Shown: positions 1 through 64,000 of the stretch, one piece after another
How the letters are laid out: each line of letters begins with the position of its first letter
Position numbering within the stretch: the first letter of the stretch is position 1
From: Mycobacterium sp. 3519A
GTDB lineage: Bacteria; Actinomycetota; Actinomycetes; Mycobacteriales; Mycobacteriaceae
Direction: 5' to 3'
Assembly (NCBI RefSeq): GCF_900240945.1
Contig: NZ_OESG01000011.1
Span: 344,778 to 408,777 of the forward strand
Length of the DNA stretch: 64,000 bases
Translations under genes and position numbers: made by a program
The notes under the pieces: generated by a model
Database searches by the model: none
What the model was told of the DNA's origin: nothing
The model's input: only the letters and a program-made list of their open reading frames with translations

Positions 1-1211
1 AACTCCTCGAGGCCGACGTAGGCGACCAGTTGCTTGAGCACGCTGGCGCCCTTGGCGTAGGTGATGCCGTCGAAATTCACCTCGACCGCGGCCAGGTCCG
101 GGATGTCGGCGGCTACCGGGTGCGTCGAGGGCAGCTGGTCCTGCCGGTAGGCCCAGGACTTCTCGACGTTCGCGAACGTCGTCCACGCCTCTTTGTACTC
201 GGTGGCCTCGGCCTGGCACAGCACCGAGGCGAAGGTGGCGAACGACTCGTTGAGCCACAGGTCGTCCCACCACTGCATCGTCACGAGATCGCCGAACCAC
301 ATGTGCGCCATCTCGTGTAGCACCGTCTCGGCGCGGCGTTCGTACGATGCGCGGGTGACCTTGCTGCGGAAGACGTAATCCTCGAGGAACGTCACCGCGC
401 CCGCGTTTTCCATTGCGCCTGCATTGAACTCGGGCACGAAGAGCTGGTCGTACTTGCCGAACGCGTACGGCACGCCGAAGTTGTTGTGGTAGAAGCCGAA
501 TCCCTGCTTGGTCTCGGTGAACAGCCGCTCGGCGTCCATGAACTCGGCCAGCGACTTGCGGCAGAACAGACCAAGCGGAATGTCGCCGTGGTCGTCGCTG
601 TAGGTGTCGTCCCATCTGGCGTACGGGCCCGCGATCAACGCCACCAGGTAGGTGCTCATCCGCGGGGTGGCGGCGAAGGTGTGCACGCCGTTGTCGTTCG
701 ACACCGTCGCGCCGTTGGAGATGACCTCCCAGTGCGACGGCGCGGTGACGGTGAGGTCGAACGTGGCCTTCAGATCGGGCTGGTCGAAACACGCGAACAT
801 CCGCTTGGCGTCGGCGGTTTCGAACTGGGAGTACAGATAGACCTCGCCGTCGACCGGGTCGACGAAGCGGTGCAGCCCCTCACCGGTGTTGGAGTAGCGG
901 CAGTCGGCGTCGACGACGACGGTGTTGTGCGCTTGGAGCCCGTGCAGCGGAATGCCGGTGGACTCGTCGTAGCCGGACACGTCGATGGCGCGACCGTTGA
1001 GCGTCGCACTTCGGATGGAATTGGCGGCGATGTCGATGTAGGTGTCGGCGCCGGCCAGGGCGTCGAACTCGACCGTCGTCACCGAGCGGAACGTGTGTTC
1101 GCCCGGTTTACCCCCGCCGTCGGTGAGGTCGAGGACGATGCGATAGCTGTCGACGGTGACGAGCGCGGCGCGTTCGACGGCCTGCTCGCGAGTCAGATTG
1201 GGAAGTGCCAC
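1..1211 (-). CDS. pepN: Aminopeptidase N (M1 family), 3' end outside window
   Basis: Zinc metallopeptidase of the M1 family, which removes N-terminal residues from peptides in the cytosol. About 403 N-terminal residues are present out of the roughly 860 usual for actinobacterial PepN; the rest lies beyond base 1. The GTG at 1211 gives the start MALPNLTREQA, typical of this family. Visible family motifs are the exopeptidase signature GAMEN (near 405-420) and the zinc-binding HEMAH (residues 299-303) followed by MWFGD, then WLNESFA carrying the third zinc ligand. Upstream and divergent is the CPWC oxidoreductase, the same neighbour as M. tuberculosis pepN (Rv2467). Nothing looks damaged in the visible part. 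Confidence 0.96.
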   Translation of the reverse strand, partial: MALPNLTREQAVERAALVTVDSYRIVLDLTDGGGKPGEHTFRSVTTVEFDALAGADTYIDIAANSIRSATLNGRAIDVSGYDESTGIPLHGLQAHNTVVVDADCRYSNTGEGLHRFVDPVDGEVYLYSQFETADAKRMFACFDQPDLKATFDLTVTAPSHWEVISNGATVSNDNGVHTFAATPRMSTYLVALIAGPYARWDDTYSDDHGDIPLGLFCRKSLAEFMDAERLFTETKQGFGFYHNNFGVPYAFGKYDQLFVPEFNAGAMENAGAVTFLEDYVFRSKVTRASYERRAETVLHEMAHMWFGDLVTMQWWDDLWLNESFATFASVLCQAEATEYKEAWTTFANVEKSWAYRQDQLPSTHPVAADIPDLAAVEVNFDGITYAKGASVLKQLVAYVGLEE

Positions 1212-1247
1212 GCGTCCAACTTATCGGCCGCGCAGCCAGGCGGCGCG

Positions 1248-1613
1248 CTACAGGCCAGGGATGTGCAGCCCGCTGAGTTGGTTCAGGAACGTTCCGTTGC
1301 CGATCGAGGTCATCATCGACGGGCAGTACATCTGGATCGCGATCCCGGTGAAGAAGGCCGCCATGTCCGGGTTGATGCCCTTGTTGGACACCGTCGAGTA
1401 GATCTGCGCCAGATTCTTACCAGGCTCGACGAGCATCGGGCAGATCGACTGGCCCAGTTGTTCGGTGCTGTTCGGGTCGTTGAAGCCGATGCCGGCGCTG
1501 GTCAGTGCGTTGAGGAAGGAGTTGTCGGGGTCGGCGGATGCCGGCGCTGCGAGGGTCACTGCCGCCGCGGCCCCGACCAGAGTTGCGGTCATAAATCGTT
1601 TCGCTTTAATCAC
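1248..1613 (-). CDS. DUF732 family secreted protein
   Basis: Small exported mycobacterial protein of unknown function. A signal peptide is clear: basic MIKAKRF, a hydrophobic stretch, then APASA before DPDNSFL. The mature part of about 90 residues has the DUF732 pattern, with a G-x-x-F-N-D segment and two cysteines (SICPML and MYCPSM) that could form a disulfide. The start is uncertain. The GTG at 1613 gives the cleanest signal peptide, an ATG at 1634 is in frame, and an internal ATG at 1592 would leave a shorter n-region. None has a strong Shine-Dalgarno sequence. It lies downstream of, and is divergent from, the oxidoreductase at 1790. Confidence 0.8.
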   Translation of the reverse strand: MIKAKRFMTATLVGAAAAVTLAAPASADPDNSFLNALTSAGIGFNDPNSTEQLGQSICPMLVEPGKNLAQIYSTVSNKGINPDMAAFFTGIAIQMYCPSMMTSIGNGTFLNQLSGLHIPGL

Positions 1614-1717
1614 AAGGGAAACACTGATTGACAACGGTCACATCGACAACACGCTTGGATAACCATTTGCACACTATGCGTGTCCTTTGGGGCGACTTTT
1701 TGACCGTCGTGGCAGTG

Positions 1718-1743
1718 GGAACACAGCACTCGCGGGCACGGTT
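1718..1743 (+). promoter_or_regulatory. Candidate SigH/SigE-type promoter for the CPWC oxidoreductase
   Basis: GGAAC at 1718-1722 is separated by 17 nt from GGTT at 1740-1743, matching the mycobacterial SigH-group pattern (GGAAY, 16-18 nt, C/G-GTT). The expected start of transcription is about 40 nt before the ATG at 1790. The M. tuberculosis homologue Rv2466c belongs to the SigH oxidative-stress regulon, which supports the assignment. The site is read by eye only. Confidence 0.5.
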
Positions 1744-1789
1744 GTGCTGAACGGAGTTCTGCCCTTCTACCGAGAGGACCAACTGAGTA

Positions 1790-2410
1790 ATGGCTGAAAA
1801 ATCGGTCGCTGGTTTCTGGTTCGACCCGCTGTGCCCGTGGTGCTGGATCACCTCGCGGTGGATCCTCGAGGTCGAGAAGGTCCGCGATATCGAGGTCAAC
1901 TTCCACGTGATGAGCCTTGCGGTACTCAACGAGGGCCGCGATCTGCCCGAGGACTACAAGAAGGGCCTGGCAGCGGCGTGGCGGCCGGTGCGCGTGGCTA
2001 TCGCGGCCGAGCAGGCCAAGGGTCCGGAGATCCTGGCGCCGCTGTACACCGCGATGGGCACCCGGATTCACGATCAGGGCTACCGGGAAAACGACCCGGA
2101 TTTCTCGAAGGTCATCAAGGAGTCGCTCGAAGAGGTCGGCCTGCCCCCCGAGTTGGCGGAGGCCGCCGACACCGACAAGTACGACGAGGCGCTGCGCAAG
2201 AGCCACCACGAGGGCATGGATGCGGTCGGTGAGGACGTCGGCACCCCGACCATTCACGTCAACGGTGTGGCGTTCTTCGGCCCGGTGCTGTCGCGGATTC
2301 CGCGCGGTGAAGAGGCCGGCAAGCTGTGGGACGCCGCAGTGACGTTCGCGTCGTATCCGCACTTCTGGGAACTCAAGCGCACCCGCACCGAAGCGCCGCA
2401 GTTCGACTGA
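1790..2410 (+). CDS. DsbA-fold mycothiol-dependent oxidoreductase (Rv2466c-like)
   Basis: DsbA/thioredoxin-fold protein of 206 residues. The active site CPWC sits at residues 15-18 right after FWFDPL, and the helical insertion and cis-Pro segment ([10 protein letters not shown]) follow. The closest family known to me is Rv2466c of M. tuberculosis, a mycothiol-linked reductase with nitroreductase activity that helps resist oxidative stress. Here it again sits divergent from pepN with a SigH-like promoter. Length and motifs are complete. In M. tuberculosis rpiB is next to this gene; here about 20 kb of other genes separates them. It converges on the DUF2165 gene across an inverted repeat. Confidence 0.88.
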
Positions 2411-2427
2411 CGGTTCGGGCGGTTCAG

Positions 2428-2492
2428 GCGTTGACGCTGCGCTGAGGGCGCCGGCTTCTCCCACTTTGTCGCCGTGGGCGCAGCGTCAACGC
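2428..2492. terminator. Inverted repeat between convergent genes (copy 1 of 3)
   Basis: Perfect 15-nt arms (2428-2442, GCGTTGACGCTGCGC, and 2478-2492) are separated by about 35 nt. The repeat lies between the 3' ends of the convergent genes at 1790-2410 and 2486-3037. The TGA stop of the minus-strand gene (2486-2488) is inside the right arm. Related arms occur at 18782-18846 and 40303-40368, also between convergent genes, so a bidirectional terminator is the simplest reading. Confidence 0.6.
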
Positions 2493-3037
2493 AACGCGGG
2501 CGTCTGCGGGAGATGGATCACGATCAGGGTCGCAATCGACAGGACGGTGTTGCGGAACGCCGGTTCGACGCCGTTGTTCGTCGTCGACCGCCACATTTGG
2601 TACCACTCACCGCCTATGTCGATGAAGGCACCGAAGAACAGCATGAGAATCATCAACAGGCCGATCGTGGACAGCGCACGCGCCGTGGGCCTACCCGAAC
2701 GACGTTCGAGAATCCACATGGCCAGCGCCCCCGCGAGCACCAAGGCTGTTGCCGACTCCCAGACAATGATCAAGACGTACACGGCATCCTGCGCGGTGGC
2801 CGCGGTGAGGGCTCGCCACATGACGGCGTGATCCAACCCGACACCTACGGGTTGACCAAAATTCGTGCTGTCCATCGCCAGAACATGTTTCACCAGTTGC
2901 TGATTGGTTGAGAAGTCGCTGATGTTCCCGAACGCCACCAAGGCCATGTAGAGCGCCTGTAGTCCGATCAGCGCGGCGCACACGACTTTCAGCGAACCCA
3001 ACCGCGCCCACATGGCGAAAGATTTTTCAATGGTCAT
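2486..3037 (-). CDS. DUF2165 family integral membrane protein
   Basis: Protein of 183 residues with about four predicted membrane segments: VVCAALIGLQALYMALVAF near the N-terminus, a pair in the middle (VYVLIIVWESATALVLAG, IGLLMILMLFFGAFI) and a final one near the C-terminus. The loop NQQLVKHVLAMDSTNF and the segment GGEWYQMWRST match the DUF2165 family of small predicted membrane proteins with no established function. It lies downstream of an AraC-family gene on the same strand, with 93 bp between, so co-transcription is possible. Its stop codon falls inside an inverted repeat. Confidence 0.75.
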   Translation of the reverse strand: MTIEKSFAMWARLGSLKVVCAALIGLQALYMALVAFGNISDFSTNQQLVKHVLAMDSTNFGQPVGVGLDHAVMWRALTAATAQDAVYVLIIVWESATALVLAGALAMWILERRSGRPTARALSTIGLLMILMLFFGAFIDIGGEWYQMWRSTTNNGVEPAFRNTVLSIATLIVIHLPQTPALR

Positions 3038-3130
3038 ATCGGTGCGCTGCTGCGCTCAACCGGCATTGCGGATCGGTCACGCAGACACAGACGCACGAAG
3101 CACACGGATTATTCGTTGCGGTCGAGTACG

Positions 3131-4129
3131 TCAGCCTGATTTCGGTTCAAGCACCGCCGCGCGCACCTCACCAGGAGTACACCCGGTCCACGAGCGGAAC
3201 CTTCGGTGAAAAGAGGCCGGTTCGTCGTAGCCGATGAGGAACGCTATCTCGCTGTCCGGCAGATCGGTTGTGGTCAGGAAGTGGCGGGCGAGGCGTTCAC
3301 GTGCACGGTCGAGAATGCCCTGGAACGTGTCGCCTTCGGCGGCAAGCCGACGTTGCAGCGAGCGCGCGCTGAGGTGAAGGTCGGCGGCCAGCTCACTGAG
3401 GGATCCTCGCCCGGCTGGTAGCGCTGCGAGCAGCGCCGCGTGCACTCGCGCTGACCACGGCGCGTTGTCGTCCGACACCGTAAGGCGCTGCCGGAGAGTG
3501 GGTTCGAAAACCTGCCACATTGCCTCGTTCGCGGTGACGAACGGGCACCGGGCATCCAGGGCGCCGAACGTGATCTCGGGTGAGCGGCCGATGACGACAC
3601 AATCGCCGCCGGCGAATTCGGCCAGCGCTTGGCGGTCGGGCACCGGTGCGGGAAACGTCAGCCGGATCGGCCGGATATGTTCACGAGTGCCAAGGCGAGC
3701 GAATCTAATCCAGAACAGCAATTCGAACCGGGCCAACACAGGCGGCGGTTCGAAGGGCTCCCGCGCCTTGACTGCTATACGAAGCGCGTCCTCGCACTTG
3801 ACATCCAAGGTGACCGGATAGAACAGGCGCTTATAAGTCGCGATGCGTTCAGCGGCCACGCGCAGCGTCGGGCTGCACAGGCCGGCGAATATCGCAGGAG
3901 TGAATGCCTCGGTGGTAATCGCCTGGGCCATGGCAAGAGCGACGTCGGGTCCGTCAAACTCCGCCTCCACGGCGGTCCACAAGCGGTAGAACTGCTCGAT
4001 CGTCAGCATCGCATCGGGCCGCGCCAGCAGTTCCCTGGGAAGGTCAGCGCGGGCCAGTGTCGCGGCGGTATCGATACCAAGATCGCGCAGAACGACGTGC
4101 CAGCCCGAGCCGAGGACGTAACCGGCCAT
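3131..4129 (-). CDS. AraC-family transcriptional regulator
   Basis: Protein of 332 residues. The N-terminal two thirds matches the arabinose-binding-like domain of the OruR/ArgR-type AraC regulators (a YRLWTAVEAE stretch, then IATYKRLFYPVTLDVKCE). The C-terminal 90 residues hold the double helix-turn-helix, with LSELAADLHLSARSLQRRLA and the second helix IAFLIGYDEPASFHRRFRSW, followed by TGCTPGEVR, the usual AraC ending. It probably controls the DUF2165 gene just downstream or the divergent genes beyond 4255. The effector is unknown. Confidence 0.87.
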   Translation of the reverse strand: MAGYVLGSGWHVVLRDLGIDTAATLARADLPRELLARPDAMLTIEQFYRLWTAVEAEFDGPDVALAMAQAITTEAFTPAIFAGLCSPTLRVAAERIATYKRLFYPVTLDVKCEDALRIAVKAREPFEPPPVLARFELLFWIRFARLGTREHIRPIRLTFPAPVPDRQALAEFAGGDCVVIGRSPEITFGALDARCPFVTANEAMWQVFEPTLRQRLTVSDDNAPWSARVHAALLAALPAGRGSLSELAADLHLSARSLQRRLAAEGDTFQGILDRARERLARHFLTTTDLPDSEIAFLIGYDEPASFHRRFRSWTGCTPGEVRAAVLEPKSG

Positions 4130-4254
4130 GGGGAGGCTCAGGACTCGCCGCGGATATTGCGGACTGATGTGGGTGTCATGGGCAACTCCTCAGCAGGGGG
4201 ACAACGGGACGGTGGATTCACGCACGGCCTTCGTTCGGGGGCAACGCAACTGCG

Positions 4255-4725
4255 TTAATCGTCGGCGGGTTGAACAATGCTCCACAGCATCGCGTGGAAG
4301 TCGGCGCGTTGTTGTGGTGGGATCGCCGCGAGCTTGTCGTTGATCGCGGCATCGCGCGCGATCGCCACCTGTTTGACGATCTTGATGCCGGCCGGAGTAA
4401 CCCGAGGAATGCGCACGCGCCGGTCGCGCTCGGACACGGTACGCACGATCAATTTGTCGCGCTCTAGCCGGTCAAGCAGTGGTACCAGGGTCGACTTGTC
4501 GATCCCGAGCTGAGTGGCGATCTCCAGTTGGGTGCGCGGCTTTTCATCACCGCTGATCAGTGCCAGCACCAGCCAGTCCCGCAGGTCTGCCAGCCCGGCG
4601 TCCCGCGAGACCTTGTTGAACGCGTCTCCCAGTGCATCCGCGGCACGGTGGGCCAGCCAGGTCAAGTCGTCGAGACCCGGATTCTGCGGTGTACGTGACG
4701 GGTTTTGACGTTTCGGTGAGGGCAC
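4255..4725 (-). CDS. MarR-family transcriptional regulator
   Basis: Winged helix-turn-helix protein of 156 residues. RTQLEIATQLGIDKSTLVPLLDRLE forms the recognition helix region, followed by the wing with the family signature around VSERDRRVRIPRVTPAG. The GTG at 4725 is taken as the start. It is divergent from the SnoaL-like gene at 4831. The 105-bp space between them is AT-rich for this genome and contains two short palindromes, so autoregulation and control of the SnoaL/LLM side is likely. Ligand unknown. Confidence 0.87.
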   Translation of the reverse strand: MPSPKRQNPSRTPQNPGLDDLTWLAHRAADALGDAFNKVSRDAGLADLRDWLVLALISGDEKPRTQLEIATQLGIDKSTLVPLLDRLERDKLIVRTVSERDRRVRIPRVTPAGIKIVKQVAIARDAAINDKLAAIPPQQRADFHAMLWSIVQPADD

Positions 4726-4768
4726 GACGATCAGTATACGCAGGCCTCAAGACGATCTCTTGAAATAA

Positions 4769-4798
4769 TATCTGAATGCAGATAGTTTGAACTCAAAC
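4769..4798. promoter_or_regulatory. Palindromes in the MarR/SnoaL divergent promoter
   Basis: TATCT (4769-4773) pairs with AGATA (4780-4784), and GTTTGA (4785-4790) pairs with TCAAAC (4793-4798) across two bases. The sites adjoin each other in an AT-rich stretch between the MarR gene and its divergent neighbour. This is the usual position for a MarR dimer operator. Confidence 0.5.
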
Positions 4799-4830
4799 GA
4801 TATCTACTTCAAACCAACGAAGGATGCGGC

Positions 4831-5328
4831 ATGACTACTGATCTCGAAGACCGCGTGCGGCGGCTGGAAGACCGCGTTCAGATCAGCGAACAAGTGACCA
4901 AGTATGCGCTGGGCGTCGACCGCCGCGACTGGGCAATGTTCGCCGACTGCTTCACCGATCCCGTCTATGCGGACTTCTCTGAAGGCGGTATGCCCGCGCA
5001 GGACTATGCCCGCGAGGAACTGGTCGCGCAGGTCTCGCTCGCTCTCAACGGATTTACTGCCACACAGCACCTCAGCCCCAACCATGTCATCGAATTTGAC
5101 GCCAGCGATCCCGATCGGGCCGTCTGCCACTCCTACATGTTTGCGCAACATCTGCTCGTGGGGGCAGAGGGCGGAGAGTTCTATCTACTGCACGGCTCTT
5201 ACACAAATCGCATGCGCCGTACCGATGCGGGGTGGCACATCGAGGGCATCACGCAGCACCGCAGCTGGGAGTACGGCAACACCAGCGCCGTCGCTCAAGC
5301 GATAGCCCAGCTCCAGGCGGGCGAGTGA
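4831..5328 (+). CDS. SnoaL-like (NTF2 superfamily) protein
   Basis: Protein of 165 residues with the NTF2/SnoaL_4 pattern: an N-terminal helix (RRLEDRVQISEQVTKYALGVD), then RRDWAMFADCFTDPVYADFS, a TQHLSPNHVIEF strand and a C-terminal RRTDAGWHIEGITQ strand. Members are small hydratases, cyclases or isomerases acting on aromatic or polyketide substrates, or ring-hydroxylating dioxygenase beta-like subunits. AAGGA lies about 8 nt before the ATG. The gene is divergent from a MarR regulator and followed in the same direction by an LLM-class flavin oxidoreductase, so a small substrate-induced operon is plausible. The substrate cannot be read. Confidence 0.78.
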   Translation: MTTDLEDRVRRLEDRVQISEQVTKYALGVDRRDWAMFADCFTDPVYADFSEGGMPAQDYAREELVAQVSLALNGFTATQHLSPNHVIEFDASDPDRAVCHSYMFAQHLLVGAEGGEFYLLHGSYTNRMRRTDAGWHIEGITQHRSWEYGNTSAVAQAIAQLQAGE

Positions 5329-5555
5329 GAACGCCGCGGGTGCACTCTACTGCGATCTACAACACATCCCAGCCGAACACGAGACCCGCTGTGCGACAAC
5401 AGCGTCTACGTCAGTAGGCGAAACGACGGTCCGTTCGCCGACTTCACTGACGTTGAGGAGAGACGTTTGCCGATCGATGGGACGCCGCGGAGCAGCACGG
5501 TCTGGCCGTCGAATCGGCATCCGGTCGCCGTCGCGGCCGGCCAACGGAGCCCGCG

Positions 5556-6701
5556 ATGACCAGGGTGCCCTTGTCGATCCTCGACGTGTCACCGGTCAGT
5601 GAAGGGTCTACCGTGCGGCAGGCGCTGCGAAACACCATCGACCTCGCGCAGCATGCTGAGAAGTGGGGCTACCTACGCTACTGGGTCACCGAACATCACT
5701 TCGTCGCCATGGCGAGTTCGTCGCCGGCGGTGCTGATCGGTTTGATTGCCGCTGCGACCGATCGCATCCGGGTGGGATCGGCCGCGGTCCAGATCGGCCA
5801 CCTCACTGCCGCGGCAGTGGTGGAGGCGTTCGGCACAATCGACGCGCTGTATCCCGACCGCATCGACTTGGGGCTCGGACGCTCACCGCAGCGCCGTGCC
5901 GACGCAGCGGCCGGGAAGCCCGAGTCAGAAACCCCGCGGGAGCCGATGATTCTGGAAAATACACTGTTTCCCAGGCCTTTTCGGATGAATTCGCTGTTGG
6001 CGTCGAAGCGCCTCGTCGCCACAGGTAGTGTCTTGCAGCAGCCCGGCGCCGTTGTACCGGATTTCGAAGATCAGCTCGATGCCGTCATAGCGCTGATCGA
6101 CGGGACGTTCGAGGTCGCGGACGGCGTCCACCTTTCTGTCACGCCGGGCGAGGGCGCCTCGGTTCAGCTGTGGTTATTCGGTAGCAGTGGCGGCCAGAGC
6201 GCACAGGCCGCCGGAGCCAGGGGACTGCCCTTCGTGGCGAACTACCATCTCAGCCCGGGCACCGTGCTCGACGCCGTCGAAGCATACCGAAACGCTTTCC
6301 TTCCATCATCGACGCTTGACGAACCCTACCTCGTCGTATCCGCGGATGTCCTTGTCGCGGAGACTGATTCGGAAGCTGAGTATCTCGCGATGCCGTTCGC
6401 GCAATGGGCGTACAGCGTTCGCAGCGGCGACGGCGCCATCCCGTACCCGAATCCGCAACATGTCGATGGGCAGTTGGCGCCCGAACACGCGGCGTTGGTC
6501 GAGGACCGCGTCGCCACGCGGTTCGTGGGTACGGCCGCGACGGTCGCGGACAAGCTCGACGGACTTCGGCGCGCCACCGGCGCGCAGGAGCTTGTCGTCA
6601 CCACGATCACGCACAACCACCGAGACCGGTTGCGGTCACACGAGCTGCTCGCCAAAGAGTGGGGGCTCACGCCACGGCCGGCACATTTCCCTCGCGCCTG
6701 A
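5556..6701 (+). CDS. LLM-class flavin-dependent oxidoreductase (luciferase-like)
   Basis: Luciferase-like TIM-barrel protein of 381 residues, starting PLSILDVSPVSEGST, the usual opening of the MsnO8-type subgroup. YRYWVTEHH-like text (residues about 39-50), the segment IGLIAAATDRIRVGSAAVQ and DLGLGRSPQ are family landmarks. Members use FMNH2 with O2, so it is probably a monooxygenase; F420 use is less likely for this subgroup. It is 227 bp downstream of the SnoaL-like gene on the same strand; I see no other gene in that gap. Confidence 0.87.
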   Translation: MTRVPLSILDVSPVSEGSTVRQALRNTIDLAQHAEKWGYLRYWVTEHHFVAMASSSPAVLIGLIAAATDRIRVGSAAVQIGHLTAAAVVEAFGTIDALYPDRIDLGLGRSPQRRADAAAGKPESETPREPMILENTLFPRPFRMNSLLASKRLVATGSVLQQPGAVVPDFEDQLDAVIALIDGTFEVADGVHLSVTPGEGASVQLWLFGSSGGQSAQAAGARGLPFVANYHLSPGTVLDAVEAYRNAFLPSSTLDEPYLVVSADVLVAETDSEAEYLAMPFAQWAYSVRSGDGAIPYPNPQHVDGQLAPEHAALVEDRVATRFVGTAATVADKLDGLRRATGAQELVVTTITHNHRDRLRSHELLAKEWGLTPRPAHFPRA

Positions 6702-6826
6702 TCAGTCTGGCTGCGCTGGCAGGGGCGATGCCGCTGCGGAGGAACACCCGCCGAGACATCGACACATCGTGCGGCGCGATAGGTGTCAGTGGTCACCGAG
6801 CGCCTACCGCGCCTCACCATGTTCCG

Positions 6827-8362
6827 CTAGGTGCCGAGGATGAGACAAGACGCGCGTTCACCCACCATGATTGACGCTGCGTTGGTGTTGGCGTGCGGAA
6901 CGGTTGGCATGATCGACGCGTCGGCGACGCGCAACCCCTCGACGCCCCGCACCCGAAGATCGGGCGCGACAACTGCACTGGGGTCATCCGCGCGACCCAT
7001 CGTGCAGGTGCCCACTGGATGAAAATACGTGGTTGCGGTCTGGCGCACGTATTCCCGAAGTTCGTCACGTGTTTGGACGTCCGGATTGGGGGCCAGTTCG
7101 GATCTGCGCCATGCGGCGAACGCCTCGGATCCGCCGAGCTCGCGGCAGAGTAGTACGGCGTCCACCAATGCTTCCACATCGTACGGGTCGGCGAGCATGT
7201 TCGGATCCGCGAGCGGTGGATCACTGGGATCGCTCGACGAGAGTTTCAATGTGCCACGTGATTTCGGAGCCAGCAAGCCAGCCCCGATGACATAGCCGTT
7301 ATCCGGGAAGGGATGTCCATCGACGGGTATCGGTACCTGAACCATCACGGGCTGCAGGTCAGGTGCCTCGCCCTCACAGACGGTACTACGAGCAAACAGC
7401 TGTGCGTCGACGAGATTGTTGACCGGGTCGGGTAGCGGCCGCTTGGCCTCGTACAGGTTGGCGACAAGCGGGTGATCATGAAGGTTTCCTCCAACACCTG
7501 GCAAGTCCACGAGGGGTTGTACGCCGACTGATCGCAGATGCTCCGCGGGACCGATACCGCTGAGCAGCAACACTTTTGGCGATCCGATGACACCCGCGCT
7601 CAGCACCACTTCATTGTGCGCATAAACCCGTGTCAGCTGACCGTCGGACTTGCCGTACTCGACGCCGACCGCGCGACCGTCCTGAATCAAGACGCGGTGC
7701 ACCAACGCATCCGTGGTAACCGTCAAGTTCGGGTTGTCGGCCACCGGCGCCACGAAGCTTTGCCAAGCGCTCATCCGTACACCGCCGCATGTGGTCGTCT
7801 GCACATAGCCGACGCCGGTCATCTCATGGGCGTTGAAATCCGTTATCGGCTTGTGGCCGGACGCAATTGCGGCGCTGACGAATGCGGCGGAAATGGGATG
7901 GATGGTCGATGCGCTGCTGACCGGCAACGGCCCATCGCCACCGTGGTACTCGCACGGTCCGAGGTCGTTGGCCTCTGAGCGTTTGAACAGCGGTAGCACG
8001 CTTCGCCACGACTAACCTGGGTCTCCGGTGTGGGTGGCCCATTTGTCGTAATCACTGGCGTGTCCGCGAACGTAGATCATGGCGTTCACAGCACTCGACC
8101 CGCCGAGCACTTTGCCACGAGGCCAGGGGATCTGCCGATTGTGCGCGTGCTGCTGTGCCGTGGTCGCCAGCCCCCAGTCGAGTGACCCGCGGACCATCAA
8201 TTCGACCCACGCGTGCGGCGAGGCGATGGCAGGATCACAGTCGCCGGGGCCGGCCTCTATGACGTGCACACGATGACCCGCATCGAGCAATCGGCGTGTG
8301 ATCACGCTGCCCGAGGCGCCGGCGCCGATGACGAGGTAGTCCGTTTCCATGTCGGTGTTCAC
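6827..8362 (-). pseudogene. GMC oxidoreductase interrupted by an in-frame amber codon
   Basis: FAD-dependent GMC (glucose-methanol-choline) oxidoreductase. The N-terminal part shows the dinucleotide fold DYLVIGAGASGSV, then PWPRGKVLGGSSAVNAMIYVRG. The C-terminal part has GVIGSPKVLLLSGIGP and the ending YFHPVGTCTMG...VPHANTNA with the catalytic-site His. The two halves are in the same frame, separated only by TAG at 8014-8012 between GDPG and SWRSVLPLF. Family members usually have Trp (TGG) at this position, so a single G-to-A change explains it. The GTG at 8362 has AGGAG 9 nt upstream. Total length without the stop is about 511 residues, normal for choline dehydrogenase-like members. It is either a recent pseudogene or a base error. 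Confidence 0.85.
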
Positions 8363-8507
8363 GATGTGTTTCTCCTGTCGGGATTCATTTCGAGTTCGTT
8401 GCCGGGCGACGAGTTCACACCGGCGTGCGATCGACCTGGTGCTGCTAAGCGCGCGCGGCAGGCAGTCGCCACCCATTTCGCTTCGTGCCGCACGGATATC
8501 CGGATGC

Positions 8508-9533
8508 CTACTGGGCGACGGCCTCGATGACGCTCTGCGGCGTATCCACCGTCAGTACTGACGTACGCTTCAAACCGGCATGGTGCAGCAGGGCATCGAA
8601 ATCCTTCAGCGAGCGTTCGCGCCCATCGGCAAGCACGTGCATGAGCAAGTCCACCAGCGTACCGAAGCTGTTGTGAGGGTCATCGCCGATGACGAATTCG
8701 ATGATTGCAACGCGGCCGCCCGGTTCCATCGCCTCACGGCACCGGCGCAGAATTTTCACGGCCCTCTCATCGTCCCAGTCGTGCAGGATGTTCTTCAGTA
8801 GGTAGAGATCCCCCGTCGGAACGGACTCGAAGAAGTCGCCGCCAACGACGTCGGTGCGTTCGGCGAAACCGTTCCCCGCGAGCAGCGCCTTCGCAGTTTC
8901 GGCGATGTTCGGGCGGTCGAAGAGAATTCCCTGGAGCGCCGGGTTGGCCTGTTGGAGCAGTGTCAGCAACGTACCGTTGGCGCCGCCAACGTCCACCGCG
9001 CGACGAACATTGCGCGTATCGATCAGTTCAGCCAACGGCGACGCCCACAGCTCCGTGAAGCTGGTCATAGCGGCACTGAATTCGATTGCTAGCGCGGGGT
9101 TCTGCTCCAAATAGCTGAAGACATCCATGCCGAGGGTTTCGGCTGCCTGGTTGTGTCCGGTGCGCACTGACTCCGCGAACCTCATCCACGGCAACCAGAA
9201 TGCGTCGTTGGTGGCCCCGATCGACAGCGCGCGCAGCGAGCGAGGTGCATCTGAGCGCAGTGTCTCGAGAACCTCGGTGCTGCCGAAGCGACCTGCGTCA
9301 TCTACGGTGGTCAATCCCAGTCCGGCGCAGGCGCGCAGCAGCCGGAATGTGATGTGTGGAGAGGTGTGTTCGCGCTCGGCAATCTGGTCGGCGGTCAGCG
9401 GTCCGGCAGCCAAGTGATCGGCTATCGACAACCCGGCGACGGTGCGCACTACCTGGGTGGTACAGAAACCGAAGATCATCTCGAGCATGCGCTGGTGATG
9501 GTCAACGCGCGTCGAGGACGACGATTGTGACAT
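8508..9533 (-). CDS. SAM-dependent O-methyltransferase (plant OMT-like)
   Basis: Protein of 341 residues. The N-terminal dimerization domain carries a winged-helix-like segment (GFCTTQVVRTVAGLSIADHL ... IAEREHTSPHITFRLLRACA). The C-terminal methyltransferase domain has AVDVGGANGTLL for SAM binding, then GGDFFESVPTGDLYLLKNILHDWDDE, with the His-Asp catalytic-type motif of caffeate/hydroxyneurosporene-type O-methyltransferases. The ATG at 9533 is preferred over an in-frame start at 9566 because GGAAG lies 5 nt before it. The likely substrate is a phenolic hydroxyl, but that is inference. It is followed on the same strand by the GMC oxidoreductase. Confidence 0.87.
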   Translation of the reverse strand: MSQSSSSTRVDHHQRMLEMIFGFCTTQVVRTVAGLSIADHLAAGPLTADQIAEREHTSPHITFRLLRACAGLGLTTVDDAGRFGSTEVLETLRSDAPRSLRALSIGATNDAFWLPWMRFAESVRTGHNQAAETLGMDVFSYLEQNPALAIEFSAAMTSFTELWASPLAELIDTRNVRRAVDVGGANGTLLTLLQQANPALQGILFDRPNIAETAKALLAGNGFAERTDVVGGDFFESVPTGDLYLLKNILHDWDDERAVKILRRCREAMEPGGRVAIIEFVIGDDPHNSFGTLVDLLMHVLADGRERSLKDFDALLHHAGLKRTSVLTVDTPQSVIEAVAQ

Positions 9534-9973
9534 GAGCTTCCTTTCGACGGTGGGCCGCGGCGACAACCCATCAACGGATCAATAGCCGATGTGGCTGGAA
9601 CGCCTCAGACGAGAACCGACAGAATCGTTTCGACAGGCGCACACCGCAGCGCGGGTCCAGTGCCGCGGCGCGACCGGCCCATGTCTACGTCGACGTGCTT
9701 TTCCAAATAGAGGAGGGCAACCCGCATCCGAGCACCCTCTGCGGTCGCTGGCCCGACTGCCACGATTGTCGGCAGTGTGGTAACCGAATTCATGTCGTGT
9801 AGGGCCTCTTTCCGTCGTAGCTCAAGCGTGTCCAGACGGGATATGCCGCTGCCTAACGCGTATCTGGGTTCGGTCACATATCCAAGTACGCCGGGGAAGC
9901 GGATTAGGTCCCCGCCGTTCGCGTGCTGATCAAATCGACAGGAACGCGATATCGCAGGCAGGGGAGCGCGGCT
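9534..9973. other. Intergenic region without a convincing gene
   Basis: A 90-codon open frame (9605-9877, minus strand) exists but has no clear ribosome binding site and resembles no family I know. I treat the 440 bp as noncoding or degraded sequence upstream of the O-methyltransferase. Confidence 0.4.
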
Positions 9974-10495
9974 TCATGCCCGTCGGCGGTGACTATGACC
10001 GTCGACGGGGGCAAACGCGATGACAGGGATCGTTCTGTCACCAGCCGCCGCCTGGTAGTCGCCATACGGCGACGCTGCCCCCTGCACCAGGGCGAACAGG
10101 CGGTCACGTTCGAGGCCTACGATTTCCTCTGCGGTGAAGCGGCGGTCGATGCCGCGCCCGAACAGCCTCACCTCGCGATTCGCTAGAACATTGTGGTACC
10201 ACGCGGGATTGCGGCGCGAACCGAAGTTCGAAGCGATCACGATGATTCGCCCACTGTCGGTGAAGTACACGACCACGCTCGTCCGGGGCTTGCAGGAGCG
10301 AGCGCCGACATGGTGAATCAACAATGCAGGAAAAGGATGGACGAGGGAGATCCTGCCGCGCGTGAGCCGTAACAGTAGGGGGTCATACCGGCCGCCGAGC
10401 GAGCGCACCATCGCGATTCCGATCTTGGATGTCGCTAGTCGGGCCACGGCTCGATGGGCGGCAGATGTCCCGGGTTTCACATCGGGTATCGACAT
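9974..10495 (-). CDS. Ddn-like F420-dependent nitroreductase/quinone reductase family protein
   Basis: Split beta-barrel protein of about 173 residues, of the deazaflavin-dependent nitroreductase (Ddn, Rv3547) family. Landmarks are the N-terminal helix ending in PLLLRLTRGRIS, PALLIHHVGARSCKPRTSVVVYF, IVIASNFGSRRNPAWYHNVLANREV (the F420-binding stretch of the family) and a C-terminal segment with Y-x-x-Y-Q. The Met codon at 10495 is preferred to one 30 nt upstream because family members start close to it. These proteins reduce quinones or nitro compounds with F420H2; this one's substrate is unknown. Confidence 0.85.
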   Translation of the reverse strand: MSIPDVKPGTSAAHRAVARLATSKIGIAMVRSLGGRYDPLLLRLTRGRISLVHPFPALLIHHVGARSCKPRTSVVVYFTDSGRIIVIASNFGSRRNPAWYHNVLANREVRLFGRGIDRRFTAEEIVGLERDRLFALVQGAASPYGDYQAAAGDRTIPVIAFAPVDGHSHRRRA

Positions 10496-10650
10496 CTCGG
10501 CGATTCTAGGGAGTCGGCCCCACATTCCACGGTAATCATTTTCACACCCGAGGCACGGGACACATCCGAGGTGAAAAACGTCTTGATGGGTTACCTGAAC
10601 GCATTGACTCTCAGGCGAATATCTCGACGCCGACCGGCGTATAGGACAGC

Positions 10651-11682
10651 ATGGTGCACTTTGTCTTCAATGACCTCACGGTTCCAGTGATAGTCGCGCC
10701 GATGGCGGGTGGTCCATCGACGCCCCAATTATGCGCTGCTGCAACGAATTCTGGCGGGCTTGGCGTGGTTGCAGCCGGATTGCTGTCGACCGAAGCATGC
10801 GCCCACCAGGCTGCCGAGGTTCGGCGCTTATCGTCCGGGCCGCTGGCGGTGAATCTCTTTGTCCCAACACCGGTGGCGGCCATTCCGCAAGAGTTAGAGC
10901 AATATGCGGAACACCTTCGAATTGACGCCGCAAGATTCGGCGTCGAGGTGGGCCGGCCACGACACGACACCGACTGGCAACCCAAGCTCGACATGTTGTG
11001 TGATATCCGCCCGGACATGGTCTCCTTCACCTTCGGTTTGCCGAGCCCGGCGGAGGTGAAGCGGCTACAGGCGGTGGGGGCGAGCACTACGGCGACGGTG
11101 ACCACGGTGGCCGAAGCGAGGATTGCGGCAGCGATCGGCGTTGATGCCCTGGTCACGCAAGGCCCCGAAGCGGGCGGTCATCGCGGCACCCTGGATCCGC
11201 GGGAGCAGCCGGCTACGGAGGCGCTCCCGGAACTTGTCGCAGCCGTGACCGCCAGCGTAGACATCCCCGTTGTAGGTGCCGGCGGCATCGCCACGGCTTC
11301 CGACGTTTCGACGATTCTAGGTTCGGGCGCAGCGGCCGTGCAGCTGGGTACGGCCTTCTTGCTCGCCGATGAGGCGGGTACGCATCAGGTGTACCGCGCT
11401 GCCCTGCAGAGTGACGAGTTCTCAGAAACGGTGGTGACCCGGTCGTTCACCGGGCGGTATGCGCGGGCAATTCGCAACCGGTTTACCGACGATCATTCCG
11501 ATCAGGCACCGTTCGGCTTTCCCGAGATCGGCTTCATGACTGCGCCTTTGCTCGCCGCAGCGGCTGAGGCGGGTGATGCGCAGGGATTGAGCTTGTTCGC
11601 CGGCAGCCAATTCCGGCGAAGTCGTCCAGGGCCGGTTGCTGAGATCATGGGTCGTGTCACCGACGGGCTGTGCCGGCGGTAG
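10651..11682 (+). CDS. Nitronate monooxygenase family protein
   Basis: FMN-dependent TIM-barrel protein of 343 residues, of the nitronate monooxygenase (2-nitropropane dioxygenase-like) family. It opens with PVIVAPMAGGPSTPQLCAAATNSGGLG. The flavin-site motif VTQGPEAGGHRG (His-containing), IPVVGAGGIATASDVSTIL, and GAAAVQLGTAFLLADEAG, the phosphate-binding end of the barrel, all follow. The product probably oxidizes alkyl nitronates or acts on a related C-H acid. It stands alone, divergent from the Ddn-like gene. Confidence 0.88.
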   Translation: MVHFVFNDLTVPVIVAPMAGGPSTPQLCAAATNSGGLGVVAAGLLSTEACAHQAAEVRRLSSGPLAVNLFVPTPVAAIPQELEQYAEHLRIDAARFGVEVGRPRHDTDWQPKLDMLCDIRPDMVSFTFGLPSPAEVKRLQAVGASTTATVTTVAEARIAAAIGVDALVTQGPEAGGHRGTLDPREQPATEALPELVAAVTASVDIPVVGAGGIATASDVSTILGSGAAAVQLGTAFLLADEAGTHQVYRAALQSDEFSETVVTRSFTGRYARAIRNRFTDDHSDQAPFGFPEIGFMTAPLLAAAAEAGDAQGLSLFAGSQFRRSRPGPVAEIMGRVTDGLCRR

Positions 11683-12000
11683 GCTGAGGTTGCTCGAAGA
11701 ATCGGGGGCGGGCGACAGTCAAGAACTCGGAGCAGCGCCTCCGCTTGCCCACCACAGCTCATTTCTTGTCATGCGAAGCCAGCGCAACGCAGTAGACGCA
11801 ATATGACCCGTTGCGGCTCCTCAACTCTTGTTCCAGCCGAGAATCCTTGTCTGGCACGAAATTACTCGGCGTTGATCATAGGTAACAACCAGAACGCAGC
11901 TGCCCAAGCTTCTCCTGCATCGGATCTCACACATTCGCAGGAGCAGAGCGGTCCGAGCGCTCCTTTTCAGGCCCGGGCCGCGCTGGGAAGCACGCCGCTG
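11683..12000. other. Intergenic region, no gene recognised
   Basis: A minus-strand open frame runs on from the sigma-factor remnant to 11821, but the translation matches nothing I recognise beyond the remnant. No promoter or terminator stands out. Confidence 0.4.
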
Positions 12001-12150
12001 GCGCAACACCATTCGCAAACTACGCAGAATGCGGTGCATTCATGAGGCCACGGTACGTCGCGGCACACCCATGAGCCTGGCCACCTCGCAATCGTCAAGA
12101 TCTTGAAACGCCACGAGATACAGAGTCTTGCGCATATCCGGCGACAGCGA
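12001..12150 (-). pseudogene. Fragment of an ECF sigma-factor gene (region 4)
   Basis: About 150 bp nearly identical to 13604-13753, the 3' part of the intact sigma gene. Read on the minus strand it gives DMRKTLYLVAFQDLDDCEVARLMGV, then PRRTVAS, an in-frame TGA, and MHRILRSLRMVL, clearly sigma region 4 broken by a nonsense codon. Nothing of the 5' two thirds of the sigma gene is present. The AraC gene beside it ends inside this fragment, in a different frame. Confidence 0.88.
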
Positions 12151-13129
12151 TCGCTGCGGCGCGGTAATCCGTCGGCGAGAGACCGTATTGCGCCTTGAAC
12201 TGCCGCGAGAAACGTGCGTGATCGGGCAACCCCCAGCTAGCGCCGATCGACCCTATCGATTGGTGGGCACGGGCCGGGTCGGCCAAGTACCTGCGACAGT
12301 GCTCAAGCCGTCGGAGACGAATCCACCCCGTCGCCGTGTGGCCCTCGGCTTCGAAGAGCTTTTGCAGAGTGCGGATCGAAATGTGATTGGCCGAAGCGAT
12401 GCTCGCGATGTTCAACTTCGGGTCGCTGAGGCGACGCTCGATGTGGGCCTGGACACGAAGAATAGTTACTTTTCCATCATCGGTTTCCATGCAATCGGTA
12501 CCGAGTTGTTCGGCGAACGATGCAGCGAGCAGGGCCAGGGTCGCGTCGGCCAGATGGCATGCGCCAGATTCGATTCCGTTGCCCGTTTGCGAAGCGAGTT
12601 TTTCGATGTACTCCGAAACCAGCAGTCCGATGCCCTGTCGGCCACTTATCGGTTGCAATGCCAAGCGTTCCAAGTGAGACGGGGACAGGCGCAGAACTTG
12701 ACGCGGTATCAGGACGGCCGACATATGGAAGCCAGGTTTCCCGCTGATCTCATAGGGACGCGCGGTGTCATACAGGACGAACTGCCCCGCGGCCAAGGTG
12801 GCGTGTCGACCACCCTGCGAAAGCGTGCAGACACCCCCCGTTTGAACAACGACCTTGAGGAAGTCTGAGTCGCTGCGGGCGATGAGCCTACTGGTTCGAT
12901 GCACATTGAATCGGCTGCCAGACCAGATTCTTTGCATCTGAACGAACCCGAGGTCGAGCGAGGCTACTCGCGCGCAAAAGCTATCGACACGGTCTGTAGT
13001 CAAATGCATCGGGACCGACTGTCGGAGCAGCGATCTACTGAGCGTTTGGTATTGCGCCTCGCCCGCGAAGACAGACGGGTTTGCGGTGGAGTCGAAGTCA
13101 CGCTTCGAATGAACTGCTTGTGAGGCCAC
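12095..13129 (-). CDS. AraC-family regulator with a foreign C-terminal tail
   Basis: Regulator of about 344 residues. The N-terminal region resembles the AraC-binding-like cupin domain (LIARSDSDFLKVVVQTGG, QFVLYDTARPYEI). The C-terminal double helix-turn-helix is complete: LNIASIASANHISIRTLQKLFE and IGSIGASWGLPDHARFSRQFKAQYGLSPTDYR, which is where AraC proteins normally end. The last 18-20 residues (from about VAGYAQDSV) are encoded by the sigma fragment at 12001-12150 read out of frame, so recombination has replaced the original 3' end. The GTG at 13129 is preferred over an in-frame start at 13180 because GGAGG lies about 9 nt before it. Function is probably retained, since both DNA-binding helices are intact. 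Confidence 0.82.
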   Translation of the reverse strand: MASQAVHSKRDFDSTANPSVFAGEAQYQTLSRSLLRQSVPMHLTTDRVDSFCARVASLDLGFVQMQRIWSGSRFNVHRTSRLIARSDSDFLKVVVQTGGVCTLSQGGRHATLAAGQFVLYDTARPYEISGKPGFHMSAVLIPRQVLRLSPSHLERLALQPISGRQGIGLLVSEYIEKLASQTGNGIESGACHLADATLALLAASFAEQLGTDCMETDDGKVTILRVQAHIERRLSDPKLNIASIASANHISIRTLQKLFEAEGHTATGWIRLRRLEHCRRYLADPARAHQSIGSIGASWGLPDHARFSRQFKAQYGLSPTDYRAAAIAVAGYAQDSVSRGVSRS

Positions 13130-13287
13130 GGTGCACCACCTCCATCGATCTTGATACAGAACTGCCCTCACAATGGGCAACGAACCGTAACCAATGCTGG
13201 TGGTGTTTATGCACTGAGAGTCTGCTGGAAACCGGCGGACGCGTGGCCGTGCAGTTTTGAATGAGTTGCGCTGCCTACCGCCCGCTC

Positions 13288-13458
13288 CTAGTCCGACCCA
13301 CCGAGATCACGTGCAGGAAAGAGGAAAGTAGCCTCGCGGCGCAGCGTTGCAAATGCGCCGTCGCGGTATTCGTCGTCGCCGCGCCAGAAGTGCGGTGGCT
13401 CGAGATCGATCGAACCGATCGGCACAATCGGTGGACCCGGCGCGGTGGAACCTGTCAT
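13288..13458 (-). pseudogene. Probable remnant of a cytochrome P450 N-terminus
   Basis: A 56-codon open frame from ATG 13458 to TAG 13288. Its middle reads SIDLEPPHFWRGDDEYRDG, then AFATLRREATFLFP, which resembles the opening of actinobacterial P450s (an I/V-D-L start, F-W, then AFATLRREAP). No heme-binding Cys region, I-helix or ExxR motif follows, and the frame stops at once. I read it as the truncated start of a P450 gene. It could be chance; the similarity is from memory of the family pattern only. Confidence 0.45.
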
Positions 13459-13575
13459 GACGACGATGGTGTGTCTCCCAATGCCGCAGAGCAGTCCCGG
13501 CGAGAATGCGTGTTCTTACCCGAGCGATTCTGTGCCTATGGAGAATCTCGACTGACGGTGTCGAGGCCTGTGACG

Positions 13576-14187
13576 CTAAGCGGCGCTGCATATCTCATGC
13601 TGCTGCAACACCATTCGCAGACTACGCCGAATGCGGTGCATTCGTGAGGCCACGGTATGTCGCGATACACCCATTAGCCTGGCCACTTCGTGATAATCAA
13701 GATCTTGAAAAGCCACGAGATACAGAGTCTTGCGCATATCCAGCGACAGTGCGAGAACCGCGCGAAGCAACTCGGCGTTCACATCGCCGCACAGCACTTG
13801 GTCTTCGGCCGACAACCTCTGACCAACAGTTCCCGTCGACGCGGACGCTTCGTGTTCTGAATAGTCGGCAACGAGGTGCTCAACCGGCCGATGTCTAGAG
13901 GCCCGGTAGTTGGTAATCCACGTATTCCGCATGATCGTCAGCAGCCACGGCATACAAGGCCGGTGCTGATCAAACCGGGCAAATGCCTTGAAGGCCCGAA
14001 GAAGAGTCTCCTGGAGTAGGTCCTCAGCGTCGCTTGCGTTGCCGGCGTACTTCCAGGCGACCGCGCGAAGGTGGTCCACAAGCGGCATCACCTCTACTTC
14101 AAATCTGGCGCACCAAGCGGCGACCGGTCCAGCCCTTTCGCTACTAACAGGCTCATCGTTGGCTGAGACCATAGGAGCGTTCATCAT
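13576..14187 (-). CDS. ECF RNA polymerase sigma factor (SigH/SigR-like group)
   Basis: Sigma-70 family extracytoplasmic-function factor of 203 residues. Region 2 has VAWKYAGNASDAEDLLQETLLRAFKAFARF with the core-binding DAEDLLQE motif, then MPWLLTIMRNTWITNYR, typical of the SigH/SigR/SigE-like set. Region 4 has MRKTLYLVAFQDLDYHEVARLMGV and SRHTVASRMHRIRRSLRMVL as the helix-turn-helix binding the -35 element. No anti-sigma gene lies next to it: the neighbours are the P450 remnant downstream and an FAD monooxygenase further upstream on the same strand. Partial copies of its 3' end lie at 12001 and 16366, so this locus has been a recombination substrate. Confidence 0.88.
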   Translation of the reverse strand: MMNAPMVSANDEPVSSERAGPVAAWCARFEVEVMPLVDHLRAVAWKYAGNASDAEDLLQETLLRAFKAFARFDQHRPCMPWLLTIMRNTWITNYRASRHRPVEHLVADYSEHEASASTGTVGQRLSAEDQVLCGDVNAELLRAVLALSLDMRKTLYLVAFQDLDYHEVARLMGVSRHTVASRMHRIRRSLRMVLQQHEICSAA

Positions 14188-14336
14188 CTACCTCTTCCCA
14201 TAGTCGCTACCTCACACATGCGCCACAGCCGCCAAAAGCCGTGGACCGACCAGAGTTCCGTCTCCCGGAGGCAAGCTGGACTCCACACCCCGTGTTGGGC
14301 CGGCAGTAGTCGGCGGCCGAACTTCGACGACGGCAC

Positions 14337-16127
14337 TCATGGCGTCGCGTCCGCTCCTGCAGCCGACGATGACGCCCCAACGACCAGCAGAGCCTGTCGC
14401 AAAGATCCGGCGCCATGTCGCTCGGAGTCCAATGCCGCGACGATGTGACCATCCGGCCTAACGACTAGAGCGTCGAAACGCCTTGCGGGTACTCCCGTCT
14501 CAAAAATGTCGCGTTCGGCGACCGCTACTGGCGAGAATGGAAGACCCTCAGCCGCAACGCACCACACTGGCGCGCTTTCTGATGTCATCAGCAGGGTGAG
14601 TTCATCGCGACTGATCAGATCCAGCGTCGAAACACGGCCTCCCCGCTCGCTAACCCAGCGATGCGGAAGGCGCCCACCCGAACGCGAAAAAGGCGCGCAG
14701 AAGTGCTGATCATTGCGGGCGGCCGGTAGCCCATCGGAGGAAACCGCGCCATCTGTATATCGCACCCGCAAGTCGCGTCCACAGGTGTGGTGGTGGGAAC
14801 GCTGCCTTGTGATGGCTGCTCGAGCGCGGCGCCTTGCAGACCGCCCGACCCTGCCCGGCGAGATTCCCAGGAAGAAACGCTGGTACGCCAATCTGATCAG
14901 GCCGTGTAGGACCACACGCACGGGAGCCTGCGGTAACCACGTCGGCAGTGCGGCGACGGCACGAGGCAGCAGTCGTGCTGCTCGTCGCGGCAGGCCCAGC
15001 ACGGCAACAACTTCTAACATGCCGTCCAGGCTTTCCATTGCCTCGGCGGCCATGGCGACACCGACGGGATGACGTTCCCGCTCATAGGTGTTCAGCAAGT
15101 CGTCACCGGCTCGCCCGGTGTGCACCCAGGCCAGTTTCCACGCCAAATTGTGGACATCTGCGATACCCGTATTGAGCCCCAGCGCGCTGTCGGGCGGAAA
15201 CCGATGCGCTGCCTCACCAGCCAGGAAGGAGCGCCCTATCCGGTAGGTGGTGGCCACCTGCATTTGCACCGTCCACGACTCAACGGCCTTCACGTTGACT
15301 TCGATATTTCGGTCACCGATGGCGTCGAGGATGCGGTCGCGACAGGTCGCTGGAGGAAAATCGTCCAACGACTCGAAGGGGGGGAAATAGGGGAACTGAA
15401 ACACGAGGTCGTTTGGCCCCCCGTGGATCAGGAGGGCGCCGACACCGTTGGCGCTGCGGGTCCACACCACCGGCCCGGACGCAGCGCGCGGGAGGGCCTC
15501 GAGTTCGCCGCTGAAGTGCACGCTGACCATGTGCTGCAACATCGGTCCGTGCGTCGCGACTCCCAATGCAAGCCGGACACTGCTGGATGGACCGTCGGTG
15601 GCCACGATGTAGTTGGCCACGATGACGTCACGGGTTCCAGTCGCGGCGTCTGCGACGCTGACCGTGACGCCGTCAGTGAAGTCCGTGTGCGACAGGTACT
15701 TCCAACCTGTTCGGAGATCGATGCGCGGATTCCCACGCAAGTGGAGCCACAACAACGGCGAGAGCAGATTCTCTGGCAGGTGAACCGCACGGGTCGGGCT
15801 GACAAAGTCACCAACGCCCATATGCATGTCTGGCAGTTCAGCCGGGTGCGCTGGCTCCATCTCGAGACCTGTCAGTGCCGAGCAGTGGGGAATGCCGCCC
15901 TTCTCGCGCATCATTTTGCTCAGCGCGAGGATGTCACCCTCCAGTCCGACCTCGCGCCAAATCTCCATCGACCGTGTCGAAACGACGTGCACGGCGGGCC
16001 CGCTGTATGCCTGTTGTTGTGCCTCGATCACGATGCACGAAAGTCCTTGTGATGCGAGAAGCAGAGCGGCTGTGGCACCTACCGGACCGGCTCCAACAAC
16101 AATGACATCACAAGTGTCAGCGATCAT
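14337..16127 (-). CDS. FAD-dependent aromatic hydroxylase (PheA/TfdB family)
   Basis: Flavoprotein monooxygenase of about 596 residues. The N-terminal Rossmann motif CDVIVVGAGPVGATAALLL is followed by VIEAQQQAY. The second FAD motif is SFLAGEAAHRFPPDSALGLNTGIADVHNLAWKLAW, with GEAAHRFPP the variant of the G-D-A-A-H site, and a thioredoxin-like C-terminal domain completes it. The ATG at 16127 has GGAGA 5-6 nt upstream; a longer frame to 16205 lacks this. Relatives use NAD(P)H and O2 to hydroxylate phenols or polyketides (PheA, TfdB, MhpA). The SRPBCC protein, O-methyltransferase and SnoaL-like protein nearby suggest an aromatic substrate, by inference only. Confidence 0.87.
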   Translation of the reverse strand: MIADTCDVIVVGAGPVGATAALLLASQGLSCIVIEAQQQAYSGPAVHVVSTRSMEIWREVGLEGDILALSKMMREKGGIPHCSALTGLEMEPAHPAELPDMHMGVGDFVSPTRAVHLPENLLSPLLWLHLRGNPRIDLRTGWKYLSHTDFTDGVTVSVADAATGTRDVIVANYIVATDGPSSSVRLALGVATHGPMLQHMVSVHFSGELEALPRAASGPVVWTRSANGVGALLIHGGPNDLVFQFPYFPPFESLDDFPPATCRDRILDAIGDRNIEVNVKAVESWTVQMQVATTYRIGRSFLAGEAAHRFPPDSALGLNTGIADVHNLAWKLAWVHTGRAGDDLLNTYERERHPVGVAMAAEAMESLDGMLEVVAVLGLPRRAARLLPRAVAALPTWLPQAPVRVVLHGLIRLAYQRFFLGISPGRVGRSARRRARAAITRQRSHHHTCGRDLRVRYTDGAVSSDGLPAARNDQHFCAPFSRSGGRLPHRWVSERGGRVSTLDLISRDELTLLMTSESAPVWCVAAEGLPFSPVAVAERDIFETGVPARRFDALVVRPDGHIVAALDSERHGAGSLRQALLVVGASSSAAGADATP

Positions 16128-16365
16128 TGATTCTCCAATAGTGGTTGTATGTTTCGTCCCGCACCGACAAGGCCGCTCAGTGAAGCATGGTGTTGGTGAA
16201 GGCACGCCAGTGAAGTGGGCCGACGCTGGCCAGTCCTCAAGCGCTCACTTGCGAATCCGTCGTAGAGCCGACCGCCCATGAGCCAAGCTGTCGCTGACGC
16301 CAGTATCGCGACGGGCGTCGCCGCTCCGCTTGTCTATGCGCGCACGACTATTGATCGGTAACGAC

Positions 16366-16458
16366 CGCCGAACGGCATTCGGCGTGGTTTGCGAACGGTG
16401 TTGCACCAGCAGGAGATCGGCGGCCCCTCCTAGCGTCGCAGGCCTCGATACCGGACAG
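16366..16458 (+). pseudogene. 3'-terminal fragment of an ECF sigma-factor gene, opposite orientation
   Basis: In the plus-strand frame ending at TAG 16431-16433 the translation reads IRRGLRTVLHQQEIGGPS, aligning with the end of the intact sigma protein (IRRSLRMVLQQHEI...). DNA similarity continues about 25 nt past the stop codon into the 3' flank of the sigma gene (TAGCGTCRCAGGCCTCGAYACCG in both). The copy therefore includes non-coding flank and stops right at the stop codon of the SRPBCC gene. Orientation is inverted relative to 13576-14187. Confidence 0.8.
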
Positions 16459-16938
16459 TCACAAGCCGTTGACCGCGGCGCGTTCACACCCCGCGATCAG
16501 CCGATTAACGACCACACCTATCGAATACGCGAGGATTTTGGCCAGGACCCAGCCGGTGCCGGGGACGCGTGGCTTGAATTGACCGGTCCAAACCAGGCGC
16601 GTCCCACCGTTTAGCTCATCGATGCGCACCTCTGCGCTGTACTCACGCGCCGGTAGTCCACGCAACGCCGTATACCGTTGATAGGAGGGCCGTGTGGCTT
16701 CCAGGATCTGCTCGTCGATGGTCAGTAGGCCGCGCAGGCCGCGTAGCCGACGAATCGCTCCGGCGCCCAACGGGTCTATCGGACCCAGCTGGACGACGTC
16801 AGAACGGTTGAAGACTGGAGCCCACTGATTCCACGCCGCTGCGTCGGCGAGGCGATCGTAAATCTTCTGGGCCGCAACGGTGGTATCCCGCTCGATCCGG
16901 AAGACGCTCCTAGTTCCCGCCGTCACGACCCCATTCAC
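16459..16938 (-). CDS. SRPBCC (START-like) family protein
   Basis: Helix-grip protein of 159 residues. It opens SVFRIERDTTVAAQKIYDRLADAAAWNQW, the usual polyketide-cyclase/dehydrase beginning with W-N-Q-W after the first helix. LVWTGQFKPRVPGTGWVLAK near the end covers the last strand and long C-terminal helix. Members bind hydrophobic ligands and some act as aromatases or cyclases. Its GTG start overlaps the stop of the upstream hydrolase gene (GTGA, 16935-16938), so the two are translationally coupled. Its 3' end abuts the sigma-gene fragment. Confidence 0.8.
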   Translation of the reverse strand: MNGVVTAGTRSVFRIERDTTVAAQKIYDRLADAAAWNQWAPVFNRSDVVQLGPIDPLGAGAIRRLRGLRGLLTIDEQILEATRPSYQRYTALRGLPAREYSAEVRIDELNGGTRLVWTGQFKPRVPGTGWVLAKILAYSIGVVVNRLIAGCERAAVNGL

Positions 16939-17879
16939 AAATTCCTCCTCAAGAAGGCGTCGGCGTTGTTGACGATGGGGTCGACGAACTCTGGCTTGTA
17001 GTACAAGTCGAAGTGGGTGGCGGCCTCCGCGACCATGATTTCCTTTTTGTCCGCCGGGATCTCCGCATAGAATTTTTGGAGTTTATCCACCGAATACCCG
17101 CCGTCGGCATACGCCATGAAGAACGGCTTGTTGATGAATCCTTTTATGTATTCGAAGGGGTTGTAGCGGCCAGTCATTATGTTACTTGCCCGATAGAAGT
17201 TGCCTTTGTTCTTCCAATTGGGCACATAGCCGGGCTGCCCCTCGCCTCCGTAGTACTCCTTCATTCCCACCTGCGTCTCCGTCGCGGGGATTATTTCCAT
17301 CCACTTCTTGAACGGGACAATCGGTATGTAGAAGTAGACCCCGAACAGCTTGAAGAGGTTGATGATCGGGTCGGAAAGACCCATCAATACACTCACGACG
17401 GTCTTTCCCCCGAACGCTTTTGGATAGTCGATATGTGACGTCAGATACGGGCTGATCGCCACCGTCGCCTTGATGCGCGGATCCGCCGAGCTGGCGGCCG
17501 TCGCATGTCCGGCTCCCATGCAGATGCCGGCGCTGATGAGCTTGTCTTTATCAACTTCGGGCAGCGATGCGAGGTAGGTATACGCGTTCTTGTTGTCTGA
17601 AATGATCGAGAAGGGATCCTCCATTTGAGGAACGCCCTCGCTCTCGCCGTAGCCTTTTGGATCAAAAGCCAAGGTGACGTACCCCTTGCCCGCGAACTTC
17701 CGCGCGTACAGGCTTGCCGTTTGTTCCTTCACACCGCTCGCTGGTCGGGTAATGACCATCCCAGGCAGCTTTTCCCCTGCGCTGATTCCGTCGGGAGTGA
17801 AGAGAAGGCCTGCGATTTTCTTGCCATCGCTGTCGAACGTGACCTTCTTCTCCGTCACTCCCGAAACTTCGCGGCCCAT
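16935..17879 (-). CDS. Alpha/beta hydrolase, dienelactone-hydrolase-like, low-GC codon use
   Basis: Hydrolase of about 314 residues. The nucleophile elbow reads SAGICMGAGHA, so Cys rather than Ser occupies the nucleophile position as in dienelactone hydrolases. LAFDPKGYGESEGVP is the oxyanion-region loop and ATHFDLYYKPEF supplies the probable catalytic His. The ATG at 17879 follows GGAG by about 8 nt; the open frame reaches further upstream but that part looks non-coding. Codons are unusually AT-rich for this genome (many AAG/AAA, TAT, TTT, ATT, GGG), in contrast to neighbours on both sides, suggesting recent transfer. Coupled to the SRPBCC gene. Substrate unknown. Confidence 0.8.
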   Translation of the reverse strand: MGREVSGVTEKKVTFDSDGKKIAGLLFTPDGISAGEKLPGMVITRPASGVKEQTASLYARKFAGKGYVTLAFDPKGYGESEGVPQMEDPFSIISDNKNAYTYLASLPEVDKDKLISAGICMGAGHATAASSADPRIKATVAISPYLTSHIDYPKAFGGKTVVSVLMGLSDPIINLFKLFGVYFYIPIVPFKKWMEIIPATETQVGMKEYYGGEGQPGYVPNWKNKGNFYRASNIMTGRYNPFEYIKGFINKPFFMAYADGGYSVDKLQKFYAEIPADKKEIMVAEAATHFDLYYKPEFVDPIVNNADAFLRRNL

Positions 17880-18357
17880 GGGTTGGCTCCTTCGTGAAAT
17901 CTTTGAGTAGATTCGCTTGTCGATCGTGTTGTTGAGACTGCGGTGTGGGGGAGAAGTTTTACGTCGATTCCCAGAACACGCGGGGCCGGACGCGATTCCC
18001 TTCATTCGCGACGATGCAGTGTCGGCAATGATATGAGGATCCCGAGCGCCCATCTTTGTCCGATCGCGCCACATCGACGTTCGATCGCGCCAGCCTCGTC
18101 GGAGCGGCGACGCGTTGCGGTGCTTCGTGGTATCTGATCGCAGCCCGGTCCGGCTCCGCGCCTGGTTTGTCGGGTTGCGCCGCTTCGCAAGCTTTTCCAT
18201 GCGCCTGGCGTATACACAGATGCCGTCCCTCGGGTCCGGATCCGCCGATGGCGTGCTTGCCGGGACGCGGGGACCGAGCTCGTCGGCCATGCCGCGGAGC
18301 CCTGGGTGACGTGCGAAAGAACTGAGTACCCAACGTCAGATCAATGGAAGGACCTCG
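17880..18357. other. Intergenic region between divergent genes
   Basis: About 480 bp upstream of both the low-GC hydrolase and the VOC gene. Long open frames cross it on both strands, but none has a start signal or recognisable family. It should contain the two divergent promoters; I cannot point to them. Confidence 0.4.
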
Positions 18358-18756
18358 ATGGTCGGTTTTCACGCCCTCAACCATGTCGCCGTGACCGTAA
18401 GCGATCTGACGGTCAGCGGGCCCTGGTATCGCGCGCTGATCGGTACGGAGCCTGCGATCGACGAGCACACCGGCGCAGGGTTTCACCATCAGGTGTGGAT
18501 CTTTGAGGACGGTTCCGCGTTTGGCATTCACCAGCATGACGAGCGAGCCGATAGTGAGGGATTCAGCGAGTTTCGGGTTGGGCTGGATCATATCGGCTTC
18601 GGTTGCTCCGCCAGGAGCGAGTTAGAAGCCTGGGTACGGCGCCTCGACGAGCTAGGCATCGAACACTGCGGCATTGTGGATGCGCCCTATGGATCGGCGC
18701 TCAGTTTCCGTGATCCAGACGGTATCGCGCTGGAATTCTTCGCATTTCCGGGTTGA
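18358..18756 (+). CDS. VOC (glyoxalase/bleomycin-resistance) family protein
   Basis: Protein of 132 residues with the paired beta-alpha-beta-beta-beta modules of the vicinal-oxygen-chelate fold. FHALNHVAVTVSDLTVSGPWYRALIG opens module 1 (metal ligand His in N-H-V), RVGLDHIGFGC opens module 2, and SALSFRDPDGIALEFFAFPG carries the terminal Glu ligand. AAGGA lies 7 nt before the ATG. Such proteins are isomerases, dioxygenases or lactoylglutathione-lyase-like enzymes, and the substrate cannot be deduced. It converges on the flavodoxin-fold gene across a conserved inverted repeat. Confidence 0.87.
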   Translation: MVGFHALNHVAVTVSDLTVSGPWYRALIGTEPAIDEHTGAGFHHQVWIFEDGSAFGIHQHDERADSEGFSEFRVGLDHIGFGCSARSELEAWVRRLDELGIEHCGIVDAPYGSALSFRDPDGIALEFFAFPG

Positions 18757-18781
18757 CAGCGTGCACGGTTGTCGCGTGTGC

Positions 18782-18846
18782 GCGTTGACTCTGCGCTGAG
18801 GGCGGCCGTTTCGGGCAGTTCGACGCCGTAGATGCAGAGTCAACGC
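18782..18846. terminator. Inverted repeat between convergent genes (copy 2 of 3)
   Basis: Arms GCGTTGACTCTGC (18782-18794) and its complement (18834-18846) flank about 39 nt between the VOC gene and the convergent flavodoxin-fold gene. The TGA of the minus-strand gene (18840-18842) lies in the right arm. Left-arm sequence, including the following GCTGAGGGC, matches copies at 2428 and 40303. Confidence 0.6.
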
Positions 18847-19487
18847 AACGTCGGCGCGCCGTCCCAGACCCGGTTCGAGCGGACCGTGTCCAACCGGTAG
18901 TCGGTGACCCGGATATCGAACAGTCGCGAGCCGAGATCGCGTGCGCATGCCAGCGGGTCGCTGGGGTCACGCACGATCTCGCCGCGGCTGTTTGCATTTC
19001 CGACGACAACCCCGACCAGGTCCTGGTTCAGGTAACGGGTCAGCTCCTGGAACTGCGCGATGACGCCTTGGGTCGCTCCGAGATAGCTCTCCTCGCAGGA
19101 GATCAGTACGCCGATCTTCTTGTGCATGATCCCGTTGACCACCCGGTCCTGCTGCGGAGCGCTGTTGGCGGTGTAGCAGAACAACCGGTCGAAGACGGTC
19201 TTGAGTCGGCCTGGCATGCCGTAGAAGTACAGCGGCATCGCGAAGATGATGCCGTCCGATGGCAGCATGTGGTCGATCAGCAGCTCTTCGTAGCGGTCGT
19301 CCAGCGAGCAGCTGCCGTCGGACAGGCGGCACCGCCGGCAGTTGCCGAGCATCCGTTGCACGTGCTCGTCGAGGAAAAGGTGCTCGACATGGTGCCCGGC
19401 TCGCTGTGCGCCCTCGACGGCGGCGCGCGCGAGGATGTGCGAGTTGCCGTCTTCGCGCGGGCTGGCGCTCACCACGAGTGTCTCCAT
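18840..19487 (-). CDS. Flavodoxin-fold NAD(P)H-dependent oxidoreductase
   Basis: Protein of about 215 residues with the flavodoxin-like FMN_red fold. ETLVVSASPREDGNSHILARAA gives the FMN phosphate-binding loop (S-x-R-x-x-G-N-S), and DGIIFAMPLYFYGMPGRLKTVFDRLF the second FMN contact. Cysteines in MLGNCRRCRLSDGSCSLDD resemble the iron-sulfur flavoprotein subgroup, but the cluster spacing is incomplete, so cluster binding is uncertain. The ATG at 19487 is chosen over 19499 because family members start M-x-x-L-V-V. It is divergent from the NCS1 permease. Confidence 0.83.
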   Translation of the reverse strand: METLVVSASPREDGNSHILARAAVEGAQRAGHHVEHLFLDEHVQRMLGNCRRCRLSDGSCSLDDRYEELLIDHMLPSDGIIFAMPLYFYGMPGRLKTVFDRLFCYTANSAPQQDRVVNGIMHKKIGVLISCEESYLGATQGVIAQFQELTRYLNQDLVGVVVGNANSRGEIVRDPSDPLACARDLGSRLFDIRVTDYRLDTVRSNRVWDGAPTLR

Positions 19488-19569
19488 GTGGCGTACCAAC
19501 CTGTCGGCCTGCCCGTTTGTTTCCGGCGCGTTTACTCCGGTTGCGAGTTAGCGACGTGGGCATGACTGT

Positions 19570-20973
19570 ATGACGGTGACAGTCACCGAACCCACCGTCC
19601 AGAGCGACGGCAGCTACCGCGACCAGGTCGTCGCCGTAGAACCCGGCGGCAACGAATACATCGCCGAGGCCGATCGCCACGGCAAACCCAGCCAGTTGTT
19701 CTGGACCTGGACCTCGCCCAACCTCGAATTCGCGACGATCTTCGTCGGCGTGCTGGCGGTGGCGGCGTTCGGCATGAGCTTCTGGCAGGCGGTCCTCGGC
19801 ATCGTGATCGGCACCGGGCTTGGCGCGATCGCGCACTACTTCCTGTCCGCGCGCGGACCCTTGCACGGAGTGCCACAGATGGTGCTGGGCCGACTTCCGT
19901 TCGGGTTCAAGGGCAACGCTGTGCCCGCGGTGCTGATGTCGATCACCGCCGGGGTCGGCTGGTTCGCCACCAACAGCGTCAGCGGCGCCTACGCGCTGGC
20001 CACCCTGTTTGGTTTCGCCCCGCTGGTCGGACTGGTGATCATCGTGCTGCTGCAGACCGCGCTGGCGTTCTTCGGGCACAACCTGGTGCAGGCCTTCGAG
20101 CGTTGGACGTTCCCGGTGCTCGCCGTGATCTTCGCGGTCGCGTCGGTGGTCATCCTGTCCAAAGCGCACCTCGGCGCTCCCGCCGCGGGCGGCGTCGGCG
20201 GCATGGGGGGATTCCTGCTGACCGTCGGCACCGCATTCGGTTACGCGGCGGGGTGGACGCCCTACGCAGCCGACTACACCCGCTACCTGCCCGCCTCTGT
20301 GTCGACCGCCCGTACCGGATTCTTCGCGGCCGCAGGGCTGTTCGTGTCGTGCGTGTTCCTCGAGGTGGTCGGCGCGGCATCGGTCACCATCGGCGGTGAC
20401 TCGCTGGACAATCCGACCGCCGAGTTCACCAGCCAGTTGGCCTCGCCGCTGGCCAAGGCGACGCTGCTGGCCATCGCGATCGGCGCCGTCGCCGCCAATG
20501 CCATCAACATCTATTCGGGCGCAATGGCTTTCGTGACGCTTGGCATCAAACTTCCGCATCACGTCGCCAGGGCCGTCGTCACCGTGTTCTTCGGCGTGGC
20601 GGGCTTTCTGGTGGCCTCGTGGGCGCTGCCCGACGCCGCCCAGAGTTATGAGGCGTTCCTGCTCATCATCGCCTACTGGATCGGACCGTGGCTCGGCGTG
20701 GTGTTCGCCGACCAGTATCTGCGCCGCGGCCAGGCCGTCGCAGGCTTCCTCTACGACCGCTCGTATGCGAATTGGAACGGCCTGCTGTCGTTCGTGATCG
20801 GGTTGGCGGTGTCGGTGGCGTTGTTCTCCAACCAGGAGAAGTTCGTCGGCTTCGTCGCCAAGGCGTGCCCGGCACTGGGTGACGTCACGTTCTTCGTCGG
20901 GTTCCTGTTGGCCGGGGCCGCCTATCTGACGCTGTGCAGGTCCAAGATCGCCGCGGAGCGGGTGGTCGGCTAG
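19570..20973 (+). CDS. NCS1-family nucleobase permease (cytosine permease-like)
   Basis: Membrane transporter of 467 residues with about twelve hydrophobic segments. LFWTWTSPNLEFATIFVGVLAVAAFGMSF is the characteristic first transmembrane region, GPLHGVPQMVLGRLPFGFKGN the loop typical of cytosine/purine permeases, and GYAAGWTPYAADYTRYLP the segment around TM6 that holds substrate- and sodium-site residues in Mhp1-type proteins. It abuts the cytosine deaminase gene (TAG then ATG with no gap). The expected role is proton- or sodium-coupled uptake of a nucleobase such as cytosine, 5-methylcytosine or a purine. Confidence 0.9.
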   Translation: MTVTVTEPTVQSDGSYRDQVVAVEPGGNEYIAEADRHGKPSQLFWTWTSPNLEFATIFVGVLAVAAFGMSFWQAVLGIVIGTGLGAIAHYFLSARGPLHGVPQMVLGRLPFGFKGNAVPAVLMSITAGVGWFATNSVSGAYALATLFGFAPLVGLVIIVLLQTALAFFGHNLVQAFERWTFPVLAVIFAVASVVILSKAHLGAPAAGGVGGMGGFLLTVGTAFGYAAGWTPYAADYTRYLPASVSTARTGFFAAAGLFVSCVFLEVVGAASVTIGGDSLDNPTAEFTSQLASPLAKATLLAIAIGAVAANAINIYSGAMAFVTLGIKLPHHVARAVVTVFFGVAGFLVASWALPDAAQSYEAFLLIIAYWIGPWLGVVFADQYLRRGQAVAGFLYDRSYANWNGLLSFVIGLAVSVALFSNQEKFVGFVAKACPALGDVTFFVGFLLAGAAYLTLCRSKIAAERVVG

Positions 20974-21420
20974 ATGGACGCCGACGCGATGCTCGAGGTC
21001 GCCTACCAGGAGGCCCTAAAAGGGTTGGCGGAAGGCGGTATTCCGATCGGTGCCGCGCTGTTCACCGCCGATGGGGTGCTGCTCGGCAGCGGCCACAACC
21101 GGCGGGTGCAGCAGGACGATCCGTCGATACATGCCGAGACCGACGCGTTTCGGGCTGCGGGACGGCAACGCGACTACCGGTCGGCGGTGATGGTGACGAC
21201 GTTGTCGCCGTGCTGGTACTGCAGCGGACTGGTGCGCCAGTTCAACATCGGGGCGGTGGTGATTGGGGAGAGCCGCACCTTCACCGGCGGGCACGACTGG
21301 CTGGCAGAGCACGGCGTAGCGGTCACGGTGCTCGACGACGAGCGGTGTGTGACGATGATGGCGGACTTCATCGCGGCCAACCCGCAACTCTGGAACGAGG
21401 ACATAGGGATCAGTGAGTGA
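20974..21420 (+). CDS. Cytosine deaminase of the yeast Fcy1 type
   Basis: Zinc-dependent deaminase of 148 residues in the CDA fold. GGIPIGAALF, the zinc/catalytic HAE (residues near 53-55 in SIHAETDAF), and TTLSPCWYC with the two zinc cysteines are present. The C-terminal region VTVLDDERCVTMMADFIAANPQ, then LWNEDIG closely follows yeast cytosine deaminase (VDDERC...W-x-E-D-I-G). That ending forms the active-site lid in Fcy1, so the call is for cytosine (or a 5-substituted cytosine) rather than guanine or tRNA adenosine. It starts directly after the permease stop and overlaps the next gene by 4 nt. Confidence 0.9.
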   Translation: MDADAMLEVAYQEALKGLAEGGIPIGAALFTADGVLLGSGHNRRVQQDDPSIHAETDAFRAAGRQRDYRSAVMVTTLSPCWYCSGLVRQFNIGAVVIGESRTFTGGHDWLAEHGVAVTVLDDERCVTMMADFIAANPQLWNEDIGISE

Positions 21421-22370
21421 TTGCGACCGTTGACATTTCGCATTGGCGCGAGGGTGCGGCGGCTGCCGACAGGGTGGCCGTGGCAGTTGATGAGGGATTG
21501 CAGCGTGCGGGTTTCATCCTGGTCACCGGGCATGGCATAGACCCGTCGTTACCGGCGGAGGTGCGCGCCGCCGCGCGCGAGTTCTTCGCGCTGCCCGATG
21601 AGGTCAAGCAGCGCTACGCCGTGTCGGTCGCCGGCCACGGTTGGCTGCCGCCCGGGGTCGAGGCGAACGCGTACGCCGAGGGCACCGAGACGCCGCCGGA
21701 CCTGAAGGAGAGCTACAGCCTGGGCGCCGAAACGACGACCGGCGACCCCGAGGTGGACCGGGTGTGGTTCGCACCGAACGTCTGGCCCGACGAGGTCCCG
21801 TCGTTGCAGCGGCTGGTCGGCCAGTACACCGCCGCCATGCGCCGGTTGGCCGACGATCTGCTGGCGTTGTTCGCCTATGCGCTGAAGCTGCCGGACAACC
21901 CGTTCGCCGCCCTGGCCGACCGGCCGACCTGGACCATGAACATCAACCACTATCCGCCGGTCAGCGTCGTCGGCGAACCCGAACCCGGGCAGTTCCGCAT
22001 CGGACCGCACACCGACTTCGGCACGGTGACCATTCTCGACCGCGAACCGGGCGCCGGTGGCCTGCAAGTGTATTCGGACGACGACGACTGGAGCGATGCC
22101 CCGTACGACCCCGACGCGCTGACCGTCAACATCGGCGACCTGTTGGAGTACTGGAGCGGGCGACGCTGGCCGTCGGGCAGGCATCGGGTGCTGCCACCGC
22201 AACCGCACGCGCCCGAGGAGGACCTGGTGTCGCTGGTCTACTTCTACGAGGCCAACCACGACGCGGTCGTCACGCCGCTGAAGCCGCCCATCGGGCGGGT
22301 GTCGGGGCTGGGGCCGGTGACGTCGTCGGCATTCATCAAGGAGCGCTTGGACGCCATCACCGTCGGCTGA
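21417..22370 (+). CDS. 2-oxoglutarate/Fe(II) oxygenase, isopenicillin-N-synthase family
   Basis: Protein of 317 residues. The N-terminal DIOX_N region (VDISHWREGAAAADR ... GFILVTGHGI) is followed by the jelly-roll domain with NINHYPP, iron ligands HTDFG, and GRHRVLPP supplying the distal His. The family-usual 2OG-binding Arg would follow in RVxxPxxxRxS-like sequence, but here the text is RHRVLPPQPHAPEEDLVSLVYFYE without a clear R-x-S, so co-substrate use should be checked. GTGA overlap with the cytosine deaminase stop makes a three-gene operon. Fungal thymine-7-hydroxylase is in this family, which suggests oxidation of a pyrimidine product; that is inference. Confidence 0.87.
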   Translation: MIATVDISHWREGAAAADRVAVAVDEGLQRAGFILVTGHGIDPSLPAEVRAAAREFFALPDEVKQRYAVSVAGHGWLPPGVEANAYAEGTETPPDLKESYSLGAETTTGDPEVDRVWFAPNVWPDEVPSLQRLVGQYTAAMRRLADDLLALFAYALKLPDNPFAALADRPTWTMNINHYPPVSVVGEPEPGQFRIGPHTDFGTVTILDREPGAGGLQVYSDDDDWSDAPYDPDALTVNIGDLLEYWSGRRWPSGRHRVLPPQPHAPEEDLVSLVYFYEANHDAVVTPLKPPIGRVSGLGPVTSSAFIKERLDAITVG

Positions 22371-22475
22371 AACGCCAGGCAAGTGACCGCAAAATGCCAC
22401 TTTTTCGCGGCGTGTCGCGGACAAACACGGGCGCTCGCGGGAGGGGCGGGTGCACGTTCTGCCAGAATGGCCGCC

Positions 22476-22955
22476 ATGCGCGTCTACCTGGGCTCTGACC
22501 ACGCGGGCTTCGAACTCAAACAGGCAGTCATCGAGCACCTCAGCAAGAACGGCCACGACCCGGTCGACTGCGGCGCCTACGTCTACGACGCCGAGGACGA
22601 CTATCCGGCGTTCTGCATCGCGGCCGCGGAGAAGACGGTCGCCGACCCGGGCAGCCTCGGCATCGTGATCGGTGGTTCGGGCAACGGTGAGCAGATGGCC
22701 GCGAACAAGGTGCCAGGGGTGCGCTGCGCGCTGGCATGGAGCGTGGAGACCGCAACGCTGGCCCGCGAGCACAACAACGCCCAGGTGATGGGCATCGGCG
22801 GCCGCATGCACACGCTGGAGCAGGCGTTGGAGATCATCGACGCGTTCCTGGCGGCCGAGTGGTCGAAAGCCGAACGGCACCAACGCCGTATCGACATCTT
22901 GGCCGAGTACGAGAAGACGCACGTCGCGCCACCGGTGCCCGGCGCACCGGCCTGA
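22476..22955 (+). CDS. rpiB: Ribose-5-phosphate isomerase B
   Basis: Protein of 159 residues that interconverts ribulose-5-phosphate and ribose-5-phosphate in the pentose phosphate pathway. MRVYLGSDHAGFELK is the family start, so the ATG at 22476 is used rather than the longer open frame from 22383. IVIGGSGNGEQMAANKVPGVRCAL contains the SGNGEQ loop with a Glu, as in mycobacterial RpiB, where Glu replaces the catalytic Cys of the E. coli enzyme. AREHNNAQVMGIGGRMH is the phosphate-binding end. The nei2 gene starts 3 bp after its stop, as in M. tuberculosis (Rv2465c-Rv2464c). Confidence 0.96.
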   Translation: MRVYLGSDHAGFELKQAVIEHLSKNGHDPVDCGAYVYDAEDDYPAFCIAAAEKTVADPGSLGIVIGGSGNGEQMAANKVPGVRCALAWSVETATLAREHNNAQVMGIGGRMHTLEQALEIIDAFLAAEWSKAERHQRRIDILAEYEKTHVAPPVPGAPA

Positions 22956-22958
22956 GGC

Positions 22959-23753
22959 ATGCCCGAAGGCCACACCCTGCACCGGCTGGCCCGGCTGCAT
23001 CAGCGCCGGTTCGGACGTGCCCCCGTGATGGTGTCCAGCCCGCAGGGCAGGTTCATCGACGGCGCCGCCTCGGTCAACGGGCGGGTGCTCAAGAAGGCCA
23101 GCGCATGGGGCAAGCACCTGTTCCACCATTACGAGGGCGGCCGGGTGGTGCACGTGCACCTCGGCCTGTACGGCACGTTCACCGAGGTGCCGATCCCCAT
23201 GCCGCTGCCGGTCGGCCAGGTGCGAATGCGGATGATCGGCACCGAGTACGGCACCGATCTGCGTGGCCCGACGGTGTGCGAGGTGATCGAGGAGCCCGAA
23301 GTCGCCGAGGTGGTCGCCAGGCTGGGGCCGGATCCGTTGCGGCCGGACGCCGATGGCTCGCTGGCGTGGGCGCGAATCTGCAAGTCCCGGAGGCCGATTG
23401 GGGCCTTGCTGATGGACCAGACGGTGATCGCCGGGGTCGGCAACGTGTACCGCAACGAACTGTTGTTCCGCCATCGCATCGACCCGTATCGGCTTGGCAC
23501 ACGCGTCGACGAGGCCGAGTTCGAGGCGATGTGGACGGATCTGGTCGCGCTGATGAAGGTCGGGTTGCGGCGCGGCAAGATCATCACGGTGCGACCCGAG
23601 GACGACCACGGTCTGCCGTCGTATGCGCCGGGGCGCCCGCGCACGTACGTCTACCGCAGGGCCGGGGAACCGTGCCGGGTGTGCGGCACCACGATCCGCA
23701 CCGCCGAACTCGAGGGCCGCAATCTGTTCTGGTGTCCGACCGACCAGACGTAG
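22959..23753 (+). CDS. nei2: Fpg/Nei-family DNA glycosylase (Nei2)
   Basis: Base-excision repair glycosylase of 264 residues. MPEGHTLHRLA gives catalytic Pro1 and Glu2 after Met removal. The helix-two-turn-helix has QTVIAGVGNVYRNELLFRHRIDP. A C-terminal zinc-finger-like segment reads C-RV-C, 16 residues, C-PT-D, so the fourth metal ligand is Asp where the family normally has Cys. It is the homologue of Rv2464c by position directly after rpiB. The enzyme would excise oxidized pyrimidines, cutting DNA by beta/delta elimination. Confidence 0.9.
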   Translation: MPEGHTLHRLARLHQRRFGRAPVMVSSPQGRFIDGAASVNGRVLKKASAWGKHLFHHYEGGRVVHVHLGLYGTFTEVPIPMPLPVGQVRMRMIGTEYGTDLRGPTVCEVIEEPEVAEVVARLGPDPLRPDADGSLAWARICKSRRPIGALLMDQTVIAGVGNVYRNELLFRHRIDPYRLGTRVDEAEFEAMWTDLVALMKVGLRRGKIITVRPEDDHGLPSYAPGRPRTYVYRRAGEPCRVCGTTIRTAELEGRNLFWCPTDQT

Positions 23754-24199
23754 TTCGCTGGACTCGCGTCCGGGCGCACAGGCGTATTTGGCGAATTAGC
23801 GACGGCGTTGAGTTTGAATTTGCTCTCGACAAGAGAGCCGCGCGCGTATCGCCTGAATTACCTGATACGGGTGTTCAGTCAGCGGATACCGTGTTTGCGG
23901 ATGGAAACGCTGCGCGAATTCGAGTATTTGCTGTCGCTTGGCAAACAACGAGTTCAAAGGGGTTGAATATGTCCAAGCGCAGTTCCTATCGAGGTAGCGG
24001 GTCGCATCGTCGATGGAAGAAGGGGCGTCCGTTCGACGCAACGGCGGCGCCGGCGCGTCCGGTGATGCAGGCGGTAGCGGCGGAGGCGACGCCTGACGCG
24101 GCAACGCAGGAGAGGACTCTGGCGACGTCACCCACTCGACGTCCCCGGGGTCCGCCAGCAAATCGAGCGAGGTTCGGCGGCCTCGGCGACAATCGCCGG
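23754..24199. other. Leader region upstream of the antiporter, possible N-terminal extension
   Basis: No stand-alone gene is evident. The stretch 23800-23960 is less GC-rich than its surroundings. AAGGGG at 23957-23962 lies 6 nt before an ATG at 23969, and from there the frame is open into the antiporter, giving a basic, unstructured-looking 77-residue extension (start MSKRSSYRGSGSHRRWKKG). Either the antiporter starts here, or this is a leader peptide or untranslated region. Confidence 0.45.
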
Positions 24200-25876
24200 G
24201 TGGAACTGATTCTCGTTGTCGTCGGCGCCATCGTGGTGACGGCCATCGCGCATCGGCGCGGGCTCGAACCTGCACTCGTTCTCGTCGTGGTCGGATTCGC
24301 GGCGTCGTTCGCACCCGAATTCAAGGGCGTGGAGCTGGAATCCGAAGTGCTGCTGTCGGTGGTGTTGCCGCCGCTGCTCTACTCTGCCGCCCTCGACTTT
24401 TCGTTCCCGACCTTCCTGCGCAACATCCGACCCATCCTGGGTCTCGGGGTCGGCCTCGTCGTCATCACCGCTGTCGCCGTCGCGGGCGTCGCCGCGTGGC
24501 TGGTGCCGTCGCTGACGTTCGCCACCGCGTTGATCCTCGGTGCGGTGGTGGCGCCGCCCGACGCGGTCACTGCGGTGGCGGTCGGCCGAAAATTGGGCCT
24601 GCCCAAAAAGGTGATGGCGATCCTGACGGGGGAGAGTCTGGTCAACGACGCGGCCGCGCTGTCGCTGTTCTCGATTTCGGTGGCGCACGTCGCGGGCAGC
24701 GAGGCGTTCATCGAAAATCCGGTCCTGTTGTTCGGCTACAGCGCCGTCCTCGGCACCGCATTCGGTGCGGCACTGGGTTACATCACGCTGTGGATCCGGC
24801 GCAGGCTCGCGCATCCGGGGCTGGAAACGATCCAGGGTCTGGTGGTGCCGTTCGCGGCGTTCATCTCCGCAGAACATCTGCACGCGTCCGGGGTGCTGGC
24901 GGTCGTCGTGGCGGGCTTCGTCGTCGGCCACGGCTCGCTGGATGCGGGTTATCAGACACGGCTGCAGGAGCGGTATGTGTGGAACTCCGTCGATGTGATG
25001 CTCGAGGCGTTCGTCTTCGCCTACATCGGGCTGCAATTGCGGTTCGTGCTCGAGGATCTGCGCGAGGCACACGAATCGCTGACCGAGGTCGCGCTGGCGT
25101 CCGCTGTCGTGCTGACGGTCGTGCTGGTGATCCGGCCCGCATGCGTGTTCCTGATGTTCGGCCGGGGCCTGCTGTCGCGTCATGTCGAAAGCAGGCTCAG
25201 CGTGCCGGTCCCTGGCGGTGCACGCGGCGCGCTCGGCACGCGAAAACGGTTGGACGGCAAGTGGTCTACCATGATCGACCGCCGCTTGCTGACGTGGCAG
25301 GAGAACGTCGTCGTGTCGTGGACAGGCATGCGCGGTGTGGTGACGCTGGCCGCGGCGTCGGGTATCCCACTGCTGACCACCGCCGGTGAGCCGTTCCCCG
25401 AACGGGCGACGATTCAGGCCATCGCGTTCGCGGTCAGCGTCGGCACCCTGCTCCTGCAGGGCTGGACGTTGCCGCTGCTGATCCGTTGGCTCGGGCCGTC
25501 TTTCGAAGCCGACCGGGTGCTCGACGACACCGAGACCCGCAAGGCCGAGCAGATCGTGCACACTGCCGCGGACGACGTGCTGGCCAAGTTCGCCGCCGAC
25601 CCGCCCGCGGGTCTGGATGCCGCGACGCTGGCCAACATCAGGCTGACCATCGCCAGGCACTCCCAGGACGCCGACGAGATGCCTGATCCGGAGTCGCACA
25701 CGCGGCGCGCGGAGGTGTTCTCGCAGCTCTATCGCGAAGTGCTTGCGGCGCAACGCAGCGCGCTGATCGCCGAGCGTGACGCCGGGCGCATCGAGGAGGA
25801 GGCGGCCCGCGCCATGCTGGAACGCTTGGACTTACAAGAGGCCGGGGTGTCGGCGCGTCTGGACAGCCGCTTCTGA
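24200..25876 (+). CDS. CPA1-family Na+/H+ antiporter
   Basis: Cation/proton antiporter of 558 residues from GTG 24200. About twelve membrane segments are visible. ESEVLLSVVLPPLLYSAALDF and ALILGAVVAPPDAVTAVAVGRKL give the substrate-site Asp region, LTGESLVNDAAALSLF is the conserved N-D motif of CPA1 exchangers, and WTGMRGVVTLAAA the later conserved Arg-containing segment. A 130-residue hydrophilic C-terminus (from ETRKAEQIVHTA) is probably cytoplasmic and regulatory. M. tuberculosis Rv2287 (YjcE) is of the same type. The start is uncertain because an in-frame ATG with a better ribosome site lies at 23969. Expected role: pH and Na+ homeostasis. Confidence 0.9.
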   Translation: MELILVVVGAIVVTAIAHRRGLEPALVLVVVGFAASFAPEFKGVELESEVLLSVVLPPLLYSAALDFSFPTFLRNIRPILGLGVGLVVITAVAVAGVAAWLVPSLTFATALILGAVVAPPDAVTAVAVGRKLGLPKKVMAILTGESLVNDAAALSLFSISVAHVAGSEAFIENPVLLFGYSAVLGTAFGAALGYITLWIRRRLAHPGLETIQGLVVPFAAFISAEHLHASGVLAVVVAGFVVGHGSLDAGYQTRLQERYVWNSVDVMLEAFVFAYIGLQLRFVLEDLREAHESLTEVALASAVVLTVVLVIRPACVFLMFGRGLLSRHVESRLSVPVPGGARGALGTRKRLDGKWSTMIDRRLLTWQENVVVSWTGMRGVVTLAAASGIPLLTTAGEPFPERATIQAIAFAVSVGTLLLQGWTLPLLIRWLGPSFEADRVLDDTETRKAEQIVHTAADDVLAKFAADPPAGLDAATLANIRLTIARHSQDADEMPDPESHTRRAEVFSQLYREVLAAQRSALIAERDAGRIEEEAARAMLERLDLQEAGVSARLDSRF

Positions 25877-25877
25877 A

Positions 25878-26693
25878 TCAGAAGCCGCCGAAGTCGCCGC
25901 CGCCGAAGTCGCCGCCACCCCAGCCACCGCCGTCCCAGCCGCCGCCGTCGCCGCTGTACCCGTCGAAGCCACTGGCGTCGGCGCTGCCGCCGTCGAATCC
26001 GCCTGCGTCCTGCCCGGCCGCGAACCCGTCGGAATAGCCGTCACCGTAACCGCTCTCGAAACCCTGTGCGCCGTAGTCGACTCCGTGCATGCCGTCGAAC
26101 AACGCATCGAACAACAGCACCGACCCGAGGCCCCACGCGCCGGCCACCAGAGCTGGTTTCCACCACGGCTCCGAATACCATCCGGCAGGAACTGGACGGC
26201 CTGCGACCCGGCCGCCGGGGTAGTAGTTCGGTGTGCGCTGCGACGGCGACGGCGACGCCTCGATCTCGCGGCCCTCGAAGTTGATGCGCCGGTCTTCGGT
26301 CACGGTGCCCGCCGACCGCTGCCCGGCCAGCGACTCCAACTCAGGGCCGGGATCCATGCCCATCGCAGTGCGCGCGGCGCGCACGTAGTACAGCCCCTCG
26401 ACGGCGCTCTCCTTGGCCAACGCGGCCTGTCGCACCGTGGTGGCCTGCTCGATCTGTGACGAGGCCGCGGTGTAGCGCTCGGACGCGTCGGCCATCGCCT
26501 GCTTGGCGGCGTCGTTGGTGCCGGTGACGTTGAGCACCTGGCCGCCGAGCCGTTCGATGAGCCGACGGGCGTCGGCTTTCGCGTCAGCCAGCGACGCCGC
26601 GCTGCGCCGACCCGACGCCTTCGACGAGCTGTACACCGCAAACGCGAGCGCAGCGATGACAACGATGATCAGGACGAGCAGGACGCCGTTCAT
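25878..26693 (-). CDS. DUF1542-type membrane-anchored protein with Gly/Asp-rich tail
   Basis: Protein of 271 residues. The N-terminal anchor is MNGVLLVLIIVVIAALAFAVY, followed by a helical, Ala-rich stretch (DARRLIERLGGQVLNVTGTN, AKQAMADASERYTAAS) resembling mycobacterial DUF1542 proteins. A second short hydrophobic segment (ALVAGAWGLGSVLLFDALF) follows, then a roughly 65-residue low-complexity tail rich in G, D, S, F and W with GGGDFGG repeats. The start at 26693 places the membrane anchor at the N-terminus. It converges with the antiporter with 1 bp between. Function unknown. Confidence 0.7.
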   Translation of the reverse strand: MNGVLLVLIIVVIAALAFAVYSSSKASGRRSAASLADAKADARRLIERLGGQVLNVTGTNDAAKQAMADASERYTAASSQIEQATTVRQAALAKESAVEGLYYVRAARTAMGMDPGPELESLAGQRSAGTVTEDRRINFEGREIEASPSPSQRTPNYYPGGRVAGRPVPAGWYSEPWWKPALVAGAWGLGSVLLFDALFDGMHGVDYGAQGFESGYGDGYSDGFAAGQDAGGFDGGSADASGFDGYSGDGGGWDGGGWGGGDFGGGDFGGF

Positions 26694-26728
26694 GACGTCC
26701 AGCGTACCGACAGGAAACCCCCCGAAAG

Positions 26729-27922
26729 TCAGCCGCGCATTACGCCAAGAGCGGAGTAGACCGCGTCGGAGAGCACCACGCTGCGCGGGTCGGCGTTGCA
26801 TTTCGTGGCGTCGAAACGGTTCATCACATACGCATAGCCGATGCGGTACTCGAGGTCGACGAACGCGTACGAGCCGCCCGATCCGCCGTGGCCGAACGTG
26901 CGCCGGTTCGGCCCCGCGACACCGCGCTGGTTGAGCATGTAGCCCAGCCCCCAGCCGTGGTCGGCCACACGTGCGCCCAGCACCACGTCGGTGTCGAAGC
27001 CGCCCTGCGATACCCGCACCCGCTCCATGTGCTCACGCGACAACAGCTTGTCCTGCGCCAGCGCGTTGTAGAACGTCGCCATGCCCAGCGCGGTCACATG
27101 CGCGTTGGTGGCCGGGAACTCGAGTGTCCGCCACCTCTGCAACGCGTTCGAGCCCAACTCGTCGTCGGGGACGAAGCCCATCGCCACCGCCAGCCCGGCC
27201 ATCGGATGTTCGGTCAGCGAGGACGGATATTCGGGCGCCGCACCGCAGGCCAGCACGTCGCGGATGTGCGGTTTGTTCACCATCTCGGCGCAGCGCCCGT
27301 GCTCGGCGATCGGCAGCCCGATGTGGACGTCGATACCGAGCGGTTCGGCGATCTCGGTGCGCAGATACTGCCCGATGGTGCGGCCGGTGACCCGGCGGAC
27401 CACCTCGCCGAGGATGAAGCCGAACGTCACCATGTGATAGCCCTGCGCGGTGCCGGGTTCCCACCACGGCTCGGCGGCGGCGATGCGCCCGCAAACGGCG
27501 TCCCAATCGGCGGCGTCGGCCCAGTGCATCCGGGCGCGCGGCCCGATCACCCCCGACCGGTGCCCGAGCACCATCGCGACGGTGATGTCCTGTTTTCCCG
27601 CCTGACCGAACTCCGGCCAGTAGCGCGCCACCGGCGCGTCGAGGTCGAGTTCGCCGCGGTCGGCCAGCAGGTGAACGCAGGTGCTCGTCAGCCCCTTGGA
27701 GCCGGAGTACACGCTGGCCAGGGTGTCCTCGCGCCACGGGCGCTTACCCGCCGCGTCGGCGAAGCCGCCCCACAGGTTGACGACGAGATCGCCTTCGACC
27801 CAGACCGCCACCGCGGCGCCGACGTCGTCGCGATCGGTGAAGTTCGACGCGAATTCGGTGCGTACCCGCTCGAAACCGGCCGCGCACAACCCGCCGATGG
27901 GGGCTGCCGATTCGCCGAGCAT
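26729..27922 (-). CDS. lipP: Serine esterase/beta-lactamase-like protein (LipP homologue)
   Basis: Class C beta-lactamase-fold hydrolase of 397 residues. The S-x-x-K nucleophile motif is in ASVYSGSKGLTS, the Tyr motif probably in AQGYHMVTFGFILGE, and the third-motif equivalent in FGHGGSGGSYAFVD. Position, between the nei2 side and tig, matches Rv2463 (LipP) of M. tuberculosis. Such proteins act as carboxylesterases or lipases rather than true beta-lactamases. The ATG is at 27922. It is followed by the DUF1542 gene on the same strand. Confidence 0.88.
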   Translation of the reverse strand: MLGESAAPIGGLCAAGFERVRTEFASNFTDRDDVGAAVAVWVEGDLVVNLWGGFADAAGKRPWREDTLASVYSGSKGLTSTCVHLLADRGELDLDAPVARYWPEFGQAGKQDITVAMVLGHRSGVIGPRARMHWADAADWDAVCGRIAAAEPWWEPGTAQGYHMVTFGFILGEVVRRVTGRTIGQYLRTEIAEPLGIDVHIGLPIAEHGRCAEMVNKPHIRDVLACGAAPEYPSSLTEHPMAGLAVAMGFVPDDELGSNALQRWRTLEFPATNAHVTALGMATFYNALAQDKLLSREHMERVRVSQGGFDTDVVLGARVADHGWGLGYMLNQRGVAGPNRRTFGHGGSGGSYAFVDLEYRIGYAYVMNRFDATKCNADPRSVVLSDAVYSALGVMRG

Positions 27923-28003
27923 TGAGTGAACGCTACGGACGCAGACTGTGAGAATCGTTGCGGTTGAGCAACGTTATGGCCACGGTTCGGGCGGCGGATT
28001 GAA

Positions 28004-30262
28004 TTACGCCGCCGTCACCGCCGACGGATCCGCGGTCGGCAACGTCAGTTTCATGTTCGACACGTTCAGCACACCGCCCGACGGGATGACCGTCGCGTAG
28101 AGCCCCGCCGAGCCCACCAGTTGCAGGGTGACGGAATCGCCAGGCCGCATCGTGTACGAAACCGGTTCCAGCGGAAGGTCAACCGTGTGCGTCGCCCCGT
28201 CCAGGGTCACGGGGATCGGGGTGGCGAGGTAGCTGAGCACCAGACCGGTTTGGTTGTCGACGAGTTGAGCGTAGACGTGGGTGCTCGTGCCGGTGCCGGA
28301 GTAGCTGAACGAAAGCTTCGGCGCGCCAACGACATAGGTGGTCGTCGTCGCCTTTTCGGTCCTGAGGTTCAGCGCATAGGGGGCCGTGAAGGCGATCGGG
28401 ACGAACGGAATTCCCGAGCCGCCGAGGTACGGGATCAGCGGCAACGAGCGCTGCTGGCTGCTCGACGTGACGATCGAACCGCCCGCGGCCACCGGATAGG
28501 TGTTCGACGAATACCATTGTCCGCGTTGGTCAACCCACTCGAATTGGGGACCGGTCGACACGGGCAGGCCCATCACGTAGCGGTCCAACCAGTCGAGCGT
28601 GCGGTCCTGGATCAGTGCGCCGTCGCGAAGGTCGAGCGGATTGTTCAGGCAGACACCGTGTCCGCCGCAGAACCACACCACCTTGGTCGGCACTCCCTTG
28701 GCGATCAGCGTCTGCGCGGTGGCATCGGACTGCTGCAGCGAGAAGATCGTGTCGGCGGTGCCCTGGATGAGCAGTGTGGGCGCGGTGATCTTGCTGATGT
28801 CGGGATTGCGCGCGTCCAAGATGGCAAGGTCGCTCGGCAGCATCGTCCCGGTCAGGGCGCCGTAGATGGCGACCGGCAGGATCCTCGGATTGATCTCGCC
28901 GGCGGTCAGCAGCATCACCACCGTCAGGGGTGTGGCCCAACTGCTCCTGAACGCGGCGTTCTTGTACAGCGTGGTGACCAGATTGTTGTAGGTGATCGCG
29001 GGCACGATCGCGTCGACCCGGTGGTCGTTGGCGGCGGTCACCAATTGGATTCCGCCTCCGTACGACACGCCGACCATGCCGATCCGCGGATCGCCGGGCG
29101 CATCGAGGCGCGCCTCCGGTTGGTCGGCGATCCAGCTGATGATGGCCGACATGTCGCGGCCCTCGAATTCGGGGGAGTTGAGTTCCAGTCTGCCGCCCGA
29201 ATTCCATTCGCCGCGGGGATCCCACGTGACCACGTTGTAGCCGGCGTGCCGCAGTGTGCCGACGCTCATCATCCCGGTCGCGTCGGCCAGGACGGCGTCC
29301 AGCGGGGTGCCGTTGATGCTCGTCGAACCGGGCAGTCCCAACCCGGGTCCGTTGAGCACGGTGGGTGCCTTCTGCCCGGGTTTGAGCCCGCTCGCGGGCA
29401 TGAAGTGGACGTAGATCAGCGTGCCGTCGGGGGAGACCACCTTGACATCACGGGCGCCTGACCCGACCGGATATCCGACGAACGGATGCAGCACGTCGCC
29501 GACGACTGGGATCTGGTGGATGATCGCGACGATCGGGGTGACGGCGACCGGTCCGATGACCGGGATGTGCTGCAGGAAGGCCAGCGGTGCGATCTGCGGG
29601 ATCGCGACGACGGGCGTCGAATCGACGAAAAGGCTGGTGGTCGCCGTATCCGCAGTCTTGTCGAGAGTCGTTGTATCGGTTGATGATTCACGTCGGGCCG
29701 CAGTGGCCAGCGTCAACATGGCGGTGGTCTCGAGCGGCGGCTTCGGCGTGTGATCGGTGGCCGGGTGTGCCAGCGCGTCGAATGCCTTGGCGACGGCAAT
29801 GGTCACCATCTGCACGGGGTCTTGCGGCGGGTTGGGGGGGGTGGACACCTTCGCCAGCGCCGGTGTGGTGTCGGCTTGCTGCGGCGGGGTGTCGACGACG
29901 GCGGCCTTGGGCTCGTCGGCGGTGTCGACCTTCGCGGTGCGCTTCGGTCGCGGCTTCGTGGTGGCGTCGTCGGCGGCGTCCGCCGCACGGTGGGGTTTGA
30001 CGGACTGGGTGGCGGAGGACCGCGGACCCTTCGTGCCCTTCTTCGGCTTCAGCTTTTTGACGTCGGCGTCGAATTTTGGTGTGGCCTTGGGGTCTTCGGC
30101 CTTCGGAGTGTCCGCGGAGTTCTCGGTCTGCGTCGACTCCGTCGCACCCGCTTTGTCGGTGGATCCTTCCGGCGTATCGGCCGACGCGACCCCGTGCCCG
30201 GCGACGACGGCCGACCCGATGCCCAACGCGACGGCCACCGCTCCGAACTGATACGACACCAT
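28004..30262 (-). CDS. Secreted S15/CocE-type alpha/beta hydrolase with long disordered N-terminus
   Basis: Protein of 752 residues. The signal peptide (FGAVAVALGIGSAVVAGHGVASA then DTPEG) leads into about 170 residues rich in T, P, K, A and D that look unstructured. The hydrolase domain has GVSYGGGIQLVTA with the nucleophile Ser, then LIQGTADTIFSLQQSDATAQ (catalytic Asp region) and WFCGGHGVCLN (probable His). A beta-sandwich C-terminal domain resembles the non-catalytic domain of X-Pro dipeptidyl peptidase/CocE enzymes. GGAGAAGG precedes the ATG. It probably acts on an extracellular or envelope ester or peptide. The next gene upstream on the same strand is another large secreted protein with the same N-terminal architecture. 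Confidence 0.83.
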   Translation of the reverse strand: MVSYQFGAVAVALGIGSAVVAGHGVASADTPEGSTDKAGATESTQTENSADTPKAEDPKATPKFDADVKKLKPKKGTKGPRSSATQSVKPHRAADAADDATTKPRPKRTAKVDTADEPKAAVVDTPPQQADTTPALAKVSTPPNPPQDPVQMVTIAVAKAFDALAHPATDHTPKPPLETTAMLTLATAARRESSTDTTTLDKTADTATTSLFVDSTPVVAIPQIAPLAFLQHIPVIGPVAVTPIVAIIHQIPVVGDVLHPFVGYPVGSGARDVKVVSPDGTLIYVHFMPASGLKPGQKAPTVLNGPGLGLPGSTSINGTPLDAVLADATGMMSVGTLRHAGYNVVTWDPRGEWNSGGRLELNSPEFEGRDMSAIISWIADQPEARLDAPGDPRIGMVGVSYGGGIQLVTAANDHRVDAIVPAITYNNLVTTLYKNAAFRSSWATPLTVVMLLTAGEINPRILPVAIYGALTGTMLPSDLAILDARNPDISKITAPTLLIQGTADTIFSLQQSDATAQTLIAKGVPTKVVWFCGGHGVCLNNPLDLRDGALIQDRTLDWLDRYVMGLPVSTGPQFEWVDQRGQWYSSNTYPVAAGGSIVTSSSQQRSLPLIPYLGGSGIPFVPIAFTAPYALNLRTEKATTTTYVVGAPKLSFSYSGTGTSTHVYAQLVDNQTGLVLSYLATPIPVTLDGATHTVDLPLEPVSYTMRPGDSVTLQLVGSAGLYATVIPSGGVLNVSNMKLTLPTADPSAVTAA

Positions 30263-30342
30263 GAACCTTCTCCCCTCGGAACGCCCTTGCGGACATTAAC
30301 CCGGCCGGGGCGCTACAACTTGAGAAGTCACATACTGGCTGT

Positions 30343-33300
30343 TCAGAACGGCGCTTTCGCCGCCGTCGAGAGGTCCTCACCGGCCTTGATGATGGCCTCT
30401 AGCACCGCGTGTCGTCCGTCGGTCGACTCCCGCACGATCTGACCGAGCAGGAACGCGACCCAATCGGGAACGAGGTCGATGGACGGGTTGGCAGCGGCGA
30501 ACACCTGCAGTCCCCTCGTCGCGGTGCTCGCCACATGTACCGGCGCGGCGACGGCGGCGCGGACGATCGCGAACACCGAATCGGCAACCTGGTTTGCGAT
30601 CGTCAGCGACCGCTCTATGGGTTGCGTACCTGGCGCTGCCGGCGGCGGTAGCGGCACGGCGTACGCCGTGGCGACGTCATCGATCAGGTTCGCGAACGCG
30701 CCGAGGATCAGGCCCTGTTGTTCGGCCACTTCCTGTTTCAGCAGTACCTGCACGAGGTCGAGTGCGCCCAGCGCGGCGGGACCGTCGGGACTGATCGCAG
30801 CCTGGACTAAGGCGAGCGCGGTGTCGACGAGGATATTGGTGATCTCGGCGGGCGCTCTGAGCACGGTCGCGGTGACGGGAATGACGTTGGACGCCAGCGC
30901 CGCCACCGCTCCGACAGCGCGGATCGTCTCGACGGCGATGACGTCGGTGACGGCGTTGAGCAGCGGTGCGGCGCTACGAAGCCCGACCGAAGTGGTGATG
31001 GCGCCGGCGAGGCGATCGAGGTTGGCGCGCTGTGACAGCAGGATCTGCGAGGGGATCGACCAAGGCTCGGGACTCTTCGGAGCGATGTATTCGTCGTATG
31101 TCACAACGTAAGTCGTCGCCGTCGCCGGTGTCACGATGGTGTGCGTCGGCAGGTTGCTGTCGGACCAGGAGCCGAACACCAGTCGCTTGCCGTTGACGAA
31201 TTGCGATGGCAGCGCGCCGATCACGCGCTCGACGCCGACGACCGCGGTTTCGGTGTACGTGCCCTTGTGTGGCACACCGTCGATCGTGTAGACGGCATCC
31301 GGGTCGTTCGACGTGAACTGCAGTTGAACGAGATTGGGGTTCACCGTGATCGACTTGCTGGTCGACAGTCCGGAGCTGTCGGTGACGGTGAGGATGATCT
31401 CGTAGCGCGTCGTGTCCACGTTGTGGGAGTCGCGGGGGATGGTGATGCTGCCGTTGGGTCCCACGATGTCGTCGGCGAACGGGTGGATGTGGTCGGCGTG
31501 GCGGAACAGCACCCTCCAGTGGTAGGCGCTGCTGTCGAGCGCACCGTCGTCGGCATCCGACGCCGTCGCGGTGAAGGTGATGGTGTCGCCGGCGTTGTAT
31601 TTCGGTTGGCTGACGGTGAGGGTGTCGATCGTGGGGGTGACGCTGCCGACGACGATCTGATGGGTCGCCTGGTTCGTCTTGCCGCCGGCGTCCGTCACGG
31701 TCAGCGTGACGAGGTAGGAACCGTTCTCGGTGTAGGTCCACGTGGGGGTGACCGCGGTCGACGTGTCCGCATCACCCGCGTCGCCGAAGTCCCAAAGATA
31801 GGTCAGCTCAGCGCCTTCCGGGTCGGTTGATCCGGCGCCGGAGAACTGCACCGCAAGGTCGGCGTAGCCCTGGTCGGGGGTCGCGGAGATGACGGCCTTG
31901 GGGGCCCGGTTACCGCCCGACGGCGCGATGACGGAAAGCTCGCCGCGATAGTCGAGTTGGTAGATGTTTCCGTCCGGTCCCTGCAACAGCTGCAGAACGA
32001 TACCGGCCTGATCGTCGAACGTTGCGACGTCGATCAGACTGGTGAAGTCCTTGTCGAAGGTCAGCATCTTGATCCAGCCGAGGGTGTAATCGGAGATGAA
32101 CACCCGGTTCTGGTACTGCTCTCCCAGCGCGTCGCTGGTGTAGTAGAGGACCGAGGTGATGGCGCCGGCCCGGGCGGGCAGCCCGGTGTGCGGGTAGGTA
32201 TAGATCGGGTTCACGAAACCGCAACCGCTGCAATTGCCTTCGGCAAGGGGCCACCCGTAGTTGGCACCCGCGGTGACGAGGTTGAGTTCTTCCCAGTCCG
32301 CGCTGCCGACGTCGCCGACCAGCAGCTTGCCGTCGGGCGTGAACGTGAACCGGAAGGGGTTGCGCAGGCCGTAGGCGAAGATCTCCGGTCGCGCGCCCGG
32401 CGTGTTCAGGAAGGGATTGCCCGCCGCGGCTTTCAGCGACACCGGGTCGATGCGAATGATCTTGCCGTGCAGGTTCGACAGGTCCTGGGCGTTCGGGGCG
32501 AAGTTGTTTTCGCCGGTCGACCAGTACAGCATGTGGTCGACGGGCCCGAAACGGATTGTGCCGCCGTGGTGTATCGGGTTGGGCTCGCTCAACTCGAGGA
32601 TCACGCGTTCGGCGTCCACGGCATGCAGATCGTCGCTGAGGGTGAGGCGGGACAACCGGTTCACGTTGGTGCCTGCGGCATTGACGGTGGTGTAGGACGC
32701 GTAGAGGTAGTGGTTGGTCTCGAAGTCGGGATCGACTTCGATGCCGCCGATTCCGCGTTCGCCGCCGGTACTGGTCGGCAGCGTGATCACGGTCTCGGTG
32801 TGGCCGTCATGGTAGAGCTTGATCGCGCCGTTCTTCTCGGCGATCAAGATGCCGCCGTCATTCGGCAGGAACCGGAAGTCCAGTGGCTGGTCGAGGCCCG
32901 ACACCAAAACGGTGCGTTCCAGGTCGGCGGGCAGGCCCGACGTGGCGGCCAGGGTGCTCTGCGCCGTCGTAACAGCAGCGGTCGTCGTCGGCGCGGCCAG
33001 ACCGAACTGCCTGCGCGCCCAGGCCAGCAATCCCCACAGTAGCGGCGAATCTGGCGGGGTCGCGGGGCCAGGTCCGAGCAGCGGTGCCAGCGCCACGTTG
33101 AGCAGCCGGGCCGCGGTCTGGAGCACCGTGGCCGGGGCCATCCGTAGGTCGGGGACCGGCTTCCGCGCCGGGGTCGGAGCGGGCGCGACGACAGCGGCAG
33201 TGACCGCCATTGGGATCACGGTCTTGGCGGCGACGCTTTCGGTCACAGGCGTGTTGTTCGTCGGCTGCGGGTCGTCGACTGCACGGCTGGCGGAGCCGTC

Positions 33301-33804
33301 CGATCCGTTGCTCGTGCCGAGTTGAGTTGTGTTGGAACGGGTTTCCGGCGTGGCCGCGATCCGCGAGCTGCGTCGCGGCTCATTGCGGGCCTTTTTGTCG
33401 GCCGGGGCGACGGGTCGTTGCGTGTCGTCCGGATCGGGAACGTCGGTGTCGTCGTCGGAGTGCGAAGGCTTGGCCTCGTTGTCCGGTGCGGACGTCACCG
33501 CGCCGCCGGAGGACCGCACGATCACGCCGTTGTCGAGTGTTGCTTCCGTCTCGGTGGGCGACGTCGACGGCGCCGGGTCGACGCCCTGTTTTTCGTCGGA
33601 TTTCGTATCTGCCGGCGATGCGTCCGACTTCGAGGGACCAGTCGACACAGTCGATTCCGATGCGGTCGTCGTGGACTCCGACGCGTCGCTGGTCGACGTT
33701 GACGGCGGATCTTCGGCCCACGCCACCGACGGGGTGGTCAGCGCCCAACTACCGATGCCGACTGCCACAGCGAGACCGACGTATTTCGCATGTCTGTCTG
33801 TCAC
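30343..33804 (-). CDS. Large secreted GSDH-like protein with PKD domain
   Basis: Protein of about 1153 residues. After a signal peptide (VGLAVAVGIGSWALTTPSVAWA), about 250 residues of disordered S/T/D/P-rich sequence follow. A six-bladed glucose/sorbosone-dehydrogenase-like propeller comes next (ERTVLVSGLDQPLDFRFLPND, GIGGIEVDPDF, AYGLRNPFRFTFTPDG, EELNLVTAGANYGWPLAEG), a family often PQQ-dependent. A PKD domain (AELTYLWDFGDAG, GSYLVTLTVTDAGGK) and another Ig-like module follow, then an alpha-helical C-terminus of about 240 residues. GTG 33804 is preferred over 33852 because GGGGGG lies 6 nt before it. Related PKD/GSDH proteins are extracellular sugar-binding or -oxidizing. The helical C-terminus is unlike them. 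Confidence 0.8.
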   Translation of the reverse strand: MTDRHAKYVGLAVAVGIGSWALTTPSVAWAEDPPSTSTSDASESTTTASESTVSTGPSKSDASPADTKSDEKQGVDPAPSTSPTETEATLDNGVIVRSSGGAVTSAPDNEAKPSHSDDDTDVPDPDDTQRPVAPADKKARNEPRRSSRIAATPETRSNTTQLGTSNGSDGSASRAVDDPQPTNNTPVTESVAAKTVIPMAVTAAVVAPAPTPARKPVPDLRMAPATVLQTAARLLNVALAPLLGPGPATPPDSPLLWGLLAWARRQFGLAAPTTTAAVTTAQSTLAATSGLPADLERTVLVSGLDQPLDFRFLPNDGGILIAEKNGAIKLYHDGHTETVITLPTSTGGERGIGGIEVDPDFETNHYLYASYTTVNAAGTNVNRLSRLTLSDDLHAVDAERVILELSEPNPIHHGGTIRFGPVDHMLYWSTGENNFAPNAQDLSNLHGKIIRIDPVSLKAAAGNPFLNTPGARPEIFAYGLRNPFRFTFTPDGKLLVGDVGSADWEELNLVTAGANYGWPLAEGNCSGCGFVNPIYTYPHTGLPARAGAITSVLYYTSDALGEQYQNRVFISDYTLGWIKMLTFDKDFTSLIDVATFDDQAGIVLQLLQGPDGNIYQLDYRGELSVIAPSGGNRAPKAVISATPDQGYADLAVQFSGAGSTDPEGAELTYLWDFGDAGDADTSTAVTPTWTYTENGSYLVTLTVTDAGGKTNQATHQIVVGSVTPTIDTLTVSQPKYNAGDTITFTATASDADDGALDSSAYHWRVLFRHADHIHPFADDIVGPNGSITIPRDSHNVDTTRYEIILTVTDSSGLSTSKSITVNPNLVQLQFTSNDPDAVYTIDGVPHKGTYTETAVVGVERVIGALPSQFVNGKRLVFGSWSDSNLPTHTIVTPATATTYVVTYDEYIAPKSPEPWSIPSQILLSQRANLDRLAGAITTSVGLRSAAPLLNAVTDVIAVETIRAVGAVAALASNVIPVTATVLRAPAEITNILVDTALALVQAAISPDGPAALGALDLVQVLLKQEVAEQQGLILGAFANLIDDVATAYAVPLPPPAAPGTQPIERSLTIANQVADSVFAIVRAAVAAPVHVASTATRGLQVFAAANPSIDLVPDWVAFLLGQIVRESTDGRHAVLEAIIKAGEDLSTAAKAPF

Positions 33805-33920
33805 GACGACCCCCCGGAAAACACCGATCCGCATCAATGTTTGCCGTAGCAACTATTCCATGAGTTATTGACCGTCGCGTCAGAATTGCGGGTTTCAATC
33901 GCTGCGGTCGCACAACGAAG

Positions 33921-33946
33921 AATCGGGCGGCCGAAGCCGCCCGATT
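33921..33946 (-). terminator. Strong hairpin terminator after the small secreted-protein gene
   Basis: Perfect 11-nt GC-rich arms (33921-33931 and 33936-33946) close a four-base loop, about 20 nt beyond the stop of the gene at 33967-34131. On the minus strand the stem is followed by TTCTTCG. It separates that gene from the large GSDH gene downstream. Confidence 0.75.
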
Positions 33947-33966
33947 TCCGTGTTTGCCGCGGGGCC

Positions 33967-34131
33967 TCAGGGGTGAACCGAGGTGTCCACGTGCGGAACG
34001 TATACGTGGGGTTGGGTGATGGTGTTGACCCAGATGTGGTGGCCGATGTCCGCTTGGGCAGGGCCGGCAAGACCGAGGACTCCGGCGGTCAGCGCACCTG
34101 CGATCAGCGAGGCGATTCCGAACTTCTTCAT
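33967..34131 (-). CDS. 54-residue secreted His-rich peptide
   Basis: Short gene from ATG 34131 to TGA 33967. AAGGAG lies about 8 nt before the ATG. The product has a textbook signal peptide (MKKFGIASLIAGALTAGVLG, then LAGPAQA) followed by DIGHHIWVNTITQPHVYVPH and VDTSVHP, so the predicted mature peptide is about 27 residues with five histidines in or near H-x-n-H spacing. A hairpin terminator follows, and palindromes with CTAATGG-type half-sites lie just upstream, so it appears to be a monocistronic, regulated gene. Similar tiny exported proteins occur in mycobacteria without known function. Metal binding by the histidines is only a guess. Confidence 0.75.
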   Translation of the reverse strand: MKKFGIASLIAGALTAGVLGLAGPAQADIGHHIWVNTITQPHVYVPHVDTSVHP

Positions 34132-34150
34132 GATGGGTCTCCTTGAAGGT

Positions 34151-34193
34151 CTATTAGCAATGTACTAATGGCAACAAGGCATCGTTGCCATTA
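34151..34193. promoter_or_regulatory. Palindromic operator upstream of the small secreted-protein gene
   Basis: TAATGGCAAC (34166-34175) and its exact complement GTTGCCATTA (34184-34193) are 8 nt apart. A second pair, ATTAG (34153-34157) and CTAAT (34165-34169), overlaps it. This lies 22-60 nt upstream of the ATG at 34131 on the minus strand. The half-site matches the palindrome before the DUF417 gene at 36983. Confidence 0.6.
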
Positions 34194-34315
34194 ATTCCGC
34201 TGGCAGCGATTGATCGGCCGTTGGCAGGATCGCGTCACCGCGTTGCTCGCCAGCGCTCCGAGCGAGCGCCGGTGGGCCTCAGGAATACGACGTCCAGAGC
34301 TAACGTTGCCTGCCT

Positions 34316-34370
34316 GTGCAAGCATTAGGGCCGGGCAAGCTAATGCCACCGCTTGCACCTAACCATTAGG
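34316..34370. promoter_or_regulatory. Nested palindromes upstream of the CGNR gene
   Basis: GTGCAAGC (34316-34323) pairs with GCTTGCAC (34351-34358). Inside it GCATTAG (34322-34328) pairs with CTAATGC (34340-34346). Just after, CCTAA (34358-34362) pairs with TTAGG (34366-34370) across CCA. All contain the ATTAG/CTAAT core seen at the other two palindromic promoter sites. The cluster ends 47 nt before the GTG at 34418. Confidence 0.55.
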
Positions 34371-34417
34371 ATTGCGGTCAGGCGACTGCTAGCCCAGACG
34401 ACAGGATGGAAGGATCC

Positions 34418-35026
34418 GTGACGCCTACGCCACCCCCGCCCCGACTGAACGAGCCTGCACCGCTTTCCCTCGTCAACACTATCTACATCGATCGTCATGG
34501 CGTTCACGACGCGATCGCCGATCGGATGTATGCGAATGATTGGGTCAAGGCCGTCGGCGCACAGTCCGAATTGACTCCGGCTGGCCAGGAAGCCGACAAG
34601 GTCTCCGAGGACGCCGTGGAGCGGCTGATCCGTCTACGCGACGCGGTTCGCAGGCTCGCGGCCGAGCACACCGACGATCCGCGAACAGTGGGGCAGTCGC
34701 CTGTTCCCGATTTGCCCACGGCGATGTCGATCGTCAATGCCACTGCCACTGCGACTTCGGTGTGGCCCGAACTTCAGCCCGACGATCGCGGATTGACACG
34801 GCGTCAACTCTGGGCTGGGAAGTCGTATGCCGATGCGTTGACCACCCTGGTCGCCCGACAGACGATCGATCTCATCACCAGCCCTCAGTGGCAACAACTT
34901 CGGCCATGCACGGCGCCCGGTTGCGCGTACTACTTCGTCAAGGATCACTTCCGTCGGGAGTGGTGCTCGGCTCTGTGCGGCAACCGCGCCCGGGTCGCCC
35001 GGCACGCGCAACGTCAACGGGACTGA
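34418..35026 (+). CDS. CGNR zinc-finger protein (probable transcriptional regulator)
   Basis: Protein of about 202 residues with the ABATE/CGNR architecture. The N-terminal region has LSLVNTIYIDRHGVHDAIADR (the L-x-x-T-N/D family start). The C-terminal zinc finger reads LRPCTAPGCAYYFVKDHFRR, then EWCSALCGNRARVARHAQRQR, with Cys pairs C-x4-C and C-x3-C ending in the CGNR signature. GTG 34418 is chosen over ATG 34406 since AAGGA stands a few bases before it. Members are thought to be stress-related DNA-binding regulators. Palindromes in its own promoter and in two neighbouring promoters make it a candidate for the protein that binds them. Confidence 0.85.
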   Translation: MTPTPPPPRLNEPAPLSLVNTIYIDRHGVHDAIADRMYANDWVKAVGAQSELTPAGQEADKVSEDAVERLIRLRDAVRRLAAEHTDDPRTVGQSPVPDLPTAMSIVNATATATSVWPELQPDDRGLTRRQLWAGKSYADALTTLVARQTIDLITSPQWQQLRPCTAPGCAYYFVKDHFRREWCSALCGNRARVARHAQRQRD

Positions 35027-35046
35027 CTCACTTCGGTTGTCGGCCT

Positions 35047-36414
35047 TCAATATTCGATTAGGCGGGTCACGTACGGGGTCATGCCCGTGGTGCGCACGGG
35101 GGAGATGTGCACATCAGAACCTGTGAAGGGTGCTTCGAGCATCCTGCCCTGACCGAGATACAGCGCCTCGTGTTGACTTGCGTTGGGGCCGTAGAAGATC
35201 AGATCGCCGCGCCGCATCTGTGACGACGGTATCTTGCGGCCGGAATTGTATTGGTCGCCCGAATAGTGGGGCAGTTTGATTCCGACTCCCGCGAACGCGT
35301 AGAGAACGATTCCCGAACAGTCGAAGCCGACTGTGCCTGCGCCGGAGTCGATGCCTCGTGACGGGCCCGCGGCGTTGCCCCCGCCCCAGGAATACGGAAT
35401 GCCGATCTGCGACATGGCTCGACGGATCACGTATTCCGACGCCTGCCGCCCGTACACGCGCGGGATCCGACCGTTGGTGATCCCGGTGCCACCGGACTGG
35501 CCGCCGACATCGATGCCGAGCGCCGACAGGAACGAGCGACCCAGTTGCGCGGTCACCTGCGCCGAGGTCTCGGAAATCTGGAGAACCGAATTGAGAACTG
35601 CGACGGGATCGCCCGCCACATTGGCGCTCGGCACCATCGGCAAGGTGGTGTCCCATCGGACCGGGGCACTTGCTGCGGCGGGCCCCGACGCGCGGTCCCA
35701 GTCGTCGCCGGCCGGGCCCGCATCCGGCCGCGGCGCGGTGGCTTGCGGCCCGGCGCCCGGCAGTGCTGCGGCCAGCCGGGCCCGTGCGGCGTCGCGGCGG
35801 GCACGCGCCTGATCGACCTCGGCGCGCCGGACGCCGAAATCCCGCTGAGCGGCGCCGAGGGCGGTCACCGCATCGTCCTGGCTTTGACGGGCGGCATCGG
35901 CTGCGACGCTCGCCCTCTGTTGGGCCGCCCTGGCCGCTGATTCTTTGTTGGCCAGCAGCGTTCGGGCTCGCCGCAGAGTGTCCACGGCGACGACGAAGCT
36001 CTGCGCCAAGACGTGCTCCTGGGAATCCGTTTCGATCAGGCTTTCCGGGCTCACCGCGGTCAGGTACGAGGCGGACGGTCCGTTGACGTACGTGGCGGCC
36101 GCGAACCGATCGAACCGCTGTTGCGCAGACGCGATCGCCGCATTTGCGTCGGCAACGGCGCGCCGGCTGTCTGCCACATTCCGCGAAGCCCGGTCGGCAA
36201 GGTCTCTTGCGGACTGCACGTCGACGATCGCCTTGTTGACCTGTTCCTGCCGTGTCTGGATCTCGGCGCCGACATCGCTCAATCGCTGTTCGGCGGTTGC
36301 GAGTTCGTCGACCAGGCGGACAAGGTCGCCGGGTTCGGCGGCCGCTTGTTGGCTGCCGAACACCACCAGGGACAGGCAGACCGCCAGCGCTGCCGCGAAA
36401 CTGTTGAACCACAC
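35047..36414 (-). CDS. Secreted NlpC/P60 peptidoglycan endopeptidase (RipA-like)
   Basis: Cell-wall hydrolase of 455 residues. A signal peptide (FAAALAVCLSLVVFGSQQAAA) is followed by a long coiled-coil region of about 190 residues (LVDELATAEQRLSDVGAEIQ ... RARRDAARARLAAALPG), as in RipA, where it blocks the active site. A Pro/Ala linker and then the NlpC/P60 domain follow, with Cys366 in VGFDCSGIVLYAF and His in ASQHEALYLGQG. The enzyme should cleave between D-Glu and meso-DAP in peptide stems. GTG 36414 is preceded by a GAGG-rich ribosome site. Its neighbour 42 bp upstream on the same strand is the DUF417 gene, so they may share the operator-controlled promoter. Confidence 0.9.
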   Translation of the reverse strand: MWFNSFAAALAVCLSLVVFGSQQAAAEPGDLVRLVDELATAEQRLSDVGAEIQTRQEQVNKAIVDVQSARDLADRASRNVADSRRAVADANAAIASAQQRFDRFAAATYVNGPSASYLTAVSPESLIETDSQEHVLAQSFVVAVDTLRRARTLLANKESAARAAQQRASVAADAARQSQDDAVTALGAAQRDFGVRRAEVDQARARRDAARARLAAALPGAGPQATAPRPDAGPAGDDWDRASGPAAASAPVRWDTTLPMVPSANVAGDPVAVLNSVLQISETSAQVTAQLGRSFLSALGIDVGGQSGGTGITNGRIPRVYGRQASEYVIRRAMSQIGIPYSWGGGNAAGPSRGIDSGAGTVGFDCSGIVLYAFAGVGIKLPHYSGDQYNSGRKIPSSQMRRGDLIFYGPNASQHEALYLGQGRMLEAPFTGSDVHISPVRTTGMTPYVTRLIEY

Positions 36415-36456
36415 CTCGCCCTCCTCGACGTCGATCCGATGCCGCAGCGTGGGGTG

Positions 36457-36963
36457 CTACACCGTCGTCTTGCGTCGTCGGGCGGCGCGGATCGAATCGG
36501 CCAGCGTCCAGAACGAAAGGCCGAGCAGCGGAATGTCTTTGAGGAGAAACTCACCGGTCAGCGAAATCGCGGGGAAGCCGCCACCGGCGGGTTCGCCGAC
36601 ACCCGGTGTGCTGAACAAGAAGCTGACCGTGGATACGAACAACACGATGGACATCAGGCTGCCTGCGATCGATAGGCGCGGAGCCAGCGGCTTGATGGCC
36701 AGCAACACCGCGGCGGCGACCTCGAAGACGCCCAGTAGCGCGGAGAAGGTGTACACGGGCAGGAAGTGGTACAGCCAGCCCATGAACGGACTGTGTGCGA
36801 CGAGCGGCTGGATCTGATGCGCCTCGAAGTTCGCGAACTTCAGCGCTCCTATCCAACCGATGACGATCACGAGCCCGTAGCGGCCGAGGACGGCCGCGAT
36901 GACATCGATGGTTGGCAGGTGCAGCACGCGGTCGCTGAGCGAGGCGCTGGAATACGTCGTCAT
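36457..36963 (-). CDS. DUF417/YkgB (RclC-like) integral membrane protein
   Basis: Protein of 168 residues with four membrane segments. GRYGLVIVIGWIGALKFANFEA, then IQPLVAHSPFMGWLY, LGVFEVAAAVLLAIKPLAP and STVSFLFSTPGVG, then GGFPAISLTGEFLLKD follow the DUF417 family very closely. E. coli RclC (YkgB), a member, is needed for resistance to hypochlorous acid. GGAGG stands 7 nt before the ATG and a 31-bp palindrome lies just upstream of that. Envelope redox or chlorine-stress defence is likely by family, not shown here. Confidence 0.87.
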   Translation of the reverse strand: MTTYSSASLSDRVLHLPTIDVIAAVLGRYGLVIVIGWIGALKFANFEAHQIQPLVAHSPFMGWLYHFLPVYTFSALLGVFEVAAAVLLAIKPLAPRLSIAGSLMSIVLFVSTVSFLFSTPGVGEPAGGGFPAISLTGEFLLKDIPLLGLSFWTLADSIRAARRRKTTV

Positions 36964-36982
36964 CTTGGTCCTCCCGAGGATT

Positions 36983-37013
36983 ACTAATGGTTACTGCGAT
37001 AGTAACCATTAGT
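36983..37013. promoter_or_regulatory. Perfect palindromic operator before the DUF417 gene
   Basis: Arms ACTAATGGTTACT (36983-36995) and AGTAACCATTAGT (37001-37013) are exact complements separated by 5 bases, ending 20 nt upstream of the ATG at 36963. This is long enough to bind a dimeric regulator with high affinity. A further ATTAG occurs at about 37016. Confidence 0.7.
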
Positions 37014-37202
37014 AGATTAGGGCGCACGTCGCCCGCCGTCAACCACGCAGGGTGGACAGCGGCGTGCGCGCGTCGCGCTTGGGGTGTGGTGTTTGGATAT
37101 CGCCTCAGGGCGATCTTCGACGGCGGGGCGAGCAGAAAAGGCGTCGCAAGCGACGGGCCGGCCCCGGTGTTTCGACTCGGCCGGCATGACCGCCGGGCCT
37201 GG

Positions 37203-37276
37203 TGGAGCGGGCGACGGGAATCGAACCCGCGTAGCTAGTTTGGAAGACTAGGGCTCTACCATTGAGCTACGCCCGC
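37203..37276 (-). tRNA. tRNA-Gly (anticodon TCC)
   Basis: Minus-strand cloverleaf starting GCGGGCGTAGCTCAATGGTA. The anticodon stem CTAGT/ACTAG closes a loop holding TCC, then GGTTCGATTCC forms the T arm and the acceptor strand CGCCCGC is followed by T and encoded CCA (37203-37205). In M. tuberculosis a glycine and a proline tRNA also lie next to tig. Confidence 0.97.
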
Positions 37277-37434
37277 ATGTGCAGCACCAGCAGACTGTAC
37301 TAGCGCCGCCCGAATCAAATCCAATTAAATGGTTCGCGTGTTCAGCCCGTAGTATCTCGCGTGGTCAGGTCTGCGTTTCGCGGCCAGGCCACACGAGGTG
37401 CCGCGACGAGCGCTAGCGCGAGGAGCAGTACAAC

Positions 37435-37508
37435 CGGGGTGTAGCGCAGCTTGGTAGCGCATCCGCTTTGGGAGCGGAAGGCCGCAGGTTCAAATCCTGT
37501 CACCCCGA
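37435..37508 (+). tRNA. tRNA-Pro (anticodon TGG)
   Basis: Cloverleaf starting CGGGGTGTAGCGCAGC. The anticodon stem TCCGC/GCGGA closes a loop with TGG, GGTTCAAATCC forms the T arm, and the acceptor CACCCCG is followed by discriminator A. CCA is not encoded directly after it. It lies 37 bp upstream of the tig start. Confidence 0.97.
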
Positions 37509-37545
37509 CTCCAGACGCATACCACTAGACATAAGGAGCAAGAGC

Positions 37546-38952
37546 GTGAAGAGCACCGTCGAGAAGTTGAGCCCGACGCGGGTTCGCATCAACGTGGAGG
37601 TGCCCTTCACCGAGCTGCAACCCGACATCGACACCGCGTTCCAGCAGATGGCCAAGCAGGTCCGGATGCCCGGATTCCGGCCGGGCAAGGTGCCGGTGAA
37701 GCTGCTCGAGGCGCGCGTCGACAAGCAGGCGATGTTCGACCAGGTCATCGGCGACGCCGTACCCGCGCGCTACACCGAGGCCGTCACCACCTCCGAGGTG
37801 CAGCCGCTCGGCCAGCCCGAGATCGACATCACCAACAAGGAGTACGGGCAGGACCTCACCTTCACCGCCGAGGTCGACATCCGCCCGGAGATCGAGCTTC
37901 CCGACCTGGACGGGCTGAAGATCACCGTCGACCCGATCGAGGTGACCGACGAGGAGGTCGACGCCGAACTGCAGAGCCTGCGCGCTCGCTTCGGCACACT
38001 GAAGGGCGTCGAGCGCGCCGCCGAAAACGGCGACTTCGTCTCCATTGACCTGTCGGCCACCGTCGACGGTGAGGACGTGCCCGAGGCCAAGACCGAGGGC
38101 CTGTCGCATGAGGTCGGCTCAGGTCAGCTGATCGAGGGTCTCGACGACGCGATCATCGGCCTCAAGGAGGGCGAGACCCGCGTCTTCACCACCACCCTGG
38201 CCGCCGGCGAGCACGCAGGCAAAGAGGCCCAGGTGACCGTCACCGTGAAGTCGGTCAAGGAGCGTGAGCTTCCCGAGCCCGACGACGAGTTCGCGCAATT
38301 GGCAAGCGAATTCGACACCATCGAGGAGCTCAAGGCCAGCCTCGTCGAGCAGGTGCAGCGGGTCAAGCGCGTCCAGCAGGCCGAGCAGATCCGCGACAAG
38401 GCGATCGAGGTGCTGCTCGAGCAGACCGAGATCCCGCTGCCCGAGAAGATCGTGCAGGCCCAGATCGACGACACGCTGCACAACGCCATCCACGGCCTCG
38501 ATCACGACGAGAAGAAGTTCGAGGAAGCGCTCGAGGCGCAGGGCAGCAGCCGCGAGGAGTTCGACAACGACAATCGCACCAACGCGGAGAAGGCCGTCAA
38601 GACGCAGCTGCTGATGGACGCCATCGCCGACAAGCTCGACATCCAGGTCGGCCAAAACGACCTGACCGAACGGCTGGTGCTGATGTCGCGTCAGTACGGC
38701 CTCGAGCCGCAGCAGCTGCTGCAGTACCTGCAGCAGAACAATCAGCTGCCCGCGATGTTCGCCGACGTGCGTCGCGGCCTGACCGTCGCGGCGGTGGTGC
38801 ACGGCGGCACCGTCACCGACACCGACGGCAACGTGATCGACACCACGGAGTTCTTCGGGCCGTCGGGTCAGCAGGCCGAGCAGGCTGCTGATGAGCCCAC
38901 CGAGGCCGCCGAGGAGACCACCTCCGACGAGGAACCCGCCGACGCCAAGTGA
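37546..38952 (+). CDS. tig: Trigger factor
   Basis: Ribosome-associated chaperone and peptidyl-prolyl isomerase of 468 residues. The N-terminal ribosome-binding domain contains [15 protein letters not shown] (the GFRxGKxP signature is at [10 protein letters not shown]). The FKBP-type domain follows ([18 protein letters not shown] ... [22 protein letters not shown]), then the helical C-terminal chaperone domain. The last 30 residues are strongly acidic ([19 protein letters not shown]). GTG 37546 with AAGGAG 7 nt upstream is the start; the longer open frame runs back into the tRNA-Pro gene. As in other actinobacteria it precedes clpP1-clpP2. Confidence 0.98.
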
Positions 38953-39050
38953 CGCTGTGAGCGAACGGGCCTCTTCTGGGGAGTGCTCGGCGGCGCAGGT
39001 TGGTTAGTGTCGAGTGAACTAGCACGTGAACAGAAAGCAGGTATCCAGTC

Positions 39051-39644
39051 GTGACTGACATGCGTGGTGCCGGGGCAGGGCTCAACCTTGTCGACTCGGT
39101 GTACGAGCGGTTGCTGTCCGAACGCATCATCTTCCTCGGTTCACAGGTCGATGACGACATCGCCAACCGGCTGTGCGCGCAGATCCTGCTGCTGGCCGCC
39201 GAGGACCCCACCAAGGACATCCACCTCTACATCAACTCGCCTGGCGGCTCGATCAGCGCGGGCATGGCGATCTACGACACGATGGTGCTGGCGCCGTGCG
39301 ACGTCGCCACCTACGCGATGGGCATGGCCGCCTCGATGGGCGAGTTCCTGCTCGCCGCCGGCACCAAGGGCAAGCGCTACGCGCTGCCGCACGCCCGGAT
39401 CCTGATGCACCAGCCGCTCGGCGGTATCACCGGTGGCGCCGCGGACATCGCGATCCAGGCCGAGCAGTTCGCGGTGATCAAGAAGGAGATGTTCCGGCTC
39501 AACGCCGAGTTCACCGGCCAGCCGATCGAGCGCATCGAGGCCGACTCCGATCGCGACCGCTGGTTCACCGCGCAGGAAGCCCTCGAATACGGCTTCGTCG
39601 ACCACATCATCACCAACGCCAACGTCAACGGAGTCAAGCCATGA
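39051..39644 (+). CDS. clpP1: ATP-dependent Clp protease proteolytic subunit 1
   Basis: Serine protease subunit of 197 residues, half of the mixed ClpP1P2 tetradecamer used by actinobacteria. The catalytic Ser lies in [17 protein letters not shown], His in [11 protein letters not shown] and Asp in [36 protein letters not shown] is the oxyanion-region Gly-rich loop. GTG 39051 is taken as the start, with an in-frame ATG at 39060 as the alternative. The 3' end overlaps clpP2 by 4 nt (ATGA), so the two subunits are made together. Confidence 0.98.
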
Positions 39645-40297
39645 CCGACCAGACCGATCTCACACATCGTGGGCCTGCGCCCACTGCCCGCTACATCCTG
39701 CCGTCGTTCATCGAGCACTCCAGCTTCGGCGTCAAGGAATCGAACCCGTACAACAAGCTCTTCGAGGAACGCATCATCTTCCTCGGCGTGCAGGTCGACG
39801 ACGCCTCGGCCAACGACATCATGGCCCAGCTGTTGGTGTTGGAGTCGCTGGATCCCGACCGCGACATCACCATGTACATCAACTCGCCCGGCGGCTCGTT
39901 CACGTCGCTGATGGCGATCTACGACACCATGCAGTACGTGCGCGCCGACATCCAGACGGTGTGCCTCGGGCAGGCCGCATCGGCGGCCGCGGTGCTGCTG
40001 GCCGCCGGTACGCCGGGTAAGCGGCTCGCGCTGCCCAACGCCCGCGTGCTGATCCACCAGCCCGCGCTGTCCGGCGTCATCCAAGGCCAGTTCTCCGACC
40101 TGGAGATCCAGGCCAAGGAGATCGAGCGGATGCGCACGCTGATGGAGGCCACGCTGGCCCGCCACACCGGCAAGGATGCCGCGGTCATCCGCAAGGACAC
40201 CGACCGCGACAAGATCCTGACGGCCGAGGAGGCCAAGGACTACGGGATCATCGACACGGTCCTGGAGTACCGCAAGCTGTCGGCCCAGACTGCCTAG
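39641..40297 (+). CDS. clpP2: ATP-dependent Clp protease proteolytic subunit 2
   Basis: Second ClpP subunit, 218 residues. The N-terminal extension ([20 protein letters not shown]) is removed in the mature mycobacterial protein. The Ser nucleophile is in [16 protein letters not shown], His in [12 protein letters not shown] and Asp in [25 protein letters not shown] 39641 overlaps the clpP1 stop. In mycobacteria ClpP1 and ClpP2 form a hetero-oligomer that works with ClpX or ClpC1 and is essential. The gene converges on mmuM across inverted-repeat copy 3. Confidence 0.98.
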
Positions 40298-40302
40298 CTT
40301 CC

Positions 40303-40368
40303 GCGGTTGACTCTGCGCCCACGGCGCACACGCCTGAGTGCGGAGCGCCCTCAGCGCAGAGTCACCGC
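40303..40368. terminator. Inverted repeat between convergent genes (copy 3 of 3)
   Basis: GCGGTTGACTCTGCG (40303-40317) faces GCGCAGAGTCACCGC (40354-40368), with one unpaired base, around about 36 nt between clpP2 and the convergent mmuM. The minus-strand stop TGA (40353-40351) is at the edge of the right arm. The same GACTCTGCGCTGAGGGC text occurs in the copy at 18782. Confidence 0.6.
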
Positions 40369-41232
40369 CAGGGCGGCGATGTCGCCCGGTCGTCCCCGGC
40401 AACCCCCGCCGATGATGCGCGCGCCCGCCGCCGCCCACGACGGCGCCAGACCCGGCGACCATCGGCTGTCGCCGATCCAGACGCGGCGCTCGCCGTCCCA
40501 GGATTCGCCGCTGTTGGGGTAGACGACGACGGGCTTACCGGTCACCTCGCTGGCGATCTCGACGGCGCCGAGCACGTCGGCGGGCGCGCAGCAATTCACG
40601 CCTACCGCAACGATTTCCGGGACGTCGGCGGCGACCGCGAACGCGTCGGCCAGTGGCTGCCCGGCGCGTGTCGTCGTCCCCGCGATCGTGTACGAGAGCC
40701 ACGCGGGCACGCCCACCTCACCGACCAGGTCGACCAACGCCTCGGCCTCGTCGACATCGGGCACCGTCTCCAGCGCCAGCACGTCAGGCTCGGCGGCCAC
40801 CAGCACCTCCAGCCGCGGGCGATGCCAGTCCCTCAGCGCGGGGACGGACAGCCCGTAGCGGCCGACGTACTCCTCGCCGTTGGCCAGCGCGGCGCCGTAC
40901 GGCCCGACCGACGCGGCCACCCACCCGTGGCCGACCTCGTCGCGGGCTTGCCGAGCCAACTCCACGCTGCGCCGCATCAACCCGGCGGCGTCGGCGCGCG
41001 AGATTCCGCGTTCAGCGAACCCGTCGAAGGACGCCTGATAGCTCGCCGTCGTCGCGATCGCGGCGCCGGCGCGGAAGAACGCGCTGTGCACGGCCACAAT
41101 CTCTACAGGTGCGTCGACCAGCAGGCGGGCCGACCACAGGTCGTCGGAGAGGTCGTGGCCGCGGGCCTCCAGTTCAGTCGCCAGACCGCCGTCGGCGATC
41201 AGCACGGTATCGTGGGGCGCAGCGAACACCAC
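40351..41232 (-). CDS. mmuM: Homocysteine S-methyltransferase
   Basis: Protein of 293 residues with the homocysteine S-methyltransferase TIM barrel (VLIADGGLATELEARGHDL at the N-terminus). It would transfer a methyl group from S-methylmethionine to homocysteine. The first zinc Cys is in VGVNCCAPADV. The usual paired cysteines G-G-C-C near the C-terminus read I-I-G-G-G-C-R-G-R-P-G-D-I here, so one of the three expected zinc ligands is Gly. Activity may still be possible through the neighbouring CC, but this needs testing. Position beside clpP2 matches Rv2458. Its stop falls in inverted-repeat copy 3. Confidence 0.88.
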   Translation of the reverse strand: MVFAAPHDTVLIADGGLATELEARGHDLSDDLWSARLLVDAPVEIVAVHSAFFRAGAAIATTASYQASFDGFAERGISRADAAGLMRRSVELARQARDEVGHGWVAASVGPYGAALANGEEYVGRYGLSVPALRDWHRPRLEVLVAAEPDVLALETVPDVDEAEALVDLVGEVGVPAWLSYTIAGTTTRAGQPLADAFAVAADVPEIVAVGVNCCAPADVLGAVEIASEVTGKPVVVYPNSGESWDGERRVWIGDSRWSPGLAPSWAAAGARIIGGGCRGRPGDIAALAVTLR

Positions 41233-41343
41233 ATCGCAACTCTACGGCTATGCGCGGGGGCGGCCTCTCGGTCTCATAACGGCGGCGACACGCCAGGGAC
41301 ACGGCGGCGGGTTCCGGGGGGCTGCAGGGTGTGACAAGCGATA

Positions 41344-41356
41344 TGTTCTGCGAACA
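41344..41356. promoter_or_regulatory. Small inverted repeat upstream of clpX
   Basis: TGTTC-TGC-GAACA is a perfect 13-bp palindrome about 139 nt before the clpX ATG, in a 262-bp space between divergent mmuM and clpX. It could be a regulator site. No match to a known mycobacterial motif is claimed. Confidence 0.35.
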
Positions 41357-41494
41357 CAGATAAATACCACCGACGCGATTCGGCTTTATCGGTCGCACCG
41401 CGCCGGAACATACGGGTAGCGTCGGGACCAACACCTGACGGGTGACCTGTAGCCAGCTTTTTACCGACCGCGAGGAAAGTAGGACCCCACCACC

Positions 41495-42775
41495 ATGGCG
41501 CGCATTGGAGACGGCGGTGACCTGCTGAAGTGCTCGTTCTGCGGCAAGAGCCAAAAGCAGGTGAAAAAGCTCATTGCGGGCCCGGGCGTCTATATCTGCG
41601 ATGAATGCATAGACCTGTGCAACGAGATCATCGAAGAGGAACTGGCAGATGCCGACGACGTCAAGCTCGACGAGCTGCCCAAGCCGGCGGAGATCCGCGA
41701 ATTCCTCGAGGGCTACGTCATCGGCCAGGACACCGCCAAGCGGACGCTGGCCGTGGCCGTCTACAACCACTACAAGCGCGTTCAGGCGCAGGAGAAGATG
41801 CGCGACTCGCGCGCTGAGCCCGTCGAGCTCGCCAAGTCGAACATCCTGATGCTCGGGCCCACCGGCTGCGGCAAGACGTATCTGGCGCAGACGCTGGCCA
41901 AGATGCTCAACGTGCCGTTCGCCATCGCCGACGCCACGGCGCTGACCGAGGCCGGTTATGTCGGCGAGGACGTCGAGAACATTCTGCTCAAGCTGATTCA
42001 GGCCGCCGATTACGACGTCAAGCGCGCCGAGACCGGCATCATCTACATCGACGAGGTCGACAAGATCGCCCGCAAGAGCGAGAACCCGTCGATCACCCGC
42101 GACGTCTCCGGTGAGGGCGTGCAGCAGGCGCTGCTGAAGATCCTGGAGGGCACGCAGGCCTCGGTGCCGCCGCAGGGCGGCCGCAAGCATCCGCATCAGG
42201 AGTTCATCCAGATCGACACCACGAACGTGTTGTTCATCGTCGCGGGTGCGTTCGCCGGCCTGGAGAAGATCGTCTCCGACCGGGTCGGCAAGCGCGGGCT
42301 TGGCTTCGGCGCCGAGGTGCACTCCAAGGCCGAGATCGACACCCAGGACCACTTCGCCGAAGTGATGCCCGAGGACCTGATCAAGTTCGGGTTGATCCCC
42401 GAGTTCATCGGCCGCCTGCCGGTCGTCGCGTCGGTGACCAACCTCGACAAGGAGTCGTTGGTCAAGATCCTGTCCGAGCCGAAGAACGCGTTGGTCAAGC
42501 AGTACGTTCGGCTGTTCGAAATGGATGGCGTCGAGTTGGAGTTCACCGACGACGCGCTGGACGCGATCGCCGATCAGGCCATCCACCGTGGCACTGGCGC
42601 CCGCGGCCTGCGCGCGATCATGGAAGAGGTCCTGCTGCCGGTGATGTACGACATCCCGAGCCGCGACGACGTCGCCAAGGTGGTCGTCACCAAGGAGACC
42701 GTGCAGGACAACGTGCTTCCGACGATCGTGCCGCGTAAGCCGTCGCGCAGTGAGCGCCGCGACAAGTCCGCTTAG
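41495..42775 (+). CDS. clpX: ATP-dependent Clp protease ATP-binding subunit ClpX
   Basis: AAA+ unfoldase of 426 residues. The N-terminal zinc-binding domain reads [19 protein letters not shown] then [10 protein letters not shown], with four Cys. Walker A is [15 protein letters not shown], Walker [12 protein letters not shown], then the sensor/arginine-finger region RIGFGAEV-like text ([10 protein letters not shown]) and the IGF-type ClpP-binding loop equivalent (KRGLGFGAE). It delivers substrates to ClpP1P2. The gene stands alone downstream of its own promoter region. Its stop overlaps by 3 nt a small gene on the other strand. Confidence 0.98.
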
Positions 42776-42912
42776 TTCTCTACGCTCGAACTGCGGTCCG
42801 AATGGACCAGCTTGGTTTCGTCGGCGTCAGGTTTGAGTAGCCCGCACAGCGACGCTGCCAGGCCCCACATCAAGAAGACCGCTACCGCGACGAATTGCAG
42901 TTCGGTGAACAT
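42772..42912 (-). CDS. 46-residue single-pass membrane protein
   Basis: Short open frame [46 protein letters not shown] from ATG 42912 to TAA 42772. AGAAGG stands 8 nt before the ATG. The first 26 residues are a strong membrane anchor, the rest is polar. The 3' end overlaps the clpX stop in the opposite direction. I do not recognise the family. The ribosome site and clean hydrophobic segment support it as real; a short chance frame is not excluded. Confidence 0.55.
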
Positions 42913-43002
42913 GACTCGAGCCTTCTCCGTCCGTTGGCGATCCTCACGAGTAGCCGACTACGCGACTTTCTGTTTCCACGACGGTCGTCGGTAGCGAGAA
43001 GT

Positions 43003-44310
43003 TCAATCGGCGGCGTGTACCGCCTCGCGGTGCTCGCCGATCACCTCGTCGACGAGTGCGGCGATCTCGGCGACCCCGCAGCGCCTGGCGAACGCCGCCT
43101 CGAGCCTGCGCGCCGCGTCGAGATAGCGGCCGTCGTTGAGCACGTCGCGGGCCGCGGCGCGCACCGCACCCGGCGTCGGCGTGCCTGTGCGCAGGTTGAC
43201 GCCCGCGCCGCTCCACGCCACACGTGCGGCGACCTCAGGCTTGTCCTCGGTGTTGCCCGCGACGACGAGCGGAACGCCCATCGACAGTGCGCGCTGCACC
43301 GCGCCGTAGCCGCCGTTGGTGACCATCACGTCGACCTTCGGCAGCAGCAGATCATGCGGAATGTAGTCGGCGACATAGGCATTCGCCGGTCGCCGCAGTT
43401 GCGCCGTTTCGCGACCGCCGGTGGTGGCCACCACGACGACGTCCTCACCCTCGAGCGCTTGCAGCGTCGGCGACAGCAGCCTGCCCAGATCGCCGTTGTC
43501 GATGGTGCCCTGGGTGACGTGCACGACCGGTCGGCCGCCGTCGAGTTCGGCCCACCACGGCGGCAGCCGAAAGCCCCGCGACGGCGCCGGGTGCACCGCA
43601 CCGACGTAGCGCACGTGGTCGGGCAGGTCGCTGCGCGGATAGTCGAATTCGGGGACCGTCGGCGCGATGCAGCGGTCGGCGAGCAACCCGGCATCGAGCA
43701 AGAACATCGGCAGCCGTCGACTGTTCAGATGGTCGAGCAGATAGTTGGCGGCGTTGTGCGACTGGCGCAGCAGCACCCGCTGCGCCAGCAGGTGCAGCGC
43801 GCGGTTGCGCAGCCGGCCCAGCGGACTCGTCGACGGCGGCAGCCCCATCCCGGTCGGCGCGGTGTCACGGCTGCTGATCATCAGCGGGGTGGTGCTGTAG
43901 GCCAGCACCGGCGGCCTGGCCGCGCGATCACCGAGCAGAAACGGCAGTATCCCGAAGAAACCCGCATCGGCGATGATCGCGTCGAACCGGGTCTGCGACA
44001 TCAACGCCGACAGCGCCCTCGTCTGGTGGGGCATCGGCTGCACGAACAACCGGACGATGTCGAAGTTGACCCGCTTGATGCCAGAGGTCTCGGCGCGGCC
44101 AGGCAGGTCGATGTCGAGTCGGGTCAGGTCGAAGTCGGCCTCGGGCGGGATGGCCTCCGGCGTTGCGCCGACGGCGCGGATCTTCTCGGCGTGGGCCGCG
44201 GAACTGAGCACGGTGACGCGGTCGCCGCGGTCCACCAAACCCTGCGCGACGTTCAGCAGGGGAGCGATGTGACCGACCGGCGACAGCGAGGCAATCAGGA
44301 TTTCGCGCAT
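43003..44310 (-). CDS. GT1-family (UGT-like) glycosyltransferase
   Basis: Glycosyltransferase of 435 residues with the GT-B fold. The start is REILIASLSPVGHIAPLLNVAQGLV with the acceptor-side His. The C-terminal nucleotide-sugar domain has VVHVTQGTIDNGDLGRLLSP, ADYIPHDLLLPKVDVMVTNGG, then YGAVQRALSMGVPLVVAGNTEDKPE, the equivalent of the UGT signature with H-x-G-x-x-S replaced by T-N-G-G-Y-G, as in the Rv1524/Rv1526 group that glycosylates mycobacterial lipids. ATG 44310 is chosen over 44328 by family start. It is divergent from the FAAL/PKS operon by about 170 bp, so it may decorate that product. Confidence 0.87.
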   Translation of the reverse strand: MREILIASLSPVGHIAPLLNVAQGLVDRGDRVTVLSSAAHAEKIRAVGATPEAIPPEADFDLTRLDIDLPGRAETSGIKRVNFDIVRLFVQPMPHQTRALSALMSQTRFDAIIADAGFFGILPFLLGDRAARPPVLAYSTTPLMISSRDTAPTGMGLPPSTSPLGRLRNRALHLLAQRVLLRQSHNAANYLLDHLNSRRLPMFLLDAGLLADRCIAPTVPEFDYPRSDLPDHVRYVGAVHPAPSRGFRLPPWWAELDGGRPVVHVTQGTIDNGDLGRLLSPTLQALEGEDVVVVATTGGRETAQLRRPANAYVADYIPHDLLLPKVDVMVTNGGYGAVQRALSMGVPLVVAGNTEDKPEVAARVAWSGAGVNLRTGTPTPGAVRAAARDVLNDGRYLDAARRLEAAFARRCGVAEIAALVDEVIGEHREAVHAAD

Positions 44311-44479
44311 GCGCTCGATGCTCGCCAACAGCGGGTATCCGAGCTTGGAGGTTGTGTGGAGATCCGGTGGAGATCGCAGGCAGGCTTACCAGGCGGCTAG
44401 AAAACCCTCTCCATCGAGCAGCGGAATCTGGCGTCGCGACGATTACGGAGCCACTGGCTGATCCCTGACCATTTTCGTC

Positions 44480-45397
44480 ATGGTCACCGCAGGCTCCGGC
44501 ACCGAACGGATCGTCGTCGTACGCGACGGTATCCGGCTCGCAGTGCGCGACCAAGGGCCGCGGCACCCCGAGGCCACCGTGGTGCTGCTGCACGGGCTGT
44601 GCCTCGAGCAGGGCTCATGGGCAGACCAGATCCGGCAACTGACCCGGCAGTGGGGCGACCGCATCCGCATCATCAGCTATGACCACCGCGGCCACGGCGA
44701 GTCGGATTCCGCGCCGAAACGCACCTACACGGTGTCGCAGCTCGCCGAAGATCTCGCCGACGTCCTGACCGCTCTTCGGGTCACTGGCCGAGTCACCCTC
44801 GCGGGTCACTCGATGGGCGGCATGGTCGCCCTCGCCTACCTTGGCCTGCCTCGCGCCGATCGGCCGGTGGAGCCGCACGGACTGATCCTCGTTGCGACGG
44901 CCGCGGGCCGGCTCGCCGAGCGCGGCCTCGCTCGACTGTTGGCCAGCCCCGCAACCGACATGCTGTGCGGGCTCGCCGGTTTCGCGCCGCAGCGCGCCAT
45001 TCGGCTGCTGACCAAGCCCGTATGCGCGACGTTGGCCCGTCAGATCGGCAACAACGCGCGTTCGACACTGAGCGCGTTGTTCGCCAATGCCCTTGCTGCC
45101 ACCACATCCCTCGACTCCGCCGTCGGGTTCCTGCCCAGTCTGCGGTCCTACGACCAGACCGCCACGCTCGCCTCGGTCCGCGCCCAGACGATCATCCTCA
45201 GCGGGGGAGCCGACGTCCTGACGCCGCCGTCGCACTCGCACGACATGGCCGCCGCCGTCCCCGGCGCCGCACACGAGCACCACCCCTTCGCCGGGCACAT
45301 GCTGCTGCAGGAGGCTGCGCACGCCGTCACAGCCGCCATCAGCCGCACGATCGTCACGGCTGTCGGCGCCGATCTCGTCGAAGCGAGGACAGCGTGA
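44480..45397 (+). CDS. Alpha/beta hydrolase, first gene of the PKS operon
   Basis: Protein of 305 residues. VVLLHGLCLEQGSWADQI (oxyanion loop), YDHRGHGESDSAP, the nucleophile elbow LAGHSMGGMVALAY, ILSGGADVLTPPSHSHDMA with the acid residue and HHPFAGHMLLQEAA with the catalytic His make a complete Ser-Asp-His hydrolase. Its stop overlaps the FAAL start (GTGA, 45394-45397). It could release or trim the lipid product; a dedicated type II thioesterase is encoded separately downstream, so its role is probably different from that. Confidence 0.85.
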   Translation: MVTAGSGTERIVVVRDGIRLAVRDQGPRHPEATVVLLHGLCLEQGSWADQIRQLTRQWGDRIRIISYDHRGHGESDSAPKRTYTVSQLAEDLADVLTALRVTGRVTLAGHSMGGMVALAYLGLPRADRPVEPHGLILVATAAGRLAERGLARLLASPATDMLCGLAGFAPQRAIRLLTKPVCATLARQIGNNARSTLSALFANALAATTSLDSAVGFLPSLRSYDQTATLASVRAQTIILSGGADVLTPPSHSHDMAAAVPGAAHEHHPFAGHMLLQEAAHAVTAAISRTIVTAVGADLVEARTA

Positions 45398-47109
45398 ATC
45401 TCGTCGAGCGTCTCCGCTCCCACTTCGAAACCTACGGTGAGCGCCGCACTTTCACATTTCTGCAGGAGTCCGGTCGAACCCTCGTCGAGGACGTCGCGAC
45501 GTTCCGCGACCTCGACCGCGGAGCCCGCGAGGTGGCCGTGTGGCTTACCTCGCGGCCCGAGGCCTCCCGACCGGTGCTGTTGTTGTTCGAACCCGGCCTC
45601 GAGTTCTGGCGGGCATTCCTTGGTTGCCTCTACGCCGGAGTGATCGCGATACCTGCACCGCTGCCGCATGATTCGCGCAGCATGCAGCGGGTCGCCCGGA
45701 TAGTGCGCGATGCGGACAGCAGTCTGGCGCTGACGACCGCCAAGCTTCGTGACCTCCTCGCAGCGGGCGTTGACGGTCTCGGCCTGGACGACCCAATTGT
45801 GTTCGAGGCCATCGACGAATCGAAGCCGGTCGACCCCGACGCGTGGAGCATGCCTGCCATCGCGGCCGACACCGTCGCCTTTCTTCAGTACACGTCCGGG
45901 TCGACGGGCGACCCGAAGGGCGTCGTCGTCACCCACGGCAACGTGATGAGCAACACCGCCGCGATCACCGCGGCACTGACAGTGTCCGACGGTTCTGTCT
46001 TCACCGGCTGGATCCCACATTTTCACGACATGGGTCTCATCAGCGTCCTGAGCGCTTTCTCCGTCGGTGCGAAGGTCATCGCGATGTCACCTCTCGCGTT
46101 CCTCAAGCAGCCGGTCCGGCTGCTCAGGATGATCAGCGATTACCGCGGAACCCACACCGCTGCACCGAATTTCGCCTATGACCTGATCGCGCGGAGGGTG
46201 ACTGGAGAACAACTGGCCGGCCTTGACCTTTCCTCCTTGGCGGTGGCGCTCAACGGCGCCGAACCGGTTCGCCGTCGCACCGTCGAGCGGGTTACCGAGA
46301 TGCTCGCTCCGTTCGGTTTCGCACCGTCGGCAATGAGTCCCGCGTACGGCATGGCCGAGGTGACGCTGATGGCCACCTTCGCCCGCGATCACCCACGTTT
46401 TCTGGACGCCGACGCTGATGCGCTCGAGCAGAACCGCTACGAACCTGCCACGGGCCGTGCGGTCAGCCTGATGAGTTCGGGCGCGCCTGCACTCGGTATC
46501 GACGTGCGCATTGTCGACCCACACACCTTGCGTGAGTTGCCTGAGGGCCGCGTCGGCGAGATCTGGTTGCGCAGCGCCAGCGTCGCGGCCGGTTATTACC
46601 AGCGCCTCGCGGAGACGTTCGAAAAGTTCGACGCGTACACCTCCGGCGGCGTTGGGCCCTATCTGCGCAGCGGCGATCTGGGACTGCTCCACGACGGCGA
46701 GCTGTACGTGGCCGGCCGCCTCAAGGACCTGTTGATCGTCAACGGCCGCAACCTGTATCCGCACGACATCGAGGAGTTCGTGCAGGGCGTGCACCCGGCC
46801 GTCGCCGGTGCACGCGGGGTCGCGGTGTCGGTCGACGTCGACGACGCCGAACGGCTGGTCCTGATTCAGTCGGTCAAACCGGAACTGCTCGGCGATACGA
46901 GCTACGGCGAGCTCGCCGGCGCCGTCAAGGGTTCCGTGGCCCGCGCCTTCGACATCTCCGCTCCCGCAGTGGTTTTCGTCAACCGTTCCGGCATCCACCT
47001 GACCACAAGCGGAAAGGTGCAGCGCGCATCGATGCGGGCGGCCTTCCTCAACGCCGAACTGACCGATGTCGTCCACGACAGCACCGCAACCGTAGGAGCC
47101 CTCACATGA
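45394..47109 (+). CDS. Fatty acyl-AMP ligase (FAAL)
   Basis: Adenylating enzyme of 571 residues. The AMP-binding P-loop-like motif is FLQYTSGSTGDPKGVVVTHGN, followed by FTGWIPHFHDMGLISVL (the FAAL form of the His motif), PAYGMAEVTL, YLRSGDLGLLHDGELYVAGRLKDL (hinge) and a C-terminal SGKVQRASMR with the adenylation Lys. Length and the W-[IL]-P-x-[FY]-HDMG motif fit the FadD/FAAL class that loads long acids onto ACP domains instead of CoA. It overlaps both neighbours by 4 nt, and the next gene is a free-standing ACP, its probable acceptor. Confidence 0.92.
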   Translation: MNLVERLRSHFETYGERRTFTFLQESGRTLVEDVATFRDLDRGAREVAVWLTSRPEASRPVLLLFEPGLEFWRAFLGCLYAGVIAIPAPLPHDSRSMQRVARIVRDADSSLALTTAKLRDLLAAGVDGLGLDDPIVFEAIDESKPVDPDAWSMPAIAADTVAFLQYTSGSTGDPKGVVVTHGNVMSNTAAITAALTVSDGSVFTGWIPHFHDMGLISVLSAFSVGAKVIAMSPLAFLKQPVRLLRMISDYRGTHTAAPNFAYDLIARRVTGEQLAGLDLSSLAVALNGAEPVRRRTVERVTEMLAPFGFAPSAMSPAYGMAEVTLMATFARDHPRFLDADADALEQNRYEPATGRAVSLMSSGAPALGIDVRIVDPHTLRELPEGRVGEIWLRSASVAAGYYQRLAETFEKFDAYTSGGVGPYLRSGDLGLLHDGELYVAGRLKDLLIVNGRNLYPHDIEEFVQGVHPAVAGARGVAVSVDVDDAERLVLIQSVKPELLGDTSYGELAGAVKGSVARAFDISAPAVVFVNRSGIHLTTSGKVQRASMRAAFLNAELTDVVHDSTATVGALT

Positions 47110-47372
47110 ACGCCGACCGCCGCTCGATCCTGCGCTGGCTCACCGCGCAGCTCGCGTCCTATCTCGAGGTGTCAACCACCGCGATCGATCCGATGGTGCC
47201 GCTCGCCGAGATGGGCGTCGACTCGGTGCACGCGGTCAGCCTCGTCGGGGATGTGGAAGCACACTTCGACATCGACGTCGACCCGACGATGATCTTCGAC
47301 TACCCGACGCTGGCTCACATCGCCGAGTTCATCGACGCCGCCGTCGCCGAGCAGCAGGAGGCGGTGGCGTAA
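47106..47372 (+). CDS. Free-standing acyl carrier protein
   Basis: ACP of 88 residues. The phosphopantetheine Ser is in MGVDSVHAVSLVGDVEAHFD, with the typical acidic helix and the ending MIFDYPTLAHIAEFID. It overlaps the FAAL (ATGA) and the PKS (the TAA and ATG share one base). It probably carries the FAAL-activated acyl chain to the KS domain of the next protein. Confidence 0.92.
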   Translation: MNADRRSILRWLTAQLASYLEVSTTAIDPMVPLAEMGVDSVHAVSLVGDVEAHFDIDVDPTMIFDYPTLAHIAEFIDAAVAEQQEAVA

Positions 47373-50300
47373 TGAGCGACGTCGCCGTCGTCGGAATCGA
47401 TTGCCGCTTCGCGAAGGCGGGCGATCCGGCCGCGTTGTGGAAACTGCTGCTGGACGGCGCCGACGGCATCGATGAGATTCCGGCGGACCGCTTCAACGCG
47501 GCCGAACTGCATGACGACGGGACCCTCAACCACCGCACCGGCGGGTTCATCAGCGACGCCGACGCGTTCGACAACGACTTCTTCGGCATCACGCCGCGCG
47601 AGGCCCAGGCGATGGATCCCCAACAGCGCCTGCTTCTGCAGGCGACGTGGCGCGCGCTGGAAGACGCCACGCTCGACCCGCGTGCACAGGCCGGTTCGGC
47701 CACCGGAGTGTTCGTCGGGGTGATGGCCAACGAATGGGCGCATGTACATCTGACGGACTACCGCGAAATCACCGCGCAATCGGGTTCGGGCAACGGCTAT
47801 TTCATGACGGCCAACCGGCTGTCCTACCAACTCGATCTCAGAGGGCCGAGCCTCGCTGTGGACACCGCGTGCTCGTCGTCGCTTGTCGCAGTGCACGTGG
47901 CCGCGCAGGCGCTGCGCAACGGCGAATGCGACCAGGCCATCGCCGCCGGGGTCAACCTCACCCTGACCCCCGCCGTCAACGTTTTCTACACGCAGGCCGG
48001 GCTGGCCGCACCGGACGGGCGCTGCAAACCGTTCAGCGGCGCAGCCGACGGAATCGGCCGCGGCGAAGGCGTGGCGGTCGTCGTGCTGCGACGGCTGGAA
48101 GACGCGGTGGCCGCAGGTCTGCCGATCTACGCCGTGATCAAGGGCAGCGCGGTCAACAGCGACGGCCGCAGCAACGGCATCACCGCGCCGAACCGCTGGG
48201 CCCAGCAGCAGGTGGCCGCCACCGCATATCGGGCTGCCGGCATCGTGCCTGCGCAGATCGCCTTCCTCGAAGCGCACGGCACCGGAACGCTTCTCGGCGA
48301 CATGATCGAGGCGAAGGCGATGGCCGACGCGCACCGCTCGGGCCGCGACGAGCCCTGCGCAATCGGGTCGATCAAGGGCAACCTCGGCCATACCGAGGGC
48401 GCGGCAGGCATCGCAGGGCTGATCAAGATTGCGCTGAGCCTGCATCACCGGGTGGTGCCTGCGTCCCGGTTCGCAGAGACCGAGAACGCCCGACTTCGGT
48501 TGGCCGCCGGGGGACTGCGGCTGCTCACTTCGCCGATGGAACTCCCGGCCGAAACCGTGTATGCGGGGGTCTCCAGCTTCGGAATCGGCGGCACGAACTG
48601 CCATATGGTGCTCGCCAGTGCACCTGCGGTTGAGCCAGCTTCGACCGCAGCCGGCGACGGCGTGTTCACCCTGTCAGCCGACTCGCCGGAGGCGCTGCAC
48701 TGCAACGCGTTACAGCTCGCCGACGACATCGAGAACAGTGACGTCCCGATCGCCCAGTTGGGTTTCTCGACGAACCGGATCAAGTCTTCAGGCAAGGTTC
48801 GGCTCGCCGTCGTCGCCGCTGACCGCGCCGAGTCCGTCGCGGCACTGCGCGGCGACTTCGAAATCGGCACCGCGGCGGGAATGTCGGCGGGCTGGTTGTT
48901 CAGCGGGCAGGGCACGCAGTACCCGGGCATGGCGGCGTACGAAAGCAACGCGGTGTTCCGCGCCGCCTTTGACGCCGTCGACGCCGCGATGCTGCCGCAC
49001 CTTGGCGTGCGGATCACCTCGATCATGAACGACAACCGCGTGAACGACACCGAATTCGCCCAGCCCGCGATCTTCGCGCTGCAGTACGCGCAGGCGCGGG
49101 CATTGCTTCAACTCGGTGCCGAACCCGCCTGGCTGCTCGGCCACAGCATCGGCGAGTACGCCGCCGCCGCGATCGCCGAGGTGTTCAGCCTCGACGACGC
49201 CTGCCGGCTGGTGATCGCACGCGGTCGGCTCATGCAACAGCTACCCGACGGCGGCGGCATGCTGGCGGTCCGGGCGGGTGTCGACGACGTGACCGGAGTG
49301 GGCCTCGACCTCGCCGCAGTGAACGGGACCGACGAAGTCGTGTTGTCGGGTGCGATGGAGGCGATCGACGAGGCCGTGCACACCCTGGCAGGCGTCGGGA
49401 TCACCGCACGTCGGCTCAACGTGTCGCACGCTTTCCACTCCCGACTGATGGAGCCGATGACCGCGAAGTTCGCGTCGATCGCTACCGAAATCTCGTACCG
49501 ACTACCCGTTTTCCCGATCTTTTCCACGCTGCGCGGCCGGCTGCTCGGCGACGACGAGCCGATGGATGCGGACTACTGGACCGAGCACATCGGTGCCACC
49601 GTTCGGTTCGCCGACGCGGCAGCAGAGGCGATGCACGCCGAGCCGACACACCTCGTCGAGTTCGGCGCCAAGCGCACGCTCGCTCCGATGATCACGCGCG
49701 CCCACCGCAAAGCGCCATCCGCCCTCACCGTCGCGACAGGCGTCACCAAGGTCGTCGCCGCGCTTTACCGCGACGGTCTGAACCCCGACTGGAACCTGCT
49801 GTACCCCAACGAAGCTCGGGTTCCTCACCGGCTCAGTGGCTACTCGTTCAGCACCGCCAACCGCTTCTGGGTGAAAGAACCTGTATCCACCACGGCCCCA
49901 GCCACCAAGGACTCGACCATGGACAACCTCATCGCCCTGTTTCGCGAACAGGCGGCCGTCCTGGCCGCCTACGGCCAGGGTGACGCGCCGGTCACCGCCG
50001 CGACGACGCCCGCGCCGCAGGCGAACCCGGCCGTCGACGTCGCCGCGATTGTGCGCGCCGAGGTCGCACGCGTCAGCGGCTTCCCGGATGCCAAGTTGCG
50101 CGCGGCGCAGACCATCGCAGGCGACCTCGGCTTCGATTCGATCATGGTGACCGACCTTGCGAGCGGGCTCGCTCGCAAGGGCATCACGATCGACCCCAGT
50201 GGATTCGGCCAGGCGACGACCATCGCCGATGTGATCGCCATGGCGGGCGGACGGGTACCGGAGTCTGCGGCAACGGAAGTCGCGCCGACAGTGAGCCCGC

Positions 50301-51517
50301 AGTTCCGGATCGGGGAGTTCGAGGAAGTCAAGGCGTTGGCCGATCGGAAGGCGCTCGCCGAGGCCGTCGGCGTCGAGAACCCCTACTTCCTGGTGAACGA
50401 CGGCGTCACCCGCGACACCTCGGTGATCAACGGTGCCGAGGTCATCAACTTCTCCAGCTACAACTACGTCGGCATGTCGGGTCACCCCGCGGTGGCCGCG
50501 GCCGTGTCGGACGCGGTGCGCCAATGGGGCAGCTCCTGCTCGGCGTCGCGCCTGCTGTCGGGGGAGAAGCCCGTCCACCGCGAATTGGAACTCGAGTTGG
50601 CGAACCTGCTCGGCACCGAGGACGCGATGGCACTGGTCAGCGGTCACGCGACCAACGTCACCGTGATCGGGCATCTGCTCGGCGGCGGCGACCTGGTGAT
50701 CCACGACAGCCTCGCGCACGACAGCATCATGCAGGGCTGCAAGCTCTCCGGCGCCACCCGCAGGCCGTTCCCGCACAACGACCCCGGTGCGCTCGACCAG
50801 CTGCTCACCAGCATTCGTCACCAGTACCGTCGGGTGCTGATCATCATCGAAGGGGTTTACAGCCAGGACGGCGACATCCCGGACCTGCCAGCCTTCATCG
50901 AGGTCAAACGCAAGCACCAGGCCTTGCTGATGATCGACGAGGCACACAGCATCGGTGTGCTCGGTGCCACCGGTGGTGGCATCGGTGAGCACTTCGGCGT
51001 CGACCGCGCCGACGTCGAATTGTGGTCGGGCACAATGTCGAAGGCGCTGGCCGGCTGCGGCGGTTACGTGGGCGGCAGCAGGGAACTCATCGAGTTCCTG
51101 AAGTACACGACGCCGGGCTTCATCTACAGCGTCGGCATGCCGCCACCCACAGCGGCAGCGTCGCTCGCGGCGATCTGGGCGATCCGCAGCGAGCCCGAGA
51201 CGTTGAAGCGGCTACGCGACATGTCCGCCCTGTTTCTGGAGCTGGCCCGCGAAGCCGGTGTGGACACCGGCGAGAGCGAGGGCACCCCGGTGATCCCGTG
51301 CATCGTCGGGAGCTCCGTCACCGCGCTGAAGCTGTCGAATGCGCTGCTGCGCCGCGGCATCAACGCCAATCCGATCCTCTACCCGGCCGTGCCGGAGGAC
51401 AAGGCGCGGTTGCGGTTCTTCGTCACCAGCTGCCATTCGGAAGAACAGATCCGCTACACGGTGAAGACGATCGCCGAAGAGCTCGCCATTCTCGCCGACT
51501 CTCCGGCAGGCGGGTGA
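47372..51517 (+). CDS. KS-AT-ACP-alpha-oxoamine synthase polyketide synthase
   Basis: Multidomain protein of 1381 residues. KS occupies about residues 1-425, with Cys167 in VDTACSSSL, His302 in EAHGTGT and His340 in KGNLGHTEG. AT (about 500-800) has Ser592 in GHSIGEY and the HAFHS motif of malonyl-specific AT domains. ACP has Ser923 in GFDSIMV. From about residue 1000 a complete PLP-dependent alpha-oxoamine synthase follows: NFSSYNYVGMSGHP, GSSCSASRLLSGEKPVHREL, DEAHSIGVLG and Lys1224 in GTMSKALAGCGG. There is no KR, DH or ER. The last domain should condense the ACP-bound acyl chain with an amino acid, losing CO2 and releasing an alpha-aminoketone, as in AOS-terminated pathways (Fum8, SxtA, PigH). 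Product inferred, not known. Confidence 0.92.
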   Translation: MSDVAVVGIDCRFAKAGDPAALWKLLLDGADGIDEIPADRFNAAELHDDGTLNHRTGGFISDADAFDNDFFGITPREAQAMDPQQRLLLQATWRALEDATLDPRAQAGSATGVFVGVMANEWAHVHLTDYREITAQSGSGNGYFMTANRLSYQLDLRGPSLAVDTACSSSLVAVHVAAQALRNGECDQAIAAGVNLTLTPAVNVFYTQAGLAAPDGRCKPFSGAADGIGRGEGVAVVVLRRLEDAVAAGLPIYAVIKGSAVNSDGRSNGITAPNRWAQQQVAATAYRAAGIVPAQIAFLEAHGTGTLLGDMIEAKAMADAHRSGRDEPCAIGSIKGNLGHTEGAAGIAGLIKIALSLHHRVVPASRFAETENARLRLAAGGLRLLTSPMELPAETVYAGVSSFGIGGTNCHMVLASAPAVEPASTAAGDGVFTLSADSPEALHCNALQLADDIENSDVPIAQLGFSTNRIKSSGKVRLAVVAADRAESVAALRGDFEIGTAAGMSAGWLFSGQGTQYPGMAAYESNAVFRAAFDAVDAAMLPHLGVRITSIMNDNRVNDTEFAQPAIFALQYAQARALLQLGAEPAWLLGHSIGEYAAAAIAEVFSLDDACRLVIARGRLMQQLPDGGGMLAVRAGVDDVTGVGLDLAAVNGTDEVVLSGAMEAIDEAVHTLAGVGITARRLNVSHAFHSRLMEPMTAKFASIATEISYRLPVFPIFSTLRGRLLGDDEPMDADYWTEHIGATVRFADAAAEAMHAEPTHLVEFGAKRTLAPMITRAHRKAPSALTVATGVTKVVAALYRDGLNPDWNLLYPNEARVPHRLSGYSFSTANRFWVKEPVSTTAPATKDSTMDNLIALFREQAAVLAAYGQGDAPVTAATTPAPQANPAVDVAAIVRAEVARVSGFPDAKLRAAQTIAGDLGFDSIMVTDLASGLARKGITIDPSGFGQATTIADVIAMAGGRVPESAATEVAPTVSPQFRIGEFEEVKALADRKALAEAVGVENPYFLVNDGVTRDTSVINGAEVINFSSYNYVGMSGHPAVAAAVSDAVRQWGSSCSASRLLSGEKPVHRELELELANLLGTEDAMALVSGHATNVTVIGHLLGGGDLVIHDSLAHDSIMQGCKLSGATRRPFPHNDPGALDQLLTSIRHQYRRVLIIIEGVYSQDGDIPDLPAFIEVKRKHQALLMIDEAHSIGVLGATGGGIGEHFGVDRADVELWSGTMSKALAGCGGYVGGSRELIEFLKYTTPGFIYSVGMPPPTAAASLAAIWAIRSEPETLKRLRDMSALFLELAREAGVDTGESEGTPVIPCIVGSSVTALKLSNALLRRGINANPILYPAVPEDKARLRFFVTSCHSEEQIRYTVKTIAEELAILADSPAGG

Positions 51518-51521
51518 GACG

Positions 51522-52208
51522 GTGCGACTGTTCTGCTTTCACCACGCAGGCGGGGGACGGACGACGTTCAACGCCTGGAATCGGGCGCTGCGCCCGGCCG
51601 TCGAAGTCGTTGCGGTCGAGATTCCCCACCGCGAGCGATTCGACACGCTGCGCCACCTCGTGGACGAAGTCAGCGATCAGCTGCGACCCGCGCTGGCTGC
51701 CCCGCACATGTTCTTCGGCCACAGCTTCGGCGCACTGTTGGCCTATCGGCTGGCATGCAGGCGGGCCGCAGACGGTGCCCCGCCGCCTCGGGCGGTTTTC
51801 CTGTCTTCATATGCTCCGCCACACCTGCCCGCGCCGCTTCATGCTGTGAACACCCTCGACGATCACCAGCTTGCGACACTTCTGTCCGATTTGGGTGGAA
51901 TGCCGCACGAGATCATTCGATGGCCCTCGCTGCGCGATCGAGCCGTCGCGACAGCGCGAAATGACCTGCGGCTGTGCATGACTGACGACGAGGACAGTAC
52001 CGCGTTGCTGTCCTGCCCGATCCACGCCTTCGGAGGCAGCGACGATCCCGTCGTCAGCGAAGCCGACCTGCACGAATGGGGTATGCGCACATCCGCGGAC
52101 TTCTCGGTGCAGATGCTGCGGGGCGGCCACTTTTACCTCAATGACAAGCCGCAGTTGTTCGCGGTCCTGAAGCCCCTGCTGTCGACGGTCGGGGCAGCGA
52201 GATGCTGA
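51522..52208 (+). CDS. Type II thioesterase
   Basis: Alpha/beta-hydrolase thioesterase of 228 residues of the GrsT/TEII family. LFCFHHAGGGRTTFNAWNR is the family opening, MFFGHSFGALLAYRLA has the nucleophile Ser, FGGSDDPVVSEADLHEW the Asp region and LRGGHFYLND the catalytic His. It starts 4 nt after the PKS stop and overlaps the MmpL start. Such enzymes clear wrong acyl groups from carrier domains. Confidence 0.92.
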   Translation: MRLFCFHHAGGGRTTFNAWNRALRPAVEVVAVEIPHRERFDTLRHLVDEVSDQLRPALAAPHMFFGHSFGALLAYRLACRRAADGAPPPRAVFLSSYAPPHLPAPLHAVNTLDDHQLATLLSDLGGMPHEIIRWPSLRDRAVATARNDLRLCMTDDEDSTALLSCPIHAFGGSDDPVVSEADLHEWGMRTSADFSVQMLRGGHFYLNDKPQLFAVLKPLLSTVGAARC

Positions 52209-54724
52209 CCCGGCTGGCCGAGTTCGTGGTGCGACGGCCCAAGGTGGTGCTGTTTGCCGTCGCGGCTGTGCTTGGTGTCAGTATCGTTTTCGGCGGCACG
52301 GTCTCCGAGAAGCTCGGCATCGGTGGCTTCGTCGACCCCGCGTCGGAATCGACTCAAGTGGCCGATTTTCTCGACGAGAACTTCAGCACCACACCGAATC
52401 TGGTGCTTCAGGTTGCAGCCGCCGAAGGCACCGTCGACAGCCCGGCGGTCACCGCGGCCGCGGATCGACTGCGCAAACTCGTCGAAACCGAGTCGTCGGC
52501 GAAGGTGATCGGATCGTTCCAACAGGATCCGGCGGGCGATCTGCGTAGTCGCGACGGGCAGTCAGGGTTGATCCTGGTCAATGTGGGGGGTACCACCGAC
52601 GAGGCCGCGAAGACGGCGAGGCGACTCATCGGGAAGCTACCCGCGACCGATCAAGACGTCTCGGTGCGCGTCGGCGGATCGCTTGGCGTGCAGGAGGAGA
52701 TCGAGAGCAGGGTCCATCACGATCTGCTGATCAGCGAGAGCATCGCGTTGCCGATCTCGCTCGCGGTGCTGGTGCTCGTCTTCGGCGGACTCGTCGCGGC
52801 TTTCCTGCCGCTGGCCGTCGGTCTGACCTCGATCGTCACCACGATGCTGGTGTTGTACGTCATGACCACGATCACCGACGTCTCGGTGCATGCGCTCACC
52901 GTCGCGACGGCATTCGGACTCGGATTGTCCATCGACTTCGGCTTGCTCATGGTGTCGCGCTTCCGCGAGGAACGGGACAGGGGCAGAGACCACGAGTCGG
53001 CCATCGTCGCGACGGTCACGACTGCCGGCCGCACGATCATCTTCAGCGCGGCCACCGTCACCCTGGCCATGGCTGGACTTCTGGTGTTCCCCACCTACTT
53101 CCTGCGCTCAGTCGGCGTCACGGCCAGTGCGGTCGTCATCCTGTCGGCCTTCAGCGCAATCGTCGTGGTGCCCGCACTCTTGGCCGTCCTGGGGCGGCGG
53201 ATTGACGGGCTCGCGGTGGTGCGTCGCAAGGCTCCGCTTTCGGCCGATTCGGTGTTCTGGCGACGTTTCGCCGGCGCGGTGACGCGCAGACCGCTGCGGT
53301 GCGCCTTGCCGGTCGTCGCTGCGCTGCTGGCTCTTGGCATTCCGTTCCTGAGCGCACAATTCGCCACGCCCGACGAGCGCGCGTTGCCGTCAGACTCGAA
53401 CGCGCGCTTGTTGGCCGACTCACTGCACACCGACTACGCCGTGGACGCCTCGCAAGCGGTCACGCTGCTGGCCCGCACCGACGCCGCAGCCCTCGAAGAG
53501 CTCGCCGCCGCCGTGTCGGACATCCCCGACGTGGTCCGGATCGATGTGCTCCCTGCCAGTGAAAAGTCCGGCGCTGCTTACGGGTTGGCGTATCTATCGG
53601 TCGGTGCCCAGTCGGATGCCGCTCAACAAGTCGTGCGCGATATCCGTGCAAAGGTCACCGATCACCAGGTCCAAGTGGGCGGTCCCACCGCGACGCTCAT
53701 CGACAGCCGCGCCGCTGTCGCGGACCGGCTTCCGTTGGCGATCGCCATCATCGCACTGGCGACGTTCGTGCTGCTGTTCCTCTTCACGGGCAGCATCGTG
53801 GTGCCGGTCAAAGCGCTCGCCCTCAATCTGTTGGTGCTGAGCGCCGTGCTCGGAGCGATGGTCTGGATCTTCCAGGACGGGCATCTGGCTTCGTGGTTGG
53901 GCGTCAGACCCGCGCCGCTGAACCTGTCGATGGTGGTGCTGCTCTGCTGCATCGCGTTCAGCTTGTCCGTTGACTACGAAATCTTTTTGCTCAGCAGGAT
54001 CAAGGAAGCCCGCGACGCGGGGTTGTCGAACAACGACGCCATCGTCGTCGGACTGGGGCGCGTGGGGCGAATCATCAGCAGTGCAGCGGTTTTGCTCACC
54101 ATCACGCTGCTGTCCTTCGCCAACGGGTTGTCCTTCATGAAGATGTTCGGCATCGGCACGGCGCTCGCGGTCGTCCTCGACGCGACCGTGATCCGCGGCA
54201 TCATCGTGCCTGCATTCCTGCGCGTCGCAGGCGAGTTCAACTGGTGGGCGCCGCGGCCACTTCGACGGCTGCACGATCGCATCGGCTTGCGCGAGGTGCC
54301 ACCGAGTGTCGCGCCGACGCGGTGCTCAGAGCCGGATACCGTCCGCTTCCTGAACAACGCGCTCAACGCTCCGACGGTCCGGATCAGGCCGCTGCTGGGT
54401 TTCCTTGTTCTCGAGGACGATTCCCGAGTCGCGATCGACCGGGACTGCGTGGTAGGCCGGATCCCGCAGGAGTCCAGCGCCGTCGGACGACGCGGCTTTC
54501 GTCCCATTCGCATCCCCGGACTCACGAGCGAGATGTCGCGGGTCCACATCGAGATCCGCCACGTCAACGGTCAGGTGTTCGTGGTCGACGCCGGCTCCAG
54601 GAACGGCACCTTCATCCGTGAGCCCGCGGGTCGCGGCTGGGTCCGGTTGGCGCCCTTGCGCCCTGCGCTGTTGCGTCCTGGAACGGTCATCCGGATCGGC
54701 TGCCGGACGCTCCGCTACGAATAG
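52202..54724 (+). CDS. MmpL (RND) lipid transporter fused to a C-terminal FHA domain
   Basis: Protein of 840 residues. Residues 1 to about 710 form a compact MmpL transporter with two copies of the RND half: GLGLSIDFGLLMVSRFREERDRG and SLSVDYEIFLLSRIKEARDAG carry the membrane D-Y/F motifs used for proton coupling. There are about twelve membrane segments, two periplasmic loops and no MmpS partner nearby. Residues about 725-840 are an FHA domain: VVGRIPQ (Gly-Arg), EMSRVHIEIRHVNGQVFVVD (Ser-Arg-x-His) and GSRNGTFI (S-x-N-G-T), the full phosphothreonine-binding signature. I know of no such fusion as a standard MmpL type. It overlaps the thioesterase and ends the operon, so it probably exports the product, perhaps under Ser/Thr kinase control. 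Confidence 0.9.
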   Translation: MLTRLAEFVVRRPKVVLFAVAAVLGVSIVFGGTVSEKLGIGGFVDPASESTQVADFLDENFSTTPNLVLQVAAAEGTVDSPAVTAAADRLRKLVETESSAKVIGSFQQDPAGDLRSRDGQSGLILVNVGGTTDEAAKTARRLIGKLPATDQDVSVRVGGSLGVQEEIESRVHHDLLISESIALPISLAVLVLVFGGLVAAFLPLAVGLTSIVTTMLVLYVMTTITDVSVHALTVATAFGLGLSIDFGLLMVSRFREERDRGRDHESAIVATVTTAGRTIIFSAATVTLAMAGLLVFPTYFLRSVGVTASAVVILSAFSAIVVVPALLAVLGRRIDGLAVVRRKAPLSADSVFWRRFAGAVTRRPLRCALPVVAALLALGIPFLSAQFATPDERALPSDSNARLLADSLHTDYAVDASQAVTLLARTDAAALEELAAAVSDIPDVVRIDVLPASEKSGAAYGLAYLSVGAQSDAAQQVVRDIRAKVTDHQVQVGGPTATLIDSRAAVADRLPLAIAIIALATFVLLFLFTGSIVVPVKALALNLLVLSAVLGAMVWIFQDGHLASWLGVRPAPLNLSMVVLLCCIAFSLSVDYEIFLLSRIKEARDAGLSNNDAIVVGLGRVGRIISSAAVLLTITLLSFANGLSFMKMFGIGTALAVVLDATVIRGIIVPAFLRVAGEFNWWAPRPLRRLHDRIGLREVPPSVAPTRCSEPDTVRFLNNALNAPTVRIRPLLGFLVLEDDSRVAIDRDCVVGRIPQESSAVGRRGFRPIRIPGLTSEMSRVHIEIRHVNGQVFVVDAGSRNGTFIREPAGRGWVRLAPLRPALLRPGTVIRIGCRTLRYE

Positions 54725-54751
54725 GCTTACCGGCCAACGGGTCCGGCGCCG

Positions 54752-55597
54752 TCAACGCCCCGATTCCGAAGGGTCTCGGGTCACCCGATCGGGTCGGGCG
54801 TACACGTTCATCGATTCGCCCCGCAGGAACGCCACCAGTGTCAGCCCGGACTGGCTCGCCAGGTCCACCGCCAGCGATGACGGCGCCGACACCGCGGCCA
54901 GCACCGGAATGCCTGCCATCACGGCTTTCTGGGTGAGCTCGAAGGACGCCCGTCCGCTGACCAGTAACACGGTCCCGGTCAGCGGGATGCGGCGGGCTTC
55001 CAGCGCCCAGCCGATCACCTTGTCGACGGCATTGTGTCTGCCGATGTCCTCACGCACGGCGAGCATGGTGCCGTTGGTGTCGAACAGCGCCGCACCGTGC
55101 AACCCGCCGGTGCTGGCGAACACCTTCTGCTCGGCGCGCAGCTTGTCGGGCATGGCGGCCAGCGTGTCCATGGCCACCGTCGACGGATCGTCACCGGGGC
55201 AATGACGGCTGCTCAGCCGCACGGCGTCCAACGATGCTTTGCCGCAGACGCCACACGACGAGGTGGTGTAGAAGTTGCGGGTGACGTCCACATCGGGCAT
55301 CCGCACACCCGGCGCCAGCGTCACGTCCAGCACGTTGTACGTGTTGACACCGTCGTCGGTGGCGCCTCGGCAATACCGCACGGCCAGCACATCGTCACGC
55401 TCGGCGATCACACCCTCGGTGAGGAGAAAACCCTGGGCCAGTTCGATATCCGAACCCGGTGTGCGCATGGTGACGGTGACCGCGGTGCCGTTGACTCTGA
55501 TCTCCAGCGGTTCCTCGACCACCAGGGTGTCCGGCCGTGCGACGGAATCGTCGGCGGTGACGTGTTGGACGCGCCTGCGCGCGGTCACTCTGCCCAT
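54752..55597 (-). CDS. fdhD: Formate dehydrogenase accessory sulfurtransferase
   Basis: FdhD of 281 residues. It moves sulfur from a cysteine desulfurase to the molybdenum cofactor of formate dehydrogenase. [20 protein letters not shown] holds the Cys-x-x-Cys pair of the family, [14 protein letters not shown] the second signature, and [20 protein letters not shown] the GTP-like binding region. The ATG is at 55597. It converges on the MmpL-FHA gene and is preceded by an oxidoreductase gene 10 bp upstream. No formate dehydrogenase gene is in this window. Confidence 0.95.
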
Positions 55598-55606
55598 GCC
55601 ACCAGC

Positions 55607-56701
55607 CTAGGCCGAGTCGAAGTCGACCCAGGCGGCGTCGTCGGCGTTCGACGCCAGGGTGGCCTCGACGAAGCGGACACCGATCAGCCCGTCGACGCCG
55701 GTGGGGATCGACAAATCATGGGCGGGTTGACCGCGCAGCAGGTCGGCGAGGTCTGAATAGAAGTTCGCGAAGGCCTCGAGGAAGCCTTCCGGATGGCCGA
55801 GGCCGATGCGGGTGAGGCGGGCCGCGTCGTCGGAAAGCGTGCTCATGCCGTGCGGCAGGATCGTTGCGCCGCCTCCGGCGTCGCGCACCGTCAGGTGTTG
55901 CGGGTCTTCGTGGCGCCATTCCAGGCTCGCCTTGTCGCCGAACACCCGGATCCGCAGCCCGTGCTCGTGACCGGTGGCGGCCATGGTCGCCCACACCGTC
56001 GCGGGTGCACCGTTGGCCAGCGTCAAGCGCACGGTCGCGTTGTCGAACACCTGCCGGCCCGGCACGAGCGTGCTGAGTTCGGCCGAGACCCGGATCGGCT
56101 CCAGACCGGTGATGTAGCGCAGCAAATGAAACGCGTGGGTGCCGACGTCTGCGACGGCGGTTGCGACGCCGCCGCGTGCCGGGTCCATCCGCCACTGGTC
56201 GACGTCGGCCGCCGCCCAGCCGGACGCATGCTCCGCAGCGACGAACCGTATTCTGCCGAGCTCGCCGTTGCGCACCATTCTGGCCGCGTGCCTGACCATC
56301 GGATACGCCGAATAGATGTGCGGGACAGCAAGAATCACGTTGTTGGCGGCCGCGGTCGCGACGAGCTGCTCGGCCGTGGCCGAATCGTTGGTCAGCGGCT
56401 TCTCACACACGACCGCGATGCCGGCCTCGAGGAACGCGGTGGTGATGTCGAAGTGGCTGTCGTTGGGGGTGACGACAGCGACCACGTCGAGGCGCCCGGC
56501 TTCTTGTTCGGCCATCTGCCGGTAATCTTCGTACACACGCTCGACATTCAGTGTTTCGGCAAACTCCTCCGACGCTGCCTGGTCTCTGCCGAAAATTCCT
56601 GCCGTCAGCACGTATTGGTTGTCCAGCCACATCGCGTGGCGGTGGGCCGCGCCGATCATCGCGCCCGGCCCGCCGCCGACCATGCCCGCATTGAGTCGCA
56701 T
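55607..56701 (-). CDS. Gfo/Idh/MocA-family oxidoreductase
   Basis: Sugar/inositol-type dehydrogenase of 364 residues. The N-terminal Rossmann fold has [19 protein letters not shown] and a conserved [17 protein letters not shown], then [10 protein letters not shown] with the family E-K-P Lys. A C-terminal alpha/beta domain has [16 protein letters not shown] with the catalytic-site D and H. The likely substrate is an inositol or sugar with NAD(P)+; it cannot be fixed further. It lies 10 bp upstream of fdhD on the same strand. Confidence 0.9.
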
Positions 56702-56781
56702 CCCTCCATCTTCCGCGTGCGAGCGCCGGGCGTGCGCTATCTACGCCGGGCAGATGGCCAACGTGTCGGATCTCGCGCGCC

Positions 56782-57505
56782 GGCGCGGAGTACTTCCTGG
56801 TCGGGCCCGCGCTTCTTCCTCGCCCGCCCCGATCTGGTCAACGCGGGGCGTACCTTGTTTGGCGCCAAGCCCCCCAAGGGCCAAGAGTTCGACGACCATT
56901 ACTTCGGCGCCGTGCCCGAGCGGGTGCTCGGCTTCATGATGGACATCGAGCGAGAGCTGTGCAAGCTCGGCATCCCGGCCAAGACTCGGCACAACGAGGT
57001 GGCGCTCGGCCAATTCGAGGTCGCGCCGATGTTCGAGCGAGCCAATCTCGCCTCCGATCACCAGCAACTGCTGATGACCACCTTCAAGACGATCGCCAAG
57101 AAACGCGGCATGGAATGCCTGTTCCACGAGAAGCCGGTCATCCGAGCGGTGCACAAATATGCACCGTTGCTCCGGATCTCGGTGGCTTCGGCGACCAACG
57201 ACCATCGACTCGGCGCGAATGACGCTCCGCCCGCGATCATCTCGATCTTCCTCGGCGATCAACTCGCCGATGTCTTCGAGCAGATCGCCAAGGATCGGCA
57301 CATCGTCGAAGGGCAGCGCGGTGGTGTTCAACGGCGACGGCTAGTCGGAGAAATGGCAGATCGAAGCCGCCGAGCGCGGTCTGCCCGCGACGTTCTGCTG
57401 CCCGCCATGAACGCGGTGCGTACCGCCGCGGACACGTTGAAAGGCATTGTGGCGGAGGATTGTTGGCCGCCGCGGACCTATCAGGAGATGCTCTACATCC
57501 TCTGA
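56782..57505 (+). pseudogene. Decayed type III glutamine synthetase
   Basis: Pieces of GlnN-type glutamine synthetase in three frames. GAEYFLV, then after a shift [20 protein letters not shown], then [20 protein letters not shown] and [20 protein letters not shown]. Next, ECLFHEKPV joins directly to [20 protein letters not shown], so the intervening catalytic segment is deleted. After [19 protein letters not shown] another shift reads [27 protein letters not shown], and the end ([28 protein letters not shown]) is again in the first frame with a further deletion. The N-terminal third is missing. The intact protein would be about 720 residues. Confidence 0.9.
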
Positions 57506-57533
57506 AGCGACATCGCGGATCACGTGACCAGCC

Positions 57534-58034
57534 TCAGGTGTTCTTGGCGATCCAATCCGACGTGAAGCGCTCGATGACAGCAAACTGATGGGCGAGCGAG
57601 CGGCCCATGATGTTCTCGAACTTGCCGCCGACCAATGGCACTTTGAATTCCACGGTCGCTTCGCATTTCAGGCGCGAACCGTTACGCGCCGGCGCCAGCA
57701 AGGCCATTCCGACGCCGGACCCCGGCGCCCCGTGTGCGGCGATGTCAACTTCTCCGCGCATGATGCCGTCGCAGATCGGACTCCACGTCTCGGTCTGCAG
57801 GACTCGCCAACTGTGTGGGAAGAACTTCGCGACCAGCGCAGGCAGCCCTTCGTCGCGCACTTCGTGAACGATGACGACGGTCACGGAGCCGTCGTCGACG
57901 GTCAGCGAGTCCAGCCTGCCCAAGCCGCCGAATGCCGCCAGCCGCGCCACCCAGTAACCCTCCGCTGAGAACGCCGCATGAATCTGTTCGACGCTGGCCG
58001 AGGAGTCGATCGAGAATTCGACTGACCGTGGCAC
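57534..58034 (-). CDS. DUF2505 (SRPBCC-like) protein
   Basis: Protein of 166 residues. It opens PRSVEFSIDSSASVEQIHAAFS, then EGYWVARLAAFGGLGRLDS, matching the DUF2505 family, a START-like ligand-binding fold common in mycobacteria and of unknown role. The C-terminal helix has GRSLAHQFAVIERFTSDWI. GTG 58034 is used since family members begin here; a longer frame reaches 58127 without a ribosome site. Confidence 0.78.
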   Translation of the reverse strand: MPRSVEFSIDSSASVEQIHAAFSAEGYWVARLAAFGGLGRLDSLTVDDGSVTVVIVHEVRDEGLPALVAKFFPHSWRVLQTETWSPICDGIMRGEVDIAAHGAPGSGVGMALLAPARNGSRLKCEATVEFKVPLVGGKFENIMGRSLAHQFAVIERFTSDWIAKNT

Positions 58035-58390
58035 ACCAAGGAGGCTAGCCGCGAGTGCTGCATCGAACAGAGTAATTGACGCCTGCGTCCGCGAAACTCT
58101 TTGCCCACGAGACTTTTTCGGGAGCAAAGAGCTATGTGATGGTTTACCTCTCCGTCAATTGAGAGTTAGTCTGATCGGCAAAGAAGCACGTCTCACTGGA
58201 TTGAGCCCGGAAAGGGCGGCAGGCCGCGCTCTGGTGAACCGTTCCCGGGTACCAGGTACCGGGCTTCTCGTCGCAACCTTGAGGCGAGGTGAACCGACGT
58301 GGGGGACAGAATCGGGCGCTTGGTCCCGCTCAGCGGTGAGGGCGGCCCGATTTGCTAAAGCGTTGGCCGACAAGGTTGCCGCGGACGGGC
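58035..58390. other. Intergenic region upstream of the large mmpL gene
   Basis: About 355 bp with no gene I can support. Two GGTACC words separated by one base (near 58247-58259) form a short hairpin-like element. The promoters of the DUF2505 and mmpL genes should be here. Confidence 0.4.
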
Positions 58391-61300
58391 ATGACGGGCA
58401 CAGCCACAGCGGGCCGTGTTTTCCAGCGGCTGGGCGAGTTCATCGTGTGGAAGCCGTGGATCGTGGTCGCCTGCTGGATTGCGCTGGCCCTCGTTCTGCC
58501 AACGATGTTTCCGAGCTTGGCATCGGTCGTACAGAAGCAGCCCGCCTCTCCGTTACCCGCCGGCGCCCCGGCGATGGTCGCCACGGAGCAGATGGCCAAG
58601 GCGTTCCCCGATTCCGGTTCGGAAGACAACGTGCTGCTGTTGCTCTTGACCAACGAACGCGGGTTGAGCGCGTCTGACGAACAGATCTACCGAACGTTGG
58701 TCGACCGCCTCCATCGGGACATCAACGACGTCGTCATGTTGCAGGACTTCGTTAGCACACCTGCGTTGCGCGAAACACTCACCAGCCGGGACGGAAAAGC
58801 TTGGATCCTGCCGGTTGGCCTCGCAGGTACCTGGGGTTCCGCGGCGTCCGACGCCGCGTACAAACGGGTTACCGGCATCGTCGAGAACACCGTCGCCGGC
58901 ACGACGCTTACGGCGAACCGGACCGGAACAGCGGCCACCGTCGCTGACTACATCGACGTCAGTGCTCGAGATCAAGGCCGGATCGAAGCTGCGATCATGA
59001 CTCTGTTGCTGGTGATCCTGCTGATCATCTACCGCAACCCGATCACGATGTTGTTGCCGTTGGTCACCATCGGCTTCTCGCTCGCGATCGCAGGGCCGGT
59101 CCTGGCCGGGGTCTCCCAACTGGGCCTGGCGGTTTCGAGTCAGACGATCGTCTTTCTCACGGGAATGGTCGCCGGTGCCGGAACGGATTACGCCGTCTTT
59201 CTCATCAGCCGGTACCACGACTTCTTGCGCCACGGCGCGGACTCGGACCAAGCGGTGAAGAGCGCGTTGAGCTCCATCGGAAAGGTGATCGCCGCTTCGG
59301 CTGCCACGGTCGGCCTCACGTTCCTTGGGATGAGCTTCACCCGATTGGAATTGTTTGCAACGACCGGTCCCGCGTTGGCGATCGGGATCGCCCTCGCGTT
59401 CGTTGCTGCGGTGACCCTGCTGCCAGCCATCGTCGTCCTGACCGGTCGCCGAGGCTGGATCAGACCACGGCGTGAACTCACCACCCGTTTCTGGCGGAGG
59501 TCTGGCATTCGAATTGTCCGCCGCCCCGCGGCCAATCTTGTCGCGAGCTTGATCGTGTTGATCGTCTTGGCCGGTTGCCTGGGTGTGGTGCGCTACAACT
59601 ACGACGACCGCAGGGCGCTGCCGAATTCCGTCGAAAGCTCAATCGGCTATGCCGCGATGGATCGACATTTCCCGTTGAGTTCGATGATTCCCCAGTACCT
59701 GTTGATTCAGTCACCGCACGATTTGCTGACTCCAAAAGCGCTCGCCGACATGGAACAAATGGCACAGCGGGTAAGCCAGCTCCCCGCTATGGCGGCGGTC
59801 CGCGGTATCACTCGACCCAACGGAGTGCCGCTGGAAGAAGCCAGCACGACGCATCAGGCCGGCGAAGTGGGAAAGCGACTCGACGACGCGTCGGTGCTGA
59901 TCAAGGATCGCGGCGCCGACTTGGACCGATTAGCCTCTGGCTCAAACCAATTGGCCGACGGCATAACCGTCCTTCGGGACCAGTTAACCAAGCTGATGTC
60001 CGGCGTCAGCGGTCTGATCGATGCTCTCAAGTCGGTCGAGAGCCAGTTCGGCGGGAGCACGACGTTCGGACAGATGGGTGACTCCGGCCGCCTGATCGGC
60101 GGAATGCGCTCCCTCGGTGACACGCTTCAAGTGACCTTCGGCAATATGGCCACCAATCTGGAGTGGGTTGATCCGGTAGTGGTCGCACTCGACGGCAGCC
60201 CATACTGCGACGGCGACCCCCTCTGTGTCGGTGCGCGCGACCAGTTCCGGCAGATTCAAACCGCCAAAAACGATGGGACCATCCAAAAGCTCGCCGGGCA
60301 GTTGCAGTCGACTGGACCGCTTTCCAATCTGTCGCAGATGGTCTCGAAGTTGACCTCATTGATGAACTCGCTCACCGGTCCGATGGGCTCGGTCGGAATG
60401 GCCGGCGGCAGCGGCTCGTCTCAACCCGGCGACATGCAACAAGGCCTTGATTCACTTGCCGATGGAGGGCGGCAGGTGGCTGACGGTGTGCAGGAACTCG
60501 TTAACCAAACCAAACGGATGGGCGCAGATCTCACCGAGGCGTCAAAGTTCCTGCTGGCAATGAAGAATGATGCCGCGACGCCATCGATGGCGGGGTTCTA
60601 TATTCCGCCGCAAGTGTTGACGTCGGACGATTTCAAGAAGGCGGCCACGTTCTTTGTGTCGGCTGATGGGCATGTGGCGAGGTATTTGGTACAGACGGAA
60701 CTGAGTCCCTTCAGCACCGCAGCAATGGATCAAGTCAATGCGGTCATCAATACCGCTCGTGGAGCTCAGGTGAACACCGCGCTGGCGGATGCGAAGATAT
60801 CGATGACGGGATACACGGCGACCCTCCGAGACGCGCGGGACTACTACAACCACGACATTCGATTCATCGTCCTCTTGACCGTGATTGTCGTGCTCTTCAT
60901 CCTGATTGCTCTGCTGCGTGCGATCGTCGCGCCGCTTTACCTCATCGCTTCGGTGGTCATTTCCTATTTGGCGGCGCTCGGTATGGGCGTCGTCGTGTTC
61001 CAATTCGTCCTTGGCCAGGAATTGCACTGGAGCGTGCCCGGGCTTGCCTTCATCATCTTGGTCGCAATGGGCGCGGACTACAACATGCTGCTCATCTCCC
61101 GCATCCGCGACGAGTCGCCGCGGGGCATACGATTCGGCGTCATCCGCACCGTCGGCTCGACCGGCGGTGTGATCACTGCGGCTGGGCTCATCTTCGCAGC
61201 CTCCATGTTCGGTCTGCTGTTCTCCAGCATCAGCACCAACATCCAAGCGGGCTTTGTGGTTGGCATAGGAATTCTGTTGGACACCTTTCTAGTACGTACA

Positions 61301-61426
61301 GTGACGGTCCCGGCGATGGCTGTTCTGGTAGGTCGTGCGAACTGGTGGCCGTCGCAATGGCGACCGCGGTTGCCGGAGCGGGTCAGCTCACCCGAACGAC
61401 GTACAGCAGGTGTGCCAGATGGATGA
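58391..61426 (+). CDS. Large MmpL-family lipid transporter
   Basis: RND transporter of about 1011 residues, close to the usual MmpL length. The first membrane segment follows [20 protein letters not shown]. The two proton-relay motifs are [20 protein letters not shown] and [17 protein letters not shown] long second periplasmic loop (about 430 residues, between the two membrane bundles) is rich in Gln/Leu coiled-coil ([40 protein letters not shown]), as in MmpL4/8/10. ATG 58391 is preferred over an upstream TTG at 58352. No mmpS gene precedes it. MbtH and PKS genes follow, so it probably exports their product. Confidence 0.92.
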
Positions 61427-61541
61427 CAACACCTGGGATCTCCTTTGCTATTTGTCAAAACCTCGGTCCGACATTGTTCGTGAGCAGTACCGTTTGGAAC
61501 CGTTCCATCTAACTCGACTAGATGCCTTGGAGAACCAATGA
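61419..61541 (+). CDS. Possible 40-residue coupled ORF between mmpL and mbtH
   Basis: ATG 61419 overlaps the mmpL stop, and the frame ([20 protein letters not shown], then [20 protein letters not shown]) ends at a TGA overlapping the mbtH ATG (61538-61541). Tight overlaps at both ends resemble translational coupling. There is no recognisable family, so it may instead be a leader that couples mbtH to mmpL translation, or chance. Confidence 0.35.
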
Positions 61542-61765
61542 GCATCAACCCGTTCGACGACGAGAGTGCCAACTTCCTCGTTTTGGTCAACGACGAAGAG
61601 CAACACAGCCTGTGGCCAACGTTTTCCGATGTTCCGGACGGCTGGCGGGTGGTTTACGGCGAAGCGGACCGCGCGTCGTGTCTGGACTACATCGAAAAGA
61701 ACTGGCCCGACATCAGACCGAAGAGTCTGCGCGACAGGATTGCTGAGCGTGAGGCCGAGAGATAG
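61538..61765 (+). CDS. MbtH-like protein
   Basis: Protein of 75 residues with the full MbtH signature: [40 protein letters not shown], and [20 protein letters not shown] with the conserved three Trp. MbtH proteins bind and activate NRPS adenylation domains, so an NRPS is expected in this locus beyond the window. It sits between the large mmpL and a type I PKS gene. Confidence 0.95.
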
Positions 61766-62021
61766 CCGGATGTCGGCGTCCGGCTGGTGAGAACAACTCA
61801 AGAGCGGTGAGGAGAGCCGACTGGATTGGGGGGCGGTCGGATGGAACTTGGTCGCCAGGCACTTGAGCGGTCGCGACGACCACTGAAGATGCGGCTTGCC
61901 CATGAATCCGTTCCCTTCGCAACGGACTACCGGTCCCGAGCAAACATGTTGATTCAGAACACTTTTCAACGGCAAGAACCCACCCTTACAGAACCTCCGA
62001 ACTAGAAGAGGGTGACGGGCA
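61766..62021. other. Gap between mbtH and PKS
   Basis: About 256 bp with no supported gene and no clear terminator. It may contain a separate PKS promoter. Confidence 0.35.
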
Positions 62022-64000
62022 GTGCATGAACCACGAGAAACCTCTGTCGCCGTGATCGGCGTGGCCTGTCAGCTTCCGGGCGGCATCAACTCTCCAGAAC
62101 GGTTGTGGGATGCCCTGCTGCGCGGTGACGACCTGGTCACCGAGATTCCGGCCGACCGATGGAACGCCGACGAATACTACGATCCCCAGCCGGGGGTGCC
62201 GGGTCGGTCGGTATCGAAGTGGGGCGGGTTCCTCGATGACGTCGCCGGCTTCGACTTCGAGTTCTTCGGGATCAACGAGCGCGAGGCCATCGCCGTCGAC
62301 CCCCAACATCGCCTGCTCCTGGAAACCTCTTGGGAGGCTGTGGAACACGCCGGTATCACGCGGAAAACAATGACCGACTCGTTGACGGGTGTGTTCGTGG
62401 GGCTGACGCATGGCGATTACCAGCTGCTGGCCGCAGACGCGCACGCTGTGGAAGGGCCCTATGGCTTCACCGGCAGCAGTTTCAGTCTGGCGTCCGGCCG
62501 GATCGCTTACGCCCTAGGGCTTCACGGCCCTGCCGTCACAGTGGACACCGCATGTTCGTCTGGTCTGACCGCAGTCCACTTGGCGTGCCGCAGTTTGATC
62601 GACGGTGAAAGCGACCTTGGCCTGGCCGGCGGGGCCTCTGTCATCCTGGACCCACGCAAGTTCGTCGCTGGCTCGGCGGAGGGCATGCTGTCTCCGACCG
62701 GACGATGCCATGCGTTCGATGTCGGCGCGGATGGGTTCGTGTGCTCCGAAGGCTGCGTCGTGGTGCTGCTCAAACGTGTGGCCGACGCGCTGAACGACGG
62801 CGATCGGATCCTGGCCGTCATTCGCGGCACGGCCGCCAACCAAGACGGCCATACCGTCAACATCGCCACACCATCGGTGACAGCGCAGACGGCCGTCTAT
62901 CGGGCGGCGTTGACGGCTGCGGGCGTCGACGCAGGCACCATCGGTATGGTCGAGGCACACGGCCCCGGCACCGCGGTCGGCGACCCAATCGAGTACACCA
63001 GCCTGTCCAACATCTACGGCATCGAAAACCCCTGTGCACTAGGCACACTCAAAACCAATTTCGGGCATGCGCAGTCAGCCGCCGGAACGCTGGGGCTGCT
63101 GAAGACGATCCTGGCCCTGCAGCACGGTGTGATCCCTCCGAACCTGCACTTCACCCGGTTGCCGGACGATTTGGCCCGAATCTCTACGAAGCTCTTTGTG
63201 CCACAGACAATCACGCCATGGCCTGTTGGTAGTCGTCCGCGCCGCGCGGCCGCGTCCTCGTACGGGCTCTCCGGCACCAACGTGCATGCGATCCTGGAAC
63301 AAGCTCCTGAAGTGGCCGTGCCCGAGACCATCCCACCCGAAACCGGCATGGGGCAGCGTTGGCTGTTCCCGCTGTCGTCCACTTCAGCTGAGGGGCTGCG
63401 TTGTACCACCGGCAGTCTGGCCGACTGGCTCACTGCACACGACGACGTGTCGTTGCCGGATCTGGGCTACACCCTGTCCCGTCGGCGGACCCACCGTCCA
63501 GTGCGGACGGCCGTCCTGGCCGGCGCCCGGTCGGAACTCCTCGCGACCTTACGAGAAGTCGCCGCTGGCGACACGCCCTTTCAGGCCGCGGTGGGCCAAG
63601 ACGACCGTGGACCGGTCTGGGTGTTCTCCGGTCAGGGCTCGCAGTGGGCGGGGATGGGCGCTGAACTGCTCGCGACGGAACCGGTTTTCGCGTCAACCGT
63701 CGCGCAGGCCGAACCGCTGATCGCCCGCGAGGCGGGATTCTCGGTCACTGAAGCGATGACCGCGAGGAAAACCGTCACCGGTATCGACCGTATCCAACCG
63801 ACCCTGTTCACCATGCAGGTCGCGTTGGCCGCTGCGATGCGCTCTTACGGGGTGATGCCCGGGGCCGTCGTCGGGCACTCCCTCGGTGAGGTGGCGGCCG
63901 CGGTCGTCGCCGGGGCCCTGTCACTGGAGGACGGCGTGCGCGTCATCTGTCGGCGCTCCCGACTGATGTCTCGCATTGCCGGAGCGGGTGCGATGGCGAC
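62022..64000 (+). CDS. Type I polyketide synthase, MAS/Pks5-like, cut by window end
   Basis: N-terminal 659 residues of a modular-iterative PKS. GTG 62022 gives [20 protein letters not shown]. The KS domain has Cys178 in [19 protein letters not shown], His in [12 protein letters not shown] (with Pro in place of the usual T of HGTGT, as in Pks2/Pks5/MAS) and [10 protein letters not shown] with the second His. AT begins at about residue 530 ([15 protein letters not shown]) and contains [11 protein letters not shown]; the sequence ends soon after, before the acyl-specificity motif. [20 protein letters not shown] and the overall text are very close to the mycocerosic-acid-synthase-like Pks family that builds methyl-branched acyl chains. 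Remaining domains (expected DH, ER, KR, ACP) are outside. Confidence 0.95.

Follow-up and report, generated by a model that had tools for sequence, protein, structure and literature searches.

RedL takes part in undecylprodiginine biosynthesis in Streptomyces coelicolor, where it supplies one piece of the red prodiginine pigment, and PigH/RedN belongs to the bipyrrole half of prodiginines. Fum8 and SxtA4, named in the sequence-only reading, are PLP-dependent alpha-oxoamine synthase (AOS) domains that release polyketide chains. In mycobacterial lipid loci, including those for PDIM, sulfolipid and others, an MmpL gene adjoins the fatty acyl-AMP ligase (FAAL) and polyketide synthase (PKS) genes. 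According to the accessible parts of PMC11188435 and PMC12654105, RedL extends a fatty acid once and then condenses it with glycine, giving a 4-keto-2-alkylpyrroline, and the accessible part of the former describes the PigH/RedN AOS as acting on a beta-ketothioester with serine and closing to a hydroxypyrrole. Transfer of a fatty acid from a FAAL to a PKS in mycobacterial lipid loci is described in the accessible part of PMC11837247. In the open-licence PMC literature, as far as its text was accessible, no published product was found for a gene set like the one reported here, in line with the sequence-only reading, which knew of no described mycobacterial metabolite of this kind; term searches within the accessible text of PMC11837247, PMC6310278, PMC5550956 and PMC7413640 yielded nothing useful.

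Six linked genes lie on the plus strand of the window, a 64,000-nucleotide stretch of DNA from Mycobacterium sp. 3519A. They encode an alpha/beta hydrolase (44480..45397, 305 aa, ATG start), a FAAL (45394..47109, 571 aa, GTG start, Pfam AMP-binding), a free acyl carrier protein (ACP; 47106..47372, 88 aa, PP-binding), a PKS with KS, malonyl-type AT, ACP and AOS domains (47372..51517, 1381 aa, ketoacyl-synt, Acyl_transf_1, PP-binding and Aminotran_1_2), a type II thioesterase (TEII; 51522..52208, 228 aa, GTG start, Thioesterase), and an MmpL-family (RND) transporter (52202..54724, 840 aa, MMPL plus FHA). The mechanical open reading frame of the FAAL opens upstream, at 44965, and the GTG at 45394 was taken as the gene start. 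From the hydrolase to the MmpL, the joins measure -4, -4, -1, +4 and -7 nt, and none of the six genes contains an internal stop. When recomputed, the joins gave the same overlaps of 1-7 nt and 4-nt gap by which the sequence-only reading had coupled the genes, and Pfam agreed with all six gene identities; the FHA domain that Pfam places at the C-terminus of the MmpL was absent from that reading.

A Pfam search detected no KR, DH, ER or TE domain in the PKS. The active-site motifs are intact, namely Cys/His/His of the KS, GHSIGE and HAFHS, LGFDSI of the ACP, and GTMSKA, DEAHS and DSLAHDS of the AOS, which begins around residue 985. Its PLP lysine, Lys1224, is Lys264 of a fragment that begins at PKS residue 961. 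The claims of a single malonyl-type AT (HAFHS) with no reductive domains, and of a complete PLP-dependent AOS with correctly numbered Lys1224 in the place of a thioesterase, were thus borne out by the domain search and the motif check. The AOS scored 286.3/640, 267/500 and 206.2/670 bits against the NCBIfam serine palmitoyltransferase models, and 286/640, 267/500, 338/426 and 281/460 bits across the serine palmitoyltransferase, 8-amino-7-oxononanoate synthase and KBL models, under the cut-off in every case. These enzymes share the PLP-enzyme family and the catalytic Lys/His/Asp with the window AOS, whereas the latter is a PKS domain behind an ACP. Its placement after KS-AT-ACP with intact motifs speaks against an unextended acyl thioester as its substrate.

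In all comparisons, RedL was represented by two actinomycete proteins, L062 (genome G585) and L064 (genome G739), in each of which FAAL-ACP-KS-AT-ACP-AOS is fused in a single polypeptide. The window has the same domain order, but spread over three adjacent genes with 4-nt and 1-nt overlaps. The malonyl-type AT and the lack of a reductive domain between KS and AOS are common to both systems, as is a neighbouring TEII: a TEII adjoins the RedL-type gene of L062 and of L064, in the position of RedJ, and is 33-34% identical to that of the window. Residues 4-1378 of the window PKS align with residues 805-2192 of L064 at 36.7% identity, and NF045894 is the top NCBIfam KS-AT model for both the window PKS and L062, under its cut-off in both. 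When the own genome was searched with the AOS of the G585 RedL, the window AOS was the best match (51%), and the second AOS of the genome reached 44%. The window KS is 48% and 43% identical to those of the two RedLs and 46-48% identical to those of three own-genome PKSs. The window FAAL shares 40% identity with the corresponding domains of L062 and L064. The FAAL tree places it in a group with these two domains and a pair of own-genome paralogues, separate from the other seven own-genome FAAL-type rows. Its top five NCBIfam models, all under cut-off, were PRK05691 (NRPS/PKS, 400 bits), PRK05850 (fatty-acid--AMP ligase, 380 bits), PRK07768 (labelled CoA ligase, 314 bits), FadD21 (313 bits) and FadD32 (308 bits). 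Among the models labelled as ligases, a fatty-acid--AMP ligase scored highest.

The AOS domains of RedL and of the window fall in one large clade, apart from the RedN and KBL types. Within it, the sister group of the window AOS consists of other actinobacterial AOS domains (94/90) and not of RedL, and a clade joining the window KS with the RedL KS was neither recovered nor rejected in the KS tree (p-AU 0.32); orthology to RedL by tree was accordingly set aside. The genomic settings also differ. RedL sits in a prodiginine cluster. A RedH search with a threshold of E 1e-200 hit 3 of 394 class genomes, among them G585 (1667 bits, cut-off 1350) and G739 (980 bits, under the cut-off), where the match falls within the L064 stretch. 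A RedL-type AOS was not found in the third, G685. In contrast, the best RedH match in the genome of the window reaches 244 bits against the cut-off of 1350. Neither the window (at E 1e-3) nor the 32 loci of the clade (at E 1e-5) gave a match to the C-terminal epimerase-like domain of L062, which we took for RedK. One 22% match to this domain was seen in L163, outside the clade. The MmpL neighbour is a further feature that distinguishes the window from RedL. We consider it reasonably probable, judging from sequence comparison, that the window encodes a RedL-type synthase divided over three genes and separate from any prodiginine cluster.

The 32 loci stem from Mycobacterium, Nocardia, Rhodococcus, Smaragdicoccus, Antrihabitans and one Solirubrobacteraceae MAG. 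Carriers of the set include environmental species such as Mycolicibacterium moriokaense and Smaragdicoccus niigatensis (L093, L095). FAAL, free ACP and KS-AT-ACP-AOS occur together in 31 of them and form the sole near-universal core; because so many loci of several genera have a FAAL and an ACP close to this PKS, the grouping is more than chance. No reductase family is conserved next to the PKS in the 32 loci (ORFs of at least 90 aa). The hydrolase, which the sequence-only reading had counted as a member of the system, is not a conserved partner, since matches to it (38% and 36% identity) appear in just two loci and in different positions. The MmpL adjoins the PKS in 6 of 32 loci, and the 19 Nocardia stretches examined all lack it there. 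On the sequences compared, hydrolase, TEII and MmpL are optional members of the gene set. With at most two candidates scored per genome, the MmpL subfamily (at least 64% identity) was present in 29 of 396 genus genomes, comprising all 9 with a clade-I PKS and 20 without one (Fisher p 1.7e-11, kinship among genomes ignored). The FAAL, KS and AOS queries gave no match at E 1e-5 in ten PKS-distant MmpL places of 17-20 kb each, eight in genomes without a clade-I PKS and two in genomes with one elsewhere (G341 and G188). An exclusive partnership of MmpL and PKS was therefore rejected, and the notion of an 'own exporter' is supported by operon linkage alone.

From its family, the FAAL would adenylate a fatty acid and load it onto the free ACP. 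The KS-AT, to judge from its motifs and the absent reductive domains, would add one malonate, leaving the second ACP with a beta-ketoacyl thioester. Since a single malonyl extension would be followed by no reduction, the AOS would receive this thioester and, given its catalytic residues, condense it with an alpha-amino acid under loss of CO2. We regard AOS release after one extension as likely. The 2-amino-3,5-diketone so formed would close by itself, as in RedL chemistry, to a 2-alkyl-4-keto-pyrroline, a tautomer of 3-hydroxypyrrole; by this analogy a ring is the probable product. Hydroxypyrrole closure and an AOS acting on a beta-ketothioester would also be shared with PigH/RedN. The TEII may edit the carrier or supply free fatty acid like RedJ, and the MmpL probably exports the lipid in species that carry it. 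The predicted FAAL-to-PKS handover and the MmpL neighbour are as in PDIM, sulfolipid and other such mycobacterial loci, whereas release by the AOS would here give a nitrogen-containing product.

The sequence-only reading had proposed a FAAL, one malonyl-type module and an AOS as release domain, which the sequence supports, and a sphingoid-base-like 2-aminoketone, which is no longer the best reading. An open chain would require a reductase acting in trans to remove the beta-keto group, or a KS that does not extend. Reductases could act in trans, and the window AOS shares its large clade with Planctomycetota AOS domains of FAAL-ACP-AOS proteins that have no KS or AT (L126 examined) and whose expected product is a plain aminoketone. 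Nevertheless, reductive domains are lacking in the PKS as is a conserved reductase beside it, and the KS Cys/His/His and malonyl-type AT motifs are kept in 32 of 32 loci (HAFHS in 31, DAFHS in one), so extension is probably real. Because the diketone would be unreduced and RedL, as its accessible descriptions have it, cyclises, the keto-pyrroline is preferred, and we consider the open aminoketone unlikely. The same conservation, with AOS motifs also kept across the 32 loci of several genera and frames intact, makes an inactive AOS or PKS extremely improbable; nothing was found in favour of such a relic. Sequence alone cannot mark a single KS-AT module as non-iterative, and several malonyl extensions before AOS release would lead to a longer poly-keto amine and another heterocycle. 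RedL, the nearest architecture with a known product, extends once according to the accessible text, and we hold an iterative PKS to be quite improbable.

The amino acid could vary within the keto-pyrroline reading. Glycine, taken from RedL, is a first guess that we hold tentatively. It is possible, if rather doubtful, that serine, alanine or another amino acid enters the same ring chemistry to give a substituted hydroxypyrrole, as PigH/RedN does with serine. In a conserved stretch of the AOS alignment, the window has ASR where both RedLs have ATP, and its SR pair recurs in RedN- and BioF-type rows. On the other hand, the window AOS sets with RedL and outside RedN in both trees, where the three RedN-type rows, only 37% identical to it, form their own starred set. 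No safe rule for the amino acid was obtained from the alignment.

Mycobacteria, nocardiae and rhodococci may share an unrecognised stand-alone route that uses one half of the prodiginine logic to make 3-hydroxypyrrole lipids (2-alkyl-4-keto-pyrrolines), with export by an FHA-bearing MmpL in some species. In Planctomycetota, Myxococcota, cyanobacteria and a Bacillus relative, members of the wider AOS clade might likewise act together with a FAAL, whether or not a PKS module is present, and make lipids of the amino-ketone or pyrroline type. We give this broader view slightly less than an even chance. If true, the envelope or secretome of mycobacteria and nocardiae would gain a class of nitrogen-heterocycle lipids, with an exact product mass predictable for each fatty acid chain, and RedL-type synthesis would be a free-standing pathway in several genera beyond its prodiginine step. 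Calculated from the formulae with glycine as the amino acid, the product would be C15H27NO ([M+H]+ about 238.217) with lauric acid and C19H35NO (about 294.279) with palmitic acid. Because the predicted keto-pyrroline is expected to be electron-rich and readily oxidised, it might speculatively serve as an antioxidant, pigment precursor, metal ligand or signal. A second locus of the own genome combines a fully reducing PKS, a free AOS and an MmpL, and appears the better fit for a sphingoid-type aminoketone.

The six genes of the operon (44480..54724, forward strand) were found at the places and in the frames proposed by the sequence-only reading, with joins of -4, -4, -1, +4 and -7 nt. Pfam matches were alpha/beta hydrolase for the hydrolase, AMP-binding for the FAAL, PP-binding for the free ACP, ketoacyl-synt/Acyl_transf_1/PP-binding/Aminotran_1_2 for the PKS, Thioesterase for the TEII, and MMPL with a C-terminal FHA (phosphopeptide-binding) domain for the MmpL (52202-54724). 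As claimed, Pfam found no reductive domains in the PKS (no KR, DH or ER, nor a TE), and its alpha-oxoamine synthase (AOS) domain is complete, with the PLP lysine at residue 1224. The site motifs of KS, AT, ACP and AOS were all intact in a motif check. The AOS part gave sequence matches to solved KBL-type, serine palmitoyltransferase, ALAS and BioF enzymes, and it fell below the curated NCBIfam cut-offs for these enzymes (best 25 of 37 families).

The order FAAL-ACP-KS-AT-ACP-AOS of the window occurs as a single protein in two class genomes, G585 (locus L062) and G739 (locus L064). The L062 protein carries an additional C-terminal NAD-epimerase-like domain, which we take to be a fused RedK. In both loci a TEII gene adjoins the fused gene and a RedN-type AOS protein is encoded upstream. 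Two of the 394 class genomes, G585 and G685, had a match above the cut-off for RedH, the prodiginine ligase, and the RedH match of G739 reached 980 bits, below the cut-off of 1350; both fused proteins thus sit in RedH-bearing genomes. The RedH gene directly follows TEII in G585. On the G739 contig that carries the AOS match, RedH begins about 3 kb beyond that match, and nearby are a gene for amino-acid adenylation, which scores above its cut-off, and a fragment weakly resembling PigJ. RedN- and RedJ-like genes lie near RedH in G685 (L194, L195), where a RedL-type AOS was not found. The full domain names of RedL are reportedly those of Mo et al. 2008. According to passages of two papers, RedL extends dodecanoate to a beta-ketomyristoyl thioester, which undergoes PLP condensation with glycine, with loss of CO2, to give 4-keto-2-undecylpyrroline; RedK then forms the pyrrole, and the dodecanoate is released by RedJ (PMC11188435, PMC12654105).

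The L064 protein aligns to almost the entire window PKS at 36.7% identity. Compared with L062 and L064, respectively, the window proteins showed identities of 40% and 40% in the FAAL, 48% and 43% in KS, 51% and 50% in AOS, and 34% and 33% in the TEII, and the first ACP of L062 was 29% identical. When the own genome was searched with the RedL AOS, the best match was the window AOS. The AOS tree places the window clade in one set with RedL and the Streptomyces-type ("st"), clade-II, myxobacterial, planctomycete and cyanobacterial rows. This set stands apart from the RedN and KBL types, also in a smaller-sample tree. Within this set the sister of the window clade is the "st" rows (94/90), not RedL. 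The window AOS thus goes with the "st" rows, but the KSs of the "st" and clade-II rows are split off from the window KS (100/100; 100 in a second tree), a hint that PKS and AOS may have exchanged domains. Two own-genome paralogues and the FAALs of RedL share a branch with the window FAAL (97 SH-aLRT). A KS clade with RedL was neither recovered nor rejected (p-AU 0.32); three own-genome KSs are 46-48% identical to the window KS, level with the RedL KSs. On these grounds the likeness to RedL is one of architecture and probable chemistry, and the trees did not establish descent from it. A further own-genome locus (G000:C13:1868515-1872516; L004, L085) encodes FAAL-ACP-KS-AT and a further ACP-like stretch; its KS and FAAL are 48% and 39% identical to those of the window, and the portion that was read contains no AOS.

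If the parts act as their families do, FAAL activation, one malonyl-type KS-AT extension, no reduction and AOS release would give a 2-amino-3,5-diketone as first product, whose amine and far ketone would be positioned for five-membered ring closure, as in RedL. The product is most likely a 2-alkyl-4-keto-pyrroline lipid. The sphingoid-like aminoketone proposed earlier would require either a reduction supplied in trans or a chain that is not extended; the sequence-only reading was right in its observation, and its product is corrected to a keto-pyrroline. Analogy with RedL suggests glycine as the amino acid; the window AOS has ASR where both RedLs have ATP, which calls for caution in this assignment, and the AOS alignment allowed no reading of amino-acid identity. 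The TEII may edit, or may supply the fatty acid in the manner of RedJ. No product assigned to an orthologous cluster was found in searches of the open-licence PMC literature. The operon encodes a conserved, apparently uncharacterised synthase of RedL type, split over three genes and lying outside any prodiginine cluster.

A search of 396 genus genomes with the AOS part gave matches at E 1e-60 or better in 42. The best identity was at least 77% in nine (own included), 54-58% in seven, 62% for a partial match in G250, and at most 46% in the other 25. Matches were also found in 38 of 394 class genomes. A contig scan of named genomes yielded 321 relatives, of which 80 were retained; the first 32 (L093-L124) are, judged by identity and layout, the window's own clade, and partly overlap the genus survey, some genomes apparently being common to both. 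They include Mycobacterium/Mycolicibacterium (moriokaense, intermedium, asiaticum and others), Smaragdicoccus, Nocardia (19 loci), Rhodococcus, Antrihabitans and one Solirubrobacteraceae MAG; among the best 120 of 3690 matches in a protein search, the named ones came from these same genera or from Nocardiaceae. The FAAL and the free ACP (by profile search) were each present in 31 of the 32 loci, the exception being L096 of M. intermedium, which has neither within the stretch read. TEII was present in 8/32 and MmpL in 6/32, and no further gene family (ORFs of at least 90 aa) occurred in more than six. In the eight genus loci besides the window (L037-L044), FAAL and ACP were found in all, TEII in seven and an adjoining MmpL in six. 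The KS Cys/His/His motifs, the AOS lysine motif (pattern widened) and DEAHS were conserved in 32/32 clade loci, the malonyl-type AT motif (DAFHS in the remaining one), GHSxGE and the AOS histidine motif in 31/32, and the ACP motif, by the pattern used, in 30/32. Since FAAL, ACP and PKS-AOS are nearly universal and other families rare, the least set retained by evolution is FAAL, ACP and KS-AT-ACP-AOS.

From the operon linkage we infer that the MmpL would export the product. Its subfamily was found in 9/9 genus genomes with the PKS, unlinked to it in two (G341, G188), and in 20/387 without the PKS, where those read lie at other chromosomal places. MmpLs 40-46% identical to that of the window also lie near genes of the other PKS-AOS lineage in actinomycetes of the same class (L053, L059, L061). 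Upstream of the operon are trigger factor, Clp protease, homocysteine S-methyltransferase, ClpX and a UDP-glycosyltransferase-like gene; downstream are FdhD, a GFO/IDH/MocA oxidoreductase, a second MmpL (58352-61426) and a PKS (62043-64000) whose open frame (2088 aa) continues beyond the window. The latter two apparently constitute a separate adjoining lipid locus. A related gene set in G104 (L042, 1628-16382) likewise lies between clpX and fdhD with a different internal order; one site may have been used more than once or reshuffled.

The wider family comprises relatives with AOS 54-63% identical, and one example per layout was checked with Pfam, cyanobacterial layouts excepted. In Planctomycetota loci, proteins 1130-1205 aa long combine FAAL and AOS, give no KS or AT matches and are possibly ACP-dependent sphingoid-base synthases; in L126 (4224-7841), Pfam placed an ACP between FAAL and AOS, and the expected product of this type is a plain aminoketone. 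A Myxococcota layout (L128) has a FAAL and KS-AT-KR-DH-AOS, with the ACP by similarity only, a Blastopirellula MAG (L172) has a fully reducing PKS-AOS, and the cyanobacterial relatives are PKSs with a free AOS. In the Bacillus relative Ectobacillus panaciterrae (L163, 3026-12267), FAAL, ACP-KS-AT-ACP-AOS, an NAD-epimerase-like gene and TEII read as a RedL/RedK/RedJ-like set. A second PKS-AOS lineage in Mycobacterium (L045-L050, L156) has its own FAAL, with AOS 55-60% and KS only 35-38% identical to those of the window; an AOS in the 54-58% range is found in 7 of the 396 genus genomes. Finally, the own-genome locus L052 encodes, on the + strand with 4-nt overlaps, a fully reducing KS-AT-DH-ER-KR-ACP PKS (4160-10498), a free AOS (10495-11829), a 202-aa protein (11826-12434) and an MmpL (12431-15247). 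Its AOS is 43% identical to that of the window, other genomes of the genus have AOS matches at 42-46%, and its predicted gene content fits a sphingoid-type aminoketone lipid.
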